Notes under the pieces: model-generated
What the model was told of the DNA's origin: nothing
Databases searched by the model: none
Seen by the model: only the letters and a program-made list of their open reading frames with translations
Position numbers and translations under genes: made by a program
In this document: one piece after another, positions 1 to 64,000 of the stretch
Layout of the letters: the number at the start of each line of letters is the position of its first letter
How positions within the stretch are numbered: position 1 is the first letter of the stretch
DNA from: Nonomuraea rubra
GTDB taxonomy: Bacteria > Actinomycetota > Actinomycetes > Streptosporangiales > Streptosporangiaceae
Reading direction: 5' to 3'
Length of the DNA: 64,000 nt
NCBI RefSeq assembly: GCF_014207985.1
Contig: NZ_JACHMI010000001.1
Coordinates: forward strand, 6,245,001 to 6,309,000

Positions 1-342
1 CAGCGCGGCGACCGGTGAGGGCGGCCAATCGACCCAGGGTGCCGGCGTCGCCGGCACGGGTCGTGCCGGTCCTGTGGCCGGTGATGGACACCTCACCGTT
101 ACGCTATGTCACCGCTTGTGCTCGTGGCGTTACCTTCAGTGCGCTGCGGGTTTTGATCTGCCCTTGGCCGCCTTGCGGGTCACCAGGCTGAACTGGCGCT
201 CCCGTGGGCGCATGGGGGGACGTCGATTCCCTACCTGCAGGGAGCGGATGGCCACGTCAAGGTTTCTGGCCGGCGCGCTCTCCCGCACTGTTGGCGACGC
301 CCGGGAAGAAGCCGGGGCAGAGAGCGAAGGCGAGGTGGTGGA
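1..342. other. Upstream region with no supportable gene
   Basis: No open frame here has a convincing start, ribosome binding site or recognisable protein. A minus-strand reading beginning with GTG near position 91 stays open to the left window edge and could be the 5' end of a gene lying outside, but about 30 codons are too few to judge. The urease promoter must lie in this stretch. I see no clear nickel-regulator operator. Confidence 0.4.
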
Positions 343-990
343 GTGCGCCTGACTCCGCATGAACAGGAACGTCTGATGATCTATGTGGCCGCGGAGGTGG
401 CCCGCAAGCGCAAAGATCGCAGGACGAAGCTCAACCATCCGGAGGCGGTCGCGCTGATCACCGCCTACGTGCTTGAAGAGGCTCGGGACGGCAACAAGAC
501 CGTCGCCCAGCTCATGAACCCCGTGGACCCGTCGGTGCTCGATCGCGACGACCTGATGCCGGGTGTGGCGGAGATGCTCTCCGGCATCCAGATCGAGGCC
601 ACCTTCCCCGACGGCACCAAGATGGTCAGCATCCGCCACCCCCTGCCCCCGGAAACCCCGCAGCCGACATCGTCCGTGGTTCATCCCGGAAAGATCGAAC
701 ACCCCGCCGACGCCGGACGGATCGTCCACAACAAGGGCCTCCCGGTCACGATCGTGACCGTCACCAACGATGACGACCGCCCCATCCAGGTCGGCTCCCA
801 CTACCACTTCTTCGAGGCCAACCCCGGCCTGAAGTTCGAGCGTGCCGACGCCTACGGCAAGCGCCTGAACATTCCCGCCGGCAACTCCGTGCGGTTCGAA
901 CCCAACATGCCGGTGCAGGTCGAGCTGGTGCCCATCGAGGGCGATCGCGTCGTCGAGGGCCTGCGCGGCGAGGTCGGAGGCAAGCTGTAG
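343..990 (+). CDS. ureAB: Urease gamma-beta fusion subunit
   Basis: Structural subunit of urease, the nickel enzyme that hydrolyses urea to ammonia and carbamate. The 215-residue product starts at GTG after a GAGGTGG-like ribosome site. Residues 1 to about 101 match the gamma subunit ([11 protein letters not shown] at the start, KLNHPEA at about 30). Residues from about 112 match the beta subunit ([11 protein letters not shown], then [12 protein letters not shown]). In many bacteria these are two genes, ureA and ureB. The fused form is known from some actinomycetes and Helicobacter. The stop codon shares one base with the ureC start, so translation is probably coupled. It is the first gene of a five-gene operon. 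The call is secure; it most likely assembles with UreC below. Confidence 0.95.
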
Positions 991-2789
991 TGTCCAGTCC
1001 ACCGATGCACAAGGGCCATCAGCCGCTGACCCGCCTCGACTACGCCGACCGGTTCGGCCCCACGGCCGGCGACCGCATCCGGCTGGCCGACACCAACCTG
1101 CGGATCGAGGTCACCGAGGACTGGTGCGGCGGCCCCGGCCACAGCGGCAGCGAGGTCGTCTTCGGCGGCGGCAAGGTCGTCCGGGAGTCGATGGGCCAGG
1201 CCTGCGCGCCGCGCGACTCCAGGAGGTTCGGCGCCCCGCAGCCGCCCGACACGGTCATCACCGGCGCGGTCATCCTGGACCACTGGGGCGTGGTCAAGGC
1301 CGACGTCGCCATCCGCGACGGCCGGATCGTCGCCCTGGGCAAGGCCTACAACAACGAGACCATGAACCGGCTGCACGACCGGCATCCGACGGCCACCGAC
1401 TTCGTGATCGGCCCGGAGACCGAGGTCATCTCCGGCAACGGCAAGATCCTCACCGCCGGCGCCGTCGACACCCACGTGCACTTCATCTGCCCCGAGCAGA
1501 TCCACGAGGCACTCGTCTCCGGCGTCACCACCCTGATCGGCGGCGGCACCGGCCCCGCCGAGGGCAGCACCGCCACCACCGTCACGCCCGGCTCCTGGCA
1601 CCTGGCCCGGCTGTTCAAGGCGCTGGACGGCTTCCCGGTCAACATCGGGCTGCTCGGCAAGGGCAACACCATGTCGTACGAGTCGCTCTACAACCAGGTC
1701 AAGGCCGGTGCGCTCGGCCTGAAGATCCACGAGGACTGGGGAGCCACCCCCGCCGTCCTGCGCCGCAGTCTGGAGGTGTGCAAAACGACCGGGGTGCAGC
1801 TGGCCCTGCACGCCGACACCCTGAACGAGGCGGGCACGGTCGAGGACACCATCAAAGCCATCGGTGGCCACCCGATCCACGTCTTCCACGTCGAGGGCGC
1901 CGGCGGCGGCCATGCTCCGGACATGCTCACCATGGCGGGCCTGCCGAACGTGCTGCCCGCCTCCACCAACCCCACCCGGCCCTTCACCGTCAACACGGTC
2001 CCCGAGCACATGGACATGGTGATGGTCGCCCATCACCTGAACCCGCTGGTGGAGGAGGATCGGGCGTTCGCCGAGTCGCGGATCCGGCCCGCCACGATGG
2101 CCGCCGAGGACCTGCTGCACGACCTCGGCGCCATTTCGATCATGTCGTCGGACTCCCTGGCGATGGGCCGCATCGGTGAAATGATCATGCGGACGTGGCA
2201 GACCGCGCACGTGATGAGGGACCGGTTCGGTCCCCTGGAGGGCGACACCGGCGGGCCCGGCGGGGCCGACAACCGGCGCGCCCGCCGTTACATCGCGAAA
2301 TACACCATCAACCCGGCCCTCGCGCACGGCATCGAGCACGAGGTCGGCTCGGTCGCGGTGGGCAGGCTCGCCGATCTGGTGCTGTGGGAGCCGGCGTTCT
2401 TCGGAGTCAAGCCGTATCGGGTGATCAAGGGGGGCCAGATCGCCTACGCGCAGGTCGGCGACGCCAACGCCTCCATCGTCACCCCGCAGCCGGTGCTGCC
2501 CCGCCCCGTGTGGGGCGCGACCGGCCGGGCACCCGGCGCCAACTCGGTCAACTTCGTCACAGCAGAGGCCATCAACGCCGGCCTGGCCGGCCGGGTCGAG
2601 GTGAGCAAGCCGTTCGCGGCCATCCGCGACACCCGCAAGGTGTTCAAGGCCGACATGCGGGAGAACAACGCCTGCCCGCTCATCGAGGTCGACGGCCGCG
2701 CCTGCGAGGTGAAGATCGACGGCCGGCCTGTCGGCAGCAGCGAGTACGCCACCGAACTGCCGATGGCGCAGCGCTACTTCCTGTTCTGA
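990..2789 (+). CDS. ureC: Urease alpha subunit (catalytic)
   Basis: Catalytic subunit carrying the dinickel centre. The 599-residue product is about 30 longer than the usual 567-570, and the extra length is N-terminal. Visible active-site elements are the metal-binding [10 protein letters not shown], the carbamylated lysine in GLKIHEDWG (Lys245, equal to Lys217 of Klebsiella with the +28 offset), and the HADTLNEAG and [12 protein letters not shown] segments. Odd feature: the mobile-flap motif, normally MVCHHL, reads MVAHHL, so the flap cysteine is alanine (codon 347, bases 2028-2030). In Klebsiella this cysteine is not essential, so activity is plausible. The GTG start overlaps the ureAB stop by one base. 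A gap of about 77 bp separates it from ureF. Confidence 0.95.
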
Positions 2790-2866
2790 CCGTCCCCACG
2801 CCGTCGCGCACCGTTCCGCAGGGCACACGACCCGCAAGGAGGGACACGAAAGGTGAACCGCGCACG

Positions 2867-3541
2867 ATGAATCGCGCCGCCCTGCTCGTCCTGGCCGACG
2901 GCCGCTTCCCCGCCGGCGGGCACGCCCACTCCGGCGGCGCCGAAGCGGCTGTCATCGCCGGGCGGGTGCGTGACGTGGCGAGCCTGCGGGAGTTCTGCCG
3001 CGGCCGGCTGCACACCAGCGGCCTGGTCGCGGCGGGCCTGGCCGCCGCGACCGCCGCCGGCCATGACCCGCTCCTGCTCGATGAGGCCGCCGACGCCCGC
3101 ACCCCCGCACCCGCCCTGCGCCACGTCGCGCGCCGGCTCGGCCGCCAGCTGCTGCGGGCCGTGCGTGCCGCCTGGCCTTCGGCCGAGCTCGACGCGCTCG
3201 CGGCGGCCCGGCCGCACGGCGCTCACCAGAGCGTCGTGCTCGGCCTGGCCGCCCGCTCCGCAGGACTGAGCCCGCTGGACGCCGCGTACGCGGCCGCGTA
3301 TGAGAGCGTCAGCGGCCCGGCCACCGCCACCGTCCGCCTGCTGAGCCTCGACCCCTTCGACGCCACCGCCGTCCTGGCGCGCCTGGCTGCCGGCATCGAC
3401 CACGTCGCGACGCGGGCCGACCAAGCCGCGCGGCGCGTGCCCGCCGAGGGCGTCGGCGCGTTGCCCGCCGCCTCGGCGCCGCTGCTCGACATCACCGCCG
3501 AACAACACGCCGCTCGCCCGGTGCGCCTGTTCGCCTCCTGA
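2867..3541 (+). CDS. ureF: Urease accessory protein UreF
   Basis: Nickel-insertion chaperone that joins UreD and UreG on apo-urease and acts as the gate for GTP-dependent activation. The 224-residue product opens with [20 protein letters not shown], the typical UreF N-terminal signature (family: D-x-x-FP-x-G-x-x-x-H-S-x-G-x-E). I chose ATG 2867 because homology begins there and GAAAGGTGA lies about 10 bases upstream; the frame is open much further upstream only because it shadows ureC. It sits between ureC and ureG, as expected for the ureABCFGD order. Confidence 0.9.
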
Positions 3542-3587
3542 CCGTCGCACCTGTCGTTCAACCCTGTCTTCAACCGCGGAGCAAGCC

Positions 3588-4291
<704 letters not shown>

Positions 4292-4295
<4 letters not shown>

Positions 4296-5083
4296 CGCTC
4301 CCGCCGCAGACCACTTCGGCCCGGCCCACCGGCGTACACGCCACCGCCCGCATCACGGCGACCAGCGTGGGAGAGGCCACCGCCGTTCCCGTGCTGGCCG
4401 GCGACGGCCCCTTCGACGTGCGCTGGAACCACCCGTGCGGGAACCAGGCACGGGTGTGCATCATCGGCGCCATGAGCGCCCCCCTCGGCGGCGACCGGCT
4501 GCGCATAGAGGCCACCGCCGGACGCGGCGCCCACCTGCACATCACCACCGCCACCGCCACCATCGCCCTGCGCGGCCCCACCCCCGACCACGCCACCTAC
4601 GACGTGCACCTGACCGTGGCCGAGCAGGCCAGCCTGCACTGGCTGCCCGAACCGCTGATCTCCGCCGCGCGCAGCAACCTCCGCCAGAGCTGCACCATCG
4701 ACCTGGCCCCCACCGCACGCCTGGTCCTGCGCGAAGAACAGGTCCTCGGCCGCACCGGCGAACCACCCGGCCGGCTGAGCACCCGCCTCACCCTCCGCTA
4801 CGACGGACACCTGCTCCTGGACCAGCAGACCAGCTACGGCCCGGACGCGCCCGCCTGGGACGGACCCGCCATCATGGCCGGCCACCGCGCCACCGGCCAG
4901 ATCCTCATCGTCGACCCCGCCTACGACCAGCAGCCGCCCGGCGTCCGGCTGCTCGGCGACGACCCGGCCCACGGGCAGGCCGTGCTGACCCCGCTCGCCG
5001 GGCCCGCCGTGCTGATCACCGCCCTGGCCCCGGACACGCTGCGCCTGCGCCATCTGCTCGACGCGGCTCATCCCCTCGTGTGA
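4292..5083 (+). CDS. ureD: Urease accessory protein UreD
   Basis: Scaffold chaperone (UreD/UreH) that binds apo-urease and recruits UreF-UreG. The start at ATG 4292 overlaps the ureG stop as ATGA; the frame upstream is open but is a shadow of ureG. The 263-residue product shows the family pattern: a [20 protein letters not shown] stretch near residues 70-90, the LHWLPEPLI motif, and a C-terminal region ending in LRHLLDAA. It is the last gene of the operon; a convergent TetR gene begins about 50 bp further on. Sequence conservation in UreD is low across bacteria, so position in the operon supports the call as much as sequence. Confidence 0.9.
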
Positions 5084-5131
5084 ACGCGGCGTGATCTCCC
5101 GGCCGGGGCGCCGCCGCCCGTGCTCGGGCGC

Positions 5132-5713
5132 TCAGGGTCGTGATCGAGGGCCCATGCCGGCGAAGAGGGCGTCGAGGACGCGGTCGACGTACTCGTGGGT
5201 CAGGGGTTCATGAGTGATCAGCAACTGGAAGTACAGAGGCCCGGACAGGATCGCCATGGCCAGGTCGAGATCGAAGTCGGGGGAGACCTGCCCCTGCTCC
5301 TGGGCCGCCTTGATCCGGGCGACGGTCCTGCCCGCCTGCGGCCGGATGAAGCGGTCGTTCAGCCCGGTGGCGACCGCGGGATTGTGCTGGGCCTCGCCGA
5401 TCAGAGCCCGGTAGAGCGGGCCCCACGGCGGGTTCGCGAGCAGGTCCACCGCGGCGTGGATCTGCTGCCGCAGGTCGGCCAGGACGTCGCCGGTGTCGGG
5501 ATAGTCGAGGACGTCCTGGTTCAGCGACAGCAGCGAGTCGAGGAACAGCGGCCCCTTCGAGGGCCACCGGCGGTAGATGGTGTCCTTGCCGACCCCGGCG
5601 CGGGCGGCGACCGCCTCCATGCTGAGCTTGGCGTAGCCGCTCTCAAGGGCCAGATCGAGTACGGCCTGCATGATCGTTTCGGTGCGGTCGTCCGAGCGGC
5701 GGCGGGCGTTCAT
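5132..5713 (-). CDS. TetR family repressor
   Basis: DNA-binding regulator of 193 residues from ATG 5713. The frame also opens at 5764, but the TetR domain begins just after 5713 and the longer start would run into the operator region. The N-terminal helix-turn-helix is clear (AVAARAGVGKDTIYRRWPSK at about residues 32-51). The C-terminal region resembles TetR_C domains that end with PLTHEYVDRVLDALFAG. It is divergent from the FAD monooxygenase at 5967. The perfect palindrome at 5783-5805 in the gap suggests it represses itself and that enzyme in response to an aromatic or antibiotic-like ligand, which is inference. Confidence 0.88.
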   Translation of the reverse strand: MNARRRSDDRTETIMQAVLDLALESGYAKLSMEAVAARAGVGKDTIYRRWPSKGPLFLDSLLSLNQDVLDYPDTGDVLADLRQQIHAAVDLLANPPWGPLYRALIGEAQHNPAVATGLNDRFIRPQAGRTVARIKAAQEQGQVSPDFDLDLAMAILSGPLYFQLLITHEPLTHEYVDRVLDALFAGMGPRSRP

Positions 5714-5782
5714 GGCCTCACCATACCGGGACGGGACGACCCGTTTGACATCAGGAAGGCGCATCCCTCACGCTAAGCAGCA

Positions 5783-5805
5783 ATACGGGACGTCCCGTCC
5801 CGTAT
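5783..5805. promoter_or_regulatory. Probable TetR operator palindrome
   Basis: Perfect inverted repeat with 10-bp arms ATACGGGACG and CGTCCCGTAT around three bases. It lies between the divergent tetR and monooxygenase genes. A related imperfect element rich in CGGGACG copies sits at about 5724-5743, next to a TTGACA hexamer at 5745-5750. Size and position fit a TetR dimer site. Confidence 0.75.
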
Positions 5806-5966
5806 TCCGTCCTGGCGAGGGGTGATTTGCCCATGCGTGTCCGGCCGTGCTCCCCGCCTGCGCGCCCCGCCCTGGAGGACCTCGGCCGCCAGGCTCCGGG
5901 GCTGACAGCCGGACCTGCGCATCGCCCGTCACAATCGCGACAAACGACACGATCGAGAGGCCATCG

Positions 5967-8864
<2,898 letters not shown>

Positions 8865-8931
8865 CCCCTGAACGACGAACGCCCGAGCGGTGCGGGTCTG
8901 GGATGGACGCTCTCCGGGCTCGCCTGCGGGG

Positions 8932-9939
8932 CTAGGCATTCGCCCGGCGCAGGCGTTCGGCTGCCTGTGCCCGCAGCGCATCGCCGCCCGCCGGAGGGCC
9001 AGCACACAGTGCCATTTCCCGGGCATTGTACGCAGCCATCCACACGCCGGCCGCCCACGCGACCTCCAGCTCCGCGGGCGTGAACAAGCGCCCCCGAAAG
9101 TCCTGATAAGCCGCCAGGAACGCTTCGGAGCTTTCGATCGGCGCCAGCGTCGGCGGCCCGGCACTGGCGAACGACCCGCTCGCCGCTCCCACCAGCGCCG
9201 CCTCCGGCTGCCACGCCAGACTGTCCCAGTCGTGGACCGTCCGCACCTGCCGCCCCTGCCACCGCAGGTTCTGCGCCTCGAAATCGGCATGGCCGAGCAC
9301 GCACGGCAGACCGCCGGCCAGCAGCCGCGCCCGGGCCCGCTCGGCCGCCTCGACAATGTGCCCGGACACGACGCTCTGGTCCAGGGCATCGAGGAAGTCG
9401 ATCGCCGGCCACGTCCCGGCACCGGTCTCGTCCCAGCGCACCCAGGGCGGATTCGGCAACGGCGGCGCGACGATCACGCCGGCGAGTTCGGCCATCAGCC
9501 GAGCGAACAGCTCCGCGCAACGCACGGCCATGTCCGGCGAGTCCCCGTGCAGCACCTCGCCGCCTGGCCGGAATTCCTCAGCGTGCACGGCCAGCGCACC
9601 GACACCGGCCACCGGCGTCAGCGGCCGGGCACACGGAAACCCGCGCTCGGCCAGCCGGGCCTGCGCAGCAACACACGACGCCGCCCGGCCGTCGTCGGCA
9701 CGCGCCTTGACCACCACGTTCCTGCCATCGGCCAACCGCAGCCCGAACACCATCGAGACCTGTTGGGACCGGAACAGCACGTCGGCGGGCTCGCCGCCCA
9801 GATGGTCAAGACACCAAGCCGGCAACCAGTCCGGTAACTCGTCCAGCGGCACGCTCAGGACTATGCCATTGGCGTCGAACCCAGCGGAAGAGAAGGGTGC
9901 GGACACTGGTGCTGAGGCCAAGGGTCGTTTCGCCTGCAT
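8932..9939 (-). CDS. Aminoglycoside phosphotransferase family protein
   Basis: Kinase-fold small-molecule phosphotransferase (APH/HSK2-type), 335 residues from ATG 9939; GTG codons just upstream are alternatives. Visible elements are the ATP-lysine strand NVVVKARADDGRA near residue 75-85, the catalytic loop VLGHADFEAQNLRW (His-x-Asp with the Asn four further on) near 215, and the metal-binding VHDWDSLAW near 235. Such proteins phosphorylate antibiotics, choline-like or sugar alcohols, and the substrate is not predictable here. A TetR-like gene ends about 30 bp upstream on the same strand, so the two may share a transcript and regulation. Confidence 0.82.
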   Translation of the reverse strand: MQAKRPLASAPVSAPFSSAGFDANGIVLSVPLDELPDWLPAWCLDHLGGEPADVLFRSQQVSMVFGLRLADGRNVVVKARADDGRAASCVAAQARLAERGFPCARPLTPVAGVGALAVHAEEFRPGGEVLHGDSPDMAVRCAELFARLMAELAGVIVAPPLPNPPWVRWDETGAGTWPAIDFLDALDQSVVSGHIVEAAERARARLLAGGLPCVLGHADFEAQNLRWQGRQVRTVHDWDSLAWQPEAALVGAASGSFASAGPPTLAPIESSEAFLAAYQDFRGRLFTPAELEVAWAAGVWMAAYNAREMALCAGPPAGGDALRAQAAERLRRANA

Positions 9940-9972
9940 CACCACCGCCGACGGTTCGAGCCCGGCGTCCTC

Positions 9973-10752
9973 TCAGGCCCGTACGGCTCGGCAGAACGCC
10001 GCCGCCAGATCGGCCGCCAGTTCGGCGCGCGCCGTCGGAGTGAGGTGCTCGCCCGTGGCCAGCGCGGTCACGCTCCTGGCCAGCACCGGCCCCGCGAACA
10101 GGCTGAGCAGCGTTTTCTCCGGCAGCTCACGCACCACTCCAGCATCGACGTGCGCCGTCAGCCAGCCCATCATCAGGCCGACGAACCGGGGCGCGTAGTT
10201 CTCCCGTACGTGAACGGCCAGGGCGCCTCCGGGCCGGGAGGCGATCTCGGCGAACATCGCGGCCATCACCCGCGCCTCCCCCATCATCGCGCCGAGCACC
10301 TGCTCGTAAAGCAGCCGCGCGGCCGGCTCGAGATCCGCCGGTGGATCGGCCAGCACCTCGGCCACGCGCGGCATCGGGCTGTAGCGGTCGAAGACCGCCG
10401 TGAGCAGGCCGTCGCGGCCGCCCAGCTGCCCTTGGATCGCCTGCACCGTGCATCCCGCGTCAGCGGCGATCATGTCCAGCGTCACCTCGCCGACCCCGAA
10501 CGCCCCGTAGAGGCCGGCCGCGGCCTCGACCGCCCGGTCCCGCGCGGACAGGCGGACCACCCTCGCGCCGTGCCTGGCCAAAACTTCATCAAGATGGGAG
10601 CGATGACCGATGCGGCGGATGAGCGTGCTGCGTGAAACTCCCATCACGGCGGCGATGTCCTCCAGGGTCAACTCGCTCGCCTCTGCCCCCGTCGCAGCGA
10701 GATGGCCTCGCACGGTCGTGGCCACTTCCTCGACATAGGCGCTGCTCTCCAT
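9973..10752 (-). CDS. TetR-like regulator with two tandem HTH segments
   Basis: Regulator of 259 residues, longer than the usual 190-220. Residues about 25-60 hold one helix-turn-helix (LTLEDIAAVMGVSRSTLIRR). Residues about 75-120 hold a second TetR-type one (VTLDMIAADAGCTVQAIQGQ followed by GGRDGLLTAVFDRY). The rest is an all-helical ligand domain typical of TetR_C. A double N-terminal HTH is unusual for this family. It is divergent from the small protein at 10826; the perfect 8-bp-arm palindrome at 10768-10787 lies between them, inside a promoter. The downstream phosphotransferase may be in the same operon. Confidence 0.83.
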   Translation of the reverse strand: MESSAYVEEVATTVRGHLAATGAEASELTLEDIAAVMGVSRSTLIRRIGHRSHLDEVLARHGARVVRLSARDRAVEAAAGLYGAFGVGEVTLDMIAADAGCTVQAIQGQLGGRDGLLTAVFDRYSPMPRVAEVLADPPADLEPAARLLYEQVLGAMMGEARVMAAMFAEIASRPGGALAVHVRENYAPRFVGLMMGWLTAHVDAGVVRELPEKTLLSLFAGPVLARSVTALATGEHLTPTARAELAADLAAAFCRAVRA

Positions 10753-10767
10753 ATCTGAAACTTACAC

Positions 10768-10797
10768 TTGTCTTTAATGAAAGACAAATTCTAGTAT
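10768..10797 (+). promoter_or_regulatory. Promoter with embedded palindromic operator
   Basis: A perfect inverted repeat, TTGTCTTT-AATG-AAAGACAA, spans 10768-10787. Its left arm begins with a -35-like TTGTCT (10768-10773). An 18-bp spacer leads to TAGTAT (10792-10797) as -10 for the rightward gene at 10826. A dimer bound to the palindrome would cover the -35 and spacer, so repression of the small gene by the divergent TetR-like protein is a natural reading. Confidence 0.75.
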
Positions 10798-10825
10798 CAG
10801 CAGGAACCCAGGGAAGGGAACGAAC

Positions 10826-11179
10826 ATGCACGCGTTCATCCGCCGTTATCGCATGGGGACCGGTTCGATCGACGACCTGATGCGCACGGTCAACCGGCAG
10901 TTCGCGAACCAACTCTCAGCTGGAGGCGGCGGCACCTCCGAAGCCTCGGTGCAGGTACCCGCCGGCATTGTCAGCTACCAGGCGATCGCCACAGGAGACG
11001 ACACGATCGTCACCGTGACGATCTTCGAGACAGAAGAGGCGTGCCGGCGCGCGGAGCAAGGAGCGAGAGACATCCGCCTGAGCCTGGCCGAGTTCCAGGT
11101 GGAGGAGACTCACACCTTCACCGGTGAGGTGATGTTGTCCCGGGCGAGCGAGACGCTCCTCACCCCCATCACGCGCTGA
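10826..11179 (+). CDS. Small protein, probable dimeric alpha-beta barrel
   Basis: The 117-residue product starts at ATG after GGGAAGGGAA. It begins MHAFIRRYRMGTGSIDDLMR and contains a central PAGIVSYQAIATGDDTIVTV followed by ETEEACRRAE. This pattern (strand, helix, strand, then FETEEA) resembles antibiotic-biosynthesis-monooxygenase-like ferredoxin-fold proteins. No catalytic residues can be assigned. It is divergent from, and probably controlled by, the tandem-HTH regulator through the palindrome in its promoter, so it may be the sensed-stress effector. The function is unknown. Confidence 0.7.
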   Translation: MHAFIRRYRMGTGSIDDLMRTVNRQFANQLSAGGGGTSEASVQVPAGIVSYQAIATGDDTIVTVTIFETEEACRRAEQGARDIRLSLAEFQVEETHTFTGEVMLSRASETLLTPITR

Positions 11180-11247
11180 TCTCCAGGTGGCCAAGCAGGT
11201 ACGAGGTCACGGTCAGTAGCCTGGCCGCCTGCGGCTGCCGCCCCGGC

Positions 11248-11586
11248 TCAGCGATCGCACATCGCGGCGAAGTAGGCATTGCCGCAGCTCGTCTTCATCC
11301 GGGCCACGCCGTAGCCGTAGCGGGCGCCGGTGGGCTAGCCATCCTGCTCGACCTTCACCGTCCTGGCCATCATCGTGCTCAGCGGAGCCTTACTCCAGAA
11401 CCTGTTGAGGTCCTCGGGAGTGGAGACCAGGCCGCCACTGGCCCCGAACGCGTAGGTCGGCAGCTGGTCGGTCAGATCCACCTCGCCGCCCTGCGGACGG
11501 GCGGGGTGCACACCGTAGGTGTGGGCGTGCGGGCCGCGGATGCCCTCGTCTCCCTTGGCCGGCCAGTACGTGTCCCGCATCCCGTA
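11248..11586 (-). pseudogene. Serine hydrolase (beta-lactamase family) remnant
   Basis: A minus-strand stretch reads YGMRDTYWPA, then HAHTYGVHPA and FGASGGLVSTPEDLNRFW, the middle part of D-Ala-D-Ala carboxypeptidase/class C beta-lactamase-fold hydrolases. An in-frame TAG at 11337-11335 interrupts it. Homology continues in the same frame (GARYGYGVARMKTSCGNAYF) to a TGA at 11248. The N-terminal SxxK and YxN motifs and the C-terminal HGG box are all missing, so it is dead. Its upstream boundary at about 11586 abuts a plus-strand gene that has also lost its 5' part. Confidence 0.75.
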
Positions 11587-11880
11587 CTCTGCGTCACCCT
11601 GGAGACCTACACCCGCCGGCCGCCCGTCGAGACCAAAGGCTGGGACCAGGTGGTCGAAGTCGGCTACTACAGCCCAGGCGGCCAGATCGTGCTCTACGAC
11701 AGCCTCAGCGGCACCGAGCTGCCCAACCTCGCCCTCAACGGGCGCAAGGGGCACTACCGCATCCGCGTGCACCACGCCTGGTTCCCCTGGAAGGGCGAGG
11801 CGCAGAGCGGGCAGCGGCTGCTGATCATGGCGTACCCGGGCAAGGGCAACAAGGAGATCGTCCACCGGAACCGGAAGTGA
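11587..11880 (+). pseudogene. 5'-truncated gene for a hypothetical protein
   Basis: The last 97 codons look like a normal globular protein (LETYTRRPPVETKGWDQVVE, then SPGGQIVLYDSLSGTELPN, ending IVHRNRK). Upstream of about 11587 the frame merely shadows the serine hydrolase remnant on the other strand. Translation could still begin at GTG 11506 and give a 124-residue chimera, but no good ribosome site is seen. I do not recognise the family. The simplest reading is the 3' end of a gene whose start was deleted together with that of its divergent neighbour. Confidence 0.55.
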
Positions 11881-11982
11881 CGCACGCCGCCATCCGAGCC
11901 GGCCGGAACAATCGTCAGGTGGCCTCGGCAACCAGTGCCGAGCACGCCGCCGTCAACGCTCAGGTGCCGGCACGGCTCCTCC

Positions 11983-12195
11983 TCACCGGCGGATGTAGTC
12001 CGCGATGATCACACCCCTGCCGGTCGTGACGCTACCGGTGAGCTCGAACTCGGTCAGCGGGGCGGGCCCCTCGAACAACCGCGCGCCGCTCCCCAGGGTC
12101 AGCGGGTGAATCAGCAACGTGTAACGGTCGATCAGGCCGGCACGAGTGTCCTCGTCCGGGCGGCCGAGACCCTGGACGACGCCGTCGAGCTGCAC
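11983..12195 (-). pseudogene. RibD-like (dihydrofolate reductase family) C-terminal fragment
   Basis: Seventy codons end in LIDRYTLLIHPLTLGSGARL, then LTGSVTTGRGVIIADYIRR and stop. That is the C-terminal third of dihydrofolate-reductase-family proteins of the RibD_C type. The first two thirds, including the NADPH-binding N-terminus, are absent. It overlaps nothing else and lies divergent from the AraC gene, which may once have regulated the intact version. A complete member of the same family lies at 13221. Confidence 0.75.
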
Positions 12196-12289
12196 CGTCG
12201 TCTCGCAAGTACTCCGGGCTCCAGGAATGCTAACTTACCGATTCCGACCACCAGGTGGAGAACGGCGCGTTGTCCCGCGCCGCGCAGGC

Positions 12290-13153
12290 ATGGGCGTCGG
12301 CGATACTGTGGGCGTGGAGTACGTGTCCAGAGTGCCGCGACCGCCGCTGGACGGACTGATCGACGACCTCTACTACCTGGAGGGCGAGCCGCCGTACGCC
12401 CGGCTGACGCTGCCGCCGTCGCCGTCGGCGCTGCTCATCGTCAACCTCGAGGCGCCGTTCCGCATCCGCGCCGGCACCGACATCGAGACGGCCGAGTACG
12501 CCGACGGCTGCGTGGTCACCATGCCCACCCGCGCCTACGAGTTCGGCTATCCGCCGGGGACCCGGTCAGTCGGCGGACACTTCAAGCCCTGGGGGCTGGC
12601 ACCGTTCCTGCCGACGCCCGCGACCGAGCTGTGTGACCGGCCGGTCACGATAGAGCAGGTCTGGGGCCGGCCCGCCATTGCCGAGCTGCGAGACCGGCTG
12701 GCCACGGCGGCCGGGCCGCACGAGATGCTGACGCTGCTCGAAGAGGAGCTCATGCGACGGCTGTGCGAGACCCCCGGCCTGGCACTGGTCCGCCATACGA
12801 GCAACGTCATCGCGGCGACCAGCGGAGCGGTGGCGATCGGCGACCTGAGCGAGGCAGCCGGCGTCAGCAGCACGCATCTGGCACAACGGTTCAAGGAGCT
12901 CATCGGCGTCACGCCGAAGCGGCTGGCCCGCACCCACCGCTTCACCGCCACCGTGTTCCCGATCAACCCCGCCGAACCGATCGACTGGGGCGACCTCGCC
13001 GGCGGCGCCGGCTACTTCGACCAGGCCCACTTCGGCCACGAGTTCCGAGCCTTCACCGGGCTCACACCGACCCGGTACATCGAGGTCCGGCGGCGGTTCC
13101 TGCGCGAACATCCCGGCCACGTGCTGGACGGCTGGCCACTACCGGCCGATTGA
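12290..13153 (+). CDS. AraC family transcriptional regulator
   Basis: Regulator of about 287 residues. The N-terminal domain (VPRPPLDGLIDDLYYLEG through MPTRAYEFGYPPGTRSVGG) matches the N-terminal domain common in actinobacterial AraC proteins. The C-terminal AraC HTH is clear (AIGDLSEAAGVSSTHLAQRF then GVTPKRLARTHRF, and the second helix pair GYFDQAHFGHEFRAFTGLTP ending PTRYIEVRRRF). ATG 12290 is taken as the start; GTG 12308 or 12314 are equally possible since homology begins after them. It is followed by the RibD-like reductase 67 bp downstream in the same direction, a likely target or co-transcribed partner. Confidence 0.85.
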   Translation: MGVGDTVGVEYVSRVPRPPLDGLIDDLYYLEGEPPYARLTLPPSPSALLIVNLEAPFRIRAGTDIETAEYADGCVVTMPTRAYEFGYPPGTRSVGGHFKPWGLAPFLPTPATELCDRPVTIEQVWGRPAIAELRDRLATAAGPHEMLTLLEEELMRRLCETPGLALVRHTSNVIAATSGAVAIGDLSEAAGVSSTHLAQRFKELIGVTPKRLARTHRFTATVFPINPAEPIDWGDLAGGAGYFDQAHFGHEFRAFTGLTPTRYIEVRRRFLREHPGHVLDGWPLPAD

Positions 13154-13220
13154 TTTCTTACAAGAGCGGCAGCTCACGACACGCTAATTTGGGGGCCACC
13201 CCAAAGCAGAGGAGAGCCCC

Positions 13221-13802
13221 GTGGGCAAGGTGGTCATGTACAGCTCGGTGTCGGTGGACGGCTTCATCGCGGACGAGAATGACCAGCCCGGACCGCTGTT
13301 CGACTGGTTGACCGGCGGTGACGTCCCGCTGGACGAGAGCGGCGAGGTGAAGGTGTCGCAGACGTCCTACGACTACACCCGGCCGTACTGGGACCAGGTC
13401 GGAGTCACGATCGCCGGCCGCCACGTCTTCGACCTGACCGACGGCTGGGACGGCAAGCCCCCGAGCGGGGTCGACCACGTGATCGTCGTGACCCACCGGC
13501 CGGCACCCGAGGGCTGGGACCCCGAGGCGCCGTTCCACTTCGTCGACGGCATCGAGACAGCCGTGGCCAAGGCGCAGGAGCTTGCGGGCGACCGCCTGGT
13601 CGAGGTCGCCGCCGGCGACGTCGGCGGCCAGGCGCTTGCCGCGGGCCTGGTCGACGAGGTGCGCATGGACGTCGTACCCGTCGTGATGGGGTCCGGCAAG
13701 CGCTACTTCGGGTCGGTCCACGCGCAGCACCTGCTGGAGGACCCTGACGTGGTGATTCAGGGCAACCGGGTGCTTCACCTGCGCTATCGGGTGCGCCGTT
13801 GA
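13221..13802 (+). CDS. Dihydrofolate reductase family protein (RibD C-terminal type)
   Basis: NADPH-dependent reductase-fold protein of 193 residues. GTG 13221 follows AGAGGAGAG at good spacing. It opens with VVMYSSVSVDGFIADENDQP, carries GVTIAGRHVFDLTDGWDGKP in the middle and ends with VDEVRMDVVPVVMGSGKRYF, all typical of the RibD_C/YwjB group. These proteins are related to riboflavin pathway reductases, but most stand-alone ones have no known substrate. It follows an AraC regulator, a pairing common in actinomycetes. Two relatives occur nearby (fragment at 11983, complete gene at 17693). Confidence 0.85.
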   Translation: MGKVVMYSSVSVDGFIADENDQPGPLFDWLTGGDVPLDESGEVKVSQTSYDYTRPYWDQVGVTIAGRHVFDLTDGWDGKPPSGVDHVIVVTHRPAPEGWDPEAPFHFVDGIETAVAKAQELAGDRLVEVAAGDVGGQALAAGLVDEVRMDVVPVVMGSGKRYFGSVHAQHLLEDPDVVIQGNRVLHLRYRVRR

Positions 13803-13875
13803 CCGATCTGAGCAAGTACACGAAGAAGGTCCACTGCCAACGGTGACACAAGACCGGGCCTGCGGCTGCCCATGA

Positions 13876-14097
13876 CAGCCTACGACCGCCACCGCCGCGC
13901 CGACCCCTCCCGGGTCGCCCGACGCCGGGCAACTGCGCGACGCGGTCGACATCGCCACCAGCGCGTTGACCGTGCTGGCCGCAGATTGTGAGAAGGCACA
14001 TGCCGGGATCAGACGCGGAGAGCCGTCGTTGTCTATGGGGTTGATGAGGGGTACGGGCGTAGCCCGTTCCTTTGTCTGGGACGAAAGAGATTGTTGA
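13876..14097 (+). pseudogene. Possible gene remnant (low confidence)
   Basis: From the TGA at 13873 to a TGA at 14095 the plus frame reads a Pro/Thr/Ala-rich start and then a normal-looking helix (QLRDAVDIATSALTVLAADC, EKAHAG), ending FVWDERDC. There is no start codon in the first 30 codons and no ribosome site. It may be the 3' end of a lost gene, or chance coding-like sequence in GC-rich DNA. Confidence 0.25.
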
Positions 14098-14126
14098 ATC
14101 AACCGCCCGCCTTTACAATGTAGATT
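14097..14126 (+). promoter_or_regulatory. Promoter-like element with TACA-A-TGTA palindrome (copy 1)
   Basis: This 30-bp element matches another at 53135-53164 in 25 of 30 positions, in the same orientation. It contains the 9-bp palindrome TACAATGTA (14114-14122). TTGTTG at 14092-14097 and TACAAT at 14114-14119 form a -35/-10 pair with 16 bp between. TACA/TGTA half sites are the known recognition core of BlaI/MecI/CopY-type repressors. No such regulator is in the window. The next rightward gene is the malic enzyme, about 430 bp away. Confidence 0.5.
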
Positions 14127-14541
14127 TCATAGCAGGCAATGCGCAAGGCCACTGCGGCGTACGGGGACAGCACACTCATGCGGCGTGCGCCTTGATCCGT
14201 CGGCCCCCCTCGCCAGGATGGCCTCATGCGCTTGGTGCCGATGAGGAGCGCCGATCGCTGGCCGGGTGGCACCGTCGCCCCGAATCTGGCCGGGGGGCGT
14301 GCGCCGGCGTACGTGGCGATGCGCGGCGTTGTGGGCGGGCTCGACGGCGGGGTGCTGGTGCTGGACGGCGGTCGGCGCGGTCTACAGGCCCCTGGCTCTG
14401 CCCCTGCCATGACCGAACACAGCGTGGGACCCGCCCCTCCTGGCACAGGCAAGGTTTGGGGTAGTCGTGAGGTCGGGCCCAGTATCGGTTGGTCGTGGCG
14501 GGGGCAGCAGCAGCGAAGGGCCGGGTGACCGGTGATGTGAT
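14127..14541. other. Intergenic region without a supportable gene
   Basis: Open frames exist on both strands but are arginine/proline/glycine-rich, lack ribosome sites and show no family resemblance. The stretch could be a long leader for the malic enzyme gene downstream. An 18-codon frame from ATG 14144 follows the promoter-like element, without clear support. Confidence 0.35.
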
Positions 14542-14557
14542 GGAGGGGATGACGACG

Positions 14558-16294
14558 ATGTCGCCGGGGAAGAAGAAGCCGGATCTCGTGAGCTTCATGT
14601 TCGCCGAGCAGCCGGACGGAAGCTATGTGACGTCTCTGCGCGGGGAGGCGGTGCTGCGCGAGCCTCTGCTGAACAAGGGCACGGCGTTCTCGCAGGAGGA
14701 GCGGGCGGAGCTGGGGCTGGAAGGGCTGTTGCCGCCGGTGATCGAGACGCTGGAGGAGCAGGCGAAGCGGATGTACGCCCAGTACCGGGCGCAGCCGACC
14801 GACCTGCTCAAGAACGTCTACCTGGCGGCGCTGCGCGACCGGGACGAGGTGCTGTACTACCGGCTGCTGGCCGATCATCTGCGGGAGATGCTGCCCATCG
14901 TGTACGACCCGACCGTCGCCGAGGCGATCAAGCTCTACAGCGACGAGTACCGTCGTCCCCGGGGCGTGTACCTGTCCATCGACGATCCGGGCGGGATCGA
15001 GCGGGCGTTCGCGAACATGATGCTGGGCCCGGACGACGTGGACCTGATCGTGGCCTCCGACGCGGAGGAGATCCTGGGCATCGGTGACTGGGGGGTCGGC
15101 GGCGGTGCCGGCATCACCGCCGGCAAGCTGGCCGTCTACACCGCGGCCGCGGGCCTCGATCCCGGCCGGGCCATCCCGGTCGCCCTGGACGTGGGCACCG
15201 ACAACGAGGCGCTGCTGAACGATCCGGGCTACGTCGGCAACCGGCACGCGCGGGTACGCGGCAAGCGGTACGACGAGTTCATCGACGCCTACGTCACCAC
15301 CGCCACCCGGATGTTCCCCGGCGCGCTGTTGCACTGGGAGGACTTCGGCCCGTCCAACGCCCGCCGGATCCTGGAGAAGTACACCGGCCGGATCTGCACC
15401 TTCAACGACGACATGCAGGGCACCGGCGCCATCGTGCTGGCCGCCATGCTCAGCGCGGTGCGGGCGTCCGGGACCCCGATGCGCGAGCAGCGGATCGTCA
15501 TCTTCGGCTCGGGCACCGCGGGGATCGGCATCGCCGACCAGCTGCGGGACGCGATGGTTCGCGACGGTCTGGACGAGGACGCCGCGACCCGGCGGATCTG
15601 GCCGATCGACAAGCAGGGCCTGCTGGTCGACGACATGAAGGATCTGCGCGACTTCCAGCAGTCGTACGCCCGGCCGCGCGCGGAGGTCGCCGGCTGGGCC
15701 GGTGACAAGCACGGCATCTCGCTGGCCGAGGTCGTCAAGCGGGTCAAGCCGACCATGCTGCTGGGCACCTCCACCGTCCACGGCGCGTTCACCGAGGAGA
15801 TCGTGCGCACCATGGCGGCGGGCGTGGACCGGCCGATCATCTTCCCGATCTCCAACCCGACCGAGCGCATCGAGGCCATGCCCGCGGACCTGCTCCGCTG
15901 GAGCGACGGCCGGGCCCTGATCGCCACCGGCATCCCGATCGAGCCGATCACCCACGACGGCGTCACGTACCGCATCGCCCAGGCGAACAACGCGCTGCTC
16001 TACCCGGGCCTGGGGCTGGGCGTGGTGGTCGCGCGGGCCCGCCGGGTCAGCCCCGGCATGCTCCAGGCCGCCGCCGAGGCCGTCGGCGGGATGGTCGATT
16101 CCACCAGCCCGGGGGCGGCCCTGCTGCCGCAGGTGGACAACCTGCGCGAGATCTCCGCCACCGTCGCCGTCGCCGTCGCGAACCGGGCCGCCGAGGAGCA
16201 CCTGGCCCGCGTCGACCTGCGCGACACCGTCCAGCAGGTCCAGGAGGCCATGTGGCAGCCTGCCTACCGTCACGTCCACGGGAACGGGCAGTGA
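14558..16294 (+). CDS. NAD-type malic enzyme
   Basis: Oxidative decarboxylation of malate to pyruvate and CO2 with reduction of NAD(P)+. The 578-residue length fits the large (SfcA-type) malic enzymes. Signatures are the N-terminal catalytic stretch YYRLLADHLREMLPIVYDPT, RPRGVYLSIDD, the lysine segment HARVRGKRYDEFIDAYV, the metal-binding HWEDFGPSNARRILEKY and FNDDMQGTGAI, then the dinucleotide site IVIFGSGTAGIGIADQL. ATG 14558 is chosen because GGAGGGG lies nine bases upstream; earlier in-frame ATG/GTG codons (14525, 14540, 14549) overlap that site. The stop overlaps the GTG of the fumarase-like gene (GTGA), so malate metabolism genes are coupled here. Confidence 0.92.
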   Translation: MSPGKKKPDLVSFMFAEQPDGSYVTSLRGEAVLREPLLNKGTAFSQEERAELGLEGLLPPVIETLEEQAKRMYAQYRAQPTDLLKNVYLAALRDRDEVLYYRLLADHLREMLPIVYDPTVAEAIKLYSDEYRRPRGVYLSIDDPGGIERAFANMMLGPDDVDLIVASDAEEILGIGDWGVGGGAGITAGKLAVYTAAAGLDPGRAIPVALDVGTDNEALLNDPGYVGNRHARVRGKRYDEFIDAYVTTATRMFPGALLHWEDFGPSNARRILEKYTGRICTFNDDMQGTGAIVLAAMLSAVRASGTPMREQRIVIFGSGTAGIGIADQLRDAMVRDGLDEDAATRRIWPIDKQGLLVDDMKDLRDFQQSYARPRAEVAGWAGDKHGISLAEVVKRVKPTMLLGTSTVHGAFTEEIVRTMAAGVDRPIIFPISNPTERIEAMPADLLRWSDGRALIATGIPIEPITHDGVTYRIAQANNALLYPGLGLGVVVARARRVSPGMLQAAAEAVGGMVDSTSPGAALLPQVDNLREISATVAVAVANRAAEEHLARVDLRDTVQQVQEAMWQPAYRHVHGNGQ

Positions 16295-16866
16295 GCGCGC
16301 CGCCGCAGGTCCGTGACGTACCGATCGGCGACGACCGCATGCCCAAGGCCGTCTACCACGCCTACGGCCACATCAAGAAGGCCGCCGCGATCGTCAACGC
16401 CCGCGCCGGCCGGCTGCCCCGGTGGCAGGCCGACCTGATCAGCCGGGTCGCCGACGAGGTCGTCTCCGGCGAGCTGGACAGCGAGTTCCCGCTGTACGTG
16501 CGGCAGACGGGCTCGGGCACCCAGTCGAACATGAACGTCAACGAGGTGATCTCCAACCAGGCGATCCAGCTCGTGCGGCTCGACACCGAGAGGCTGCACC
16601 ACAACCTCGATCACTCGATCATGATGGTGACCGCCCTCAGCCCCATCGTGGGCTACGACCAGGCCGCCCGGATCGCCCACCACGCGCTGGACCACGGGCT
16701 CTCGCTCAAGGACGCCGCGCTCCAGTGCGGGGTCGCGGAGAAGCTCTACGACCGGATCGTCAAACCCGAGAACCTCACCCGGCCCGGGGTGCCCAGCCCG
16801 GACGGAGGCCGCCGCAGGTCCGCCAGAGCGCCCGTCAAGAAGCCGTCCCGCGCCCCCGATCGCTAG
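16291..16866 (+). CDS. Class II fumarase lacking its central domain
   Basis: The 191-residue frame starts at GTG inside the malic enzyme stop. Residues about 10-95 match the fumarase C N-terminal region (DRMPKAVYHAYGHIKKAAAI, FPLYVRQTGSGTQSNMNVNE, VISNQAIQLV). It then jumps directly to the C-terminal region (RLHHNLDHSIMMVTALSPIV, ALDHGLSLKDAALQCGV). A normal enzyme has about 460 residues; roughly 280 central residues, including the long helix bundle and the catalytic serine loop (GSSxMPxKxNP), are absent. The junction is in frame and without a stop. It cannot be a normal fumarase. It is either a fresh internal-deletion relic kept open by chance, a novel small protein, or an assembly error. 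The tail is basic and Arg-rich. Confidence 0.75.
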   Translation: MSAPPQVRDVPIGDDRMPKAVYHAYGHIKKAAAIVNARAGRLPRWQADLISRVADEVVSGELDSEFPLYVRQTGSGTQSNMNVNEVISNQAIQLVRLDTERLHHNLDHSIMMVTALSPIVGYDQAARIAHHALDHGLSLKDAALQCGVAEKLYDRIVKPENLTRPGVPSPDGGRRRSARAPVKKPSRAPDR

Positions 16867-17699
16867 CGGGGCGGCTCGCCGCGCCCGCCTCTCCGGGCGA
16901 GGCGCTGGAGCTGCCCTTCGTGGATGTCGCTCACCCACTCCCAGCCGGGCCTGGCCGATGGGCCGAGCCGCGGGTCACCGGGCTCCCGGCCGTCACGCAA
17001 GGCCAGCACGTACGCCCGGTCCAGCTCGATCCGCGCCCGGACCTGACCGGGTCCGCCGACGGAACCGTGACCGGGGACGACGACCTCGGCGCCGCCCGCC
17101 ACGCCCTCGATCAGCCGCAGCGCGGTGAGGTAGTCCTCGATCGGGTCCGTGGTGCCGTCCAGGTCGAGCATCGGCACCAGGACGTCGGACAGCATGTCGC
17201 CGGCGACGAGAACCCCGCGCTCCTCGATCAGCAGCGCCGCGTGGCCAGGGGCATGCGCCTGATGCTCGATGATCCGGACGTCAGGGCCGTCCCAGGGGAT
17301 CCGCTCGGTTCCGGCGGGCAGGCCGGTGATGTCGCCGAGCAGGTCCATCGGCACCTGACCGGCGATCTCCGTCTCGAGCAGGTGGTCGGCGATGCGTTTC
17401 TTCGCGTCCGCGTCCGGGAGCTGATCCCGGACGGTGGCCGCGCAGCGCGCCGTGCCGTAACGGGGCGCCTCGCCGAGCCGGGCGTGCCAGAGCAGGTGGT
17501 CCCAGTCCGGATGCGTGGAGAACCCCGCCACGACGGGCAGGCCCAGCTCGCGCAGGTCGCCGGCGAGGCAGTCGAGCTCGGAGCCGGTCACGCCGGGGTC
17601 GATGAGCAGCACCCCGGCCGGGCCCCGCACCACGATGGCGTTGCTCTGCACGAACTCGCTCTCGTGGACCAGCACACCCTCCGCGACCTGCCTCAGCAT
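16863..17699 (-). CDS. Metallo-beta-lactamase fold hydrolase
   Basis: The 278-residue product begins MLRQVAEGVLVHESEFVQSN. It has the metal-ligand motif as STHPDWDHLLWH (H-x-x-x-D-H form, second histidine replaced by Asp-Trp), the APGHAALLI ligand, VLVAGDML and VVPGHGSVGGPGQ. These features fit actinobacterial MBL-fold hydrolases. The start codon overlaps the end of the upstream reductase gene (ATGCTGA), so the two are coupled. It ends convergently with the fumarase-like frame; the stops overlap by four bases. The substrate is unknown. Confidence 0.85.
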   Translation of the reverse strand: MLRQVAEGVLVHESEFVQSNAIVVRGPAGVLLIDPGVTGSELDCLAGDLRELGLPVVAGFSTHPDWDHLLWHARLGEAPRYGTARCAATVRDQLPDADAKKRIADHLLETEIAGQVPMDLLGDITGLPAGTERIPWDGPDVRIIEHQAHAPGHAALLIEERGVLVAGDMLSDVLVPMLDLDGTTDPIEDYLTALRLIEGVAGGAEVVVPGHGSVGGPGQVRARIELDRAYVLALRDGREPGDPRLGPSARPGWEWVSDIHEGQLQRLARRGGRGEPPR

Positions 17700-18289
17700 G
17701 AGCCCGCCTCCTTCGCGTCCTGGACGGCGTAACGGTGCATCGTGACGCCTTGTTCGAACGACCTCTGCTCCAGCAGGTCGAGGTCGATCGGCCTGTCGTA
17801 GTCGTCGAACAGCGGCCTGCCGAAGCCGAGGATCGACGGATGGGTGAAGAGCAGCAGCTCGTCGAGCAGCCCCGCCCGGAGCAGCTGGGTGGCGAGCGCC
17901 GCGCCGCCCACGCTGATGCTGCCGTCGGTCCCGGCCCGCAGGGCGGCGAGTTGCTCGATCGCGTCGTCCCCGCCGATGATCCTGGTGTTGTGATCGGCGC
18001 TGCGACGGGTTCGGGAGACGAGCACCTTGGGCTTGGCGGTCCAGATCTCCCCGTACTCGCGCATGAAGTCCGGCAGCGACTCGTCCTCGTGCGAGCGCGG
18101 CCAGAACTCCTCCATGACCTCGTAGTAGACCCGGCCATGGACCATGAGCGCGAGCGCCCGGGTCAGCGCGTTGGCCTCGCGGTGCAGCTCCTCGCCGAGG
18201 CGCAGCCACTCGCCGGCGCCGTTGTCCCCGGGAACTTGCTCGATCCGCAGGTCGAGGGACACCTGCATCGAATAGACGAAGCGGCCCAT
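17693..18289 (-). CDS. Dihydrofolate reductase family protein
   Basis: RibD_C-type reductase of 198 residues, start ATG 18289 after GAAGAGGAG. It begins MGRFVYSMQVSLDLRIEQVP and carries ALALMVHGRVYYEVMEEFWP, GSISVGGAALATQLLRAGLL and LLLFTHPSILGFGRPLFDD. The usual SLDGF at the N-terminus is SLDLR, a change in the substrate-facing segment. It is the first gene of a two-gene minus operon with the MBL hydrolase and is divergent from an HxlR regulator; the inverted repeat at 18316-18346 lies between them. A role in reducing a toxic electrophile is a common guess for such pairs. Confidence 0.84.
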   Translation of the reverse strand: MGRFVYSMQVSLDLRIEQVPGDNGAGEWLRLGEELHREANALTRALALMVHGRVYYEVMEEFWPRSHEDESLPDFMREYGEIWTAKPKVLVSRTRRSADHNTRIIGGDDAIEQLAALRAGTDGSISVGGAALATQLLRAGLLDELLLFTHPSILGFGRPLFDDYDRPIDLDLLEQRSFEQGVTMHRYAVQDAKEAGSC

Positions 18290-18315
18290 CAGCTCCTCTT
18301 CCCAGGAGTGCTTGT

Positions 18316-18346
18316 ATTTTGCAACTACTATTGGGCAGGGCAAAAT
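18316..18346. promoter_or_regulatory. Candidate HxlR operator between divergent genes
   Basis: Inverted repeat ATTTTGC (18316-18322) and GCAAAAT (18340-18346) separated by 17 bp, AT-rich against a GC-rich background. TACTAT at 18326-18331 inside it is a possible -10 for the rightward gene. Its place between the HxlR gene and the reductase suggests control of both. Confidence 0.5.
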
Positions 18347-18364
18347 CCCTGTCAAGGAGGAAGC

Positions 18365-18868
18365 GTGGAACCACGGTCCGGGTGTCCGGTCAACGCCACC
18401 GTCGAGGTGCTCGGAGATCGCTGGTCGCTGCTCGTGCTGCGCGACGTCATCTTCGGCGATCGCCGCTACTTCCGGGCGCTGCTCACCGGGTCGGTCGAGG
18501 GCATCGCGTCGAACATCCTCGCCGACCGCCTCGTGCGGCTCGTCGAGGCGGGGCTCCTCACCCGCGGCACCGCCGCGCGGGGGCAGCGCGCCCGCTACAG
18601 CCTCACCGAAGCCGGCATCCGGACTCTTCCGATCATCTACGCCCTCGGCGACTGGGGCCTCGACTGGCGCCCGGGCAGCGCCGAGCTCCGGCACCGGCAG
18701 CAGCTCATGCGCGATGCGGGCCCGGCGTTCCTCGAGGAGCTCATGGACGAGCTGCGCGTCCGCCATCTCGGCGCCCCGCCGAAGCCGTACGACGGCCCGA
18801 GCCCGTTCGAGCGGCTGGAGGCCGCCTCAAAGGACGAACCGGGCGGTGAAGCCCAGCAGCCCGGCTGA
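18365..18868 (+). CDS. HxlR family transcriptional regulator
   Basis: Winged-helix regulator of 167 residues from GTG 18365, just after AAGGAGG (18354-18360). The frame is open further upstream only as a shadow of the divergent reductase. The HxlR pattern is complete: a Cys near the N-terminus (SGCPVNATVEVLGDRWSLLV), LRDVIFGDRRYFRALL, IASNILADRLVRLVEAGLLT and YSLTEAGIRTLPI. Many HxlR proteins sense aldehydes or quinones through that Cys. The C-terminal 42 bases overlap the convergent sugar dehydrogenase gene. Confidence 0.87.
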   Translation: MEPRSGCPVNATVEVLGDRWSLLVLRDVIFGDRRYFRALLTGSVEGIASNILADRLVRLVEAGLLTRGTAARGQRARYSLTEAGIRTLPIIYALGDWGLDWRPGSAELRHRQQLMRDAGPAFLEELMDELRVRHLGAPPKPYDGPSPFERLEAASKDEPGGEAQQPG

Positions 18869-19675
18869 CCGGCTGAGATCGATCGGCACCGTACGGCCGG
18901 GCAGCGGGGCGCGCAGCTCGGTCGCCGGGTGATAGCGGCGCATCAGCTCCTCGGTGGGATGGGGCACGAGCGTCGTCGGGGCGGCGACCAGCACCGTGCG
19001 CGCGCCGGGCCCCGGCACGCCGAGCGCCAGCACGCAGGCCCGAGCCGCGTCCCGCACCTCCAGGTACGCCCACAGCCCGCGCGCGTGCAGCCCGGGGTCG
19101 GCCGCGCACGCGGCGGCGAAGGCGCGCAGCCGCTCGTCCGCTCCCCCGACGTACGGCAGGCGCAGCGAGACCACGCTCATCCCGTGCCTGCGCGCCATCG
19201 TCTCCGCCGTGAGCTCGTCCACCAGCTTCGACAGCGCGTACGGATCCTCGGCCTGCGACGGCAGGTCGTGGTCGACCGGCGCGTAGGCCGGATGCAGCTC
19301 TCGTGAGGCGAACGCCAGCCCGCCGGCCGCCTGCGAGCTCGCCACGCACGCCTGCCGGACCCCGGCCAGCCCCGCCTGTTCGAGCACGGTGAAGGTGGCC
19401 TGGGTGTTGACGGCGAACACCTTCTCGGCCGGGTCCCGCTCCGGGGTCGGGATGGCGGCGAGGTGGATGACGGCGTCGGCGCCCTTCAGCGCGGCGCGTA
19501 CGGCGGCCGGATCGGCCGCGTCCCCCGCGACCACCAGGTCGGCGGGCAGGTCGCCGGGGTCGTCCAGGACCAGCGCGGCGGCCGCGATCCCCTGGTCGGC
19601 CAGCAGGTCGAGCACGGCACGCCCGATGCGCCCCGCGGCGCCCGTCACCAGCACCCGCCGCACGCCGCCGCTCAC
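18827..19675 (-). CDS. NAD-dependent epimerase/dehydrogenase (uronate dehydrogenase-like)
   Basis: Extended SDR of 282 residues. Motifs are VLVTGAAGRIGRAVLDLL at the N-terminus, AVIHLAAIPTPERDP, SSQAAGG as the active-site Ser region and DPYALSKLVDE with the Tyr-Lys pair. The overall pattern resembles NAD-dependent uronate dehydrogenases and related sugar dehydrogenases. The GTG start overlaps the stop of the FAD oxidoreductase (GTGA), so it is the last gene of the LacI-controlled sugar operon. With the enolase-superfamily dehydratase at 28548 it could form an oxidative sugar-acid route, which is inference. Confidence 0.8.
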   Translation of the reverse strand: MSGGVRRVLVTGAAGRIGRAVLDLLADQGIAAAALVLDDPGDLPADLVVAGDAADPAAVRAALKGADAVIHLAAIPTPERDPAEKVFAVNTQATFTVLEQAGLAGVRQACVASSQAAGGLAFASRELHPAYAPVDHDLPSQAEDPYALSKLVDELTAETMARRHGMSVVSLRLPYVGGADERLRAFAAACAADPGLHARGLWAYLEVRDAARACVLALGVPGPGARTVLVAAPTTLVPHPTEELMRRYHPATELRAPLPGRTVPIDLSRSAGLLGFTARFVL

Positions 19676-21909
19676 CGCTCGCCTCCCGTCCGTCCGCCGC
19701 GCGGACCGTACTCAGGAGGGTACGCGCGGACGGCGACGACGTGGGCGGACGGCGCGCCGTTCGTGGCCTCGACCACGATCCGCAGCGCGTCGGCCGGCAC
19801 GGGCTCGCCGAGGACGTGCACGTTGCGCCGCCGCCGGTTCTCGCGGGTCTCGGCCACCGGGTGCCACGCCCCGCCCCGCCGCACCTCGACCCGGTAGTCG
19901 CGGACGAGCGTGGGCAGCACCTCGAACGGGGTCCGGTGGTGGTGCAGGTTGATGAGGTCCTCGTTCACGTCGTCGTCGGCGATGACCTCGATGCGCGCGA
20001 TCGTCACGGGCCCCGGCCACTCCAGGTGCAGGGTGGCGGGCAGCGTGCCGGAGACCCACATGTGCGGCCCGGCGTAGGGGCGCTGGTAGCCGTCGAGAGC
20101 CTTGTCCGGGGCGAACGCCTGCGTGGCGCCCGTCTCCAGGCAGAACGTCCGGCGCAGCAGTCCCGTGTCCGCCCACTCGCGCAGCGGCTGGGGGCTCTCG
20201 TCCTGGGGGCGCAGCGGCACCTTGGTGAAGCAGAGCACACCGGGCGCCGGCTGGTCGGCGACGTGCAGGCCGACCAGCGGGTTCGCCTTGATGACGAGGA
20301 AGGCGTTGCGGGGAGTCTCGGGCCGCCAGTCCAGGCGCAGGTCGACCCACTGCTTCTCGCCCGCGGGCAGGGGGATCGCGCTGGTCGTGACGAGCTCGCG
20401 CGGCACGTAGTTCTGCCCGAGCACGGGGTCGTGCAGCTCGACGGTCAGCGTGGTGTCGCCGGCCGCGTCGGCCAGCAGCCGCACGCCGCCGAGTGCCGGG
20501 TCGGCGGGCAGCACCAGCCCGGCGTCCGCATCGAGCGGCCACAGGCCGGCCGGGACGTCCACGACCAGGCGGGTCAGCGTGCTCGACGCCGACGCGGTGG
20601 CGGCGCCCGCCAGGTCGGCGGGGTCGTCGAGCGGCAGCCCGACGACGGAGGCGTCCTCGCGCAGCAGGGTCCGCTGCAGGTCGGCGGCCGGTAGGTCGCG
20701 CGGGCGCGTGCCGCGCTCGGCGCAGAGCGCCGCGGCCGTGCCCGCCGCCTGCCCGATCGTGGCGCAGGTGGCCATCACCCTGGTCGAGCCGAACGCCACG
20801 TGGGAGGCGGAGATGTTGCGCCCGGCCATGAGCAGGTTGGGCACGTTGACCGAGTAGAGCGAGCGGTAGGGGATGTGGTAGATGCCGTCGGCGTAGCGTT
20901 GCTTGGCGCCGGCCTCGGTGGCGTACATGCCCTGCGGCGGGTGCAGGTCGATCGACCAGCCGCCGAACGCCACCCGATCGTCGAACGGCGTCTGGCCGAG
21001 GACGTCGTGCTGGGTGAGCACGTAGTCGCCGAGCAGGCGGCGGTACTCGCGCTTGCCCGGCAGCGCGCCCACCCATTCGAGCGTCATCGTGTCGGCGTCG
21101 AACTTGCCGGAGTTCTTGATGTAGTCCCAGATGCCGTACACGACCGACCACAGCTCGTCCCTGATGCGGTCGTTGTCGTGCACGGTGTCCAGCTCGCCGC
21201 CGAACTCGATCCACCAGTAGGCGCAGCCGTTGTCACCGGCCTTGATGATGCGCCGCTCGGGGATGGAGGTGGTGGTGATGTCCTTGGCGAAGCTCGGCGG
21301 GACGTAGCGGACCGGCTCCCCCGCGTCCTTCGTGTAGAACAGCAGCGTGCTGCCCAGCGTGATGTCGTCGGGCTCGTCCGGCGCCCACGGCTCGCCGTAC
21401 TCGGCGCGGCCCTCGCGGCCGATGCGGTAACGGGCGCCCGCGAGGTGGCCGACCAGGCCGTCGCCGGTGCAGTCGAGGAAGAGCGGCGACTCGAACGTGA
21501 TGAGCCGCTCCGAGCCCATCATCCAGCCCGTGACGGAGGAGATCCCGCTCTCGCCGGCGTCCACGAGGCGGACGTCGGTGTTGAGGTAGAGCGAGATGCC
21601 GGGCTCGGCGCGGACCGCGTCCAGCACCGTGGTGTCCCAGAGGTAGGGGTTGCCGAGCGGGTTGCGGTACTGGTTCTCGACCAGCAGCTCCCCCATGATG
21701 CCGCCCTCGCGGGCGTGGTGGTTCTTGCCGTGGCCGGTCGCACCGCACACCCAGACGCGCACCTCGCTGCTGGAGTTGCCGCCGAGCACCGGACGGTTGC
21801 CGACCAACGCCACCGTACGGCCGAGCCGGGCGGCGGCGACGGCCGCGCACACGCCCGCCAGGCCGCCACCCACGACGGTGATGTCATGACTTACGGTTTC
21901 TTCTCTCAT
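19672..21909 (-). CDS. FAD-dependent oxidoreductase with C-terminal discoidin-like domain
   Basis: Flavoprotein of 745 residues. ATG 21909 overlaps the stop of the glycoside hydrolase-like gene (ATGA). The N-terminal dinucleotide fold is DITVVGGGLAGVCAAVAAAR, followed by ALVGNRPVLGGNSSSEVRVW and REGGIMGELLVENQ. LFLDCTGDGLVGHLAGA lies near residue 165-180, and the closing FAD site is PNLLMAGRNISASHVAFGST near 375. This is the FAD_oxidored family found in polysaccharide loci (often named xanthan lyase). From about residue 600 a second domain (TLHLEWPGPVTIARIEVIAD) resembles a carbohydrate-binding discoidin fold. No signal peptide is seen. Such enzymes oxidise sugars or rearrange C-glycosides; the substrate is unknown. 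Confidence 0.85.
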   Translation of the reverse strand: MREETVSHDITVVGGGLAGVCAAVAAARLGRTVALVGNRPVLGGNSSSEVRVWVCGATGHGKNHHAREGGIMGELLVENQYRNPLGNPYLWDTTVLDAVRAEPGISLYLNTDVRLVDAGESGISSVTGWMMGSERLITFESPLFLDCTGDGLVGHLAGARYRIGREGRAEYGEPWAPDEPDDITLGSTLLFYTKDAGEPVRYVPPSFAKDITTTSIPERRIIKAGDNGCAYWWIEFGGELDTVHDNDRIRDELWSVVYGIWDYIKNSGKFDADTMTLEWVGALPGKREYRRLLGDYVLTQHDVLGQTPFDDRVAFGGWSIDLHPPQGMYATEAGAKQRYADGIYHIPYRSLYSVNVPNLLMAGRNISASHVAFGSTRVMATCATIGQAAGTAAALCAERGTRPRDLPAADLQRTLLREDASVVGLPLDDPADLAGAATASASSTLTRLVVDVPAGLWPLDADAGLVLPADPALGGVRLLADAAGDTTLTVELHDPVLGQNYVPRELVTTSAIPLPAGEKQWVDLRLDWRPETPRNAFLVIKANPLVGLHVADQPAPGVLCFTKVPLRPQDESPQPLREWADTGLLRRTFCLETGATQAFAPDKALDGYQRPYAGPHMWVSGTLPATLHLEWPGPVTIARIEVIADDDVNEDLINLHHHRTPFEVLPTLVRDYRVEVRRGGAWHPVAETRENRRRRNVHVLGEPVPADALRIVVEATNGAPSAHVVAVRAYPPEYGPRGGRTGGER

Positions 21910-24161
21910 TGGCTCAATCCGTAGTAGATGCGGGGCGCGCCGTCGAGGACCACCCGCACCTTGCCGTTGCGGACGGGCAGGGTGCGCTCGCGGCCGATGC
22001 AGTCCACCTCGCGCACCGTGGCGCCCTCGGCGGGCAGGAGCAGGGGCGTCTTGGTCGGCCAGTGGTCGGCCCAGGCCTCCTGGTGCGGATACCACTGGTC
22101 GGCGCCGTGGTCGGCGTGCTGGAGATAGCCGTCCTTGCGGCTCCACAGGATCGAGAACCCGTCGAACAGCAGGCCCTTGAGCTCCGGGTCGGGGAAGGTC
22201 AGCCAGCGGACGAACCTCGCCCCCTCCAGGGTCCGGGTGGCCGTGGCGTAGGCCAGCAGCGCGGCCTTGACGCTGGTGTCGCGGTTCATCAGCCCGAAGT
22301 GGTACTCGGGGTTGGCGGGGTCGGCCTCCTGCGGATGGTGGATCGTGCTGTCGTGGGGCTGGTACCAGTTCACCCCGTCCACGCCCTCCGAGACCGCCAG
22401 CGCCAGGGTGAGCAGCACGTTCTCCGCCGCCTGCCGGTGGTTGTCGTTCCACCACCGGTTCGGCCTGGTGCAGGCGTACGCCTCGGTGAGCCACAGCTCC
22501 TTGCCGCCGCCCTGCTCGTCGATGGTCCTGCGAGCCTCCTTCAGCGCGCCGAGGAAGTTCCAGTACGTGCCGTTCTCGCCCTGCTCCCACTCCTCGGGCG
22601 GTGGCGCGTAGTCGGGGGTGAAGTTGCCGCGCCCGGGGTGGAAGGCGAACCCGTCGATCAGGTCCCAGCCGCCCGCCTCGATGAACTTCGCGGTCCACAC
22701 CGTGTCCATGCCGCCGAGGCCGCAGTTCAGCAGCTTGATGCCGGAGTCCTTGAGCCGGTCGTGGATCGGCTTGAGCCCGTCGCGGATGTACTCGGGCACC
22801 CGCTTGCCCTGCATCCACGGGTTGTTCAGCTCGTTGGCGACCTCGAAGTAGCGGGCGCCCGACGCCCTGGCGACGGCCGCGCGGTCGTCGGCCCAGGCGG
22901 CGATCTGCTCGGGCGTGCCGTTGAAGATGACGCCGCCGAGCTGCACGTTGTGCGGGACGCCGAGCGCGTCCAGCTCGGCGGCTGAGTGGCCGGGCGCGCC
23001 GTCGTAGGCGATGCGGACCGACTTCACGCCGATCCTGCGCATCAGCGTCCCGACCGACTCCTTGTCCGGCACCAGCATCCAGAAGTAGTTGGAGACGCCG
23101 AACCTGCCCTCGGCCTGGTAGTCGTACGGCTTCAGCGTGGCCAGGTTCGTCCTGGCGAACGCCTCGTCGGTGTCGGAGACGGCCTTGACCTCGGCGAACA
23201 GGATGCCCTGGGCGGAGCCTGCGACCGTGAACGCCTCGTCCCAGACCGCTCCGGGAGCCAGCGTCCTGGTCAGCGTGCCGTGCCCGGCCTTCCTGCCGTC
23301 GAAGTCGCGGGCGCACCAGGTCAGCCGCACGCTGCGCTCGGTGGCCGAGCCGTTGACGACCTGGGCTCTGAGGCTCATGCGCGCGTCCGGCTCGTACAGG
23401 CCGAACGGCTGCTCGCACCAGGTGTCCACGCTCAGCGGGAGCCCGGTGGCCAGGCCGTTGGCGGCCGACGGGCGCATCGCGCCGAGCACCAGCTCGGCCT
23501 CGGTCACGGTCCCGGTGGTGGCGGGGGCGTGGATCCAGGTGGCGTTGGTGAAGCCGGGCGTGGTCTTGTCCAGGCGGATGAACGCGGCGCCGTCCGCCCA
23601 GGTCTCCTGGTAGAGGGCGCCGGCGTTGACCTCGTACGGGACGCCGCCGCGCGGATCGCGGGTCCACCGGGTGACGGGCACGTAGCGCTCGGGCGCCGAG
23701 GGGCCGAGCACGGTCCTGGCGAACATGAAGCCGGAAGGCGTCAGGGTGGTGCTGCCGCTCACCTCCCAGCGCAGGTGCGCCCTGCGGGCCGAGACGGTGA
23801 ACAGGCCGCGCACCTTGACCTGCTGGGCCGACGCCGACATCACGTAGTCGACCTGGATGGCGGGCCTGCCGTCCACGGTCACCAGCGAGGGCGTGCCGCC
23901 GAACGTGCGCTGCTGCCCGAGCACGGTGTCCTTGATCATGAAGTGGCTGAGCCGGAGGCGGTCGGCGTCGTCGCGCACCAGGATCGAGCCACCCGCCTCG
24001 GCGATCAGCGTGATGCCGTCGGCCTGGACGGAGATCGGCTCGGCGGCGTCACCGCTCTGGGGGCCGGTCCGAGTACTGGCCGCGGCGGGTGTGGCGGCGA
24101 AGGTCGCGCCGGCCGCGGCGGGGAGAGCTTGCAGGAGGATACGACGGGAAATTTCGGCCAT
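21906..24161 (-). CDS. Exported glycoside hydrolase-like protein (Tat signal)
   Basis: Secreted protein of 751 residues. Residues 4-28 form a twin-arginine signal (SRRILLQAL then an Ala-rich stretch). Residues about 40-320 are a beta-rich accessory region. From about 340 a TIM-barrel of glycoside hydrolase clan A type follows, with GARYFEVANELNNPW near 445 (acid/base Glu) and ELWLTEAYAC near 560 (nucleophile Glu). A C-terminal beta domain ends in GAPRIYYGL. It lies in the LacI operon between the permease genes and the FAD oxidoreductase, so it probably releases the sugar imported by the ABC transporter. The specific GH family is not clear to me. Confidence 0.8.
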   Translation of the reverse strand: MAEISRRILLQALPAAAGATFAATPAAASTRTGPQSGDAAEPISVQADGITLIAEAGGSILVRDDADRLRLSHFMIKDTVLGQQRTFGGTPSLVTVDGRPAIQVDYVMSASAQQVKVRGLFTVSARRAHLRWEVSGSTTLTPSGFMFARTVLGPSAPERYVPVTRWTRDPRGGVPYEVNAGALYQETWADGAAFIRLDKTTPGFTNATWIHAPATTGTVTEAELVLGAMRPSAANGLATGLPLSVDTWCEQPFGLYEPDARMSLRAQVVNGSATERSVRLTWCARDFDGRKAGHGTLTRTLAPGAVWDEAFTVAGSAQGILFAEVKAVSDTDEAFARTNLATLKPYDYQAEGRFGVSNYFWMLVPDKESVGTLMRRIGVKSVRIAYDGAPGHSAAELDALGVPHNVQLGGVIFNGTPEQIAAWADDRAAVARASGARYFEVANELNNPWMQGKRVPEYIRDGLKPIHDRLKDSGIKLLNCGLGGMDTVWTAKFIEAGGWDLIDGFAFHPGRGNFTPDYAPPPEEWEQGENGTYWNFLGALKEARRTIDEQGGGKELWLTEAYACTRPNRWWNDNHRQAAENVLLTLALAVSEGVDGVNWYQPHDSTIHHPQEADPANPEYHFGLMNRDTSVKAALLAYATATRTLEGARFVRWLTFPDPELKGLLFDGFSILWSRKDGYLQHADHGADQWYPHQEAWADHWPTKTPLLLPAEGATVREVDCIGRERTLPVRNGKVRVVLDGAPRIYYGLSQ

Positions 24162-24182
24162 GGGGGTGCCTTTCGTGAAATG

Positions 24183-25034
24183 TCAGCCCTTGATGCCGGT
24201 GAAGCCGAGCCCGGCCACGATGTGCTTCTGGAAGACCAGGAACACCAGCACCGGCGGCGCCAGCGCCATCGCCATGGCGGCGATCAGCTCGTCCTGCGGC
24301 GCCTGCTCGGCCAGGTTGGCCAGGGCCACGCTGATCGGCTGCTTCTCGGGGTCGGTGATGGCCACGAGCGGCCAGATGAAGTCCTTCCAGCTGTGCATGA
24401 CGGCCAGCAGGCTGATCACGGCCAGGATCGGGCGGCTCATCGGCAGCACGATCCTGGTCAGCAACTGCCACGTGTTCGCCCCGTCCACCCGCGCCGCCGC
24501 GAACAGCTCGGGCGGCAGCGCGTCGAAGAACCGCTTGGCCAGCAGCACGTTGAACGCGTAGGCCCCCGAAGGCAGCCAGATCGACCAGTACGAGTCCACC
24601 AGCCCCAGGTCGATGACCGTCAGGAACAGGCTGGTCATCGAGACCGTGTAGGGCACGAACATCGTGGCCAGGATCGCGCCGTAGACGTACCTGCCGAACC
24701 AGGGCCGCAGCACCGACAGCGCGAAGCCCGCGGTGACCGCGACGACGAGCTGCACCGCCCACGAACCGCCCACCACCTGCACGGTGTTGAGAAGGTAGTG
24801 GCCGATGCCGAGGTCGTCCCAGGCGGTGGCGAAGTTCTCCGGGCGCGGGTCGGCGGGCCACAGGTCGAGCGGCTTGGAGATCAGGTCGGCGCTCGGCGAC
24901 ATCGCGCCCTTGACCGTCATGTAGAGGGGGCCGAGGCCGATCAGGACCAGGAAGGCCAGCGTGAGCGCCTGGATCGTACGCAGTCCCGCCCTGACGGCCG
25001 GGCGGCGCTCCTCCACGGGTGAGATCAGGCTCAT
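24183..25034 (-). CDS. Carbohydrate ABC transporter permease (MalG type)
   Basis: Inner-membrane permease of 283 residues with six hydrophobic segments (for example LTLAFLVLIGLGPLYMTV near 25, VQLVVAVTAGFALSVL near 95, LAVISLLAVMHSW near 205). The ABC-coupling EAA loop is AAARVDGANTWQLLTRIVLP near 180-200. The start at ATG 25034 overlaps the stop of the upstream permease (ATGA). It partners that permease and the binding protein. No ATP-binding subunit is in the cluster, so a shared MsiK-type ATPase encoded elsewhere is likely, as is common in actinomycetes. Confidence 0.92.
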   Translation of the reverse strand: MSLISPVEERRPAVRAGLRTIQALTLAFLVLIGLGPLYMTVKGAMSPSADLISKPLDLWPADPRPENFATAWDDLGIGHYLLNTVQVVGGSWAVQLVVAVTAGFALSVLRPWFGRYVYGAILATMFVPYTVSMTSLFLTVIDLGLVDSYWSIWLPSGAYAFNVLLAKRFFDALPPELFAAARVDGANTWQLLTRIVLPMSRPILAVISLLAVMHSWKDFIWPLVAITDPEKQPISVALANLAEQAPQDELIAAMAMALAPPVLVFLVFQKHIVAGLGFTGIKG

Positions 25035-25963
25035 GACGCGCTCCAGCTCCTGGTGGCCCGCAGGTAGACGGCCGACAGCAGGCCCAGGACGATCGCCAGC
25101 AGGAACGACAGCGCCGCCGCCTGGCCGTAGGCGCCGTCCTGGAAGGCGTACCTGAAGATCAGCAGCAGGACGGTGAGCGTGGCGTTCTCCGGGCCGCCGC
25201 CGGTGAAGACGTACGGTTCGGTGAAGACCTGCATGGTGCTGATGAGCTGCATCAGCAGCAGCAGGCCGATCACCGGGCGGAGCTGGGGCAGCGTGATGTG
25301 CCACACGCGCGTCCAGATCGACGCCCCGTCCATCTGCGCGGCCTCGTACAGCTCGGACGGGACGCCGACGATCGCGGCCAGGTAGATCAGCACGGCGCCG
25401 CCCATGCCCGCCCAGGTGGACTGCAGGACCAGGCTGAGCATCGCCGTGTCCGGCGAGTCCAGCCACGGGTAGGGCCCCAGCCCCACGAGGGCGAGCAGCC
25501 CGTTGAACAGGCCGTGCCCCGGGTCGTAGAACCACTTCCAGAGCAGGATCGCCACCACGGGCGGCACCACCACGGGCAGGTAGACGAGGAAGCGGTAGAC
25601 GCCCGCGCCCCTGCGTACGGTCGACAGCACCACGGCCAGCACCAGCGGCGCGGGGAAGCCGATGAGCAGGGCCAGCCCGACGAACAGCAGCGTGTTGGCC
25701 ACGGCCGTGCCCAGCAGCGGGTCGGCGAACAGGGCGCGGAAGTTGTCCAGGCCCACCCAGGTGGCGGCGTCGACCAGGTTCGTCTCCTGGAAGCTGATCA
25801 GCAGGCCCCTGACGATCGGCCACCAGGAGAACACCCCGAACACCACCAGCGCCGGGACGAGGAACAGCAGCGCGGTCAGCGTGTGGCGGCCCCGCTTGAC
25901 GGCGGGGCTCGCCGCCACGGCGGGAAGGGGGATGGCGGGCGTCCCGGCGCGTCCGGCACTCAC
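25031..25963 (-). CDS. Carbohydrate ABC transporter permease (MalF type)
   Basis: Permease of 310 residues from GTG 25963, overlapping the binding-protein stop as GTGA. The first transmembrane segment is ALLFLVPALVVFGVFSWWPI, followed by LLISFQETNLV and WVGLDNFRALFADP, typical of MalF/UgpA proteins. The EAA loop is ELYEAAQMDGASIWTRVWHI near 220. The last helices are LSFLLAIVLGLLSAVYLR. It pairs with the MalG-type permease downstream. Confidence 0.92.
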   Translation of the reverse strand: MSAGRAGTPAIPLPAVAASPAVKRGRHTLTALLFLVPALVVFGVFSWWPIVRGLLISFQETNLVDAATWVGLDNFRALFADPLLGTAVANTLLFVGLALLIGFPAPLVLAVVLSTVRRGAGVYRFLVYLPVVVPPVVAILLWKWFYDPGHGLFNGLLALVGLGPYPWLDSPDTAMLSLVLQSTWAGMGGAVLIYLAAIVGVPSELYEAAQMDGASIWTRVWHITLPQLRPVIGLLLLMQLISTMQVFTEPYVFTGGGPENATLTVLLLIFRYAFQDGAYGQAAALSFLLAIVLGLLSAVYLRATRSWSAS

Positions 25964-27321
25964 TGCCTGGCCGCCGCGAGTTTGGCGTTGACGTCCGTCT
26001 CCGCCTTGGCCAGCAGGGCGTCCACGGACGCGTCCTCGTCGGTGAGCACCGCCTGGACCACCGTGTCGAGCACCGCGTACACCTGCTGGGCCTGAACGGC
26101 GGGCTCGGGGCGCAGGGTGAGCGACGGGGTGCCCTCCAGCCAGGGGCGGAAGTGCTCCAGCTTGACGTTCACGTACGGCTTGACGGCCTCGTCGATCTTG
26201 GCCTGCTGCGTGGCGTCGAACATCGGCAGCGTGGGCACCCCGACCGCCGACTCGGGGTCGGCGGCCAGTTCCTTGGCCCTGGAGGCGGCGACGGCCGGGT
26301 CGTACTGCGGCTCGGCGTAGGCGAACAGCAGCCACTTCACCGCCGCGGCGGCCTTCTCCGCGGTCACGGACTTGGGCACCAGGTAGACGTCGCCGCCGGT
26401 CAGCGTGGCGTTCCCGCCGGCCTGAGGCAGCGGGCCGACGCCGAACGCGTCGGTGTCCTCCATCCCGTACGTCATCTTGGCCAGCCGGTAGGTGCCCGGC
26501 GTGCCCATGTACATGCCGATCTCGCCGGCGGCGAACCGCTTGATCACGTCGTTCTGGTCGTTGAGCTGCGAGTCGCCCATGGAGTCGTCCGTCCAGCGCA
26601 TCTCCTTGAGCAGGCCCAGCGCCTTCTTCACCGGGTCGGCATTGAAGGCGGCCACGTACCTGCCGCCCTCCTCGCGCTCGATCTCGCCGCCGTGCGTGTA
26701 GGCGAGCATGGTGAGCTGCCAGCCGCCCTGGTTGTTCTTCGACTCGTGCACGAAGCCCGCCTTGCCGGTCCTGGCAGAGATGGCCTTGGCCGCGGCCCTG
26801 ACCTCGTCCCAGGTCGCGGGCGGCTTGTCGGGGTCGAGCCCGGCCTTGGTGAACAGGTCGCGGTTGTAGACCAGGCCCTGGGCGAAGGGTGCCTGCGGGA
26901 CGCCGTACACCTCGCCGGCCGCGTCGCTGAGCGGGCGCAGGACCTGAGGGTTGAACTCCTTGTAGTGGGCCCAGCCCGACAGCTCCTTGGTCAGCGGCCT
27001 GACCTGCTTGCGGGCGATGAGGCCCTGCGGCTCGGTCAGCGGAACCTTGATCACCTCTTCGACCTTGCCGCCCGCCAGCTTGGCGGAGAACGTCAGCGGG
27101 TCGAACACCGTGGTCGAGCCCTGCACCTTGATCCCGGGGTTGCGCCGCTCGAACTCCGCCACCATCTTCTTGAACTGCTCCAGGCCCGGTTTGTCCGTGG
27201 CGGGAGGCATGCCCTGGACCCGGATCACGACGGTTCCGGGCTCGCCGGAGGAGGGGGACCCGCATCCGGCGAGCGCCGTGGTGAGTACGGCGCAGCCGAG
27301 GAGGCCGGCGGTCAGCTTCAT
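25960..27321 (-). CDS. Sugar ABC transporter substrate-binding lipoprotein
   Basis: Extracytoplasmic binding protein of 453 residues. The lipobox LAGC places the lipidated Cys at residue 20. The mature protein shows the family-1 pattern of carbohydrate binding proteins (FKKMVAEFERRNPGIKVQ, VPQAPFAQGLVYNRDLF, TWDEVRAAAKAI, FAAGEIGMYMGTPGTYRLA). The start at ATG 27321 is the only one giving an intact signal sequence. It is the first transport gene after lacI (92 bp) and starts the overlapping permease-hydrolase-oxidase chain. The ligand is probably an oligosaccharide released by the exported hydrolase. Confidence 0.92.
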   Translation of the reverse strand: MKLTAGLLGCAVLTTALAGCGSPSSGEPGTVVIRVQGMPPATDKPGLEQFKKMVAEFERRNPGIKVQGSTTVFDPLTFSAKLAGGKVEEVIKVPLTEPQGLIARKQVRPLTKELSGWAHYKEFNPQVLRPLSDAAGEVYGVPQAPFAQGLVYNRDLFTKAGLDPDKPPATWDEVRAAAKAISARTGKAGFVHESKNNQGGWQLTMLAYTHGGEIEREEGGRYVAAFNADPVKKALGLLKEMRWTDDSMGDSQLNDQNDVIKRFAAGEIGMYMGTPGTYRLAKMTYGMEDTDAFGVGPLPQAGGNATLTGGDVYLVPKSVTAEKAAAAVKWLLFAYAEPQYDPAVAASRAKELAADPESAVGVPTLPMFDATQQAKIDEAVKPYVNVKLEHFRPWLEGTPSLTLRPEPAVQAQQVYAVLDTVVQAVLTDEDASVDALLAKAETDVNAKLAAARQ

Positions 27322-27413
27322 GATGACTCCTGTGGTGGAGGTGGCGCAGGTCGAGATGGCGGTAGGGCGCGCGGGCCGTACCGGAAGGGGGGTCGCTGAA
27401 CGTGGGTGCGGGC

Positions 27414-28385
27414 TCAGCCGGGGGCGGCGCCCGTGGAGGCCCGGGGGATCAGGCGCGAGCCGATCTCGACGGCCCGCGCCCCGCTCTTGCCCGTGATGGT
27501 GTTGACCAGCAGGTCGGCGGCCCGGGTGGCGATCTCGTCGGCCGAGATCCTGATCGTGGTGAGTGAGGGGGTGGAGGTGGCGGCGAGCAGCGTGTCGTCT
27601 ATCCCGATCACGCTCACCTGGCCGGGCACGCCGATGCCGAGCTTGGCGAACTGGTGCAGCACTCCGAGCGCCACCAGGTCGTTGTGCGCGAGCACCGCGG
27701 TCGCCTCGCCCGCCGCGACGAGCGTCGCCGCGTGCACGCCGGTCTCGAAGCGGGGCTCGTACGGGCCGAGCTCGGTCAGCGTCAGGTCGTGGGCCTCGAA
27801 GACCTCCCTGATGGACTTGCCGCGGCCGTGCTCGCCGTGCTCGCCGTTGACGAAGACGCACCGGGTGTGCCCGTACGCCTTGAGGTGCTCGGCGGCCTGC
27901 GCGATCCCCTGCGACAGGGAGATGCGCAGCTCGGGCAGCCCTTCGACGTGCCGGTTGACCAGGACGGTGGGCATCTCGGCGCCGAGTTCGCGCAGCCGTT
28001 CCTCCGGCAGGGTGGAGGCCCACAGGATCAGGCCGTCCACCTGCTTGGACACCGCGGCGATGGTCTCCAGCTCGTCGTACTCGCGCTCGTCGGTGTCTGC
28101 GGCCAGGACGGTGTAGCCGAGCCGCCTGGCGCGGGCCTGCATCGCCTTGAAGATCGGCGGGAAGAACGGGTTCGCGATGTCGGGGATGATCAGGCCGATC
28201 GACCCCGTCCTGCCGCCGCGCAGTGAGCGGGCGGCGGGGTTGGGCGAGTAGCCCAGCTCGGCCGCCACCTCGCGGACCCGCTGCAGGGTCTGCGGCTGCA
28301 CCTGCTCCGGCGCGGTGAACGCACGGGAGACCGTCGAGACGGACACCCCGGCGGCGCTCGCCACCTGCTTGATCGTTACCGCCAC
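27414..28385 (-). CDS. LacI family repressor
   Basis: Repressor of 323 residues. GTG 28385 is chosen because the HTH begins three codons later (TIKQVASAAGVSVSTVSRAF) and GGGAGGA lies upstream; a longer frame from 28484 would run over the operator. After the hinge (GYSPNPAARSLRGGRTGSIG) comes the periplasmic-binding-like effector domain (DGLILWASTLPEERL, VLAHNDLVALGVLHQF, VSVIGIDDT). It is the first gene of the minus-strand sugar operon and divergent from the enolase-superfamily gene, so one operator region could control the whole cluster. Confidence 0.92.
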   Translation of the reverse strand: MAVTIKQVASAAGVSVSTVSRAFTAPEQVQPQTLQRVREVAAELGYSPNPAARSLRGGRTGSIGLIIPDIANPFFPPIFKAMQARARRLGYTVLAADTDEREYDELETIAAVSKQVDGLILWASTLPEERLRELGAEMPTVLVNRHVEGLPELRISLSQGIAQAAEHLKAYGHTRCVFVNGEHGEHGRGKSIREVFEAHDLTLTELGPYEPRFETGVHAATLVAAGEATAVLAHNDLVALGVLHQFAKLGIGVPGQVSVIGIDDTLLAATSTPSLTTIRISADEIATRAADLLVNTITGKSGARAVEIGSRLIPRASTGAAPG

Positions 28386-28420
28386 GCGTCCGTCCTCCCG
28401 TGTCGACTGGCTGGGAGGAT

Positions 28421-28438
28421 CGTTGCAAACGTTCCCGG
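28421..28438. promoter_or_regulatory. Candidate LacI operator
   Basis: CGTTGCAAACGTTCCCGG has an AACGTT centre with partly symmetric flanks (GCAAACGTTcC), the form usual for LacI-family sites with a central CG step. It lies 36-53 bp upstream of the lacI start, in the gap to the enolase-superfamily gene. A looser match, GTTTGCGGGATCGTTTTC, occurs just before that gene's ribosome site at 28519-28536. Confidence 0.55.
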
Positions 28439-28547
28439 AATGCGTCAAGAGTGTTTCGTACGGGAAAACCCCCGACCTGTTCAACTCAGCGCCGCTCTGT
28501 CATGATGCAGATCTGAATGTTTGCGGGATCGTTTTCAAGGGGGTCAC

Positions 28548-29690
28548 ATGAAGATCACCGGCTGGGAGCTGCTCACCCTGCCCGATCACGGCGACAGCAT
28601 GATGCTGCTGGTCATCGACACCGACGAGGGCCTGTACGGCCTCGGCGAGGTCGGCATCAGGTCGAGGCAGAAGGCCGTGGCCGGGGCCATCGAGCACCTG
28701 GGCGAGCTCCTGATCGGCGAGGACCCCGCCAGGATCGAGCACCTGTGGCAGGTGCTGTTCCGGCGCGGGTTCTTCCCCGCCGACCGGTTCCTGTCGGCGG
28801 CCATCGCCGCGGTGGACGTGGCCCTGTGGGACATCCGCGGCAAGGCCCTCGGCGTGCCGCTCTACGAGCTGTTCGGCGGGCGGGTGCGGGATCACGTGGC
28901 GGCCTACACGCACCTGGGCGACGACTACCACGACGTGGAGGCGTTCCTGGACAAGGCGCGCGCCCTGGTCTCCGGCGGCTGGCGGCACCTGCGCTTCGCG
29001 GTGCCGCACGCGCCGGACGGGGTGCTCGACCAGCGGGCCTCGATGCGGGCGGGGATCGCGCTGTTCCACCGGATGCGGGAGGCGGTGGGCGAGGAGGTGG
29101 AGCTGATCCTCGACGTGCACACCAGGCTCGACCCGCCGGAGGCGGTCACGCTGTGCAGGGAGATCGAGGCGGCGCGACCGTACTTCGTGGAGGACCCGCT
29201 GCGCAGCGAGGGCCTGGACGCCTACCGCATGCTCAGGGCCCGTACGGCGGTGCCGCTGGCGGCGGGCGAGCAGTTCGGCTCGAAGTGGGAGTTCCAGCGC
29301 CTGGTGGAGCCGGACCTGATCGACTACGCCCGCGTGGACGTGGGCGTGGCGGCCGGCCTCACCGAGGCCAGGAAGATCGCGGCGATGTGCGAGACCCACT
29401 ACATCAAGCTCGCCACCCACAACCCCCTCGGCCCGGTGACCGCGGCCTCCTCGCTGCACCTGAACCTCGCCACCCCGAACGCCGCGGTCCAGGAGCACCA
29501 GGCCCAGCCGGAGCCCGCGATCGACGCGCTGTTCACGTCCCGGCCCACGATCAGGGGCGGGCGCGTGGAGCTGCCGGAGCTGCCCGGGCTGGGCGTGGAC
29601 ATCGACCGGGCCGCGGCGCGGCGCCACCAGGCCGTCGCCGCCGAACGCCCGCACCTGCGCACCCCGGACGGGGCCTTCACCAACTGGTGA
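28548..29690 (+). CDS. Enolase superfamily sugar-acid dehydratase (MR/MLE type)
   Basis: Likely dehydrates an aldonic or aldaric acid to a 2-keto-3-deoxy acid. The product has 380 residues from ATG 28548 after AAGGGGG. Metal ligands and catalytic residues fit the galactonate/mannonate dehydratase-like subgroup: Asp with a nearby His in LILDVHTRL, Glu in YFVEDPL, Glu in LAAGEQF, and the late His in LATHNPLGPV. The N-terminal capping domain contains AAIAAVDVALWDIRGKALG. It is divergent from lacI and presumably part of the same regulon, linking sugar uptake to an acid-sugar route. The exact substrate cannot be told. Confidence 0.87.
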   Translation: MKITGWELLTLPDHGDSMMLLVIDTDEGLYGLGEVGIRSRQKAVAGAIEHLGELLIGEDPARIEHLWQVLFRRGFFPADRFLSAAIAAVDVALWDIRGKALGVPLYELFGGRVRDHVAAYTHLGDDYHDVEAFLDKARALVSGGWRHLRFAVPHAPDGVLDQRASMRAGIALFHRMREAVGEEVELILDVHTRLDPPEAVTLCREIEAARPYFVEDPLRSEGLDAYRMLRARTAVPLAAGEQFGSKWEFQRLVEPDLIDYARVDVGVAAGLTEARKIAAMCETHYIKLATHNPLGPVTAASSLHLNLATPNAAVQEHQAQPEPAIDALFTSRPTIRGGRVELPELPGLGVDIDRAAARRHQAVAAERPHLRTPDGAFTNW

Positions 29691-29697
29691 CCCGGCC

Positions 29698-30339
29698 TCA
29701 TGGGGCGCCGGCCGGACGGCTCAGCAGTTCGCGGGCCAGCGCCTCACCCCACCAGCGCTCGATCCGGTCCGCCGGCCAGGAACGTTCGGTGCGCAGGGTG
29801 GTGTAGACGTCGATGTTGCACAGGGCGGCATAGATGTCGACGGCGGTGGGCACGTCCAGCCCGGGGCGGAGCGTGCCGTCCGGCCAGGAGGAGAACACCT
29901 GGGTGCGGTACTCGCCGACCTGCCGCCGGCCCAGCAGGTAGAAGTCCGCGAAGTCGGGCTCGGTGCGGCCCGCGTCACGGATCAGGGCGATGAGGTCGCC
30001 CGCGCGCTCGAAGAGGCGCCGGTCGTAGCCGGCCATTGCGGCCAGGTGCCGCCGGGGGTCGGTGGTGGCCTCCAGCTCGTCGATCTGCCGGGGCAGGTCC
30101 GCGGCCAGGTCCGCGGCGTCGGCCAGCGCCCAGACCAGCCCCGCCTTGTTCTGGTACGCCGCGTACACGGTCGGAACGGCCACCCCCGCCTCCCGGGCGA
30201 CGTCGCGCACGGTGGTCGCCGCCCAGCCCTGCGACAGGAACAGCCGGCGCGCGGCCTCCGCGATCCCCGCCCGCGTCTGCTTCGCCTGCGTCACGCGGCG
30301 CAGCGAGTTGTAGCTGCGCCGCCCTGTCTCGTTCTCCAT
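29698..30339 (-). CDS. TetR family repressor
   Basis: The 213-residue regulator has the HTH ATTVRDVAREAGVAVPTVYA followed by AYQNKAGLVWALADAADLAA at residues about 40-80. The helical C-terminal half is TetR_C-like and ends PADRIERWWGEALARELLSR. ATG 30339 is the first start. It is divergent from a small membrane protein at 30398, with a short perfect AT palindrome at 30366-30378 between them, so it probably controls that gene and itself. Confidence 0.86.
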   Translation of the reverse strand: MENETGRRSYNSLRRVTQAKQTRAGIAEAARRLFLSQGWAATTVRDVAREAGVAVPTVYAAYQNKAGLVWALADAADLAADLPRQIDELEATTDPRRHLAAMAGYDRRLFERAGDLIALIRDAGRTEPDFADFYLLGRRQVGEYRTQVFSSWPDGTLRPGLDVPTAVDIYAALCNIDVYTTLRTERSWPADRIERWWGEALARELLSRPAGAP

Positions 30340-30365
30340 GATTGCAACCCTGTCCCTACGCGGCT

Positions 30366-30378
30366 TATATTCAATATA
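30366..30378. promoter_or_regulatory. AT-rich palindrome in divergent promoter
   Basis: TATATT-C-AATATA is perfectly symmetric and stands out in a GC-rich gap of 58 bp. It can serve as a -10 region for either direction and as the core of a TetR operator. The membrane protein start lies 20 bp to its right. Confidence 0.5.
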
Positions 30379-30397
30379 TGCGCCGTAAAGTCAATTG

Positions 30398-31060
30398 GTG
30401 GTCACCGTGACCCTCACCAGTCTCGCGGGTGTCGCGGGCATGGGATTCGTGCTGCTCGCGATCGTCATCAACGTCGTCTACCTCCGCGCCGGGCTCCCGC
30501 TGCCCACCTCCGGCCAGCCCCTGGACGCGGTCACCGACGCGCTGGCCGGCCTCGGCAGGCGGCTCAACGCGCCCTCGATCGTCGCCCCGGCCACCTGGCT
30601 GTTCACCACCGTGTTCGCCGCCGGGCTGCTCGCCGCGCTCTGGCGGGGCGAGCAGCCCGGCAGCAACGCCTGGGCCATGCTCGGCTTCGCCGGCGTCCTC
30701 ATGCAGAACGCCACCTTCATGGTGGTCGAATCGCTGCGTTTCGGGATGGTCGCGGCCGCCCGGCACCACCGCGGCTCGGTGGCCGGGCTGTGGGCGTTCG
30801 GCAACGTGCTGTTCGGGTTCAACCAGGTCTTCCTGGCCATCGCGGTGCTCGGTTTCACCGCCGCCGGGGTGAGCCTGGCGTTCATCCCCGCCTGGCACGC
30901 GTGGCTGGGCTGGATCAGCGCCGCCCTGCTGTTCGTCTCCTCCATGGCCGCCCCGTACAACGCCGGCGGCACCAACCGCATCGCGGTGACCGGCCTGATC
31001 GGCTGGCTCGGCTGGGCCGCCTGGATCGTCGTCTACAGCATCACCCTGCTTGGCCTCTGA
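30398..31060 (+). CDS. Multi-pass membrane protein of unknown function
   Basis: The 220-residue product has about six hydrophobic helices: GVAGMGFVLLAIVINVVYL, WLFTTVFAAGLLAALW, WAMLGFAGVLMQNATFMVV, NQVFLAIAVLGFTAAGVSLAF, WISAALLFVSSMAA and IGWLGWAAWIVVYSITLLGL. GTG 30398 is taken as the start; TTG 30395 is possible, and no strong ribosome site is seen, so it may be nearly leaderless. I do not recognise a named family. It is divergent from, and probably regulated by, the TetR protein, which suggests a role in transport or membrane stress. Confidence 0.72.
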   Translation: MVTVTLTSLAGVAGMGFVLLAIVINVVYLRAGLPLPTSGQPLDAVTDALAGLGRRLNAPSIVAPATWLFTTVFAAGLLAALWRGEQPGSNAWAMLGFAGVLMQNATFMVVESLRFGMVAAARHHRGSVAGLWAFGNVLFGFNQVFLAIAVLGFTAAGVSLAFIPAWHAWLGWISAALLFVSSMAAPYNAGGTNRIAVTGLIGWLGWAAWIVVYSITLLGL

Positions 31061-31069
31061 GGAAGCAGG

Positions 31070-31837
31070 TCAGTCCTGGGTGGCCTCGGCGGAGAAGCCC
31101 GGCGGTGCCTGCAGGTCGTGGGCGCGGAACAGGACGGCGTGCTCGACACCCATGGCCTTTCCGCTCATCGCGGTGAACGTCGGGATGAAGTCCGCGGGGG
31201 CGGGGTGGCCGGGGAGTGCGGCCAGGTAGGCGGCGTGCGCCTCGAGTGAGGCGATGCCGCGCAGGAGCGGCTCGCCCGTGACCTCGACGCCGTGGGTCGC
31301 GGAGCCGGCCATTCCGGGGACGATGTACCAGCGCGCGGAGTGCGGTTCGAGGCCTTCCTCGTCGACCTGCTCGGGGAAGACCCACCGGTTGCCGGCGTCG
31401 CGTACCGCGTCGAGGGTCGCGAGCCCGGCCGCGCGGTGGTCGGCCTGGTCGAAGCCGTAGGGGGTCTCGATGTCGTAGCCGGTGCCGAGGACGACGTCGG
31501 GCTTGAAGCGGCGGATCTCCCGGCAGATGTCGCGGCGCAGGTCGAGCCCGTAGACGAGGACGCCGTCGGGGTGGCCGAGGACGGTCAGGTGCTTGACGCC
31601 GACGGCGGCGCAGGCGGCCCGCTGCTCGGCGACGCGCAGGCGTGCCGTCTCCTCGGGAGGGGTCGGCATGCCGGCCTCGCCGCGGGTGAGCAGGAGGTAG
31701 CCGACCTCGATGCCGCGTGCGGTCCAGCGGGCGACGGCCGCGGACGTGCCGTACTCCATGTCGTCGGGGTGCGCGACGACGCAGAGCACGCGCTGGAAGG
31801 ACTCCTCGGGCAGGGCAGGCAGTGTCATGCCGGACAT
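31070..31837 (-). CDS. PIG-L family deacetylase
   Basis: Zinc-dependent N-deacetylase of the GlcNAc-PI de-N-acetylase (LmbE) family. The 255-residue product has the metal and catalytic motif VVAHPDDMEYG near residue 22, GEAGMPTPPEETARLRVAEQ, VLGHPDGVL, and the second ligand region DIETPYGFDQADHRAAG. Relatives deacetylate mycothiol precursors, bacillithiol adducts or antibiotic intermediates. It stands alone, convergent with the membrane protein (9 bp apart). ATG 31837 or ATG 31828 could be the start. Confidence 0.88.
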   Translation of the reverse strand: MSGMTLPALPEESFQRVLCVVAHPDDMEYGTSAAVARWTARGIEVGYLLLTRGEAGMPTPPEETARLRVAEQRAACAAVGVKHLTVLGHPDGVLVYGLDLRRDICREIRRFKPDVVLGTGYDIETPYGFDQADHRAAGLATLDAVRDAGNRWVFPEQVDEEGLEPHSARWYIVPGMAGSATHGVEVTGEPLLRGIASLEAHAAYLAALPGHPAPADFIPTFTAMSGKAMGVEHAVLFRAHDLQAPPGFSAEATQD

Positions 31838-31931
31838 TCTTCCGCTGTGAGGGCCCGCCGTCCGCTGTTTGGAGACAGGGACTTTCGCCGGCGGGTGAGG
31901 TCCATCGGCCGGCCGGCGAAGGCTTCGGGGG

Positions 31932-32234
31932 TCAGGCGGAGCGTGACAGCGTGGCGGGCTCCACCGCGTGCGCGAACGGCAGTCCGCGGGCGTACCGGGT
32001 CAGCTCGTCGAGCGCGAGGTCGGCCATCCGGGCCAGCTCGCCTCCGAGCGGGCCCGCGATGTGCGGGGTGACCAGCACGTTGGGCAGGTCGTAGAGGCGG
32101 GATCCGGCGGGCAGGAACTCGGGCTCGGTGTGGTCCTCCCCCAGGTACGGGTCGCTGACCAGCACCTGGAACGAGAACGGCCGCAGCAGCTCGATCACCC
32201 GGCGGCCGATCCGGGAGGCCCCCACGATGGCCCG
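31932..32234 (-). pseudogene. D-2-hydroxyacid dehydrogenase remnant with internal deletion
   Basis: Reading leftward, IVGASRIGRRVIELLRPF is the dinucleotide-binding start of a 2-hydroxyacid dehydrogenase. After VLVSDPYLGEDHTEPEFLPA it jumps to SRLYDLPNVLVTPHIAGPLG and a normal C-terminus ending at 31932. About 75 residues carrying the catalytic Arg and Glu, and the whole N-terminal domain, are missing. Beyond about 32234 the sequence becomes a different gene on the opposite strand. It is clearly not functional. Confidence 0.78.
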
Positions 32235-32235
32235 C

Positions 32236-32682
32236 GGCTGCGCCGCTTCCTCGACGGCTACGCCCGCACCTTCGACGCCGGCGGCGGCATGCTGTACCAC
32301 GGCCGCTCGCTCACCTACCGCTTCGCCTCCGCCGCTCCCCTGTTCGCCGGGGCGCTGGCCGGCGCCACTCCCCTCACCCCCGGCCAGACCCGGCGCCTGG
32401 CCTCGGGTCCGCCAGACCGGCTGGGCGGCCCCCGGCTCCACGCTGGCCGGCCTGCACGGCTACACCAGCAGCTCGCTCTCGCCGGCGCCGCAGGGCACCG
32501 CGTTCACCGGCGAGGCCCGCGTCCCGGTCCTGGAAGGGATCGCGGAGGACGGCTGGGCGATCAGTGCCGCCGTCCTGGACGAGCGGGTGCCGCTGCCCGA
32601 GGCCGAGGCGGCCGGCGACCTGGTGCGGGTGGCCTGGCCGGACGGGGTGCGGCAGGCGTTCACGATCAACGGCCCGCGGTGA
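32236..32682 (+). pseudogene. DUF2264-like gene remnant
   Basis: A plus-strand fragment opens abruptly with LRRFLDGYARTFDAGGGMLY, then GRSLTYRFASAAPLFAGALA and TPLTPGQTRRLASG, a stretch typical of DUF2264 proteins (a family linked to uronic acid glycosidases). Near 32400 the frame shifts. The second frame reads GWAAPGSTLAGLHGYTSSSL and ends GVRQAFTINGPR at 32682, compatible with that family's C-terminal domain. The 5' part and most of the middle are gone. It meets the hydroxyacid dehydrogenase remnant head to head at about 32235. Confidence 0.6.
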
Positions 32683-32697
32683 CCGCCGCCGTCGTCC

Positions 32698-33348
32698 TCA
32701 GTGCCCGGCCGGCAGGCCGTAGCGGCTGAGGAACGTCGTGACCGCCTCCTCGCGCTGCCGCGCGAGCTCGCCGTCGTCCGCCGGTCCGGAGCTCGCCGCG
32801 AGCGTGAGCCGGTTGAGCGGGTCGCCGAGCACCAGCCAGGTGAACTGCTGCGCGGCGACGAGCGGGTCGTCGGCCTTGATCAGGCCCCGCGCCGCCAGGG
32901 TGGCGAGCGCGTCGGCGAGCAGCCGGGTGTTCCTGGTCCAGCTGCGCGTGACGTAGTCGGCGGCGACGTCCGGGAACCGCGCGGACTCCGTGGCGACCAG
33001 CGACCGCATGCGCAGCACGGGCTCGCTCAGCACGCCCGCGTGCATGACGTGCGCCAGCCGCAGCAGGCCGGCCCGCAGGTCCGTGGCCTCGGTCAGCGCC
33101 TGCGTGTGCGGCCGCATGGCGTCGTAGCCGCGGTCGACCCAGTCGCGGACCACCGCCGCGTACAGCCGCTCCTTCGAGGGGTACTCGCGGTAGAGCGTCT
33201 GTTTCGAGATCCGGGCGCGGGCGGCCACCTGGTCCATCGTCGCGCCGGGATAGCCCTGCGTGAGGAACACCTCGCGGGCGATGGCCAGCAGGTCCGCACC
33301 GCTGCTGCCTGCCGGGCGCCCGCGTGGCCGCCGTACCTCCTGCGACAT
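32698..33348 (-). CDS. TetR/AcrR family repressor
   Basis: The 216-residue regulator has an Arg-Pro-rich N-terminal arm (RRPRGRPAGSSGADLL), the HTH ATMDQVAARARISKQTLYRE with YPSKERLYAAVVRDWVDRGY, and a TetR_C domain of the AefR-like type (AQQFTWLVLGDPLNRLTLAA). ATG 33348 is preceded by AAGGAGGGCGG. It is divergent from a small membrane protein at 33424; two 16-bp operators lie between (33361-33408). Confidence 0.88.
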   Translation of the reverse strand: MSQEVRRPRGRPAGSSGADLLAIAREVFLTQGYPGATMDQVAARARISKQTLYREYPSKERLYAAVVRDWVDRGYDAMRPHTQALTEATDLRAGLLRLAHVMHAGVLSEPVLRMRSLVATESARFPDVAADYVTRSWTRNTRLLADALATLAARGLIKADDPLVAAQQFTWLVLGDPLNRLTLAASSGPADDGELARQREEAVTTFLSRYGLPAGH

Positions 33349-33360
33349 CCGCCCTCCTTA

Positions 33361-33408
33361 AGTACTTGACGGTACTATAACCCGAAGAATAAAGTACTTC
33401 TCAGTACT
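33361..33408. promoter_or_regulatory. Paired TetR operators spaced three helical turns apart
   Basis: AGTACTTGACGGTACT (33361-33376) and AGTACTTCTCAGTACT (33393-33408) share AGTAC/GTACT arms. Their start points are 32 bp apart, so both lie on the same DNA face. TTGACG (33366-33371) in the first site is a good -35 and ATAAAG (33389-33394) a weak -10 for the rightward genes. Binding to both would block that promoter fully. Confidence 0.75.
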
Positions 33409-33423
33409 GAAAGAGGGGACGAG

Positions 33424-33810
33424 ATGCTTGCTCTGGGAATCACCCTCGCCGCGGTCGCGGCCTTCATCACCAGTTCCGTCTACTACGCCGTGGCCACGCC
33501 GTTCGAGCGGCGCCGGCTGGGTGCCGCGGCGCCCGACCGGGGACGGCCGGCACCGTGGAAGGCCGCCGTGGAGCTGCTGCGGACCGCGCTGCTCGCCGGC
33601 GTGTTCGCCTGGATCGCGGCACAGGCCGACCTGCTGAGCTGGCCCTCGGCTCTGCTGCTCGCCGTCGCCATGTGGGTGGGCTTCCCGCTCATCCTGCTCA
33701 CCGGCTCGGTGCTGTGGGAACGCGTCCCGGTGGTCACCGCCGTGCTGCACGCCGGGGACTGGCTACTGAAACTGCTGCTCGTGGGGGCCGTGCTCGGCCT
33801 CCTGCACTGA
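33424..33810 (+). CDS. Small membrane protein, DUF1761-like
   Basis: The 128-residue product has four hydrophobic helices ([58 protein letters not shown] and [14 protein letters not shown]). The layout, with the Val-Tyr-Tyr near residue 20 and WVGF in the third helix, resembles DUF1761 proteins. AAGAGGGGA lies just before ATG 33424. It is the first gene after the double TetR operator and 20 bp ahead of the DUF1905 gene, so the two form a small regulated operon of unknown purpose. Confidence 0.75.
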
Positions 33811-33830
33811 CAACCCGAAGGGACCACCTG

Positions 33831-34124
33831 ATGAACACCGACCCCACGAAGCCCGGGCCGCTCGACCGCGAGTTCACCGCCGCGCTGCAGCAGAGCCCGG
33901 CCAAGGGCGGATGGACCTATGTCGTCATGGCCGGCTCGGCCGCGTACTTCGGCACCCGCGGCCTGGTCAAGGTGACCGGCACCGTCGACGGCCATCCGTT
34001 CACCAGCTCGTTCATGGCGCTCGGCGACGGGACCCACAAGCTGCCCATCGCCGCCCCGCTGCGCCGCGCCATCGGCAAGGCCGCCGGGGACGTGGTGACC
34101 GTACGGCTCACCGAGCGTCTCTAG
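33831..34124 (+). CDS. DUF1905 domain protein
   Basis: The 97-residue protein contains [40 protein letters not shown] and [20 protein letters not shown], the complete small barrel of DUF1905. GAAGGGA precedes ATG 33831 by eight bases. Family members are often fused to or beside YdeI-type proteins and have no proven biochemical role. It is probably co-transcribed with the preceding membrane protein under the TetR repressor. Confidence 0.82.
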
Positions 34125-34238
34125 CCCTCCAAAGATGCGGCGATAAACTTTCCGCCGGGCCGTGTCGATCCGCGGGCCGCTCGTTCGACCTTGGGGTGCG
34201 AGGGCCGAGAGGCGGCCCCGCCGGACGAGGAGCACGCG

Positions 34239-34601
34239 ATGCCGAAGTACCTGCTGATCATGCGGGGCACCGACGAGTCGAACGCGGCCATGATGGCCGA
34301 CATCGACGCGATGATGGTCAGGACCCGCCAGTTCATCGAGGAGATGGTCAAGGCCGGCGTGCTCCTCGCGGCGGAAGGGCTGGACGACCCCGGCCAGGGC
34401 GTCGTGGTCGACTTCAGCGGCGAGGCCCCGGTGGTCACCGACGGGCCGTACGGCGAGACCAAGGAGCTGTTCGGGGGTTTCTTCCTGCTCGACGTCGCCT
34501 CGAAGCAGGAGGCGGTCGAGTGGGCCAGGCGGGTTCCGGCGGCCCCGGGAGCCAAGGTCGAGGTGCGGCGGGTGCCCGGGAGCGACGAGGTCCCGCAGTG
34601 A
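34239..34601 (+). CDS. YCII/DGPF domain protein
   Basis: The 120-residue protein from ATG 34239 begins MPKYLLIMRGTDESNAAMMA and contains VTDGPYGETKELFGGFFLLD, the DGPF motif in DGPY form. Such proteins form ferredoxin-like dimers and very often lie next to ECF42-type sigma factors. That is the case here, as the sigma gene starts 40 bp downstream. They are thought to be members of the sigma regulon. The ribosome site GACGAGGAG is appropriately placed. Confidence 0.88.
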   Translation: MPKYLLIMRGTDESNAAMMADIDAMMVRTRQFIEEMVKAGVLLAAEGLDDPGQGVVVDFSGEAPVVTDGPYGETKELFGGFFLLDVASKQEAVEWARRVPAAPGAKVEVRRVPGSDEVPQ

Positions 34602-34641
34602 TCACCACGCGGCCGGCCGGGCGCGAGAGCGGCCGGAGCCG

Positions 34642-35859
34642 ATGAATGCGGCGGCCGGGGTCGAGGCCGTCTGGCGGATCGAGTCGGCGCGGATCGTCGC
34701 CGCGCTGACCCGGTTCACCGGCGATTTCGGGCTGGCCGAGGACGCGGCCCAGGAGGCGGTGGCCGAGGCGCTGACCTCGTGGCCGCTCGACCCTCCGGCG
34801 AGCCCGGCCGGCTGGCTGATGGCCACGGCCAGGCGGCGGGCGATCGACGCCATCCGCCGCCGGGCCGCCCTCCAGGAGCGATACGCCCTGCTGGCGGCCG
34901 GCCCGGCGATCGAGGACGAGTTCGATCCCGACGGCATCAATGACGACGTGCTGGCGCTGATGTTCATCAGCTGCCACCCGGTGCTCTCCCCCGAGGCCCG
35001 GGTGGCGCTGACCCTGCGCGTGGTCGGCGGCCTGTCCAGCGAGGAGATCGCCCGCGCGTTCCTCGTCCCCGTGCCGACCGTGCAGGCCCGCATCACCCGG
35101 GGCAAGAAGACGATCGCGGCGGCCGGGGTGCCGTTCGAGCTGCCGCCGGCCGCCGAGCGCCGGGAGCGACTGGGCGGCGTGCTCAGCGTCCTCTACGTCA
35201 TCTTCACCGAGGGGTCGACGGCCACGTCGGGCGACCGGCTGCTGCGCCCGGAGCTGGCGTACGAGGCGATCCGGCTGGCCCGCACGCTGGCCGCGCTGCA
35301 GCCGGACGAGCCGGAGGTGCACGGCCTGCTGGCGTTGTGCGAGCTGACGGCCGCGCGCTTCCCGGCCCGCACCGGCCCGGACGGCTCGCCGGTCCTGCTC
35401 GACGAGCAGGACCGGCGGCGGTGGGACTTCTCGGCGATCCATCGCGGGCTGGCCGCGCTCGCCAAGGCCGCCACGCGCGGTCTCGGCCCGTACGGCCTGC
35501 AGGCCGCGATCGCCGCCGCCCACGCCGCGGCGCCCTCGGTCGAGGCCACCGACTGGGACCGGATCGTGCTGCTCTACGAGGCGCTCGGCCGGGTCGCCCC
35601 CTCGCCGGTGGTCGAGCTCAACCGGGCCGTCGCCGTGGCCATGGCCTCGGGTCCGGCGCAGGCCCTGGCCATCGTGGACGAGCTGGTCGCCTCGGACCGG
35701 CTTCCCGGCTCGCATCTGGTGCCGGCCGTACGCGGTGAGCTGCTGGCCCGGCTCGGACGCCGGCCGGAGGCGCGCGCCGAGCTGGAACTGGCGGCGCGGC
35801 TGTGCGCCAACCAGCGCGAACGCTCGGTGCTGCTGCGCAAGGCGGCCGCGCTGAGCTGA
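34642..35859 (+). CDS. ECF sigma factor, ECF42 type with long C-terminal domain
   Basis: RNA polymerase sigma factor of 405 residues, twice the usual ECF length. Region 2 is FTGDFGLAEDAAQEAVAEAL with SPAGWLMATARRRAIDAIRR. Region 4 is LSSEEIARAFLVPVPTVQAR with ITRGKKTIAA. From about residue 180 a large helical, TPR-like domain follows (LSVLYVIFTEGSTATSGDRL, VHGLLALCELTAARFPAR, PSPVVELNRAVAVAMASGPA). This architecture plus the adjacent DGPF gene identifies the ECF42 group, where the C-terminal domain replaces an anti-sigma factor. Confidence 0.9.
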   Translation: MNAAAGVEAVWRIESARIVAALTRFTGDFGLAEDAAQEAVAEALTSWPLDPPASPAGWLMATARRRAIDAIRRRAALQERYALLAAGPAIEDEFDPDGINDDVLALMFISCHPVLSPEARVALTLRVVGGLSSEEIARAFLVPVPTVQARITRGKKTIAAAGVPFELPPAAERRERLGGVLSVLYVIFTEGSTATSGDRLLRPELAYEAIRLARTLAALQPDEPEVHGLLALCELTAARFPARTGPDGSPVLLDEQDRRRWDFSAIHRGLAALAKAATRGLGPYGLQAAIAAAHAAAPSVEATDWDRIVLLYEALGRVAPSPVVELNRAVAVAMASGPAQALAIVDELVASDRLPGSHLVPAVRGELLARLGRRPEARAELELAARLCANQRERSVLLRKAAALS

Positions 35860-35892
35860 CTCCCCCGGCCGCCCGGGCGAGGCGCAGCTTCG

Positions 35893-35931
35893 ACTAGAAG
35901 CGGACTATTTCATTAGATACGCTTCTAGTCA
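35893..35931. promoter_or_regulatory. Long inverted repeat upstream of a TetR gene
   Basis: Perfect 11-bp arms GACTAGAAGCG (35893-35903) and CGCTTCTAGTC (35921-35931) flank a 17-bp AT-rich spacer. It lies 27 bp before the TetR start at 35958 and after the ECF stop. It is probably an autoregulatory operator, with the arms one and a half to two and a half helical turns apart. Confidence 0.65.
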
Positions 35932-35957
35932 ATATTGTTCTGAAATCATGGTGCGCG

Positions 35958-36617
35958 ATGACTGAGCAGAAGAAGCGCCGCCCCTACTCCAGCGCTCTCC
36001 GGCAGGAGCAGGCCGAGGCCACGCGGCAGAAGATCGCGGCCGCGGCGCGGGAGTTGATGATCAGGAAGGGCTACGCCGACACGACCATGGCCGAGGTCGC
36101 CCGCGAGGCCGGCGTGGCACCCCAGACGCTCTACACCTCCTGCCCCGGCGGCAAACCCGCCCTGGCCAAGCTCGTCTACGACATCACGCTGGCCGGCGAC
36201 GCCCGGCCGCTGCCGCAGAGCGACCGCCCCGAGGTCCAGGCGATCATCGACGAGCCCGACCCCGCCCGCAAGCTGGCCCGGTACGCCGCCATGGCCGCCG
36301 GGATCCTCCGCCGCATCCAGCCCGTGCACCGCGTCCTGCGCGCGGCCGCCGCCGCCTCCCCGTCCGACGCGGGGCTCCAGGAGGTCCTGGCCGGCATCGA
36401 ACGCGAGAGGCTGAAAGGCAGCCACGGGCCGGCCCACCACCTGCACGCGCTCGGGGCCCTGCGGCCGGGCCTCACCCCGGCCAGAGCGGCCGAGCAGATC
36501 TACGTCCTGACCTCGACGGAGAACTTCGAGAAGCTGACCGAGGTCTGCGGGTGGACCGAGGCCGAGTGCGAGGAGTGGCTCGCCGGGATCCTCGCGGCCA
36601 CCCTCCTCCAGGCCTGA
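35958..36617 (+). CDS. TetR family regulator
   Basis: The 219-residue protein has a basic N-terminal arm (MTEQKKRRPYSSALRQEQAE) and the HTH TTMAEVAREAGVAPQTLYTS. The wing reads CPGGKPALAKLVYD instead of the usual NK-x-x-L, a small oddity. The C-terminal domain is helical, and ENFEKLTEVCGWTEAECEEW is typical of a TetR_C group in actinomycetes. It follows the 39-bp inverted repeat, its likely own operator. No obvious target gene sits next to it except the hypothetical at 36659. Confidence 0.85.
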   Translation: MTEQKKRRPYSSALRQEQAEATRQKIAAAARELMIRKGYADTTMAEVAREAGVAPQTLYTSCPGGKPALAKLVYDITLAGDARPLPQSDRPEVQAIIDEPDPARKLARYAAMAAGILRRIQPVHRVLRAAAAASPSDAGLQEVLAGIERERLKGSHGPAHHLHALGALRPGLTPARAAEQIYVLTSTENFEKLTEVCGWTEAECEEWLAGILAATLLQA

Positions 36618-36658
36618 CCCCACGGCTGGAGCGTGGATCTTGTGAGTAGGGTGCCGGC

Positions 36659-37090
36659 ATGTCGCTGAGCAGCATCGTCCTGTCGTCCGGCCGTCCGATC
36701 GAGCTCGTCGAGCTGCGGCTGTCGTCGACCTACGGCGGGATGCTGGAGGGCTATCCGTGCAGGCCCGTCAACGACATGGTGATCGGCGGGCTCCTGCGGG
36801 CCGCCGAGCGCGCCTTTCCCGCCACGCCGGTCCATCTCCTCCCGCCTGCCCGCGAGTATCCGGACCTGACCGCGGGCGGGTTCGGGCCGGTCGAGGTGCT
36901 GCCGTCCGTGGCCTGCGTCGGCGCCTTCCGCTCGGCGGCGGTCGCCCCTGACCACGACCCGGTGCTGTACCGCTCCGCCCTCACCGTCGTGTGGTTCCAG
37001 CCCGCCCCGGACGTCCCGTCGGGCGACGGCGCCGATCCGGCCCTTCGCGCCATCCGCTGGGAGGACCTGGCCCGGGACCACGAGCTCTGA
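36659..37090 (+). CDS. Hypothetical protein
   Basis: The 143-residue product (MSLSSIVLSSGRPIELVELR start; RSALTVVWFQPAPDVPSGDG near the end) has normal codon use and no signal peptide or membrane segment. It contains a compact alpha/beta pattern with one conserved-looking stretch, YGGMLEGYPCRPVNDMVIGG. I do not recognise the family. It follows the TetR gene by 41 bp in the same direction and may be co-transcribed with it. Confidence 0.6.
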   Translation: MSLSSIVLSSGRPIELVELRLSSTYGGMLEGYPCRPVNDMVIGGLLRAAERAFPATPVHLLPPAREYPDLTAGGFGPVEVLPSVACVGAFRSAAVAPDHDPVLYRSALTVVWFQPAPDVPSGDGADPALRAIRWEDLARDHEL

Positions 37091-37119
37091 CGACGCCGGG
37101 CCGGTGTCGGGCGTACCCG

Positions 37120-37950
37120 CTAGTGGCAGTGGCCGGACTGCTGGTGCGGCGGTCCCGCGGGGCCGAGGTCGTCGGAGCGTCCGGCGGCGAGCCGGGGCCA
37201 CTGGGCGATGGGCCGTCCGCCCGGCCAGTCCGCCGCGGGCCAGCCGGGCGGGCCGGCGGCGGTGCGCAGGTTCGTGCACTCCTGCGGGCGGCCGTCCGGC
37301 GAGTCCTCCCACGGCTCCTGGCGGCCGTACGCGGTCAGGTCCATGAGCGCGTAGCTGTGGTCCATCGCCTCCACGCCGCGCCGCGTCGTCCAGTACGTCT
37401 CGAACACCCGGTCGCCGTCACGCAGGTAGCAGATCAGGTGGAACAGCCCCGCCTGGCGGCCGGCGAGCAGCGCGTCGAGGGACGGCTGCGCCGAGTACCA
37501 CGGCAGCTGCCAGCCCATGAAGTCGCGGTAACGCAGGCTCGCCTCGTAGGAGGCCTGGGGATCGGCTCCGCCGGAGGCGACGTTGCGGCCCTGGCACAGG
37601 ACCGCGAACGTGATGTCGCGCGAGTGCAGGTGGGCCTGCTCGCCGATCTGGGTGGTGTAGAACGTGCAGCCCTCGCACTGCTCGGCCGCGGGCCGGCCGG
37701 GGTTCCACATGAAGTAGTAGGCGATGAGCTGGCGGCGCCCCTCGAAGGCGTCGAGCAGGCTGACCGGCCCGTGCGGGCCGATCAGCTCGAGGGTGGCGTC
37801 CACCTCGACCATGGGCAGGCGCCGCCGGGCCGCGGCGATCGCGTCGCCCTCCCGGGTGTGCGCCTTCTCCCTGGTACGCAGGCGGTCGAGCTCGGCCTGG
37901 AAGCTGCCGCGGTCGACGACGGACGGCATGGTGGCGTTCTTCATGATCAC
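37120..37950 (-). CDS. DUF899 family thioredoxin-like protein
   Basis: The 276-residue protein contains FEGRRQLIAYYFMWNPGRPA with EQCEGCTFYTTQIGE, the Cys-x-x-Cys centre of the DUF899 (AhpC/TSA-like) family. FMGWQLPWYSAQPSLDALLA, LFHLICYLRDGDRVFETYWT and GVEAMDHSYALMDLTAYGRQ follow. The family commonly lies with ArsR and SRPBCC (AHSA1) genes, exactly as here. The GTG start (37950) overlaps the ArsR stop; ATG 37944 is an alternative. It is the last gene of the three-gene operon. The role is unknown, perhaps redox-related. Confidence 0.88.
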   Translation of the reverse strand: MIMKNATMPSVVDRGSFQAELDRLRTREKAHTREGDAIAAARRRLPMVEVDATLELIGPHGPVSLLDAFEGRRQLIAYYFMWNPGRPAAEQCEGCTFYTTQIGEQAHLHSRDITFAVLCQGRNVASGGADPQASYEASLRYRDFMGWQLPWYSAQPSLDALLAGRQAGLFHLICYLRDGDRVFETYWTTRRGVEAMDHSYALMDLTAYGRQEPWEDSPDGRPQECTNLRTAAGPPGWPAADWPGGRPIAQWPRLAAGRSDDLGPAGPPHQQSGHCH

Positions 37951-38312
37951 TCCTTGGTACGGTGCAGGCTCTCCTCGGCCGCTTCCGCGAAACGTTTGAT
38001 CCTGGCCAGGCGGCGATCCCAGTCGGCGGCCAGCGCGGCCATCCAGCGGGCGGTCGTCTCCAGCGCCTCCGGGCGCACCGCGTAGCGGACCTCGCGGCCG
38101 ACCTTCACGCTCTCGACCAGCCCGGCCGCCTCCAGGACGGCCAGGTGCTTGGCCACCGCCTGGCGGGTGACCGGCAGCCCGTCGGCCAGCGTCGTCGCGG
38201 AGGCCTGGCCGCTGGCGGAGAGCAGGTCCAGCAGCTGCCGGCGGGTCGGGTCGGCCAGGGCGGCGAGGACGTCGCCGACGACGTCGGCGGTGTCGGCGGC
38301 GCGTTCAGCCAT
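37947..38312 (-). CDS. ArsR family winged-helix repressor
   Basis: The 121-residue regulator carries VLAALADPTRRQLLDLLSAS and LADGLPVTRQAVAKHLAVLE then AAGLVESVKVGREVRYAV, the full ArsR winged helix. The C-terminus (ARWMAALAADWDRRLARIKR) matches the group that accompanies AHSA1 proteins. It starts 9 bp after the SRPBCC gene and overlaps the DUF899 start (GTGA), so all three are one operon. No metal-binding Cys motif is seen. The paired palindromes at 38785-38842 upstream of the operon are its likely binding sites. Confidence 0.88.
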   Translation of the reverse strand: MAERAADTADVVGDVLAALADPTRRQLLDLLSASGQASATTLADGLPVTRQAVAKHLAVLEAAGLVESVKVGREVRYAVRPEALETTARWMAALAADWDRRLARIKRFAEAAEESLHRTKE

Positions 38313-38321
38313 GACGGCCGG

Positions 38322-38756
38322 TCACCCGGCGCGGGCGGCCAGCGCGTCGAAGCACTGCTTCCAGCCGGAGGTGTGGTCGTCGACGATGTTGCGGCGGTTG
38401 TCCTCGGAGGTGGGCAGCGCCGCGAACCCGCTCTCCACCACCCGCAACCGGGTGCCCTCACCTTCGGGCGTCAGGGTGAACTCCACCAGCGTGGAGTTGC
38501 CCTCGCGCAACTCCTCACCGGGGAACGCGCTCACCCACCGGCAGGCCAGGTACCTCGGCGGATCGACCTTCTCCACCCGCATCGGGAAGTCGCCGTGCTC
38601 GGCGTTCCTGACCACCAGCGACTGGCCTTCCGTGACCGTCGTGCCGCGGAAGGTCTCGTCGTCGGCCGCCCAGAACCCGGGCTCGGCCACCAGCGGCCAG
38701 ACCCGTTCGGGACTGGCGGCGATGACGATCTCACGTTCGATCCGGTCACCGATCAT
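38322..38756 (-). CDS. SRPBCC (AHSA1-like) domain protein
   Basis: The 144-residue ligand-binding START/AHSA1-fold protein contains IEREIVIAASPERVWPLVAE, GFWAADDETFRGTTV, YLACRWVSAFPGEELREGNS and the final helix DDHTSGWKQCFDALAAR. ATG 38756 is chosen because GAAGGAG lies six bases upstream; the frame extends further left to 38840 but across the operators. It is the first gene of the SRPBCC-ArsR-DUF899 operon. The ligand is unknown. Confidence 0.88.
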   Translation of the reverse strand: MIGDRIEREIVIAASPERVWPLVAEPGFWAADDETFRGTTVTEGQSLVVRNAEHGDFPMRVEKVDPPRYLACRWVSAFPGEELREGNSTLVEFTLTPEGEGTRLRVVESGFAALPTSEDNRRNIVDDHTSGWKQCFDALAARAG

Positions 38757-38784
38757 GGTGTGCTCCTTCGTTGCCGCTTCACTC

Positions 38785-38808
38785 ATGTGCAACTCCAGGG
38801 TTGCACAT
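38785..38808. promoter_or_regulatory. ArsR operator, site 1
   Basis: Perfect inverted repeat with 9-bp arms ATGTGCAAC and GTTGCACAT around six bases. It lies about 30 bp upstream of the operon start, and its GTGCAAC half site recurs in site 2. Confidence 0.75.
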
Positions 38809-38818
38809 GCGCCGGGCA

Positions 38819-38842
38819 TCGCGCAACCAAGGGGTTGCACAT
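38819..38842. promoter_or_regulatory. ArsR operator, site 2
   Basis: Near-identical element with GCGCAAC and GTTGCAC around six bases (one arm mismatch). It is centred 34 bp from site 1 and lies just beyond the stop of the LuxR gene. Two sites of the same 7-6-7 layout in one promoter support a specific repressor. Confidence 0.7.
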
Positions 38843-38852
38843 TGTTCGCCCG

Positions 38853-41648
38853 TCAGGGAAGCTGCAGGTTCCTGAGCTGCCGGCGAGAGGTGACGTTGAG
38901 CTTGCGGAAGATGTTGCGCAGGTGGGCGTCGATCGTGCGCGGGCTCAGGAACAGCTGGGCGCCGATCTCACCGGAGGTGGCCCCGGTGGCCACCAGCCGG
39001 GCGATGAGCAGCTCCCGCGCCGTGAGCAGTTCCTGGGCGGTGCGCGCATCGGCCGGCTGGACCGTCCGCTTGCGCGGCTGCTCACCGGTGGCGCGCAGTT
39101 CGCGGGCGGCGCGTGCCGCGAACGCCTCCGCGCCCATGCCCGACAGCAGTTCGTGGGCGGTGCGAAGCTGCTCGCGGGCGTCCTGGCGGCGGCCTTCGCG
39201 GCGTAGCCATTCGCCGTAGACGAGGTGGGCGCGGGCCAGGTGGGTGGCCATCCGGCATTCGCTGAGCCGCTGGACGGCCTCGCGGTACAGGGCTTCGGCG
39301 GCCGGCCCGGTGCTGGTGAGCGCCCGCGAGCGTGCCTCCAGCCCGAGGGCCCACTGGGTGCCGCTGGCGCGGGCCCGCGGGCTGACCCGTTCCAGGGCGG
39401 CGGCCGCGCGGGCCGGCTGCCCGGCGCGCACCGCCGCCTCGATGAGCTCGTGCAGGGCGACGCTGCTGTTCGCCAGCTCGTCGTGCTCGCACGGCGGCGC
39501 CGCGGCGGCGAGCGCGTCGTCGTAGTTGCCCAGGCCGTTGTGCAGCACCGCCAGCGCGTACTGGCCCAGGCCGATCGTCGCGCCCTCGCCCCGCTCCGTC
39601 GCGTTGCGGACCATGGCGGCGTACAGCTCGGCGGTCTCGGGCTGCCGGCCGCGCCAGGCGGCGAGCGTGAGCCTGGCGTTGGGCAGCGGCGGGGCCCCGG
39701 TCGCCTGCGTGATCGCGTGCTCCTCGGCGACCAGCTCGGCGGCGCGGGCGAGCTCGCCGGTGTGCACGAGCACGGTGGCCAGGGCGTTGAGCGCGGCGGG
39801 AAGCGTGGCCAGCGCGCCCGCTTCGCGGGTGAGCCGGACGATGCGTCCGGCCAGCGCGTAGATCGCCTCGTCGTCCCACAACATGGCCGCGACGTGGCAG
39901 GCCAGCCACAGCCAGCGACGGTTGTCGTCCTCAGCCCGGGGCTCATGGCCGCGGAACATCCGCAGCGCCCGCTGCAGGCCGGGGGCGCTGGCTTCGTACC
40001 CTTGCGTGAACCTCGCGGCCAGGCCGTCGAGCAGGAGGTCGACCGGCCGTGGCGGCGTTGTGGGGGCGGGGGCGGTCTGGGCGGCTTCCGCCGCCTCCGG
40101 CAACCCTCGGCCGCGGCCGAGGCGACCGGCGTGGAAGGACGCCTCGATGGCCTGCAGGTAGGTCTCGCGGGACAGCGCGGCATCCAGCGGTGCGAGCATC
40201 TTGGCCGCGTCCAGCAGCATGCCGGGCACCTCGTTTCCCCGGATGGTGTGGAAGGCGATCTGGGCGCGCAGCACCTCGATTCGGGCGCGGTGCAGCGCGT
40301 CCGACGGCCCGTCCGCCGCGACCGTCAGCAGCTCCAGCGCGGCGTCCGGTGCGCCGGCCTGGTTCTTGGCCTGCGCGGCGGCCAGCGCCCGGCGCGCACG
40401 GCCGGCGGCGCCGGGGGTCAGCGCCACCGCTCGTTCCAGGAACGCGGCCGCGGCGGCCAGCCCGCCGCGGGCGCGTGCCCGCCCGGCCGAGCGCTCCAGC
40501 TCGGCGGCGGCTTCCTCGTCGCTGCCGAGCACCGCCTGCGCCCGGTGCCAGGCACGGCGGTCAGGGTCCGTCCGCGGGTCGGTGGCCTCGGCCAGCGCCC
40601 GGTGCACGCGCCGGCGCTCAGCCGGTACGGCGGCCCGGTAGACGGCCGAGCGCACCAGCGGATGCGAGAACCGCACCCGGGTGCCGATCTCCAGCAACCC
40701 CGCCGCCTCCGCCGGCGTGGCCGCCTCGGTGCCGATGCCCACGTACTCGGCGGCACGCCACATCAGGTCCGCATCGCCGACCGGTTCGGCCGCCGCGACC
40801 AGCAGCAGCAGCTGCGTGTCGGCCGGGAGGCCGGCCGACCGGTGCTGGAAACTCTGCTCGACCCGGCGCGGCACGTTCAGCGCGTCCGGCAGCCCGAACC
40901 CGCCCGCCAGCTTCGCCGGCTGCGCGCTCCGGGGCAGTTCCAGCAGCGCCAGAGGGTTGCCGCGGGCCTCGGCGATGATCCGGTCGCGCACCTGCTCGTC
41001 CAGCGGCGTCCTGACCGCTGTGGCCAGCAACGCCCGCGCGTCCGCGTCACTGAGCCCGCCCAGGCCCAGGTCCGGCAGCCGGCCGAACAGCTCGGTGCCG
41101 CCCGGGTCGGTGCGCGAGTCGCGCAGCGCGAACACCAGCGCCACCCGCTCGGCCTCCACCCGCCGGGCCACGAACCCGAGGGTCTGCGCGGAGACCTCGT
41201 CCAGCCACTGCGCGTCGTCCACCAGGCACAGCAGCGGCCGTTCCTCGGCGGCCTCGGCCAGCAGGCCGAGCACGGCCAGCCCGACCAGGAACCGGTCCGG
41301 CGGGTCACCGGCGCGCAGCCCGAACGCCACGCCCAACGCGGCCTGCTGCGGGCCGGGCAGCGCTGGGAGCCGGTCCAGCAGCGGCGCGCACAACTGGTGC
41401 AGCCCGGCGTAGGCGAACCCCGCCTCGGACTCGATGCCGGTCGCGTGCTCCACCCGGAACCCGGCCGCGGTGCCGCGGGCGTGCCGGAGCAGTGCGGTCT
41501 TGCCGATGCCGGCCTCACCGCGGATCACCAGCGCGCCGCTGCGCCCGGACCATGCCCTGCTGAGCAGCCGTTCGATCGCCTCGCGCTCGCCACGCCGCCC
41601 CAGGAGCGTCACCTGATTCTCCGGCGGGTGCCAGCCGGTGTCCGCCAC
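38853..41648 (-). CDS. Large LuxR family regulator with ATPase domain (LAL/MalT-like)
   Basis: The 931-residue protein starts at GTG 41648; the frame is open upstream but without homology. The N-terminal AAA/STAND ATPase has Walker A GEAGIGKT (residues 44-51), Walker B LLCLVDDAQWLD near 130 and a sensor-like ARGNPLALLELP near 225. A long helical TPR-like region follows (about 350-850). The C-terminal LuxR HTH is ATGATSGEIGAQLFLSPRTI with DAHLRNIFRKLNV. Such LAL regulators activate secondary metabolism or catabolic operons in actinomycetes. No obvious neighbouring target exists; the next minus-strand operon has its own ArsR control. Confidence 0.9.
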   Translation of the reverse strand: MADTGWHPPENQVTLLGRRGEREAIERLLSRAWSGRSGALVIRGEAGIGKTALLRHARGTAAGFRVEHATGIESEAGFAYAGLHQLCAPLLDRLPALPGPQQAALGVAFGLRAGDPPDRFLVGLAVLGLLAEAAEERPLLCLVDDAQWLDEVSAQTLGFVARRVEAERVALVFALRDSRTDPGGTELFGRLPDLGLGGLSDADARALLATAVRTPLDEQVRDRIIAEARGNPLALLELPRSAQPAKLAGGFGLPDALNVPRRVEQSFQHRSAGLPADTQLLLLVAAAEPVGDADLMWRAAEYVGIGTEAATPAEAAGLLEIGTRVRFSHPLVRSAVYRAAVPAERRRVHRALAEATDPRTDPDRRAWHRAQAVLGSDEEAAAELERSAGRARARGGLAAAAAFLERAVALTPGAAGRARRALAAAQAKNQAGAPDAALELLTVAADGPSDALHRARIEVLRAQIAFHTIRGNEVPGMLLDAAKMLAPLDAALSRETYLQAIEASFHAGRLGRGRGLPEAAEAAQTAPAPTTPPRPVDLLLDGLAARFTQGYEASAPGLQRALRMFRGHEPRAEDDNRRWLWLACHVAAMLWDDEAIYALAGRIVRLTREAGALATLPAALNALATVLVHTGELARAAELVAEEHAITQATGAPPLPNARLTLAAWRGRQPETAELYAAMVRNATERGEGATIGLGQYALAVLHNGLGNYDDALAAAAPPCEHDELANSSVALHELIEAAVRAGQPARAAAALERVSPRARASGTQWALGLEARSRALTSTGPAAEALYREAVQRLSECRMATHLARAHLVYGEWLRREGRRQDAREQLRTAHELLSGMGAEAFAARAARELRATGEQPRKRTVQPADARTAQELLTARELLIARLVATGATSGEIGAQLFLSPRTIDAHLRNIFRKLNVTSRRQLRNLQLP

Positions 41649-41829
41649 CCATCCCCCCAACCGAGCCCTCCGCACCAGACCAGGCGATTGCCCATCACAG
41701 AGTAGGGGAGGTTCGCCGAGGCGAACCGCCCCCGTCCGCCGGCCCGGCCGAGGCCGGCCTGACGGCTCGGCTGCCGTACAACCTGAAGCGTTCCCGATTC
41801 GTGATCTGGATCCAGGATGATCGCGCGTC

Positions 41830-42651
41830 ATGAAGCAGACGATCATCGGCGCCGCCGCGGGCGCCGCCCTCCTGTTAACCGCCACGCCCGCCGTGGCCGC
41901 CCCCAAGGACCCGCTCGCGGCGCTGCGGGCGCAGCTCGCGGCGGGCAAGGGCGTGTCGTTCTCGTTCCGCATGTACGGTGAGTCCGCGCTCCTCACCCAG
42001 ACCGGCCGCCTGCAGTTCGGCAAGAAGGGCATCGCGGCCTCCGACGTCACCGGCAAGCTCGCCACCGGCGACGATAAGCCGGCCGACGACTTCGGCGGCG
42101 GCGACGAGCCGAACGGCCTGGCCGCCGCCATGGGCAAGCCGGAGCGCACGATCCGCATCGGCCGGACGTCCTACGTCAGCGGCGGCCCGATGAGCGCGGG
42201 CCTGCCCGACGGCAAGACGTGGTTCAAGCAGTCGCCGGGGTGGACGAGCGGCATGACCTCCATGTTCGGCGGCTTCGTGAACGCGGCCGACCCGAGCACG
42301 TTGAAGGTGCTGCTGGCACGCTCCAAGCGGAGCGGGTCGGCGTACAAGGGGTCGATGAGCGTCAAGGACCTGCTGAAGGCCTCGGACTGGTCCCGCGCCA
42401 CCATGTGGTGGAAGCTCGACTCCAGCGTGAAGGTGAACTGGACGCTCGCCGTCGGCTCCTCGGGCCTGCCGGTCAAGCTGACCACGCGGCTGGAGAGCGC
42501 GAAGGCGGGCGTGAGCAAGACCGCGATGGAGATGCGCTACACCAGGTGGGGCACCAAGGTCTCGATCAAGGCCCCGCCCGCGAGCACGGTGACCACCAAG
42601 CTCGACCCGGACAAGTCCACGCTCCAGCTCCCCCCGGCGCCCAAGCGCTGA
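41830..42651 (+). CDS. Secreted protein, LppX/LprG-like fold possible
   Basis: The 273-residue product has a Sec signal peptide (MKQTIIGAAAGAALLLTATP then AVAAP, cleavage near residue 23). The mature part is soluble: VSFSFRMYGESALLTQTGRL, IRIGRTSYVSGGPMSAGLPD, WTLAVGSSGLPVKLTTRLES and FSFRMYG-type beta strands. The order of features (a TGRL strand, a thin TSYV strand, a GKTWFK segment and a C-terminal AMEMRYTRWG) resembles actinobacterial lipoprotein-like LppX/LprAFG folds, but without a lipobox. Its function is unknown. It is divergent from the LuxR gene (181 bp gap with no clear operator). Confidence 0.75.
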   Translation: MKQTIIGAAAGAALLLTATPAVAAPKDPLAALRAQLAAGKGVSFSFRMYGESALLTQTGRLQFGKKGIAASDVTGKLATGDDKPADDFGGGDEPNGLAAAMGKPERTIRIGRTSYVSGGPMSAGLPDGKTWFKQSPGWTSGMTSMFGGFVNAADPSTLKVLLARSKRSGSAYKGSMSVKDLLKASDWSRATMWWKLDSSVKVNWTLAVGSSGLPVKLTTRLESAKAGVSKTAMEMRYTRWGTKVSIKAPPASTVTTKLDPDKSTLQLPPAPKR

Positions 42652-42681
42652 CCACGACCCGACGCCGGGGGGATCGCCTCG

Positions 42682-44001
42682 TCAGGCGAGCGGCCGCTCG
42701 CCCAGCCCCAGATCGGTCCCCTTGGGCTCCTTGACCGCCGTGACGGCCGCCAGGGAGATCACGCAGAGCACCATGATGTAGGCGCCGACGGACAGAGCCG
42801 ATCCCGTGCCCTGCACCAGGGCCTGGGCGATCGTGGGGGCGAAGGCGCCGCCCAGGATGGCGCCGAGCGCGTAGCCGATGGCGACGCCGGAGTAGCGCAC
42901 CGAGGCGGGGAACATCTCGGCGTACATCGCCGACATCGGCCCGTACGACAGCCCGAGCCCGATGGTCAGGACGATGATCGCCAGCGTGAAGAGCCAGATG
43001 TCGCGGGTCTCCATCAGTAGGAAGAGCGGGATCATCCAGGCGAACACGAGCGCGTACCCGATCTGGAAGGTGCGCACCCGGCCGATCCTGTCGGACAGCA
43101 CCCCGCCGTACAGGGTGAAGACCAGCCAGCCGATGGAGCCGGCGACGGTGGCGAGCAGGACCGACGGCCGGGGCAGGCCCAGCGTGGCGGTGCCGTAGCT
43201 GATGAAGTAGGCGATGATCAGGTAGCCGGCGGCGTTGTTGGCCACGAAGATGAGCGCGGTGAGCAGCACGTTGCGGGTGTGGCCGCGGAACAGGTCGCGC
43301 AGCGGCGCGGCGGAGGTCCTGGTGCGCTGCTGCAGCTCCTTGAACACGGGGCTCTCCTCGACGGCCCGCCGCACGAGGTAGCCGAGAACGATCAGGGTCA
43401 GGGAGAGCAGGAACGGAACCCGCCAGCCCCACGCCTGGAATTGCTCCGGCGTGGTGACCGTACTCATGATCCACAGGACGCCGGTCGCGAGGATGAGGCC
43501 GATCGGCACGCCGATCTGGGGGAAGGCGCCCCACCAGCCGCGGCGCTCGCGGGGCGCGTGCTCCACCGCCAGCAGGGCGGCGCCGCCCCATTCGCCGCCG
43601 GCCGAGAAGCCCTGGAGGATGCGCAGGAGGATGAGCGCGATGGGCGCGGCCACGCCGATCGTCTCGTAGGTGGGCAGCAGGCCGATGAGGGTGGTGGCCG
43701 CGCCCATGAGGAGCAGGGTCAGCACGAGCATGCGCTTGCGTCCGAGGCGGTCGCCGTAGCGGCCGGCGATGATCGCGCCGAGGGGCCGGAACAGGAAGCT
43801 GATGCCGATCGTGGCCAGCGAGATGAGCGTGGCCAGGCCGGGGGCCCGCTCGTTGACCGGCGCCAGGAAGAGCGGGCCGAACACCAGGCCGGCGGCCTGG
43901 GCGTAGATGAAGAAGTCGTACCACTCGATGGTGGTGCCGGCCAGGGTGCTGGCCAGGACCTTGCGGTCGTCGCGGGTCATGGTGCGTGGTTCGCTCGTCA
44001 C
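42682..44001 (-). CDS. MFS transporter, metabolite:H+ symporter family
   Basis: Twelve-helix secondary transporter of 439 residues. The start region STLAGTTIEWYDFFIYAQAA is the MHS-family signature (proline/betaine, KgtP, shikimate and MhpT-like carriers). GRYGDRLGRKRMLV is the loop 2-3 motif, and RILQGFSAGGEWGGAALLAV and GVLSDRIGRVRTFQIGYALV are further family motifs. It probably imports an organic acid or osmolyte with protons. The GTG start overlaps the stop of a 65-codon frame upstream; ATG 43980 is another possible start. Confidence 0.88.
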   Translation of the reverse strand: MTSEPRTMTRDDRKVLASTLAGTTIEWYDFFIYAQAAGLVFGPLFLAPVNERAPGLATLISLATIGISFLFRPLGAIIAGRYGDRLGRKRMLVLTLLLMGAATTLIGLLPTYETIGVAAPIALILLRILQGFSAGGEWGGAALLAVEHAPRERRGWWGAFPQIGVPIGLILATGVLWIMSTVTTPEQFQAWGWRVPFLLSLTLIVLGYLVRRAVEESPVFKELQQRTRTSAAPLRDLFRGHTRNVLLTALIFVANNAAGYLIIAYFISYGTATLGLPRPSVLLATVAGSIGWLVFTLYGGVLSDRIGRVRTFQIGYALVFAWMIPLFLLMETRDIWLFTLAIIVLTIGLGLSYGPMSAMYAEMFPASVRYSGVAIGYALGAILGGAFAPTIAQALVQGTGSALSVGAYIMVLCVISLAAVTAVKEPKGTDLGLGERPLA

Positions 44002-44195
44002 GTGGGGGCTCCGTTCCTTGCTGCGGGGGGTCGGGTGGCGCGTTCGAGCTCATAGGGGTGCGTGACGGGCTCGACCACCTCCGCGACGGCGCCCAGGTCG
44101 CCGGGGTCGAAGGCGTGGTCGACCCGGCGCATCAGCGCGACGATCTCCTCCGCACACCAGGCGTACCCTTCGACGTCGGCCGGGTCGAACACCAT
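43998..44195 (-). CDS. Small 65-residue protein coupled to the MFS gene
   Basis: From ATG 44195 the frame reads MVFDPADVEGYAWCAEEIVA, then RRVDHAFDPGDLGAVAEVVE and HPYELERA, with normal amino acid composition. Its TGA overlaps the GTG of the transporter (GTGA), the arrangement of coupled genes. The frame remains open upstream (to about 44290), so it might be the 3' end of a longer, truncated gene. I do not recognise the family. The function may relate to the transported substrate. Confidence 0.45.
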   Translation of the reverse strand: MVFDPADVEGYAWCAEEIVALMRRVDHAFDPGDLGAVAEVVEPVTHPYELERATRPPAARNGAPT

Positions 44196-44320
44196 GCTGA
44201 AGCGCGGGTTCCCCGCTGAGGCATGCCCGGCGACCGCGGCGTCGAACCGGTGAGCGCCAGGATGCCGCGCAGCGCGACCGCCTGCCGGGCGGCAGGTCCG
44301 TGCGGGCGCATACGTGGCGT

Positions 44321-47068
44321 TCAGCGCAGTGTGGGCACCGCCCCGCCGCCGGCGCGCTCGACCGTCACGCCGGGCAGGTCCCCGGCCCACCGGCCGGCGA
44401 TCCCGGCCAGCCGCTCGGCCGACGGCGGCGTACGGCCCAGCCCGATCGCGTACCGGGCGTGCCCGGGCCCGCTGTCGAACGGCCGCGGCCAGGCATGCAC
44501 GTCCGCCACCCCGGCCTCCTCCAGGGCGCCGATCAGCTCCAGCATCCGCCCCCTGACCCGGCCGAGCAGCACGTCCAGCTCCGCCGAGCGCACGGTCACC
44601 ACCGCCCACGCCGCGTGCCGCCGGTGCAGCGGCGGCGGCGCGGCCAGCTCGGCGGAACGGCCGTCCTCCACCAGCTCCCAGGCCCGGTACAGCTCCTGGG
44701 TGAGCAGCTCCAGCCCGCCGGCGGTGACCTGGCGGGCGCAGTTGCGCACGGGCGCGCTCGGCGTCAGCACCACGACGGGCGCCGGCTCAGCAACAGCAGC
44801 AGCAGGGCCGAGGCCGATCGGGTCCCGCCAGTTCCACGCGGCCCACGTCCCGAAGAACCGGCTCAGCGGGTCACCGCCGCCGTGCACGGTCCGCGCGGCC
44901 ATGACCGTCCAGGCCAGGCCGGGAAGCCCGCCGAACGGGGCGGAGTCCAGCCCGCGCGCCCGCGCCCACGCCTTCACCTGCCTGGCCAGACGAGCGAAGC
45001 GCTCATGGTCGTCGCCGGCCGCCGCGCGGACGGCGACCGCGTCGCTCACCGCGCTCAGCGCGGTCGCCGCCGCCAGGCCCAGCTCGGCCCGCCGATCGAC
45101 GGCCCGCGACGGCGGCACCGAGCCGGACGGCACCACGGTCAGATCCACGTCCAGCCGGCCCGTACGCAACCGCAGGCCGGGCACCCGGGCACCCACCACC
45201 CGCCGCACCCTGGAACTCCCCGGCAGCGCCGCGCGGACCAGCGCCTCGACCTCGGCCAGATCCGGTTCGCCCGGCAGCACCACCACCAGGTCCAGATCCG
45301 CGCCCGGCAGCTCGCACCCCATCCGCCGCGACCCCGCGACATGCACCACCCCGGGCGCCAGCACCTCCTCCAGCCGCCGCAGCACCCCTTCGGAACCGGC
45401 GACCGGCGCGTTCCCCTCGGCCACCGCATCAGGCAGCCACCGCAGCTCACCCGTGCCCAGCGTGACCCGGGCCCGCGCACGCATCGGCTCATCACCCCGC
45501 CGCGACAGCAGCACCAGCTCCCCCACCCGCGCCGGCATCGCCGCCACCCGCAGGGGATCCTCGGTACGCCCGAGCGTCAGATGCGGGGTGTACCCCTCGG
45601 GACGCCCCCCGCACCGGGGGAACCGCCGCCGCAACGCCTCGTGCAGCCGCTCCCACGGAGCAGGATCGGCGGCGGCCGGATCGAGCCACGCCGTCACATG
45701 ATCACGATGACGGAACACCCGCACCCCCTCCAGCCTCGCCTCGAACGGCCCCACCTCGGCCGCCGCCGCGGCCAGCAACGGCGCCGCCGCCTCGAACTCC
45801 GACTCCGGCACGAACCCGAAGAGCAGGTTGACGTGCGGCGGCCACCGGCGGACCTGCGGATCACGCGCCTGGCGCACCTCCTGGATCGCCGGCCACAGCT
45901 CGTCCGGCGGGAGCCACGCCACCGCCGTCCGCGCCGTCGGCGCCACGTCGAGCACCCCGCGCTCCCCGGCCGCACCCGTGAGGTCGAGCACCGCCTCCAC
46001 CGCGAAATGATCGGAAATGTACAGCCCCGCCGGATCCGGCGTGTCACCCCGCAACGCCGCCGAAACCACCCGCGGCCTGCCCCGCAGCAGGATCCGGTCC
46101 AGCCGCGCCGCCCGCCCGGACCGCGACGACAGCGCCGCCAGCGGGTTGACGGCCGGATCGAACGTCGGCGTCCCGTCGGGCCCGTACGCCTCCGCCCACG
46201 CGTCCCGCAGGCCGAGCGCCGCCGCCGGGGTGTCCGTGCCGTCGTTGAAGTCGCCCGCCAGGACCACGTCGCCGTCCACGCCGGCCAGCCCCTCGGCGAT
46301 CGCGGCCAGCTCGGCCCGCCGCCTCGCCGCGCCGTCGGCCGAATGATCGCTGGTCAGATGGGTGACCGCGACCGTGACAGGCCCGGCGGCGCTCTCCACC
46401 ACGACGGCGGCCACCGCCTTGTGCGGGCCCAGCTCGTGCCGCGCCGCCTCCCGCACGGGCAGCCGGCTGAGCAGCAGCAGCCCGCCGTCGTCCACGTCCG
46501 TGCCGTACGGGTCGGTGCCGAGCGTGTACCCCTCCCGCACCCAGGGGGCGGCCAGCAGCATCGACAGCAGCGCGGGCTCGACCTCCTGCAGCGCGATCAC
46601 GTCCGCGCCGGACTCCCGCAGCGCCGCGAGCAGCAGCGGGCGCCGGCGGGCGGTGTCGATGCGGTCGCTGTCGTAGCGGTCCCACAACGTGTTCCACGTC
46701 AGGACGCGCACCTCCGCCCGCGCGCCGGGCCCGCCCCCGGCGGCGGGACGCCAGCCGCCCGCCGCGTCCCAGGCGTGCGGGGTCGAGGCCGTGAAGAACG
46801 GCGGGCGCAGCAGGCGCGCCTCCCGCGCCCGGCCCGCCTCGCAGGTGTCGAGCCGGTCGAGCCCCGTGGCCCGGTCCCACACCAGCTCGCCGTCCGCCTC
46901 GACGAACAGCACCCGGTGCCAGGGAATGTCCCCTCCCGGCGTGAACGCGGCCAGCGCGACCCGCTTGGGAGCGGCCTCACGCTGGCCGACCCCCATGACG
47001 AACCGGGACGCGTCGAACCTCGCATCCCAGCGGATCCGGTGGTAGATCTCCTCGCTGGTCCGCATCAT
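44321..47068 (-). CDS. Multidomain RNA end-processing protein (MJ1316-EEP-2H-nucleotidyltransferase)
   Basis: Protein of 915 residues from ATG 47068, overlapping the ligase stop (ATGA). Residues 1-75 resemble the MJ1316/DUF504 domain ([38 protein letters not shown]). Residues about 119-360 form an endonuclease/exonuclease/phosphatase domain: [18 protein letters not shown] (Glu162), THLTSD (His237), GDFND (272-276), SDHF (352-355). Residues about 385-545 form a 2H phosphoesterase: HVN (412) and HLT (496). Residues about 550-650 form a nucleotidyltransferase: VAGSRRMG (579), D591/D593, third acid D642. A PAP/OAS-like helical domain and a short final domain (about 830-915) follow. All catalytic residues are intact. 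With the coupled ligase-kinase it should heal broken RNA ends, including 2',3'-cyclic phosphates. Confidence 0.85.
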
Positions 47069-48795
47069 GCCTCCCGCTCGGCCAGCACGCCGTCCACGTC
47101 CTCGACCGTCCCGCGCGCCCCGACGTACCACGTGCGATGGGCCTGGCCGGGATACGGCGGCACGAACCGGCGCGCCTGCCCGGCCAGCACGTGCGCGGGC
47201 ACCGGATGGGCGCGGCCGGCGTTGCGCCGGTGCAGCTCGTCCTCCTCCACCAGCAGCACCGCGTGCGTCGTCAGCGCGTCACGGCGGCGCGCCACGCCGC
47301 CGGCCAGGCCACGCTGGTGCGGGGTGAGCGAGGTGGCGTCCCACACCACCGTGCCACCGGCCGCCAGGGCGGCGTCGAGCCGGTCCAGCGCCTGGCCGAG
47401 CACCTCCTGGTTCGCCCGCTGATCCGACCGCGAACCGCGCGCCTCGCGCAGGTCGTCCAGCGACACGTACGCGTCGATCCCGCTCAGCCCCGCCGCGAAC
47501 GTGCTCTTCCCGCTGCCCGACGGCCCCGCCAGCTGCACCAGCCGGGGAAACCGCCCGGCCCGCCACCGCCACGTCGCCGCCACGGCCTCCCCGGCCGTGG
47601 CGAGCCTGCCCCGTACCCAGGCCTCGCGCGCCTCCGCCCAGCACCGGTCGGCCACCTCCGCGCCCAGCCCGGCCAGCTCCGCACGCAACCCCGCCCGTAA
47701 CGGCCCCAGCGGGTCCGGGCCGAGCAGCCCGGCCTCCTCGGCATGCAGCGCCGACCACTCGACCTGCTCCCGCGCCTCGCCGTCGAGCCCGCCCGCCGGA
47801 ACGGACGCCGCGACCGCATGCAGCACCCCCAGATCGGCCGCCAGCGCCATCCGCCGCAACCCGGTCTGCCGCTCCTCATCAGGAAACGGGCGGCGCAGCC
47901 CGCCGTGCAACCCCACCACGTCCGCCACCCGCCGGGCCGCCGCCATGCCCAGCGGCCCCGCCAGCCGCGCCGCCACCCAGGCCCGCGGCCGGGCGTGCAG
48001 CACCGCCGCCAGCACCCCCGCCAGCCGCGCGTCCCCCCACCGCCCGATCGCGTCCAGCCGGGCCGCCACCTCAGCCGCCACCCCCGACCCCGCCTCGATC
48101 GAGGTCTCGACGCCCAGCGCGGCCAGCAGAGCACCCGCGTCCGGAGCCGCCCCGGACCGCACCGACCACAGCGCCGCCCCCGCTCCCAGCCCGTTCGGCA
48201 CCACCGCGGCGTGCATCCAGTGCGTCCCCGTCCGCACGTGCTCCGGCCGCACCCACTTGGCCACCCGCCCCGCGAACTCCTCCCGCCCGAACCCGCCGGC
48301 GGCCCGCACCACGTACCCTTCCTGCCGCTCCGGATCCAGCCGCAGCCCCCGCAGCGCCCGCTCGTCGAACACGCCACGCCACAACACCGGCGGCACCGGA
48401 ATCCCCAGCCCCCGCAAGAAGGCGACCGTCCGATCCCAGTCCAGGCAACGATCGCCGTCCCACACCGAGAACCCGTAGAACCAGCTCTCCAGCCCCTGGT
48501 AGGCGATGGAATGGCGGGCGAACACGTTCTCCCCGCACACCCGCCACCCCGCCGGGATCCGCCCGCCGATCCGCCCCTGCAGGCCCTTCACCCACGCCCG
48601 CGACGGATGATGACCCGAGTCCAGCGACCGGGCATGCAGCCCGTCCGCGTACAGCGTGGTGTTCTCCCCGTCGAGCTTCTCCGTCACCACGACCTCACGC
48701 CCGCGCAACCCCGACAGATCACCCGCACGGACATCGTCAGGGCTCACCCCGGGCGACCACGGCAGGTGAGAGGTACGCGGATACTGCACGCGCAT
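47065..48795 (-). CDS. RNA ligase fused to polynucleotide kinase
   Basis: The 576-residue protein starts at ATG 48795 after GGGGGAGGGG. The N-terminal ligase domain has motif [11 protein letters not shown] (nucleophile Lys40), motif III-like [11 protein letters not shown] (88-90) and FYGFSVWD (106-113), motif IV EGYVVR (159-164) and motif V AKWVR (179-183), the RNA ligase (Rnl) pattern. A helical region of unknown role follows (about 190-415). The C-terminal P-loop kinase has GPSGSGKST (424-432) and [13 protein letters not shown], typical of T4 Pnkp-like RNA kinases. It should phosphorylate 5'-OH ends and seal them. It overlaps the end-processing gene by four bases. Confidence 0.88.
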
Positions 48796-48874
48796 GATCC
48801 CCTCCCCCGGCCGGCCGGAGATCACTGTACAAGCGCCGCGACCAGCCCCTCCAGCCAATAAACCGGGCGACCCC

Positions 48875-50626
48875 TCACACCGGATCCTTGATCTCGCAGA
48901 CCACCGCGCCAGCCGCCACCACGGCCCCCACCGCGGCCGCCATCCCGACCACGACCCCGTCCTTGTGCGCCGTGAGCGGCTGCTCCATCTTCATGGCCTC
49001 CAGCACCACGACGGTGTCACCCGCCGCCACACTGTCACCGTCGGCGGCGACCACCTTGACGATCGTCCCCTGCATCGGACTGACCAGCGCGTCTCCACCA
49101 CCCGCCGCAGGCGCCGCCGCCTTCCTGACCCGGCGGCCGGCCGCGGCCTTCGGCGCGCCCCCGCCCCCGCCGAGCCCGGCCGGGAGCACGACCTCCAGGC
49201 GCTTGCCCGCCACCTCCACGGTGACACGCTCCCGCCGCACCGCCTCGCCCTCCGCGACAGGCCCGGCGTAGGGCGGGATCCGGTTGTCGAACTCGGTCTC
49301 GATCCACCGCGTGTGAACCGCGAACGGCTCGGCCGTGAAAGCCGGCTCGCTCACGACGGCCCGGTGAAACGGCAGCACCGTCGGCATGCCCTCCACCTCG
49401 AACTCCGCCAGCGCACGGCGGGCACGCTGCAACGCCTGCTCCCGGGAAGCACCGGTGACGACCAGCTTGGCGACCAGCGAGTCGAAGGCACCCGGCACCG
49501 ACTCGCCCACCTCGTACCCGCTGTCGAGCCGGACACCGGGCCCGGAAGGGGCACGCCAGCGCGTGATCGTCCCCGGAGCGGGCAGGAACGAACGCCCCGG
49601 ATCCTCGGCATTGACGCGAAACTCGATGGAATGCCCGCGCGGCGCCGGATCGTCATACCCCAGAGGCTCCCCCTCGGCGATGCGGAACATCTCGCGGACA
49701 AGATCGATCCCGGTCACCTCCTCGGTCACCGGATGCTCCACCTGAAGCCGGGTGTTGACCTCCAGGAACGAGACCGTGCCGTCCTGACCCACCAGGAACT
49801 CACACGTACCCGCCCCGACATATCCGGCCTCACGCAGGATCGCCTTGGACGACTCACGCAGCAGCACCTCCTGCTCCCGCGTGAGAAACGGCGCAGGAGC
49901 CTCCTCCACCAGCTTCTGGTGACGCCGCTGCAGCGAACAGTCCCGGGTGGAGACCACGACCACGTCGCCGTGGACATCCGCCAGGCACTGCGTCTCCACA
50001 TGACGAGGACGATCAAGATAACGCTCGACGAAACACTCACCCCGGCCGAACGCGGCCACCGCCTCACGGACGGCACTGTCGTACAGGCCGGGAATCTCCT
50101 CCAGCGAACGCGCCACCTTCAGCCCACGCCCGCCACCACCGAACGCCGCCTTGATCGCAACCGGCAACCCGAACCGTTCCGCGAACGCCACCACCTCGCC
50201 CACATCCGCCACCGGATCGGACGTCCCGGCGACCAGCGGCGCACCGACCTTCTGCGCGATGTGCCGGGCCCGCACCTTGTCACCCAGCGCCACGATCGCG
50301 GACGGAGGCGGGCCGATCCAGACCAGACCCGCGCCGATCACCGCCTCGGCGAAAGCGGCGTTCTCGGCCAGGAAACCGTAACCGGGATGCACGGAATCAG
50401 CCCCGGAACGAGCGGCCACCTCCAGCAGCTTGGCGACGTCCAGGTAGGTACCGGCAGGCGACTGCCCATCCAGCGCGTACGCCTCATCGGCCAGGCGCAC
50501 GTGCAACGCGTCCCGATCCGGATCGGCGTACACGGCCACGCAACCGATCCCGGCATCCCGGCACGCCCGCACCACCCGGACGGCGATCTCCCCCCGATTG
50601 GCGACCAGCACCTTACGCAGACTCAC
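48875..50626 (-). CDS. Acyl-CoA carboxylase alpha subunit (biotin carboxylase plus BCCP)
   Basis: Carboxylates biotin with ATP and bicarbonate and carries it to the carboxyltransferase. The 583-residue product from GTG 50626 (GGGAGGA five bases before) has the biotin carboxylase start [20 protein letters not shown], the ATP-grasp loop [13 protein letters not shown] near 165, [20 protein letters not shown] near 285 and a C-terminal biotinyl domain with EAMKMEQPL (Lys biotinylated). It resembles AccA/PccA alpha chains of actinomycete complexes. Its start overlaps the epsilon-subunit stop (GTGA). Confidence 0.93.
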
Positions 50627-50802
50627 AACCGTCCTCCCACACTCCATCGCGACTCCCGCCAACCGCCCGGCCCCGGCACGACAGGACGCCGCAACACGCG
50701 GCGCGCCACGGGCAACGGCGCCGGCGCCCGCCGCACGGCCCGCAGCGCCACCACGAGAGCAGCCAGTTCCTCGGCCGTCGGAGAACCCTTGACGATCTTC
50801 AC
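50623..50802 (-). CDS. Acyl-CoA carboxylase epsilon subunit
   Basis: Small protein of 59 residues, below normal gene-finder limits. It begins [20 protein letters not shown], the usual N-terminal helix of AccE/PccE proteins ([12 protein letters not shown]), and continues with a Pro/Arg-rich stretch and WSVGGRL. The GTG start overlaps the stop of the carboxyltransferase gene and its TGA overlaps the alpha-subunit GTG, so the three genes are fully coupled. In actinomycetes this subunit stabilises or activates the alpha6-beta6 complex. Confidence 0.85.
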
Positions 50803-52328
50803 AGCGGGATGTTCCCGTGCTTCTTCGGCGGCAGCACATCACGCTTGCCACGCAGCAACCGCAACGCCCGGACCACCTCGCGCCGCGTCTCACCAGGCCG
50901 GATCACCTTGTCCACGTAACCGCGCTCCGCCGCCAGATACGGGGTGGCCAGCGTGTCGTCGTACTCCGCGACCAGCTCGGCCCGCAGCGCGTCCGGATCA
51001 TCGGCGGCGGCCAGCCGCTTGCGATGCAGGATGTTCACCGCGCCCTGCGCCCCCATGACCGCGATCTGCGCGGTGGACCACGCCAGGTTGACGTCCGCAC
51101 CCAGGTGCTTGGACCCCATCACGTCGTACGCGCCGCCATAGGCCTTGCGCGTGATCACGGTCACGAGCGGAACGGTCGCCTCACCGTAGGCGTACAGCAG
51201 CTTGGCACCCCGCCGGATGATCCCGTTCCACTCCTGCCCCGTACCGGGCAGGAACCCCGGCACATCCACCAGCGTCAGCACCGGAATGCTGAACGCATCG
51301 CACGTGCGCACGAACCGGGCCGCCTTCTCCGAGGCGTCGATGTCCAGCGTGCCCGCCAGCCGCAACGGCTGGTTCGCCACCACCCCGACCGGCCGGCCCT
51401 CCACCCGCCCGAAACCCACCACGATGTTCGGCGCGAACAGCTCCTGCACCTCCAGGAACTCACCGTCGTCCACCAGCGCGCCGATCACCTCCAGCATGTC
51501 GTACGGCTGGTTCGGCGAATCCGGGACGAGCCTGTCCAGCGCCGGATCATCCGCCAGATCCACCTCCACATGCGGATACGACGGCTCATCGAGGTTGTTG
51601 TCCGGCAGGTACGCCAGCAGCGCCCGCGCGTAGTCGAGCGCGTCGTCCTCATCGGAGGCCAGGTAGTGGGCCACGCCGCTGCGGCTGTTGTGCACCCGGC
51701 CGCCACCCAGGTCCTCGAACGTCACGTCCTCGCCCGTCACCGTCCTGATCACGTCCGGGCCCGTGACGAACATGTGCGACTGCTCATCCACCATGATCGT
51801 GAAGTCGGTCAGCGCGGGCGAGTAGACATGGCCGCCCGCGCACGCGCCCATGATGAGCGAGATCTGCGGGATCACCCCCGACGCGCGGATGTTCCGGCGG
51901 AAGATCTCCCCGTACAGGCCGAGCGAGACCACACCCTCCTGGATCCGCGCGCCCGCCCCCTCGTTGATCCCGACGATCGGGCAGCCGTTGCGCACCGCAA
52001 GATCCATCACCTTGCAGATCTTCTGCCCGTACACCTCACCCAGCGAGCCCCCGGCCACCGTGAAGTCCTGCGAGAACACGCACACCTGACGGCCGTCCAC
52101 CGTCCCGTACCCGGTCACCACCCCGTCCCCGTAACCGAGCGACCCCCTCGCCAGAGCATCCAGCTCCACGAACGAACCCTCGTCCAGCAACCGCTCGATC
52201 CGCTCCCGCGCGGTCAACCGGCCCCTGGCGTGCTGCTTGGCCGCCGCACGCGCCTCACCGACATGCACCGCCTCATCCAGGCGCTCCTTGAGACGGGCCA
52301 GACTGCCCGCGGTGTCCTGCGCTGCCAT
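50799..52328 (-). CDS. Acyl-CoA carboxylase beta subunit (carboxyltransferase)
   Basis: Transfers the carboxyl group from biotin to acetyl- or propionyl-CoA, giving malonyl- or methylmalonyl-CoA. The 509-residue product starts at ATG 52328. Family signatures are [80 protein letters not shown] and the C-terminal [20 protein letters not shown]. The Asp in the HLGADV region is the residue linked to acetyl versus propionyl preference in this family, but I cannot call the substrate safely. It is the first gene of the beta-epsilon-alpha operon, divergent from a TetR gene. Confidence 0.93.
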
Positions 52329-52349
52329 CCACCACCACCGATAGGACTC

Positions 52350-52369
52350 AGTACCAAAATCACGGTACT
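52350..52369. promoter_or_regulatory. Candidate operator between accD-type gene and TetR gene
   Basis: AGTACC (52350-52355) and GGTACT (52364-52369) flank AAAATCAC. ACTCAGT occurs twice in the same region (52346-52352 and 52367-52373). The site is centred between the two divergent starts, so it could control both. Confidence 0.55.
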
Positions 52370-52408
52370 CAGTTTCGTCCGGGTTGAACACCCCCGAATC
52401 CCGGGAGA

Positions 52409-53092
52409 ATGACCCCTGTGCCGAAACCGCCCATCAAACACCGCCTCGCCGAAGCCGCCGTGGCACTCTTCGACGAGAACGGCTACGACGCCACCACCGT
52501 CGACGACATCGCGGCACGCGCGGGCGTCAGCCGCAGCACCTTCTTCCGCCACTACCGCTCCAAGGAAGACGCCATCTTCCCCGACCACGACGCACTGCTC
52601 GACAAGATCGACGCACGACTCCGCGCATCCACCGCCGGCACCGCCATCGCCGCCATCACCGACGCCGTCCGCATCGTGCTCGCCCACTACGTCGACGACG
52701 CCGAGGTCTCACTCCGCCGCTACCGCCTCGTACGCCAGGTCCCCGCACTCCGCGACCGCGAGATCGCCAGCGTCGCCCGCTACCAGCGGCTCTTCCGCGA
52801 GTTCGTCGGCACCTGGCTGGGCGACACCCCCGACGCCGGGCTACGCGCCGAACTCATGGCCGCCTCCGTCGTCGCCGCCCACAACCAGGTCCTGCGCGGC
52901 TGGCTGCGCGCCGGCGGCACGTACGATCCCTCCGACCGGCTCGACCACGCCCTCGGCTACGTCATCGCCACCTTCCGCCACCTCGAACAGCCGCAGGAGG
53001 ACGAACAGATCGTGGTGGCCACCTTCAGCCGCGCCGCGACCCCCCAGGCCGTCATGGCGGCCATCCAGCAACATCTGTCTGGCAGCGTCTGA
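52409..53092 (+). CDS. TetR family regulator, probably of the carboxylase operon
   Basis: The 227-residue protein has the [23 protein letters not shown] with [20 protein letters not shown], followed by a helical TetR_C domain ([34 protein letters not shown]). ATG 52409 directly follows GGGAGA; GTG 52418 has better spacing to it and is an alternative. It is divergent from the acyl-CoA carboxylase genes. By analogy with fatty acid regulators of actinomycetes (FasR and similar), an acyl-CoA may be the effector, but this is inference. Confidence 0.87.
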
Positions 53093-53134
53093 TCACGTCG
53101 CCGGCTTCTGTGTTTTGAGAGTCGAGTGGTTTAC

Positions 53135-53164
53135 TATCAACCCGGCGCCTTTACATTGTAGATT
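53135..53164 (+). promoter_or_regulatory. Promoter-like element with TACA-T-TGTA palindrome (copy 2)
   Basis: Matches the element at 14097-14126 in 25 of 30 positions. TTTACT (53130-53135), a 16-bp spacer and TACATT (53152-53157) form a promoter with the palindrome TACATTGTA over the -10. No plus-strand gene follows; only the 3' end of the methyltransferase gene faces it. It therefore looks like an orphan promoter. Confidence 0.5.
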
Positions 53165-53266
53165 AGCTCTCTCGCGTCTCTCCTCGCATAGACGATCAAG
53201 AACGCGACCAGCCAAGCCGGCCACCCGTCACATCCCCCGAAAGATCATCTTTAGCCGGCCGCCCGG

Positions 53267-54148
53267 TCAGCGCCGAAGGTGCCAGAACAACATCGACGGC
53301 GTTCCGGCGACGGCCGCGTGCGCCGCCTCCGGTGCCAGGCCGTACAGGGCCCACGGCCACACGTCCCACGGCCCCGGGGCGTCGGTCCGCTCCCCCGGCT
53401 GTCCTGGCGGGTGCAGGGGCTCCTCGCATCGCCGCACCTGGAGCCCGGCCGCCAGCGCGGCGCGCAGGTAGTCGCCGACCAGGTGCCGGTAGGTGGCCAC
53501 CCTGGCCGGCTGTCCGCCGGGCAGCCGTACGGGCGGGACCACTCCCCTGGCCACGCCCTCGGGATGGATGTCGGCGATCACCACCTGCCCGCCGGGCCGC
53601 ACCACCCGGGCGAACTCCGCCAGCACCGGGCCGAGCTCGGGCACGTGCGTCAACGCCAGCGAGCAGACCACCAGGTCGACGGACTCGTCGGGCACCGGCA
53701 GCGACGACAGGTCGCCCAGCAGGAACTCCGCCTGCGGCACCCGCTGCCGCGCCCGCTCCAGCATGTCGGGCGAGCTGTCGACGCCGCGCACCCGATGGCC
53801 CCGGCCCGCCAGGTAGGCCGCCAGCCTGCCGGTGCCGCACCCCGCGTCGAGCGCGTCGCCGGCCGGCAGCGCGCCGACGACCTCCCTGATGAAGGGCTCG
53901 TCGAGGTCGAACGCGGAGTTGGGGCCGTCGTAGGTCTGCGACCAGATCCGGTAACCGGCCACGGTGTCCACGCGGGCGACCTCGACGGCGGCGCCGGCCA
54001 GGGAATCGTCGTCGATCAGCTTGCGGATCTCGGCCAGCCGGGCCTCGACGAACTCGCGGCCGTGCTCGCCGGTGTAGGCCCGCATCAGGGCGATGCCCTC
54101 CAGGCCGAGCACGTACGCCAGAGGATGCTCGTAGATCACCCCCGGCAC
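53267..54148 (-). CDS. SAM-dependent methyltransferase
   Basis: Class I methyltransferase of 293 residues. The SAM-binding loop is ALDAGCGTGRLAAYLAGRGH near 100-120, with the acidic residue in VRGVDSSPDMLE, motif II-like VDLVVCSLALTHVPELGPVL and post-motif EFARVVRPGGQVVIADIH. The N-terminal 90 residues (MPGVIYEHPLAYVLGLEGIA, REFVEARLAEIRKLIDD) form an extra helical cap. The substrate is unknown. It is monocistronic, 48 bp downstream of the LysR stop on the same strand, so it may be read through from the LysR gene. Confidence 0.88.
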   Translation of the reverse strand: MPGVIYEHPLAYVLGLEGIALMRAYTGEHGREFVEARLAEIRKLIDDDSLAGAAVEVARVDTVAGYRIWSQTYDGPNSAFDLDEPFIREVVGALPAGDALDAGCGTGRLAAYLAGRGHRVRGVDSSPDMLERARQRVPQAEFLLGDLSSLPVPDESVDLVVCSLALTHVPELGPVLAEFARVVRPGGQVVIADIHPEGVARGVVPPVRLPGGQPARVATYRHLVGDYLRAALAAGLQVRRCEEPLHPPGQPGERTDAPGPWDVWPWALYGLAPEAAHAAVAGTPSMLFWHLRR

Positions 54149-54196
54149 GGTAACGACGACCGCCGCACGGGGCCACCGAATTTCGCGTCACCCGCG

Positions 54197-55117
54197 TCAG
54201 CGGGCGAGACAGTTTCTCGCGGATTCCCGGAAGCGGGCGACGAGCGGGTTGCGGTCGCCGGCGCGGGTGACGACGGCCACCTGGCACGGCTCGATGCCGT
54301 CCACGGGGATGGTGACGAGGTCGTCGCGGAGCGTGCTGCGCCGGTCGCCGGCGGGCACGATGGCCACGGCCCGGCCGTCGGCGACGACCTCCAGCTTGTC
54401 CTCGAAGGTGTCGGCGAGCATGGGGCCGAGCGGGGCCGGAGCTCCGTCCGGGCGGGGGGCGAGCCGCCAGAACCCGGTCCAGGCCGCCGCCATGCCGGCG
54501 CAGGCGACGAGGGGCTCGCGGGCGAAGTCGTCCGGGCTGACGGACTCCTTGCCGGCGAGGGGGTGGGAGGCGGGGACGAGGAGCACCCGGGGCTCGTCGT
54601 AGAGGACGGTCACCTCCAGGCCGTCGTCCGGGATCGGCAGCGGCGTGCGGGTGACGAGCGCGTCGACCTGGCGGCCGGGCAGGGCGCGGGCCTCGTCCGA
54701 GTCCAGGTGCCGGGTGCGGACGTGGGCGTCGGGATGGCGGCGGCGCAGGTCCCGCACCGCGGGGGTGATGACGAGGTCCTCGACGTAGCCGATGGTGATG
54801 GTGCGCGGGGGCGCGGCGGCGCGGGCTGCGAGCACCGCCTGGTCGGCGGTGTGCAGGAGCGCCTGCGCTCGCGGGAGGAACGCCGCGCCGGCCGCGCTCA
54901 GGCTGCTGCCCTGGGTGGTGCGCTCCAGCAGGCGTACGCCGAGCGCGTCCTCCAGCCGCTGGATCTGGCGGCTCAGGGAGGGCTGGGCGACGTGCAGCGC
55001 CGCCGCCGCCCTGGCGAAGTTCAGGTGCTCGGCGACGACCGTGAAGTACCGCACCAGGCGCAGGTCGAGGTCCAGGCCGGGACTGACCGCCGGGGTGGGC
55101 AGGGGTTCGTCATCCAC
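54197..55117 (-). CDS. LysR family regulator
   Basis: The 306-residue regulator starts at GTG 55117. The N-terminal HTH is complete (RLVRYFTVVAEHLNFARAAA, LHVAQPSLSRQIQRLEDALG, VRLLERTTQG). The substrate domain contains YVEDLVITPAVRDLRRRHPD and VDALVTRTPLPIPDDGLEVT. The group resembles LysR proteins controlling aromatic or dehydrogenase genes. It is divergent from the broken SDR gene and the alpha/beta hydrolase, which were probably its targets. The frame remains open upstream without homology. Confidence 0.9.
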   Translation of the reverse strand: MDDEPLPTPAVSPGLDLDLRLVRYFTVVAEHLNFARAAAALHVAQPSLSRQIQRLEDALGVRLLERTTQGSSLSAAGAAFLPRAQALLHTADQAVLAARAAAPPRTITIGYVEDLVITPAVRDLRRRHPDAHVRTRHLDSDEARALPGRQVDALVTRTPLPIPDDGLEVTVLYDEPRVLLVPASHPLAGKESVSPDDFAREPLVACAGMAAAWTGFWRLAPRPDGAPAPLGPMLADTFEDKLEVVADGRAVAIVPAGDRRSTLRDDLVTIPVDGIEPCQVAVVTRAGDRNPLVARFRESARNCLAR

Positions 55118-55249
55118 GCCTTCCGTTATACCGCCGCTGCATGACGAGGTGCGGAACAGGACTTGGACGCCCAGCTCAGCAGGCGGTTGACTCGAAGTCG
55201 TCCGGCGAGGCCCATCCCGCCGGGACGAAATCCACTGCTGAGGGGGATC

Positions 55250-55703
55250 ACTGCCGGACCTCGAGGCGCTGGCCGGCCGGGTGAAGGCCGAGTTCGGCAC
55301 GATCGACGCCCTGTTCGTCAACGCCGGCGTGAACGGTTTCGCGCCGTTCGAGGCGACGAGCGAGGAGTTGTTCGACCGCCTGCTGACGATCAACGCCAAG
55401 GGGCCGTACTTCACGGTGCAGAAACTCGCTCCGCTGATCGCGGAGGGCGGCGGCGTGGTGCTCACCACCGCCGTGGCGAACGTCAAGGCACTGCGGCGCT
55501 CAGCGCGTACGGGGCCAGCAAGGCGGCGCTGCGCTCGACGACCCGCGGCCGCGGCTGAAGGCGCAGCTGAGCGCCGAGATTCCGATGCTGCGGCCGGGCG
55601 CACGCCCGGCGAGGTCGCCAGGGCATTCGCCTTCCTCGCCTTCGAGGCGACCTACACCACCAATGCCGAGCTCACCGTCGACGGTGGCGCCTCCCAGCTC
55701 TGA
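55250..55703 (+). pseudogene. Short-chain dehydrogenase, 5'-truncated and frameshifted
   Basis: The fragment reads LPDLEALAGRVKAEFGTIDA then LFVNAGVNGFAPFEATSEEL and VVLTTAVANVKAL, the NAG segment and central strands of a classical SDR. At about 55495 the frame changes. SAYGASKAALRS (the catalytic Tyr-Lys) is in a second frame, and EVARAFAFLAFEATYTTNAE with LTVDGGASQL is back in the first. The N-terminal TGxxxGxG cofactor motif is absent. Two or more indels plus the 5' loss show it is dead. It is 22 bp upstream of an intact hydrolase gene. Confidence 0.75.
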
Positions 55704-55725
55704 TCGCGTGTAAAGGAGCTTTCCC

Positions 55726-56484
55726 ATGACTGTTGTCTTCGTTCACGGTGTCCCGGTGACGTCCGCGGTGTGGACACCGTTGCTCAAGGAGTTGTCCGCA
55801 TTCCAGCATGACGAGGTGGTCCGGCTCTCGCCTCCGGGCTTCGGCGCCCCGTTGCCCGCGGATTTCGGTGCCACGATCGAGGACTACCGGAACTGGCTCG
55901 TTGCCGAGCTTTCGCGATTCGCCGGACCCGTGCACCTCGTCGGTCACGACTGGGGAGGCGGGCACGTCACCGAGGTCGCGATGGCCCGTCCCGACCTGCT
56001 GCGCAGCTGGGTCAGCGACACCATCGGCGGGTACGAGCCGGACTTCGTCTGGCACCCGCTGGCACAGCTCTGGCAGACGCCCGGCGAGGGAGAGCGGAGC
56101 ATCGGAGAGATCTTCGCCGGGGACGCCGGCGAGCGGGCGGCGCGCATGGTCGAATGGGGCATCCCCGAGCCGGCGGCCGGTGAGGTGGCACTCGCGCAGG
56201 GCGCGGACATGGGCAGGGCGATTCTCGCGCTGTACCGGTCCGCGGTGCCGCCCGTGCTGGTCGAGCGTGGCCGCGATCTTCCCGCCGCCGCTGCCCGGCC
56301 GGGCCTGGTCCTGGTTCCCACCGAGGACGTCACCGTCGGCAGCGTCGCCGCCCGCCACCGTGCCGCCGGGCGCGCCGGCGCTCGGGCCGTGGAGCTCGAC
56401 GGGCTCGGGCACTGGTGGATGCTGCAGGACCCCGCTCGGGCGGCCCGCGTGCTGTCGGAGTTCTGGAACGGCCTGGAGTCCTGA
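55726..56484 (+). CDS. Alpha/beta hydrolase
   Basis: The 252-residue protein has the oxyanion motif FVHGVPVTSAVWTPLL, the nucleophile elbow VGHDWGGGHVTEVA (Asp as nucleophile, as in epoxide hydrolases and dehalogenases), an acidic residue in VPTEDVTVG and the C-terminal His in GLGHWWMLQDPARAA. ATG 55726 follows AAAGGAGC at good distance. It was probably co-transcribed with the now broken SDR and regulated by the divergent LysR. The substrate is unknown. Confidence 0.87.
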   Translation: MTVVFVHGVPVTSAVWTPLLKELSAFQHDEVVRLSPPGFGAPLPADFGATIEDYRNWLVAELSRFAGPVHLVGHDWGGGHVTEVAMARPDLLRSWVSDTIGGYEPDFVWHPLAQLWQTPGEGERSIGEIFAGDAGERAARMVEWGIPEPAAGEVALAQGADMGRAILALYRSAVPPVLVERGRDLPAAAARPGLVLVPTEDVTVGSVAARHRAAGRAGARAVELDGLGHWWMLQDPARAARVLSEFWNGLES

Positions 56485-56495
56485 CGGGCAGCGGC

Positions 56496-56523
56496 GGGGA
56501 GGGCGCCGCGAGACGCCCTCCCC
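56496..56523. terminator. Bidirectional hairpin between convergent genes
   Basis: GGGGAGGGCG (56496-56505) pairs perfectly with CGCCCTCCCC (56514-56523) around an eight-base loop. It lies between the convergent stops of the hydrolase and the cellulase. There is no T-run, as is usual for actinomycete terminators. Confidence 0.7.
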
Positions 56524-56535
56524 ACCGCAGAGGGG

Positions 56536-57984
56536 TCAGAAGTCGTCGGCGGTGCGGATCCGGTCGCGGACCCAGACGCCGGCCTCCTTGAGGTTGCCCG
56601 TCCCGGCGAACGAGCCGTTCGGGCACGTCCCGGTGGTGAAGACGGCGCCCGTGCGGAAGTCGTCGGAGAAGTTCCAGTTCACCCAGCTGATCTTCTTCTG
56701 GGCCAGCAGGTCGAGGTACTGCTGCGACCTGGCGAAGTTGTTGGCCCCGTCGCCGGACGCGCTCTGGGTGCCGAACTCGGTCACGAAGATCGGCAGCCGG
56801 TCGGCGGCCCTGGAGAGGGTGTTCAGGTACTCGGTGCCGTGCGAGCCCGCGTAGAAGTGGAAGGTGTACATGATGTTGGCGGCGTTGACCGGGTTGTTGA
56901 CGATCTCGGTCTCGTCGCCGCCGCCGGAGACGCCGAGCGACGACCAGGCCCGGGTGCCGACCAGGATCGGGGCGTCGGGGTCGTGCTGGCGGATCACCGG
57001 GATGAGCTGGTGGGCGTAGTCGCGGATGACGGACCAGGTGACGGCGTCGCCGTTCGGCTCGTTCGCGATCTCGTACAGGACGTTCTGCTTGCCGTTGTGC
57101 CGCTGGGCGATCTCGGTGAAGAACGTCCTGGCCCGGCTGAGGTTGTACATCGGGTCGCCCGGGGTGAGCATGTGCCAGTCGACGATCGCGTACATGCCCC
57201 GGGCGGTGGCCATCTCGATCAGGGAGTGCACGCGGTCGGTGAACAGCCTGGGGTTGGTCTCGTAGCCGCCCTCCTGGATGTACATGGAGATGCGCAGGAC
57301 GTCGGCCTTCCAGTCGTTCGCCAGGGCGTCGAGCGAGGCGGTGTTGAGGCACTGGTTGTACCACTGGATGCCGTGGCTGCTCATGCCGCGCAGCTGGATC
57401 TGCTTGCCGCCGGCGTTGCAGAGCTTGATGCCGCACACGCGCAGCTGCCCGTTCGCCTGCACGGGGGTGCCGCCGCCTCCGCCGCCGGTGGGGGTTCCGT
57501 AGACCTCCAGCTCCCACAGGGAGTAGCCGTAGGGGGTGCCGCGTTGCGTGCCGTACACGCGGACGTACCGGCCGGTGCCGCTGACCGTGAGGTCGTCGAC
57601 CGCGCCGTCGCCGGTGGTGGTGGAGTAGAGGTCGCTCCAGGTGGAGCCGTCGGGCGAGGTCTGCACCCGGTACGCCGTGGCGTGGGCGACCTCCCAGGTC
57701 AGGCGCACCCGCGAGACGTCGTGCGCGGAGCCGAGGTCCACCCGGATCCACTGCGGGTCCACCCCTTCGGCGCTGGCCCAGCGGGTGGACGTGCTGCCGT
57801 CCACGGCCTTGCCCGGCTCCAGGCCGGTGGCCTCGACCGAGGAGGCCGTCACGGGCCTGCCCTGCGACACCAGGGGGTCGGCCGCCTGCGCGCCCGCGGC
57901 GGACGGCACCACCAGCGGCACCACCAGCGGCAACGCCATCGCGGCCACGATCGTTAAGATCCTCGCTGCTGCACTTCGCCTCAC
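56536..57984 (-). CDS. Secreted GH5 endoglucanase with discoidin/CBM32-like domain
   Basis: Exported enzyme of 482 residues from GTG 57984. An N-terminal signal (RILTIVAAMALPLVVPLVVP, then AAGAQAA) is followed by an F5/8 type C domain at about 35-165 (LEPGKAVDGSTSTRWASAEG, WIRVDLGSAHDVSRVRLTWE). After a Gly linker comes the GH5 barrel (RGMSSHGIQWYNQ, VLYEIANEPNGD with the acid/base Glu near 320, and IFVTEFGTQSASGDGANNFA with the nucleophile Glu near 410). Order and motifs fit cellulase Cel5-type enzymes. It is transcribed divergently from the WD40 kinase; no clear CebR-type box is visible. Confidence 0.9.
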   Translation of the reverse strand: MRRSAAARILTIVAAMALPLVVPLVVPSAAGAQAADPLVSQGRPVTASSVEATGLEPGKAVDGSTSTRWASAEGVDPQWIRVDLGSAHDVSRVRLTWEVAHATAYRVQTSPDGSTWSDLYSTTTGDGAVDDLTVSGTGRYVRVYGTQRGTPYGYSLWELEVYGTPTGGGGGGTPVQANGQLRVCGIKLCNAGGKQIQLRGMSSHGIQWYNQCLNTASLDALANDWKADVLRISMYIQEGGYETNPRLFTDRVHSLIEMATARGMYAIVDWHMLTPGDPMYNLSRARTFFTEIAQRHNGKQNVLYEIANEPNGDAVTWSVIRDYAHQLIPVIRQHDPDAPILVGTRAWSSLGVSGGGDETEIVNNPVNAANIMYTFHFYAGSHGTEYLNTLSRAADRLPIFVTEFGTQSASGDGANNFARSQQYLDLLAQKKISWVNWNFSDDFRTGAVFTTGTCPNGSFAGTGNLKEAGVWVRDRIRTADDF

Positions 57985-58155
57985 GAACGACTCCGATTCT
58001 CCGGCCTGGTTAGGAAGGCTTATTAACTTGCGGCGCAGCCTAGGTTGACACCCTGCCTTACGCAAGACCCAAAGTCGCGGAAAGGGCCCGGCCGCTTCCC
58101 CGGCCCTGCGTGCCGGGTATGTCCGCGGCGGGGACCGGTCTTGTACGGTTCAACT

Positions 58156-60072
58156 GTGGAGCCGCGCCCGCTGGCCGAAGGCGATCCCCGGCGGATCTCC
58201 GGCTACCCGCTGACCGGCGTGCTGGGCGCCGGCGGCCAGGGCGTGGTCTACCTGGGCCGCACGCCGCACGGGCAGCCGGTGGCCGTCAAGACGCTGCACG
58301 CCCGCCCGGCCGGCGACGCCGGGGCCCGGGAGCGTTTCCTGCGGGAGGCCGCGATCGCCGCGCGGGTGGCGGCGTTCTGCACCGCGCGCGTGCTGGACGC
58401 GGGCCTCGATGACGGGCGGCCCTACCTGGTCAGCGAGTACGTCCCCGGCCCGTCCCTGGAGGCTCTCGTGGCCCGGGACGGGCCGCGCGCCGGCGGCGGG
58501 CTGGACCGGCTCGCGATCACCACGCTGACGGCGCTGCAGGCGATCCACCGGGCCGGCGTCGTGCACCGGGACCTCAAGCCGAGCAACGTGATCATGGGGC
58601 CGGAAGGCCCGGTGGTCATCGACTTCGGCATCGCCCGGCTCCTCGACCAGTCCACCACCGGCCCCGGCCTGGTCGGCACCCCGGCCTACCTGGCGCCCGA
58701 GCTGCTGAACGGCGCCCCCGCCGACGCGGCCTCGGACGTGTTCGCCTGGGCCGCCACCCTGGTCTACGCCGCCACCGGGCACCGGGCCTTCCCCGGCGCG
58801 GTCACGGCGGTGGTCCTCAACGCGATCATGACCCGCGAGCCCGACCTGGCGGGCGTGCCCGGCCACCTGCGCCCGCTGCTGGCCGCCTGCCTGGCCAAGG
58901 ACCCCGCCTCCCGTCCCGCCGTCGCCGACCTGCTCACCGCCCTCACCCAGGAACGGTCCCTGCCCGGCCGCCCGGTGGACCTGCGACGCCGCCGCCTGGT
59001 ACGGGCGCTCGCGGCGGGCGCCGCCGTCGCCGCGATCCCGGCGATGTACGGCCTGGCGGGCCTCTTCTCCCCCGGCGGCGGCGTCCCGTTCGGGAGCCTG
59101 GTCCGCGAGCCGGTCGCGGGCCGCCAGCAGTGGGTCCTGTCGGTGGCGCTGAGCCGCCTGAACGGTCGCCCGGTCGTGGTCAGCGGCGGCCACGACGGCA
59201 CCGTCGCCGTGACGGACCTGGCCACCGGCGCCCCCGTGGGCGCGCTGCTGCGCGGCCACCGGGGCCCGGTCTGGTCGGTGGCGACGGACCTGTTACCCGG
59301 CGGTCCCGTCGCCGCCTCCGGCGGCCTCGACGGCACAGTGCGCCTGTGGGACCTGACGACCGGCACGCCGCTCCTGGAACCGTTCACCGGGCACGGGGGC
59401 TCGGTCGAGTCGGTGGCCACCGGCCGGCTCGGCGACCGCCCCGTGGCGGTCTCCGGCAGCCTCGACCGCACCGTACGCGTGTGGGACCTGACGACCGGCG
59501 CCCCCGCCGGCGAACCGGCCGAGGGCCACGCGGGCTGGGTGCTGGCCGTCGCCGTAGGACAGGCCGGTGACCGCCCCGTCGTGGTCTCCGGCGGGCACGA
59601 CGGGACCGTCCTCATCTCCGACCTGGCCACCGGCGCCCGGGTGGCCGGACGCGTCCGCGCGCACCGCGGCCCGGTGGAGTCGGCGGCGGTCGGCCGGATC
59701 GGCGACCGTCCCGTGGCGATCTCGGGCGGCGGCGACGGCGACCACACGGTACGGGTGTGGGACCTGGCGAGCGCCGCGCCGATCGGCGAGCCGCTGACCG
59801 GGCACCGGAGCTGGGCCCTGGGCCTGGCGGCGGGCGAGCTGCCCGGCGGGCGGGCCGTGGTGGTGTCCGGCGGTTACAGGGACGAGACGGTGCGCGTCTG
59901 GGACCTCGCCACCGGCACGCCGATCGGCGGCCCCTTCCTCGGGCACCGGGGCCTGATCGAGTCGGTGGCGGTGGGGCTGCTGGACGACCGGCCGGTGGCG
60001 GTGTCCGGCGGCGACGACGGCAGGGTGCGGGTGTGGAGCCTTCAGGCGCCGTACCCGCCCGCCTCAGGCTGA
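58156..60072 (+). CDS. Membrane Ser/Thr kinase with extracellular WD40 propeller
   Basis: The 638-residue protein starts at GTG 58156. The kinase domain is at about 15-270, with VLGAGGQGVVYLG, VAVKTL (Lys45), AGVVHRDLKPSNVIM, VVIDFGIARL and APELLNG. A transmembrane helix (ALAAGAAVAAIPAMYGLAGL) lies at about 280-300. After this, seven WD repeats follow (repeated SGG-x-DGTV and VWDL units such as HDGTVAVTDL, LDGTVRLWDL, DHTVRVWDL), enough for one seven-bladed propeller outside the cell. The repeats are very similar to each other, suggesting recent duplication. It probably senses an extracellular ligand. It ends convergently, overlapping the next gene by nine bases. Confidence 0.88.
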   Translation: MEPRPLAEGDPRRISGYPLTGVLGAGGQGVVYLGRTPHGQPVAVKTLHARPAGDAGARERFLREAAIAARVAAFCTARVLDAGLDDGRPYLVSEYVPGPSLEALVARDGPRAGGGLDRLAITTLTALQAIHRAGVVHRDLKPSNVIMGPEGPVVIDFGIARLLDQSTTGPGLVGTPAYLAPELLNGAPADAASDVFAWAATLVYAATGHRAFPGAVTAVVLNAIMTREPDLAGVPGHLRPLLAACLAKDPASRPAVADLLTALTQERSLPGRPVDLRRRRLVRALAAGAAVAAIPAMYGLAGLFSPGGGVPFGSLVREPVAGRQQWVLSVALSRLNGRPVVVSGGHDGTVAVTDLATGAPVGALLRGHRGPVWSVATDLLPGGPVAASGGLDGTVRLWDLTTGTPLLEPFTGHGGSVESVATGRLGDRPVAVSGSLDRTVRVWDLTTGAPAGEPAEGHAGWVLAVAVGQAGDRPVVVSGGHDGTVLISDLATGARVAGRVRAHRGPVESAAVGRIGDRPVAISGGGDGDHTVRVWDLASAAPIGEPLTGHRSWALGLAAGELPGGRAVVVSGGYRDETVRVWDLATGTPIGGPFLGHRGLIESVAVGLLDDRPVAVSGGDDGRVRVWSLQAPYPPASG

Positions 60073-61272
60073 TGCGGGCTCCGTACTCGCGTGGCCGGCG
60101 CGGCGCAGGCACCACAGGCGGCGGGCGAGCGCGACCGTCCCGAGCACGCAGCAGGTGAGGGAGAAGAGCACCAGCAGCGGCAGCAGCCAGGCGGTGACGA
60201 TCCAGTACTGGAAGCTGAACACCCCGGCCTGGACCCCCATCAGCGCCGGCAGCAGCACGCCCAGCACCGTCACCACCGCCAGCGGCAGCAGCCGCGGGAC
60301 CAGCCACGGCCGGCGCGAGGCGCGACGGCGCGCGACCCAGCGGCGCGCCCGGACGGCCGCGGTGACCAGCAGGGCGGACATCCCGGCCGTGAGCCCGAGC
60401 AGGACCGCGTTCACGACGGTCAGCGGGTTGCTCATCGGCGTGGCGGGAACCCCGAGCCGTCCGGCGAGGAGGTTGGCCGTGAGCAGGGCGGGATCGCCGA
60501 CGCTGTTGGTGAGCACGATCGCGGCCACTCCCTTCGCCGGGGAGAAGACCATGTCTCCGGTCCAGGTCGCCAGCGTGCCGCCGTGACCGATGTCGCCCAG
60601 CTCGCGGCGGGTCGCCGGGTCCGTGGTCGTCACCGCCGCGGCCTCGATCCGCGCCACCATCACGGTGACCGTGTGCGCGATCACGTCGTGCAGGTCCCGG
60701 CGGATGCCGGCCCGTTCGCCCGCCACCGCCGCGGCCAGCCGTTCGCGTTCGGCCCGCACTCGGGCTTCGTGCCCGCGGCGCGCCAGCAGAGCCGCCAGCC
60801 ACCCGCCACCGGCGATGAGCATCAGCAGCCCGCCCTCGGCCAGGCGGGTCCACCCCGGCACGCCGGCGGGCAGCCGGGCCCACGCCACCAGCTCGGTGAA
60901 GACGATCCCGGCCGCGGTGACGGCCAGCGCCGCCACCGCGGACCTGGTCCGGACCATGGCGGTCAACCGCCACAACGTGAGCGGGAAACACGCGGCCGAG
61001 GGCAGCAGGCCGGGCGACCAGCCCGGGAACGGCATGGTCATCAGGACGAGCATGGCCAGCGCGCCGATCCCGTATCCCGCCCACGGCCGCCGCCCGGCGA
61101 GCGACACTCCCACGTGGAGCAGGGCGGCGGCGCCCGCGGCGAGGAGGAGCTGCCACACGGCCGCGCCGAGGTGCCAGGTGCCCGCCAGGATGAGCGCCGT
61201 CAGCGGGGCCAGCACCAGGTGCGCCACCAGCGTGGCCGCCGCCCAGGTGCTGCGGCGCTCGGCGGCTGTCAC
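60064..61272 (-). CDS. Chimera: histidine kinase N-terminus joined to serine hydrolase C-terminus
   Basis: The 402-residue open frame starts at GTG 61272 (GGGAGG eight bases before). Residues 1 to about 230 match a sensor histidine kinase: several transmembrane helices, then AGERAGIRRDLHDVIAHTVT with the phospho-acceptor His of HisKA_3. At RRELGDIGHGGTLATWTGDM the sequence changes to a serine hydrolase/PBP C-terminus: the HGG box, AAIVLTNSVGDPALLTANLL, and a membrane tail with more helices. The ATPase domain of the kinase and the SxxK/YxN part of the hydrolase are missing, yet the frame is intact. It is probably a deletion fusion; function as either enzyme is impossible. Confidence 0.7.
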   Translation of the reverse strand: MTAAERRSTWAAATLVAHLVLAPLTALILAGTWHLGAAVWQLLLAAGAAALLHVGVSLAGRRPWAGYGIGALAMLVLMTMPFPGWSPGLLPSAACFPLTLWRLTAMVRTRSAVAALAVTAAGIVFTELVAWARLPAGVPGWTRLAEGGLLMLIAGGGWLAALLARRGHEARVRAERERLAAAVAGERAGIRRDLHDVIAHTVTVMVARIEAAAVTTTDPATRRELGDIGHGGTLATWTGDMVFSPAKGVAAIVLTNSVGDPALLTANLLAGRLGVPATPMSNPLTVVNAVLLGLTAGMSALLVTAAVRARRWVARRRASRRPWLVPRLLPLAVVTVLGVLLPALMGVQAGVFSFQYWIVTAWLLPLLVLFSLTCCVLGTVALARRLWCLRRAGHASTEPASA

Positions 61273-61376
61273 GGTCGTCGCCTCCCGGTGGGTCGTGGTG
61301 GGGTCGCGGTGGGGAGCCGCCAGGATAGCCAGGGAAGTGCCGCTCCCGCGTTCTGCGATCATGCGTGCGGGAGAGG

Positions 61377-62732
61377 TCAGTGCCCGGGGCCGCCGCTGAC
61401 GAGCGGCAGCCACAGGACGAACCTGGCGCCGCGCGGCGAGTCCTCGACGGTGAGGGTGCCGTGGTGGGAGTGCGCGATGTCGCGGGAGATGGCCAGGCCG
61501 AGGCCGCTGCCTCCGGGGTCGCGGCGGCGACCCTCGTCGAGGCGGACGAAGCGTTCGAAGACGCGTTCCCGGTGGGCGGGCGGGATGCCCGGCCCGTCGT
61601 CGGTCACGGTGACCACGACGCCCTCGTCTGCCGGTTCGACGCCGACCTCGACGGAGGACTCGGCGTGCCGCTGGGCGTTGGTCAGGAGGTTGTCGAGCAC
61701 GCGGATCAGTTGCATGCGCGAGCCGCGGATCTCCAGCCCCCGGGGCGCGCGGACGTGGATCGGGAGGGGGCCCTGCTGCGCGTTCACCTCGGCGCAGACG
61801 AGCTCGCCGAGATCGATGCGTTCGGGAGGTGAGGGGTCGGCGGCCCGGAGGCGGGCGAGCAGCAGCAGGTCGTTGACGATCGCCTCCAGCCGGCTCGCCG
61901 TGGCCAGCGCGCTGCGCAGCGTCTCGTGCGGATCGACGTCCCCGGGGTAGAGCAGTGCCTCCTCCAGTTGCGTGCGCAGCCCGGCGATCGGATTGCGCAG
62001 CTCGTGGCTGGTCGTGGAGTCGAACTGGCGCAGCTGCTCCACCGCGCCCTCCAGCTGGCTGAGCGTGTGGTTGGCGGTGGTGGCCAGGCGGGTGATCTCG
62101 TCGTTGCCCGGCGGCACCGGGACGCGCAGGCTCAGGTCGCTCACCGTGATCTGCGAGATCCTGGCCCTGATCGCCTCGACGGGCCGCAGCGCGCGTCCCA
62201 CCAGCACCCACGCCGTCCAGGCCGCCAGGCCGGTGAACAGGGCGGTCCCGGCCGCGACGGCGTACTCGAGCTCGTGCGTGGCCAGCAGGTCCGGCTCGGG
62301 GATGCCGGCGTACACGACGGCCGCGTCCGTGTCCGGGGACAGGCGGATGGCGTGCAGCAGGATGCACCTGCCCTGCGGCGGGCACTCGACGTGCGGCTGG
62401 AACCGCGCGTCCGGCGGCGGCCGCAGGCTGCTGAGCGGCACGGTCCGCGAGGCCTCCCGGCTGGCGTTCAGGACACGATGGCGGGCGTCCACGACCTGGA
62501 TGAGATCGACGGGCGGGTTGGCCGGGATCGGGTTCGGCACGTAACCCTCGCGGGCGACCGGGCTCCACTGGCTCGCCACCCGCTCGGCCTGGCGCAGGGC
62601 GTCGGACTGGACCCGCCAGCGGATCGCGAGGTCCACGGTCGCGCCGAGCACCACCAGCACGCACATCGCGAACAGGGCCGCGATCAGCGTGCACCTGGCC
62701 CGGACCGAACCCGGGCGGGCAAGGGTGAGCAT
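61377..62732 (-). CDS. Sensor histidine kinase (orphan)
   Basis: The 451-residue kinase has a transmembrane helix (CTLIAALFAMCVLVVLGATV), an extracellular sensor (about 40-150) with ECPPQGRC, a second helix (AGTALFTGLAAWTAWVLVGR), HAMP (ALRPVEAIRARISQ), the H-box FDSTTSHELRNPIAGL near residue 245, the N-box DNLLTNAQRHAESS and the G boxes VTDDGPGIPP and GGSGLGLAISRDI. It is a complete HisKA/HATPase kinase. Its response regulator, normally immediately upstream on the same strand, is missing; the next gene upstream is formaldehyde dehydrogenase. It may act with a distant partner or be left over from a deletion. Confidence 0.88.
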   Translation of the reverse strand: MLTLARPGSVRARCTLIAALFAMCVLVVLGATVDLAIRWRVQSDALRQAERVASQWSPVAREGYVPNPIPANPPVDLIQVVDARHRVLNASREASRTVPLSSLRPPPDARFQPHVECPPQGRCILLHAIRLSPDTDAAVVYAGIPEPDLLATHELEYAVAAGTALFTGLAAWTAWVLVGRALRPVEAIRARISQITVSDLSLRVPVPPGNDEITRLATTANHTLSQLEGAVEQLRQFDSTTSHELRNPIAGLRTQLEEALLYPGDVDPHETLRSALATASRLEAIVNDLLLLARLRAADPSPPERIDLGELVCAEVNAQQGPLPIHVRAPRGLEIRGSRMQLIRVLDNLLTNAQRHAESSVEVGVEPADEGVVVTVTDDGPGIPPAHRERVFERFVRLDEGRRRDPGGSGLGLAISRDIAHSHHGTLTVEDSPRGARFVLWLPLVSGGPGH

Positions 62733-62854
62733 GTCACCTCCGTACGGCCGCCGCTGACGGCCACTGCCAGAGGAGGGTGCGCCCCGCGTTCACGCCGGTG
62801 GAAAGATCCTGGAACACGTGCGCGAACGCGGGGCGGTCGGGCCCGGCCCCGCGA

Positions 62855-64000
62855 TCAGGACGTGCGGGACAGCAGGCCGTGCGGGTCGAGCACGTACTTG
62901 CGTGCCGCGCCCTGGTCGAACTCGTGGTAGCCCCGCGGCGCCTCGTCCAGCAAGATCGGCGTGGCGTTGACGGCCTTGGCGATCTGCACCCGGTCGTGCA
63001 GGATCGCCTGCATGAGCTGCCGGTTGTAGCGCATGACGGGGCACTGCCCGGTGGCGAACTCGTGCGACTTCGCCCAGCCCAGGCCGATGCGGATGGACAG
63101 CGAGCCCTGCTTGGCGGCCTCGTCGGAGGCGCCCGGGTCGCCGGTCACGTACAGGCCGGGGATGCCGATGGCGCCGCCCGCCCTGGTGACGTCCATGAGC
63201 GAGTTGAGCACGGTGGCGGGGCGCTCCACCTCCGCCTCGCGGCCGTGCCCGCGGGCCTCGAAGCCGACCGCGTCCACGGCGCAGTCGACCTCCGGCTCGC
63301 CGAGGAGCTGCTCGATCTGGTCCCTCGGCTCGCCGAGGGCGATGTTGACGGTCTCGCAGCCGAAGCTGCGCGCCTGGTCCAGGCGCTCCTTGTTGAGGTC
63401 GGCGACGATGACGACGGCGGCCCCGAGCAGGAACGCCGAGGCTGCCGCGGCGAGCCCCACCGGCCCCGCGCCGGCGATGTAGACGGTCGATCCCGGCCCG
63501 ACGCCCGCGGTCACGCAGCCGTGGAAGCCGGTGGGGAAGATGTCGGCGAGCATGGCCAGGTCGAGGATCTTCTCCATCGCCCGGTCCTTGTCCCGGAACT
63601 TCAGCAGGTTCCAGTCGGCGTACGGCACCAGCACGTATTCGGCCTGGCCGCCGATCCAGCCGCCCATGTCGACGTACCCGTACGCCGAGCCGGGCCGGTC
63701 CGGGTTGACATTCTCGCAGATCCCGGTCTTGCCCTCCTTGCAGTTGCGGCACCGGCCGCAGGAGATGTTGAACGGCACGGACACCAGGTCGCCGGTCTTG
63801 ACGAACTCCACGCCGGGACCGGTCTCGACGACCTCACCGGTGATCTCGTGGCCGAGGACCAGCCCCGGGGGCGCCGTGGTCCTGCCGCGGACCATGTGCT
63901 GGTCGCTGCCGCAGATGTTGGTCGCGACGGTCTTGAGTATCGCGGCGTGCGGCAGTTTGCGCCCGACGTTGGCCGGGTTCACCCCTGGGCCGTCCTTGAG
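62855..64000 (-). CDS. fdhA: Glutathione-independent formaldehyde dehydrogenase (partial)
   Basis: Zinc-dependent NAD enzyme that oxidises formaldehyde to formate without glutathione. The gene runs off the right edge, so its N-terminal residues and start are outside the window; GTG 63982 is not the true start because homology continues upstream (KDGPG before it). Motifs are VATNICGSDQHMVRGRTT, PGLVLGHEITGEVVETGPGV (catalytic Zn), CGRCRNCKEGKTGICENVNP (structural Zn Cys cluster), VYIAGAGPVGLAAAASA (NAD) and DAVGFEARGHGRE. They match the Pseudomonas FdhA group closely. It is in the same direction as the kinase gene downstream but 120 bp apart. Confidence 0.9.
   Translation of the reverse strand, partial: LKDGPGVNPANVGRKLPHAAILKTVATNICGSDQHMVRGRTTAPPGLVLGHEITGEVVETGPGVEFVKTGDLVSVPFNISCGRCRNCKEGKTGICENVNPDRPGSAYGYVDMGGWIGGQAEYVLVPYADWNLLKFRDKDRAMEKILDLAMLADIFPTGFHGCVTAGVGPGSTVYIAGAGPVGLAAAASAFLLGAAVVIVADLNKERLDQARSFGCETVNIALGEPRDQIEQLLGEPEVDCAVDAVGFEARGHGREAEVERPATVLNSLMDVTRAGGAIGIPGLYVTGDPGASDEAAKQGSLSIRIGLGWAKSHEFATGQCPVMRYNRQLMQAILHDRVQIAKAVNATPILLDEAPRGYHEFDQGAARKYVLDPHGLLSRTS

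Follow-up and report, generated by a model that had tools for sequence, protein, structure and literature searches.

The window, by which we mean the entire stretch of 64,000 nucleotides of the Nonomuraea rubra genome that was analyzed, contains two adjacent genes on the reverse strand, denoted here A and B, which together span positions 44321..48795; the list of open reading frames confirms these boundaries, which had been given in an earlier note on the same DNA. All six domains recognized by Pfam in the two products pass the Pfam cut-offs.

Gene A, 48795-47065, reverse strand: 576 amino acids; RNA ligase, all-helical middle domain and polynucleotide kinase (open reading frame, Pfam, alignment, model).
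RNA ligase domain of A, 48187..48795, reverse strand: residues 1-203; PF09414, E 4e-33, 115.4 bits against a cut-off of 27.
Middle domain of A, 47554..48186, reverse strand: about residues 204-414; all-helical; pLDDT 59-91 by blocks of ten.
Polynucleotide kinase domain of A, 47068..47553, reverse strand: residues 415-576; AAA_33 PF13671, E 5.8e-20; P-loop, R450, R524.
Gene B, 47068-44321, reverse strand: 915 amino acids; MJ1316, EEP, 2H and poly(A)-polymerase-type nucleotidyltransferase domains (open reading frame, Pfam, alignment, model).
MJ1316 domain of B, 46871..47065, reverse strand: residues 2-66; PF04457, E 2.1e-18, 67.2 bits against a cut-off of 26.3.
EEP domain of B, TDP2-like, putative phosphohydrolase, 46007..46702, reverse strand: residues 123-354; Exo_endo_phos PF03372, E 4.4e-21.
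2H phosphoesterase domain of B, 45524..45910, reverse strand: residues 387-515; 2_5_RNA_ligase2 PF13563, E 5.3e-33.
Poly(A)-polymerase-type nucleotidyltransferase of B, 44324..45358, reverse strand: about residues 571-915; palm, central and RNA-binding-like parts.

The junction of the two genes reads gcATGATGcg. The ATGA overlap described in the earlier note holds if the first ATG of B is used; with the second ATG, the overlap becomes TGATG, and because all other full-length B homologues aligned, except one, start at this second ATG (MRTSE), the start of gene B is likelier to be 47065 than 47068. Neither a sigma-70-like promoter nor a terminator was found in 48700-48960, which is a weak guide in a high-GC actinomycete, and Rfam gave no match at gathering scores within 42000-53000. 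We considered whether the pair shares an operon with the acyl-CoA carboxylase genes lying upstream and rejected this: relatives of those genes were found in none of 80 homologous actinomycete loci (flanks of at most 10 kb, shorter where a contig stops, with no N. rubra locus among the 80), so that chance neighbors is the better reading.

The RNA ligase and 5' kinase that had been read in A from the sequence were both recovered as significant profile matches. The assignment of the N-terminal domain to PF09414 is based on the profile match together with the presence of the nucleotidyl-transfer motifs K40-L-D-G-E-N, E159-G and K180-W-x-R183, which we take to be motifs I, IV and V. Among the 76 loci that carry A, K40, D42, G43 and N45 are found in all 66 with sequence at these positions, and E159, K180 and R183 in 68 of 68. 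The ligase domain is common to 82 viral contigs; across 80 viral loci, the ligases are 31-53% identical to it, and a PNK-like frame lies near the ligase, within the fetched flanks, in 10 of the 80 viral loci kept. A phmmer search at E <= 1 found no solved structure for the ligase part, which is modeled with low confidence (pLDDT mostly below 50) and was left out of the fold work.

Pfam yields nothing relevant for the middle domain at E<=10. The idea that it might be a degenerate HD domain arose from its position (ligase, helical part of ~210 residues, kinase, as in ligase/HD-Pnk systems) and from an 'LLHD'-like string in some homologues. This idea was left unproven: there is no Pfam HD match in A, hhalign against HD gives a probability of 0.6%, and the histidine of the string is conserved in no more than 57 of the 69 loci that have sequence at this position.

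In the kinase domain, K430, S431, D447, R450 and R524, presumably equivalent to residues of T4 polynucleotide kinase, are present in 76/76 loci; D448, one aspartate of the DD pair, varies (55 D, 12 E, 8 G, 1 S). The model contains a P-loop kinase fold with the PNK Asp/Arg and the lid Arg, and O-phosphoseryl-tRNA kinase matches this fold equally well. The fold matches listed for A concern the kinase alone and those for B the EEP and polymerase-type domains; no RNA ligase or ANGEL2 fold is among the matches listed for the two models.

The MJ1316, 2H and nucleotidyltransferase domains that the earlier note had placed in B held up, with PF04457, PF13563 and PF04928 all scoring above the cut-off. 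In the MJ1316 domain, W14, D15, P49, H51 and R52 are found in all 80 loci and R13 in 75. Small proteins whose matched stretches comprise MJ1316 and 2H only also exist, with similar stretches on plasmids, which ties MJ1316 to cyclic ends. The EEP domain belongs to the EEP superfamily by both its fold and its metal/catalytic residues. Considering the solved folds among the matches listed, its closest relative by sequence and fold is TDP2; thus, of the nuclease and phosphatase alternatives proposed for this domain, a phosphohydrolase is the better guess.

Both histidines of the 2H motifs, H412-V-N and H496-L-T, are present in 80/80 loci. Against the H-x-[ST] pattern, the third residue of motif 1 is N in 75 loci and T in 5, whereas motif 2 satisfies the pattern, with T in 49 loci and S in 31. 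Nine of the 120 listed B homologues lack 2H and retain EEP according to precomputed Pfam assignments; for at least one of the nine (Streptomyces sp. NBC_01808), the A homologues listed include one on a contig of equal length. Judging by these assignments, 2H is dispensable in some relatives of B.

The central domain of the polymerase-type region matches PAP_central (PF04928, E 1.1e-6, 28.8 bits against a cut-off of 27.1). The palm stays under the Pfam cut-offs as a single sequence; a profile of 24 homologues compared with solved poly(A) polymerases recovers it at E 8e-32 (poly(A) polymerase gamma), and the poly(A) polymerase fold is present in the model. Of the catalytic aspartates, D591 is found in 80, D593 in 78 and D642 in 79 of the 80 loci. 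The positions of yeast Y224 and N226, residues of the ATP/adenine pocket, are D708 and A710 in B in all 80 loci. As judged from the alignment, the polymerase of B is without two nucleotide-pocket residues of canonical poly(A) polymerase, and its specificity would probably be other than plain adenine. The automatic label 'poly(A) polymerase', which NCBI gives to many B homologues, may mislead. The statement of the earlier note that the catalytic residues it could find are all intact holds, the key residues being nearly invariant among the 80 loci, with two qualifications, 2H motif 1 and these two pocket residues.

With about 8,000 candidates scored for each protein, E <= 0.001 was reached by 1,275 homologues in the case of B and by 1,388 in that of A. 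In the actinomycete neighborhood survey, 76 of the 80 loci have A immediately upstream of B in the same orientation (in 8 of the 76, A is cut by a contig end), with a gap of at most 20 bases in 75 of the 76, which argues that the pair is a real cassette and no chance arrangement. Conversely, A adjoins B in 19/19 and 13/13 A-bearing genomes of two overlapping samples with 7 genomes in common, counting one genome in which A is split across two contigs (G374) and one in which A is matched only at its end (G391). By these sequence comparisons, the cassette is patchily distributed in Nonomuraea, Streptomyces and other actinomycetes: it is present in 15 of 39 genomes of the genus, and B occurs in 20 of 120 genomes sampled from the family. 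The genes that flank it in the window are not common to the other loci, so the site is variable. B is found without A in 4 of the 80 loci and in one further genome (G311); when these five genomes were searched whole, they contained only distant kinase or ligase relatives; three of the five encode a separate ligase/HD-kinase pair elsewhere. A and B are therefore not an obligate unit. With this qualification, the two-gene repair system envisaged in the earlier note is the reading that domains, residues, coupling and co-inheritance support best.

Every one of the 20 family genomes with B encodes RtcB, as do 88 of the other 100 in the sample (108/120 in total; p 0.21), and the N. rubra genome has four RtcB matches outside the cassette. 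We accordingly rejected the notion that the cassette replaces RtcB. Mutual exclusion of A and HD-Pnk was also considered; the two do not overlap (19 and 7 of 120 genomes, respectively; Fisher p 0.6), and we make no claim of it.

Neighbors were called with a simple GC-frame rule that leaves out frames of under 80 amino acids, so that small toxins could be missed, and that missed B itself in 11 of the 80 loci. Of 42 families found in at least 5 loci, two are A and B; among the other 40, we ran representatives of 20 against Pfam and of 20 against PADLOC, 23 families in total, the remaining 17 being mostly of ribosomal-protein size and order. No toxin, nuclease or defense gene recurs beside the cassette among these 23. 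The PADLOC matches among the neighbors comprise two frames for ATPases of ABC-transporter type and one WYL regulator, all generic, and one weak match; no PADLOC-DB 2.0.0 model matches A or B at E <= 0.01. In the window, Pfam detects no toxin adjoining the pair, as the earlier note had observed, and the link to toxins and phage defense drawn there is only inferred. A scan of viral contigs for close relatives of B found none.

The reading we favor, with a probability of about 0.62, is that A and B would form a two-protein cassette that heals, rebuilds and seals RNA. The observations behind it are the domains, the kinase, EEP and polymerase folds in the models, the catalytic residues, the coupling and the co-inheritance. 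The occurrence of the ligase domain in viral contigs, the phage repair partners and the mitochondrial pairing of an EEP phosphatase with a poly(A) polymerase, both described below, also speak for it. From these we infer the reactions, their order and the nature of the target, which would be a structured RNA, for example a tRNA cleaved by a metal-independent ribonuclease. MJ1316 would bind RNA with a 2',3'-cyclic phosphate end, 2H would open the ring to a monophosphate, and the metal-dependent, TDP2-like EEP domain would take off the phosphate to leave a free 3'-OH, acting alone where 2H is missing. The polymerase-type domain could then restore one or more lost nucleotides, the kinase of A would add a phosphate to the 5'-OH of the other fragment, and the ligase, self-adenylated on K40, would join the 3'-OH to the 5'-phosphate. 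The variable D448, the ambiguous kinase fold, the weak ligase model and the lack of a recurrent toxin count against this reading.

A special case of the repair reading, with the same chemistry, is that the cassette confers toxin resistance or counter-defense by repairing tRNA or rRNA that the ribonucleases of competitors or the phage-triggered nucleases of the host have cleaved. The patchy distribution, the variable site and the presence of the ligase in large phages all fit such a role, which the available text of PMC7824862 and PMC4411300 describes for similar systems; given the toxin-free set of recurrent neighbor families tested and the negative PADLOC result, we consider it a real but lesser possibility.

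Two more observations tell against the favored repair reading. RtcB, found throughout the B-bearing genomes of the family sample, already provides a sealing route for the same type of end, and the occurrence of B without A in five genomes, as well as on a Calothrix plasmid with no ligase among the neighbors checked by Pfam, implies that B does not always work together with a sealing step. RloC-like nucleases excise a residue from RNA. We tentatively propose, as a somewhat doubtful extension, that B might be a self-contained rebuilder of 3' ends, which would recognize and strip the cyclic end and resynthesize the missing nucleotide(s) with its poly(A)-polymerase-fold domain, whose nucleotide choice would have changed in evolution, sealing being left to A or, in some other genomes, to a separate ligase/HD-kinase pair; if so, the B route would be a bacterial repair route that regains lost sequence, beyond the mere rejoining of ends.

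The same B-only genomes, the Calothrix protein and the many B homologues named poly(A) polymerase could instead signify 3'-end clean-up and tailing that marks or matures RNAs rather than resealing, with A a separate, co-transcribed ligase-kinase. A precedent is found in animal mitochondrial 3'-end processing, where, according to the available text of PMC9525292, the EEP phosphatase ANGEL2 acts first and the poly(A) polymerase MTPAP extends the resulting end, recalling the domain pair of B. However, B has both domains fused in one protein, its EEP domain is nearest to TDP2 among the matches listed, and it is coupled to a ligase-kinase; this coupling in 76/80 loci, the replaced pocket residues in all 80 and the other ligase/kinase pair in three of the five B-only genomes make tailing unlikely.

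Slightly less probable still is a route in which a 2'-phosphate would be left by 2H and retained by the ends that the ligase joins, a KptA/Tpt1 enzyme encoded elsewhere would clear the junction phosphate, and the EEP domain would serve another end type. Fungal and plant Trl1-type tRNA ligases combine ligase, kinase and 2H cyclic phosphodiesterase and act on the same ends, and this order recurs when A and then B are read on; the cassette differs from Trl1 in comprising two proteins, in its additional EEP, MJ1316 and polymerase domains, and in a ligase that matches PF09414. KptA/Tpt1 (PF01885) is found in 16 of 20 B-bearing and 47 of 100 other family genomes (Fisher p 0.007, uncorrected for relatedness), but it is absent from the other 4 B-bearing genomes, and 2H is missing from the nine homologues noted above, for at least one of which A is listed from a contig of equal length. 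An ordinary RNA metabolism pair without a repair role, for instance in tRNA maturation, or a decaying remnant is improbable: 14 Streptomyces copies do sit in a housekeeping region close to rpsJ, and in one member of the genus (G699) B is without its middle part, as judged from matched stretches, but absence from 24 of the 39 genus genomes speaks against essential maturation, and the residues are too well conserved for general decay.

The layout of the cassette is distinct from the characterized systems familiar to us. It was possibly sketched already by Burroughs and Aravind in 2016, in a review that reportedly surveys actinobacterial RNA repair systems; the literature we searched, which did not include that review, contains no description of the A/B pair, and we make no claim that it is unpublished. 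The Rnl/HD-Pnk RNA repair pair, with its Runella-type HD-Pnk, is represented in Catellatospora sichuanensis by a ligase and a kinase homologous to those of A (BLASTP 30% over 262 columns, E 2e-16, and 32% over 134 columns, E 2e-8). That pair shares the overlapping two-gene layout with the ligase first, whereas A unites ligase and kinase in one chain with no detectable HD, and healing resides in the second protein, B, with its MJ1316, EEP, 2H and polymerase domains. The Calothrix plasmid protein (AP018209.1, 991 amino acids) has the domain order of B by Pfam and is 31.9% identical to B over residues 4-600, but it retains the canonical pocket Tyr and Asn and has no ligase among the neighbors checked by Pfam. 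The pair scores 38 bits with the NCBIfam model bacter_Pnkp, for which the cut-off is 750. Compared with Pnkp/Hen1 and Pnkp1/Rnl/Hen1, as the available text of PMC4411300 presents them, no methyltransferase or metallophosphoesterase was found in A or B, and the cassette adds the polymerase and MJ1316 domains. Ligase, PNK, phosphoesterase and nucleotidyltransferase are partners in phage RNA repair, and the RtcB route handles ends with 2',3'-cyclic phosphate and 5'-OH, in both cases according to the available text of PMC7824862; the ligase of A is unrelated to RtcB, and neither protein matches PF01139.

On paper, A and B appear to encode every enzyme required to clean, rebuild and reseal broken RNA. 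If the cassette is read correctly, many actinomycetes would possess, beside RtcB, a complete ATP-dependent RNA repair system in two proteins, in which the built-in polymerase could restore lost nucleotides. If so, it would take no more than two purified proteins to ask whether RNA repair in bacteria recovers the sequence in addition to the continuity of the strand.

By domains, conservation and coupling, the two genes listed here are a real, conserved and coherent predicted RNA repair cassette, and the earlier note, which had claimed a two-gene RNA repair system at 44321..48795 of the window, was right in outline.

48795-47065 (-): A, the upstream gene of the pair, 576 aa; ATP-dependent RNA ligase, helical middle domain and polynucleotide kinase
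47068-44321 (-): B, the downstream gene, 915 aa; MJ1316, EEP (TDP2-like), 2H and poly(A)-polymerase-type nucleotidyltransferase domains

The junction reads gcATGATGcg and contains the ATGA overlap that the note described; because most B homologues begin at the second ATG in the alignment of homologues, the usual overlap is probably TGATG. Database names for such proteins include 'RNA ligase family protein', 'RNA repair domain-containing protein' and 'poly(A) polymerase', and the closest named B protein among the matches listed is a Nonomuraea rubra entry (97%). The host genome measures 12.9 Mb. GC content is 76.7-77.4% over 44001-48000 of the window against 70-72% on either side; GC3 is 0.92 in A and 0.91 in B but 0.97 in the MFS transporter gene, so that the excess, relative to that gene, sits in codon positions 1 and 2.

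Conservation was assessed in the best 80 of 236 B relatives from one scan of genome contigs, 76 of them with A. This neighbourhood survey across actinomycetes, a check that the note had proposed, shows A and B in the same orientation, with A upstream, in 76 of the 80 loci (A is cut by the contig end in eight). The distance between the two genes ranges from -14 to 7 bases at 75 of these loci and is 50 bases at the remaining one. Among 120 genomes of the family sample, A is present in 19 and B in 20, every A being accompanied by B. The class sample (n=296) has A in 13 genomes and B in 15, two of which (G550 and G623) match in MJ1316 plus 2H, or in the 2H stretch, only. Some match to A occurs in 31 genomes of the phylum sample (n=296), with full-length A only in the window's own genome and G023. 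Within the genus, B was found in 15 of 39 genomes; in one member (G699:C6:412297-414123) it matches residues 1-332 and 683-914 only, and the EEP end, 2H and the nucleotidyltransferase palm seem to be lost.

The MJ1316, EEP, 2H and polymerase residues of B are invariant or almost so across the 80 loci. In A, the ligase motif residues show no change in the 66-68 loci, of 76, with sequence there, and kinase residues K430, S431, D447, R450 and R524 are kept in 76/76, with D448 and R523 variable. Two deviations from the view that the catalytic residues are all intact recur: the first 2H motif is H-x-N in 75/80 loci and H-x-T in five, and two positions of the polymerase pocket are replaced, where in all 80 loci Asp and Ala substitute for Y224 and N226 of yeast poly(A) polymerase, which we take to be residues contacting ATP. 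A cyanobacterial B relative retains Tyr and Asn there.

Variants of B were surveyed in the 120 listed homologues of the polymerase part (precomputed Pfam). Nine of the 120 lack 2H and keep MJ1316 and EEP (755-785 aa); three lack EEP (595-683 aa). Among these three, P0259 shows a partial EEP match (E 7e-4); one of the three is from Streptomyces sannanensis, which also has full-length B, and the remaining two sequences come from short contigs. B occurs without A in four of the 80 loci and in genome G311, and searches of these five whole genomes did not find A. G311 and two Catellatospora genomes encode a ligase of 261-262 aa followed by an overlapping HD-kinase of 373-386 aa (Pfam RNA_ligase, HD and AAA_33 confirmed for two of the three pairs); no such pair was seen in the two Streptomyces B-only genomes. 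The actinomycete ligase/HD-kinase pairs lie at:

L181, 4992-6885
L171 (Catellatospora sichuanensis), 1435-3367
L172, 33-1965

A full B layout is also encoded on a Calothrix conjugative plasmid, with no ligase among three neighbouring proteins checked by Pfam. A nearby gene (L165, 11531-14290, -) encodes a Dynamin_N protein that also matches SLATT below threshold, a kind of protein met in defence settings.

Other RNA repair genes coexist with the cassette. RtcB, a comparison also suggested in the note, was found in every one of the 20 B-bearing genomes of the family sample and in 108 of its 120 genomes overall, with four matches in the window's genome. KptA/Tpt1 occurs in 16/20 genomes with B versus 47/100 without (Fisher p 0.007, kinship ignored), which is a hint only. 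HD-kinase was found in 7/120 family genomes, none also with A, an absence of overlap that is explained by chance. In Catellatospora sichuanensis, an RtcB-like frame, recognised only by visual inspection of its beginning, lies ~3.5 kb from B (L156, 16382-17632, -).

Genomic neighbours vary. The carboxylase and regulator genes flanking the window pair have relatives in 0/80 other loci, and the transporter has one (40% identity). Fourteen of the 80 loci, all Streptomyces, carry rpsJ (S10; Pfam) in the opposite orientation, ~0.3-5 kb upstream of the pair:

L094, L109, L111, L112, L114, L119, L123, L126, L129, L132, L133, L137, L144, L146

EF-Tu is encoded downstream, on the opposite strand, in 9/80 loci, seven of them also with upstream rpsJ; the pair sits between rpsJ and a tuf gene in all 7 of the 14 loci where both ends are visible. 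Of the 40 recurrent neighbour families, 23 were run against Pfam, PADLOC or both; they include translation factors, dehydrogenases, transporters, regulators and glycosidases, with no toxin among them. Among these neighbours, PADLOC models matched frames of ABC-type ATPases and a WYL regulator, plus one further case weakly; A and B matched none. The WYL family occurs in 5/80 loci (e.g., L131, 6282-7265, -); cyclic-phosphate RNA is mentioned as a possible signal sensed by WYL factors (PMC9503650), but the regulator is too distant and too infrequent for a link with the pair to be claimed. The window also contains:

44195-43998 (-): 65-aa open frame without a Pfam match, its end overlapping the GTG start (44001) of the MFS transporter
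38853-42158 (-): large AAA/LuxR-type regulator frame (Pfam), its true start probably further in than called
41830-42651 (+): 273-aa frame, secreted-looking by eye, overlapping the regulator frame on the opposite strand
61481-61575 (+): tRNA-Arg(CCG), the sole tRNA in the window

The ligase domain is the only part of the pair for which phage relatives were found. Thirty phage records match it; identity in the 20 listed is 41-53%, and the matches span 35-36% of A. Relatives also occur on 82 viral contigs (31-53% identity in the 80 kept), 79 of the 82 matches falling inside open frames of 212-384 aa. A PNK-like frame lies within the fetched flanks of 10 of the 80 viral loci; no profile match to the middle domain, MJ1316, EEP, 2H or polymerase was found in these loci with their flanks, and no close relative of B in viral contigs.

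Among known systems, HD-Pnk pairs use HD and differ in layout from A/B; the ligase and kinase of the L171 pair are homologous to those of A. Trl1 is a single chain, whereas here two proteins are encoded. Pnkp1/Rnl/Hen1, as described in PMC4411300, has a methyltransferase and another phosphatase, unlike A/B. By its predicted domains, the A/B layout differs from the characterised systems compared. Such RNA repair systems are reportedly surveyed in the Burroughs and Aravind 2016 review, where this layout may already be in print; that review aside, no experimental work on it was found in the literature searched.

The pair is predicted to hold the activities needed to reseal an RNA strand whose break leaves 2',3'-cyclic-phosphate and 5'-OH ends, and the polymerase domain would be the step standing out in such repair. 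Repair-linked nucleotidyltransferases are described as replacing nucleotides lost with the cut (PMC7824862). The altered polymerase pocket of B argues against simple polyadenylation, and the presence of B without A supports a separate 3'-end role for B, to which ANGEL2 followed by MTPAP offers a eukaryotic parallel (PMC9525292).
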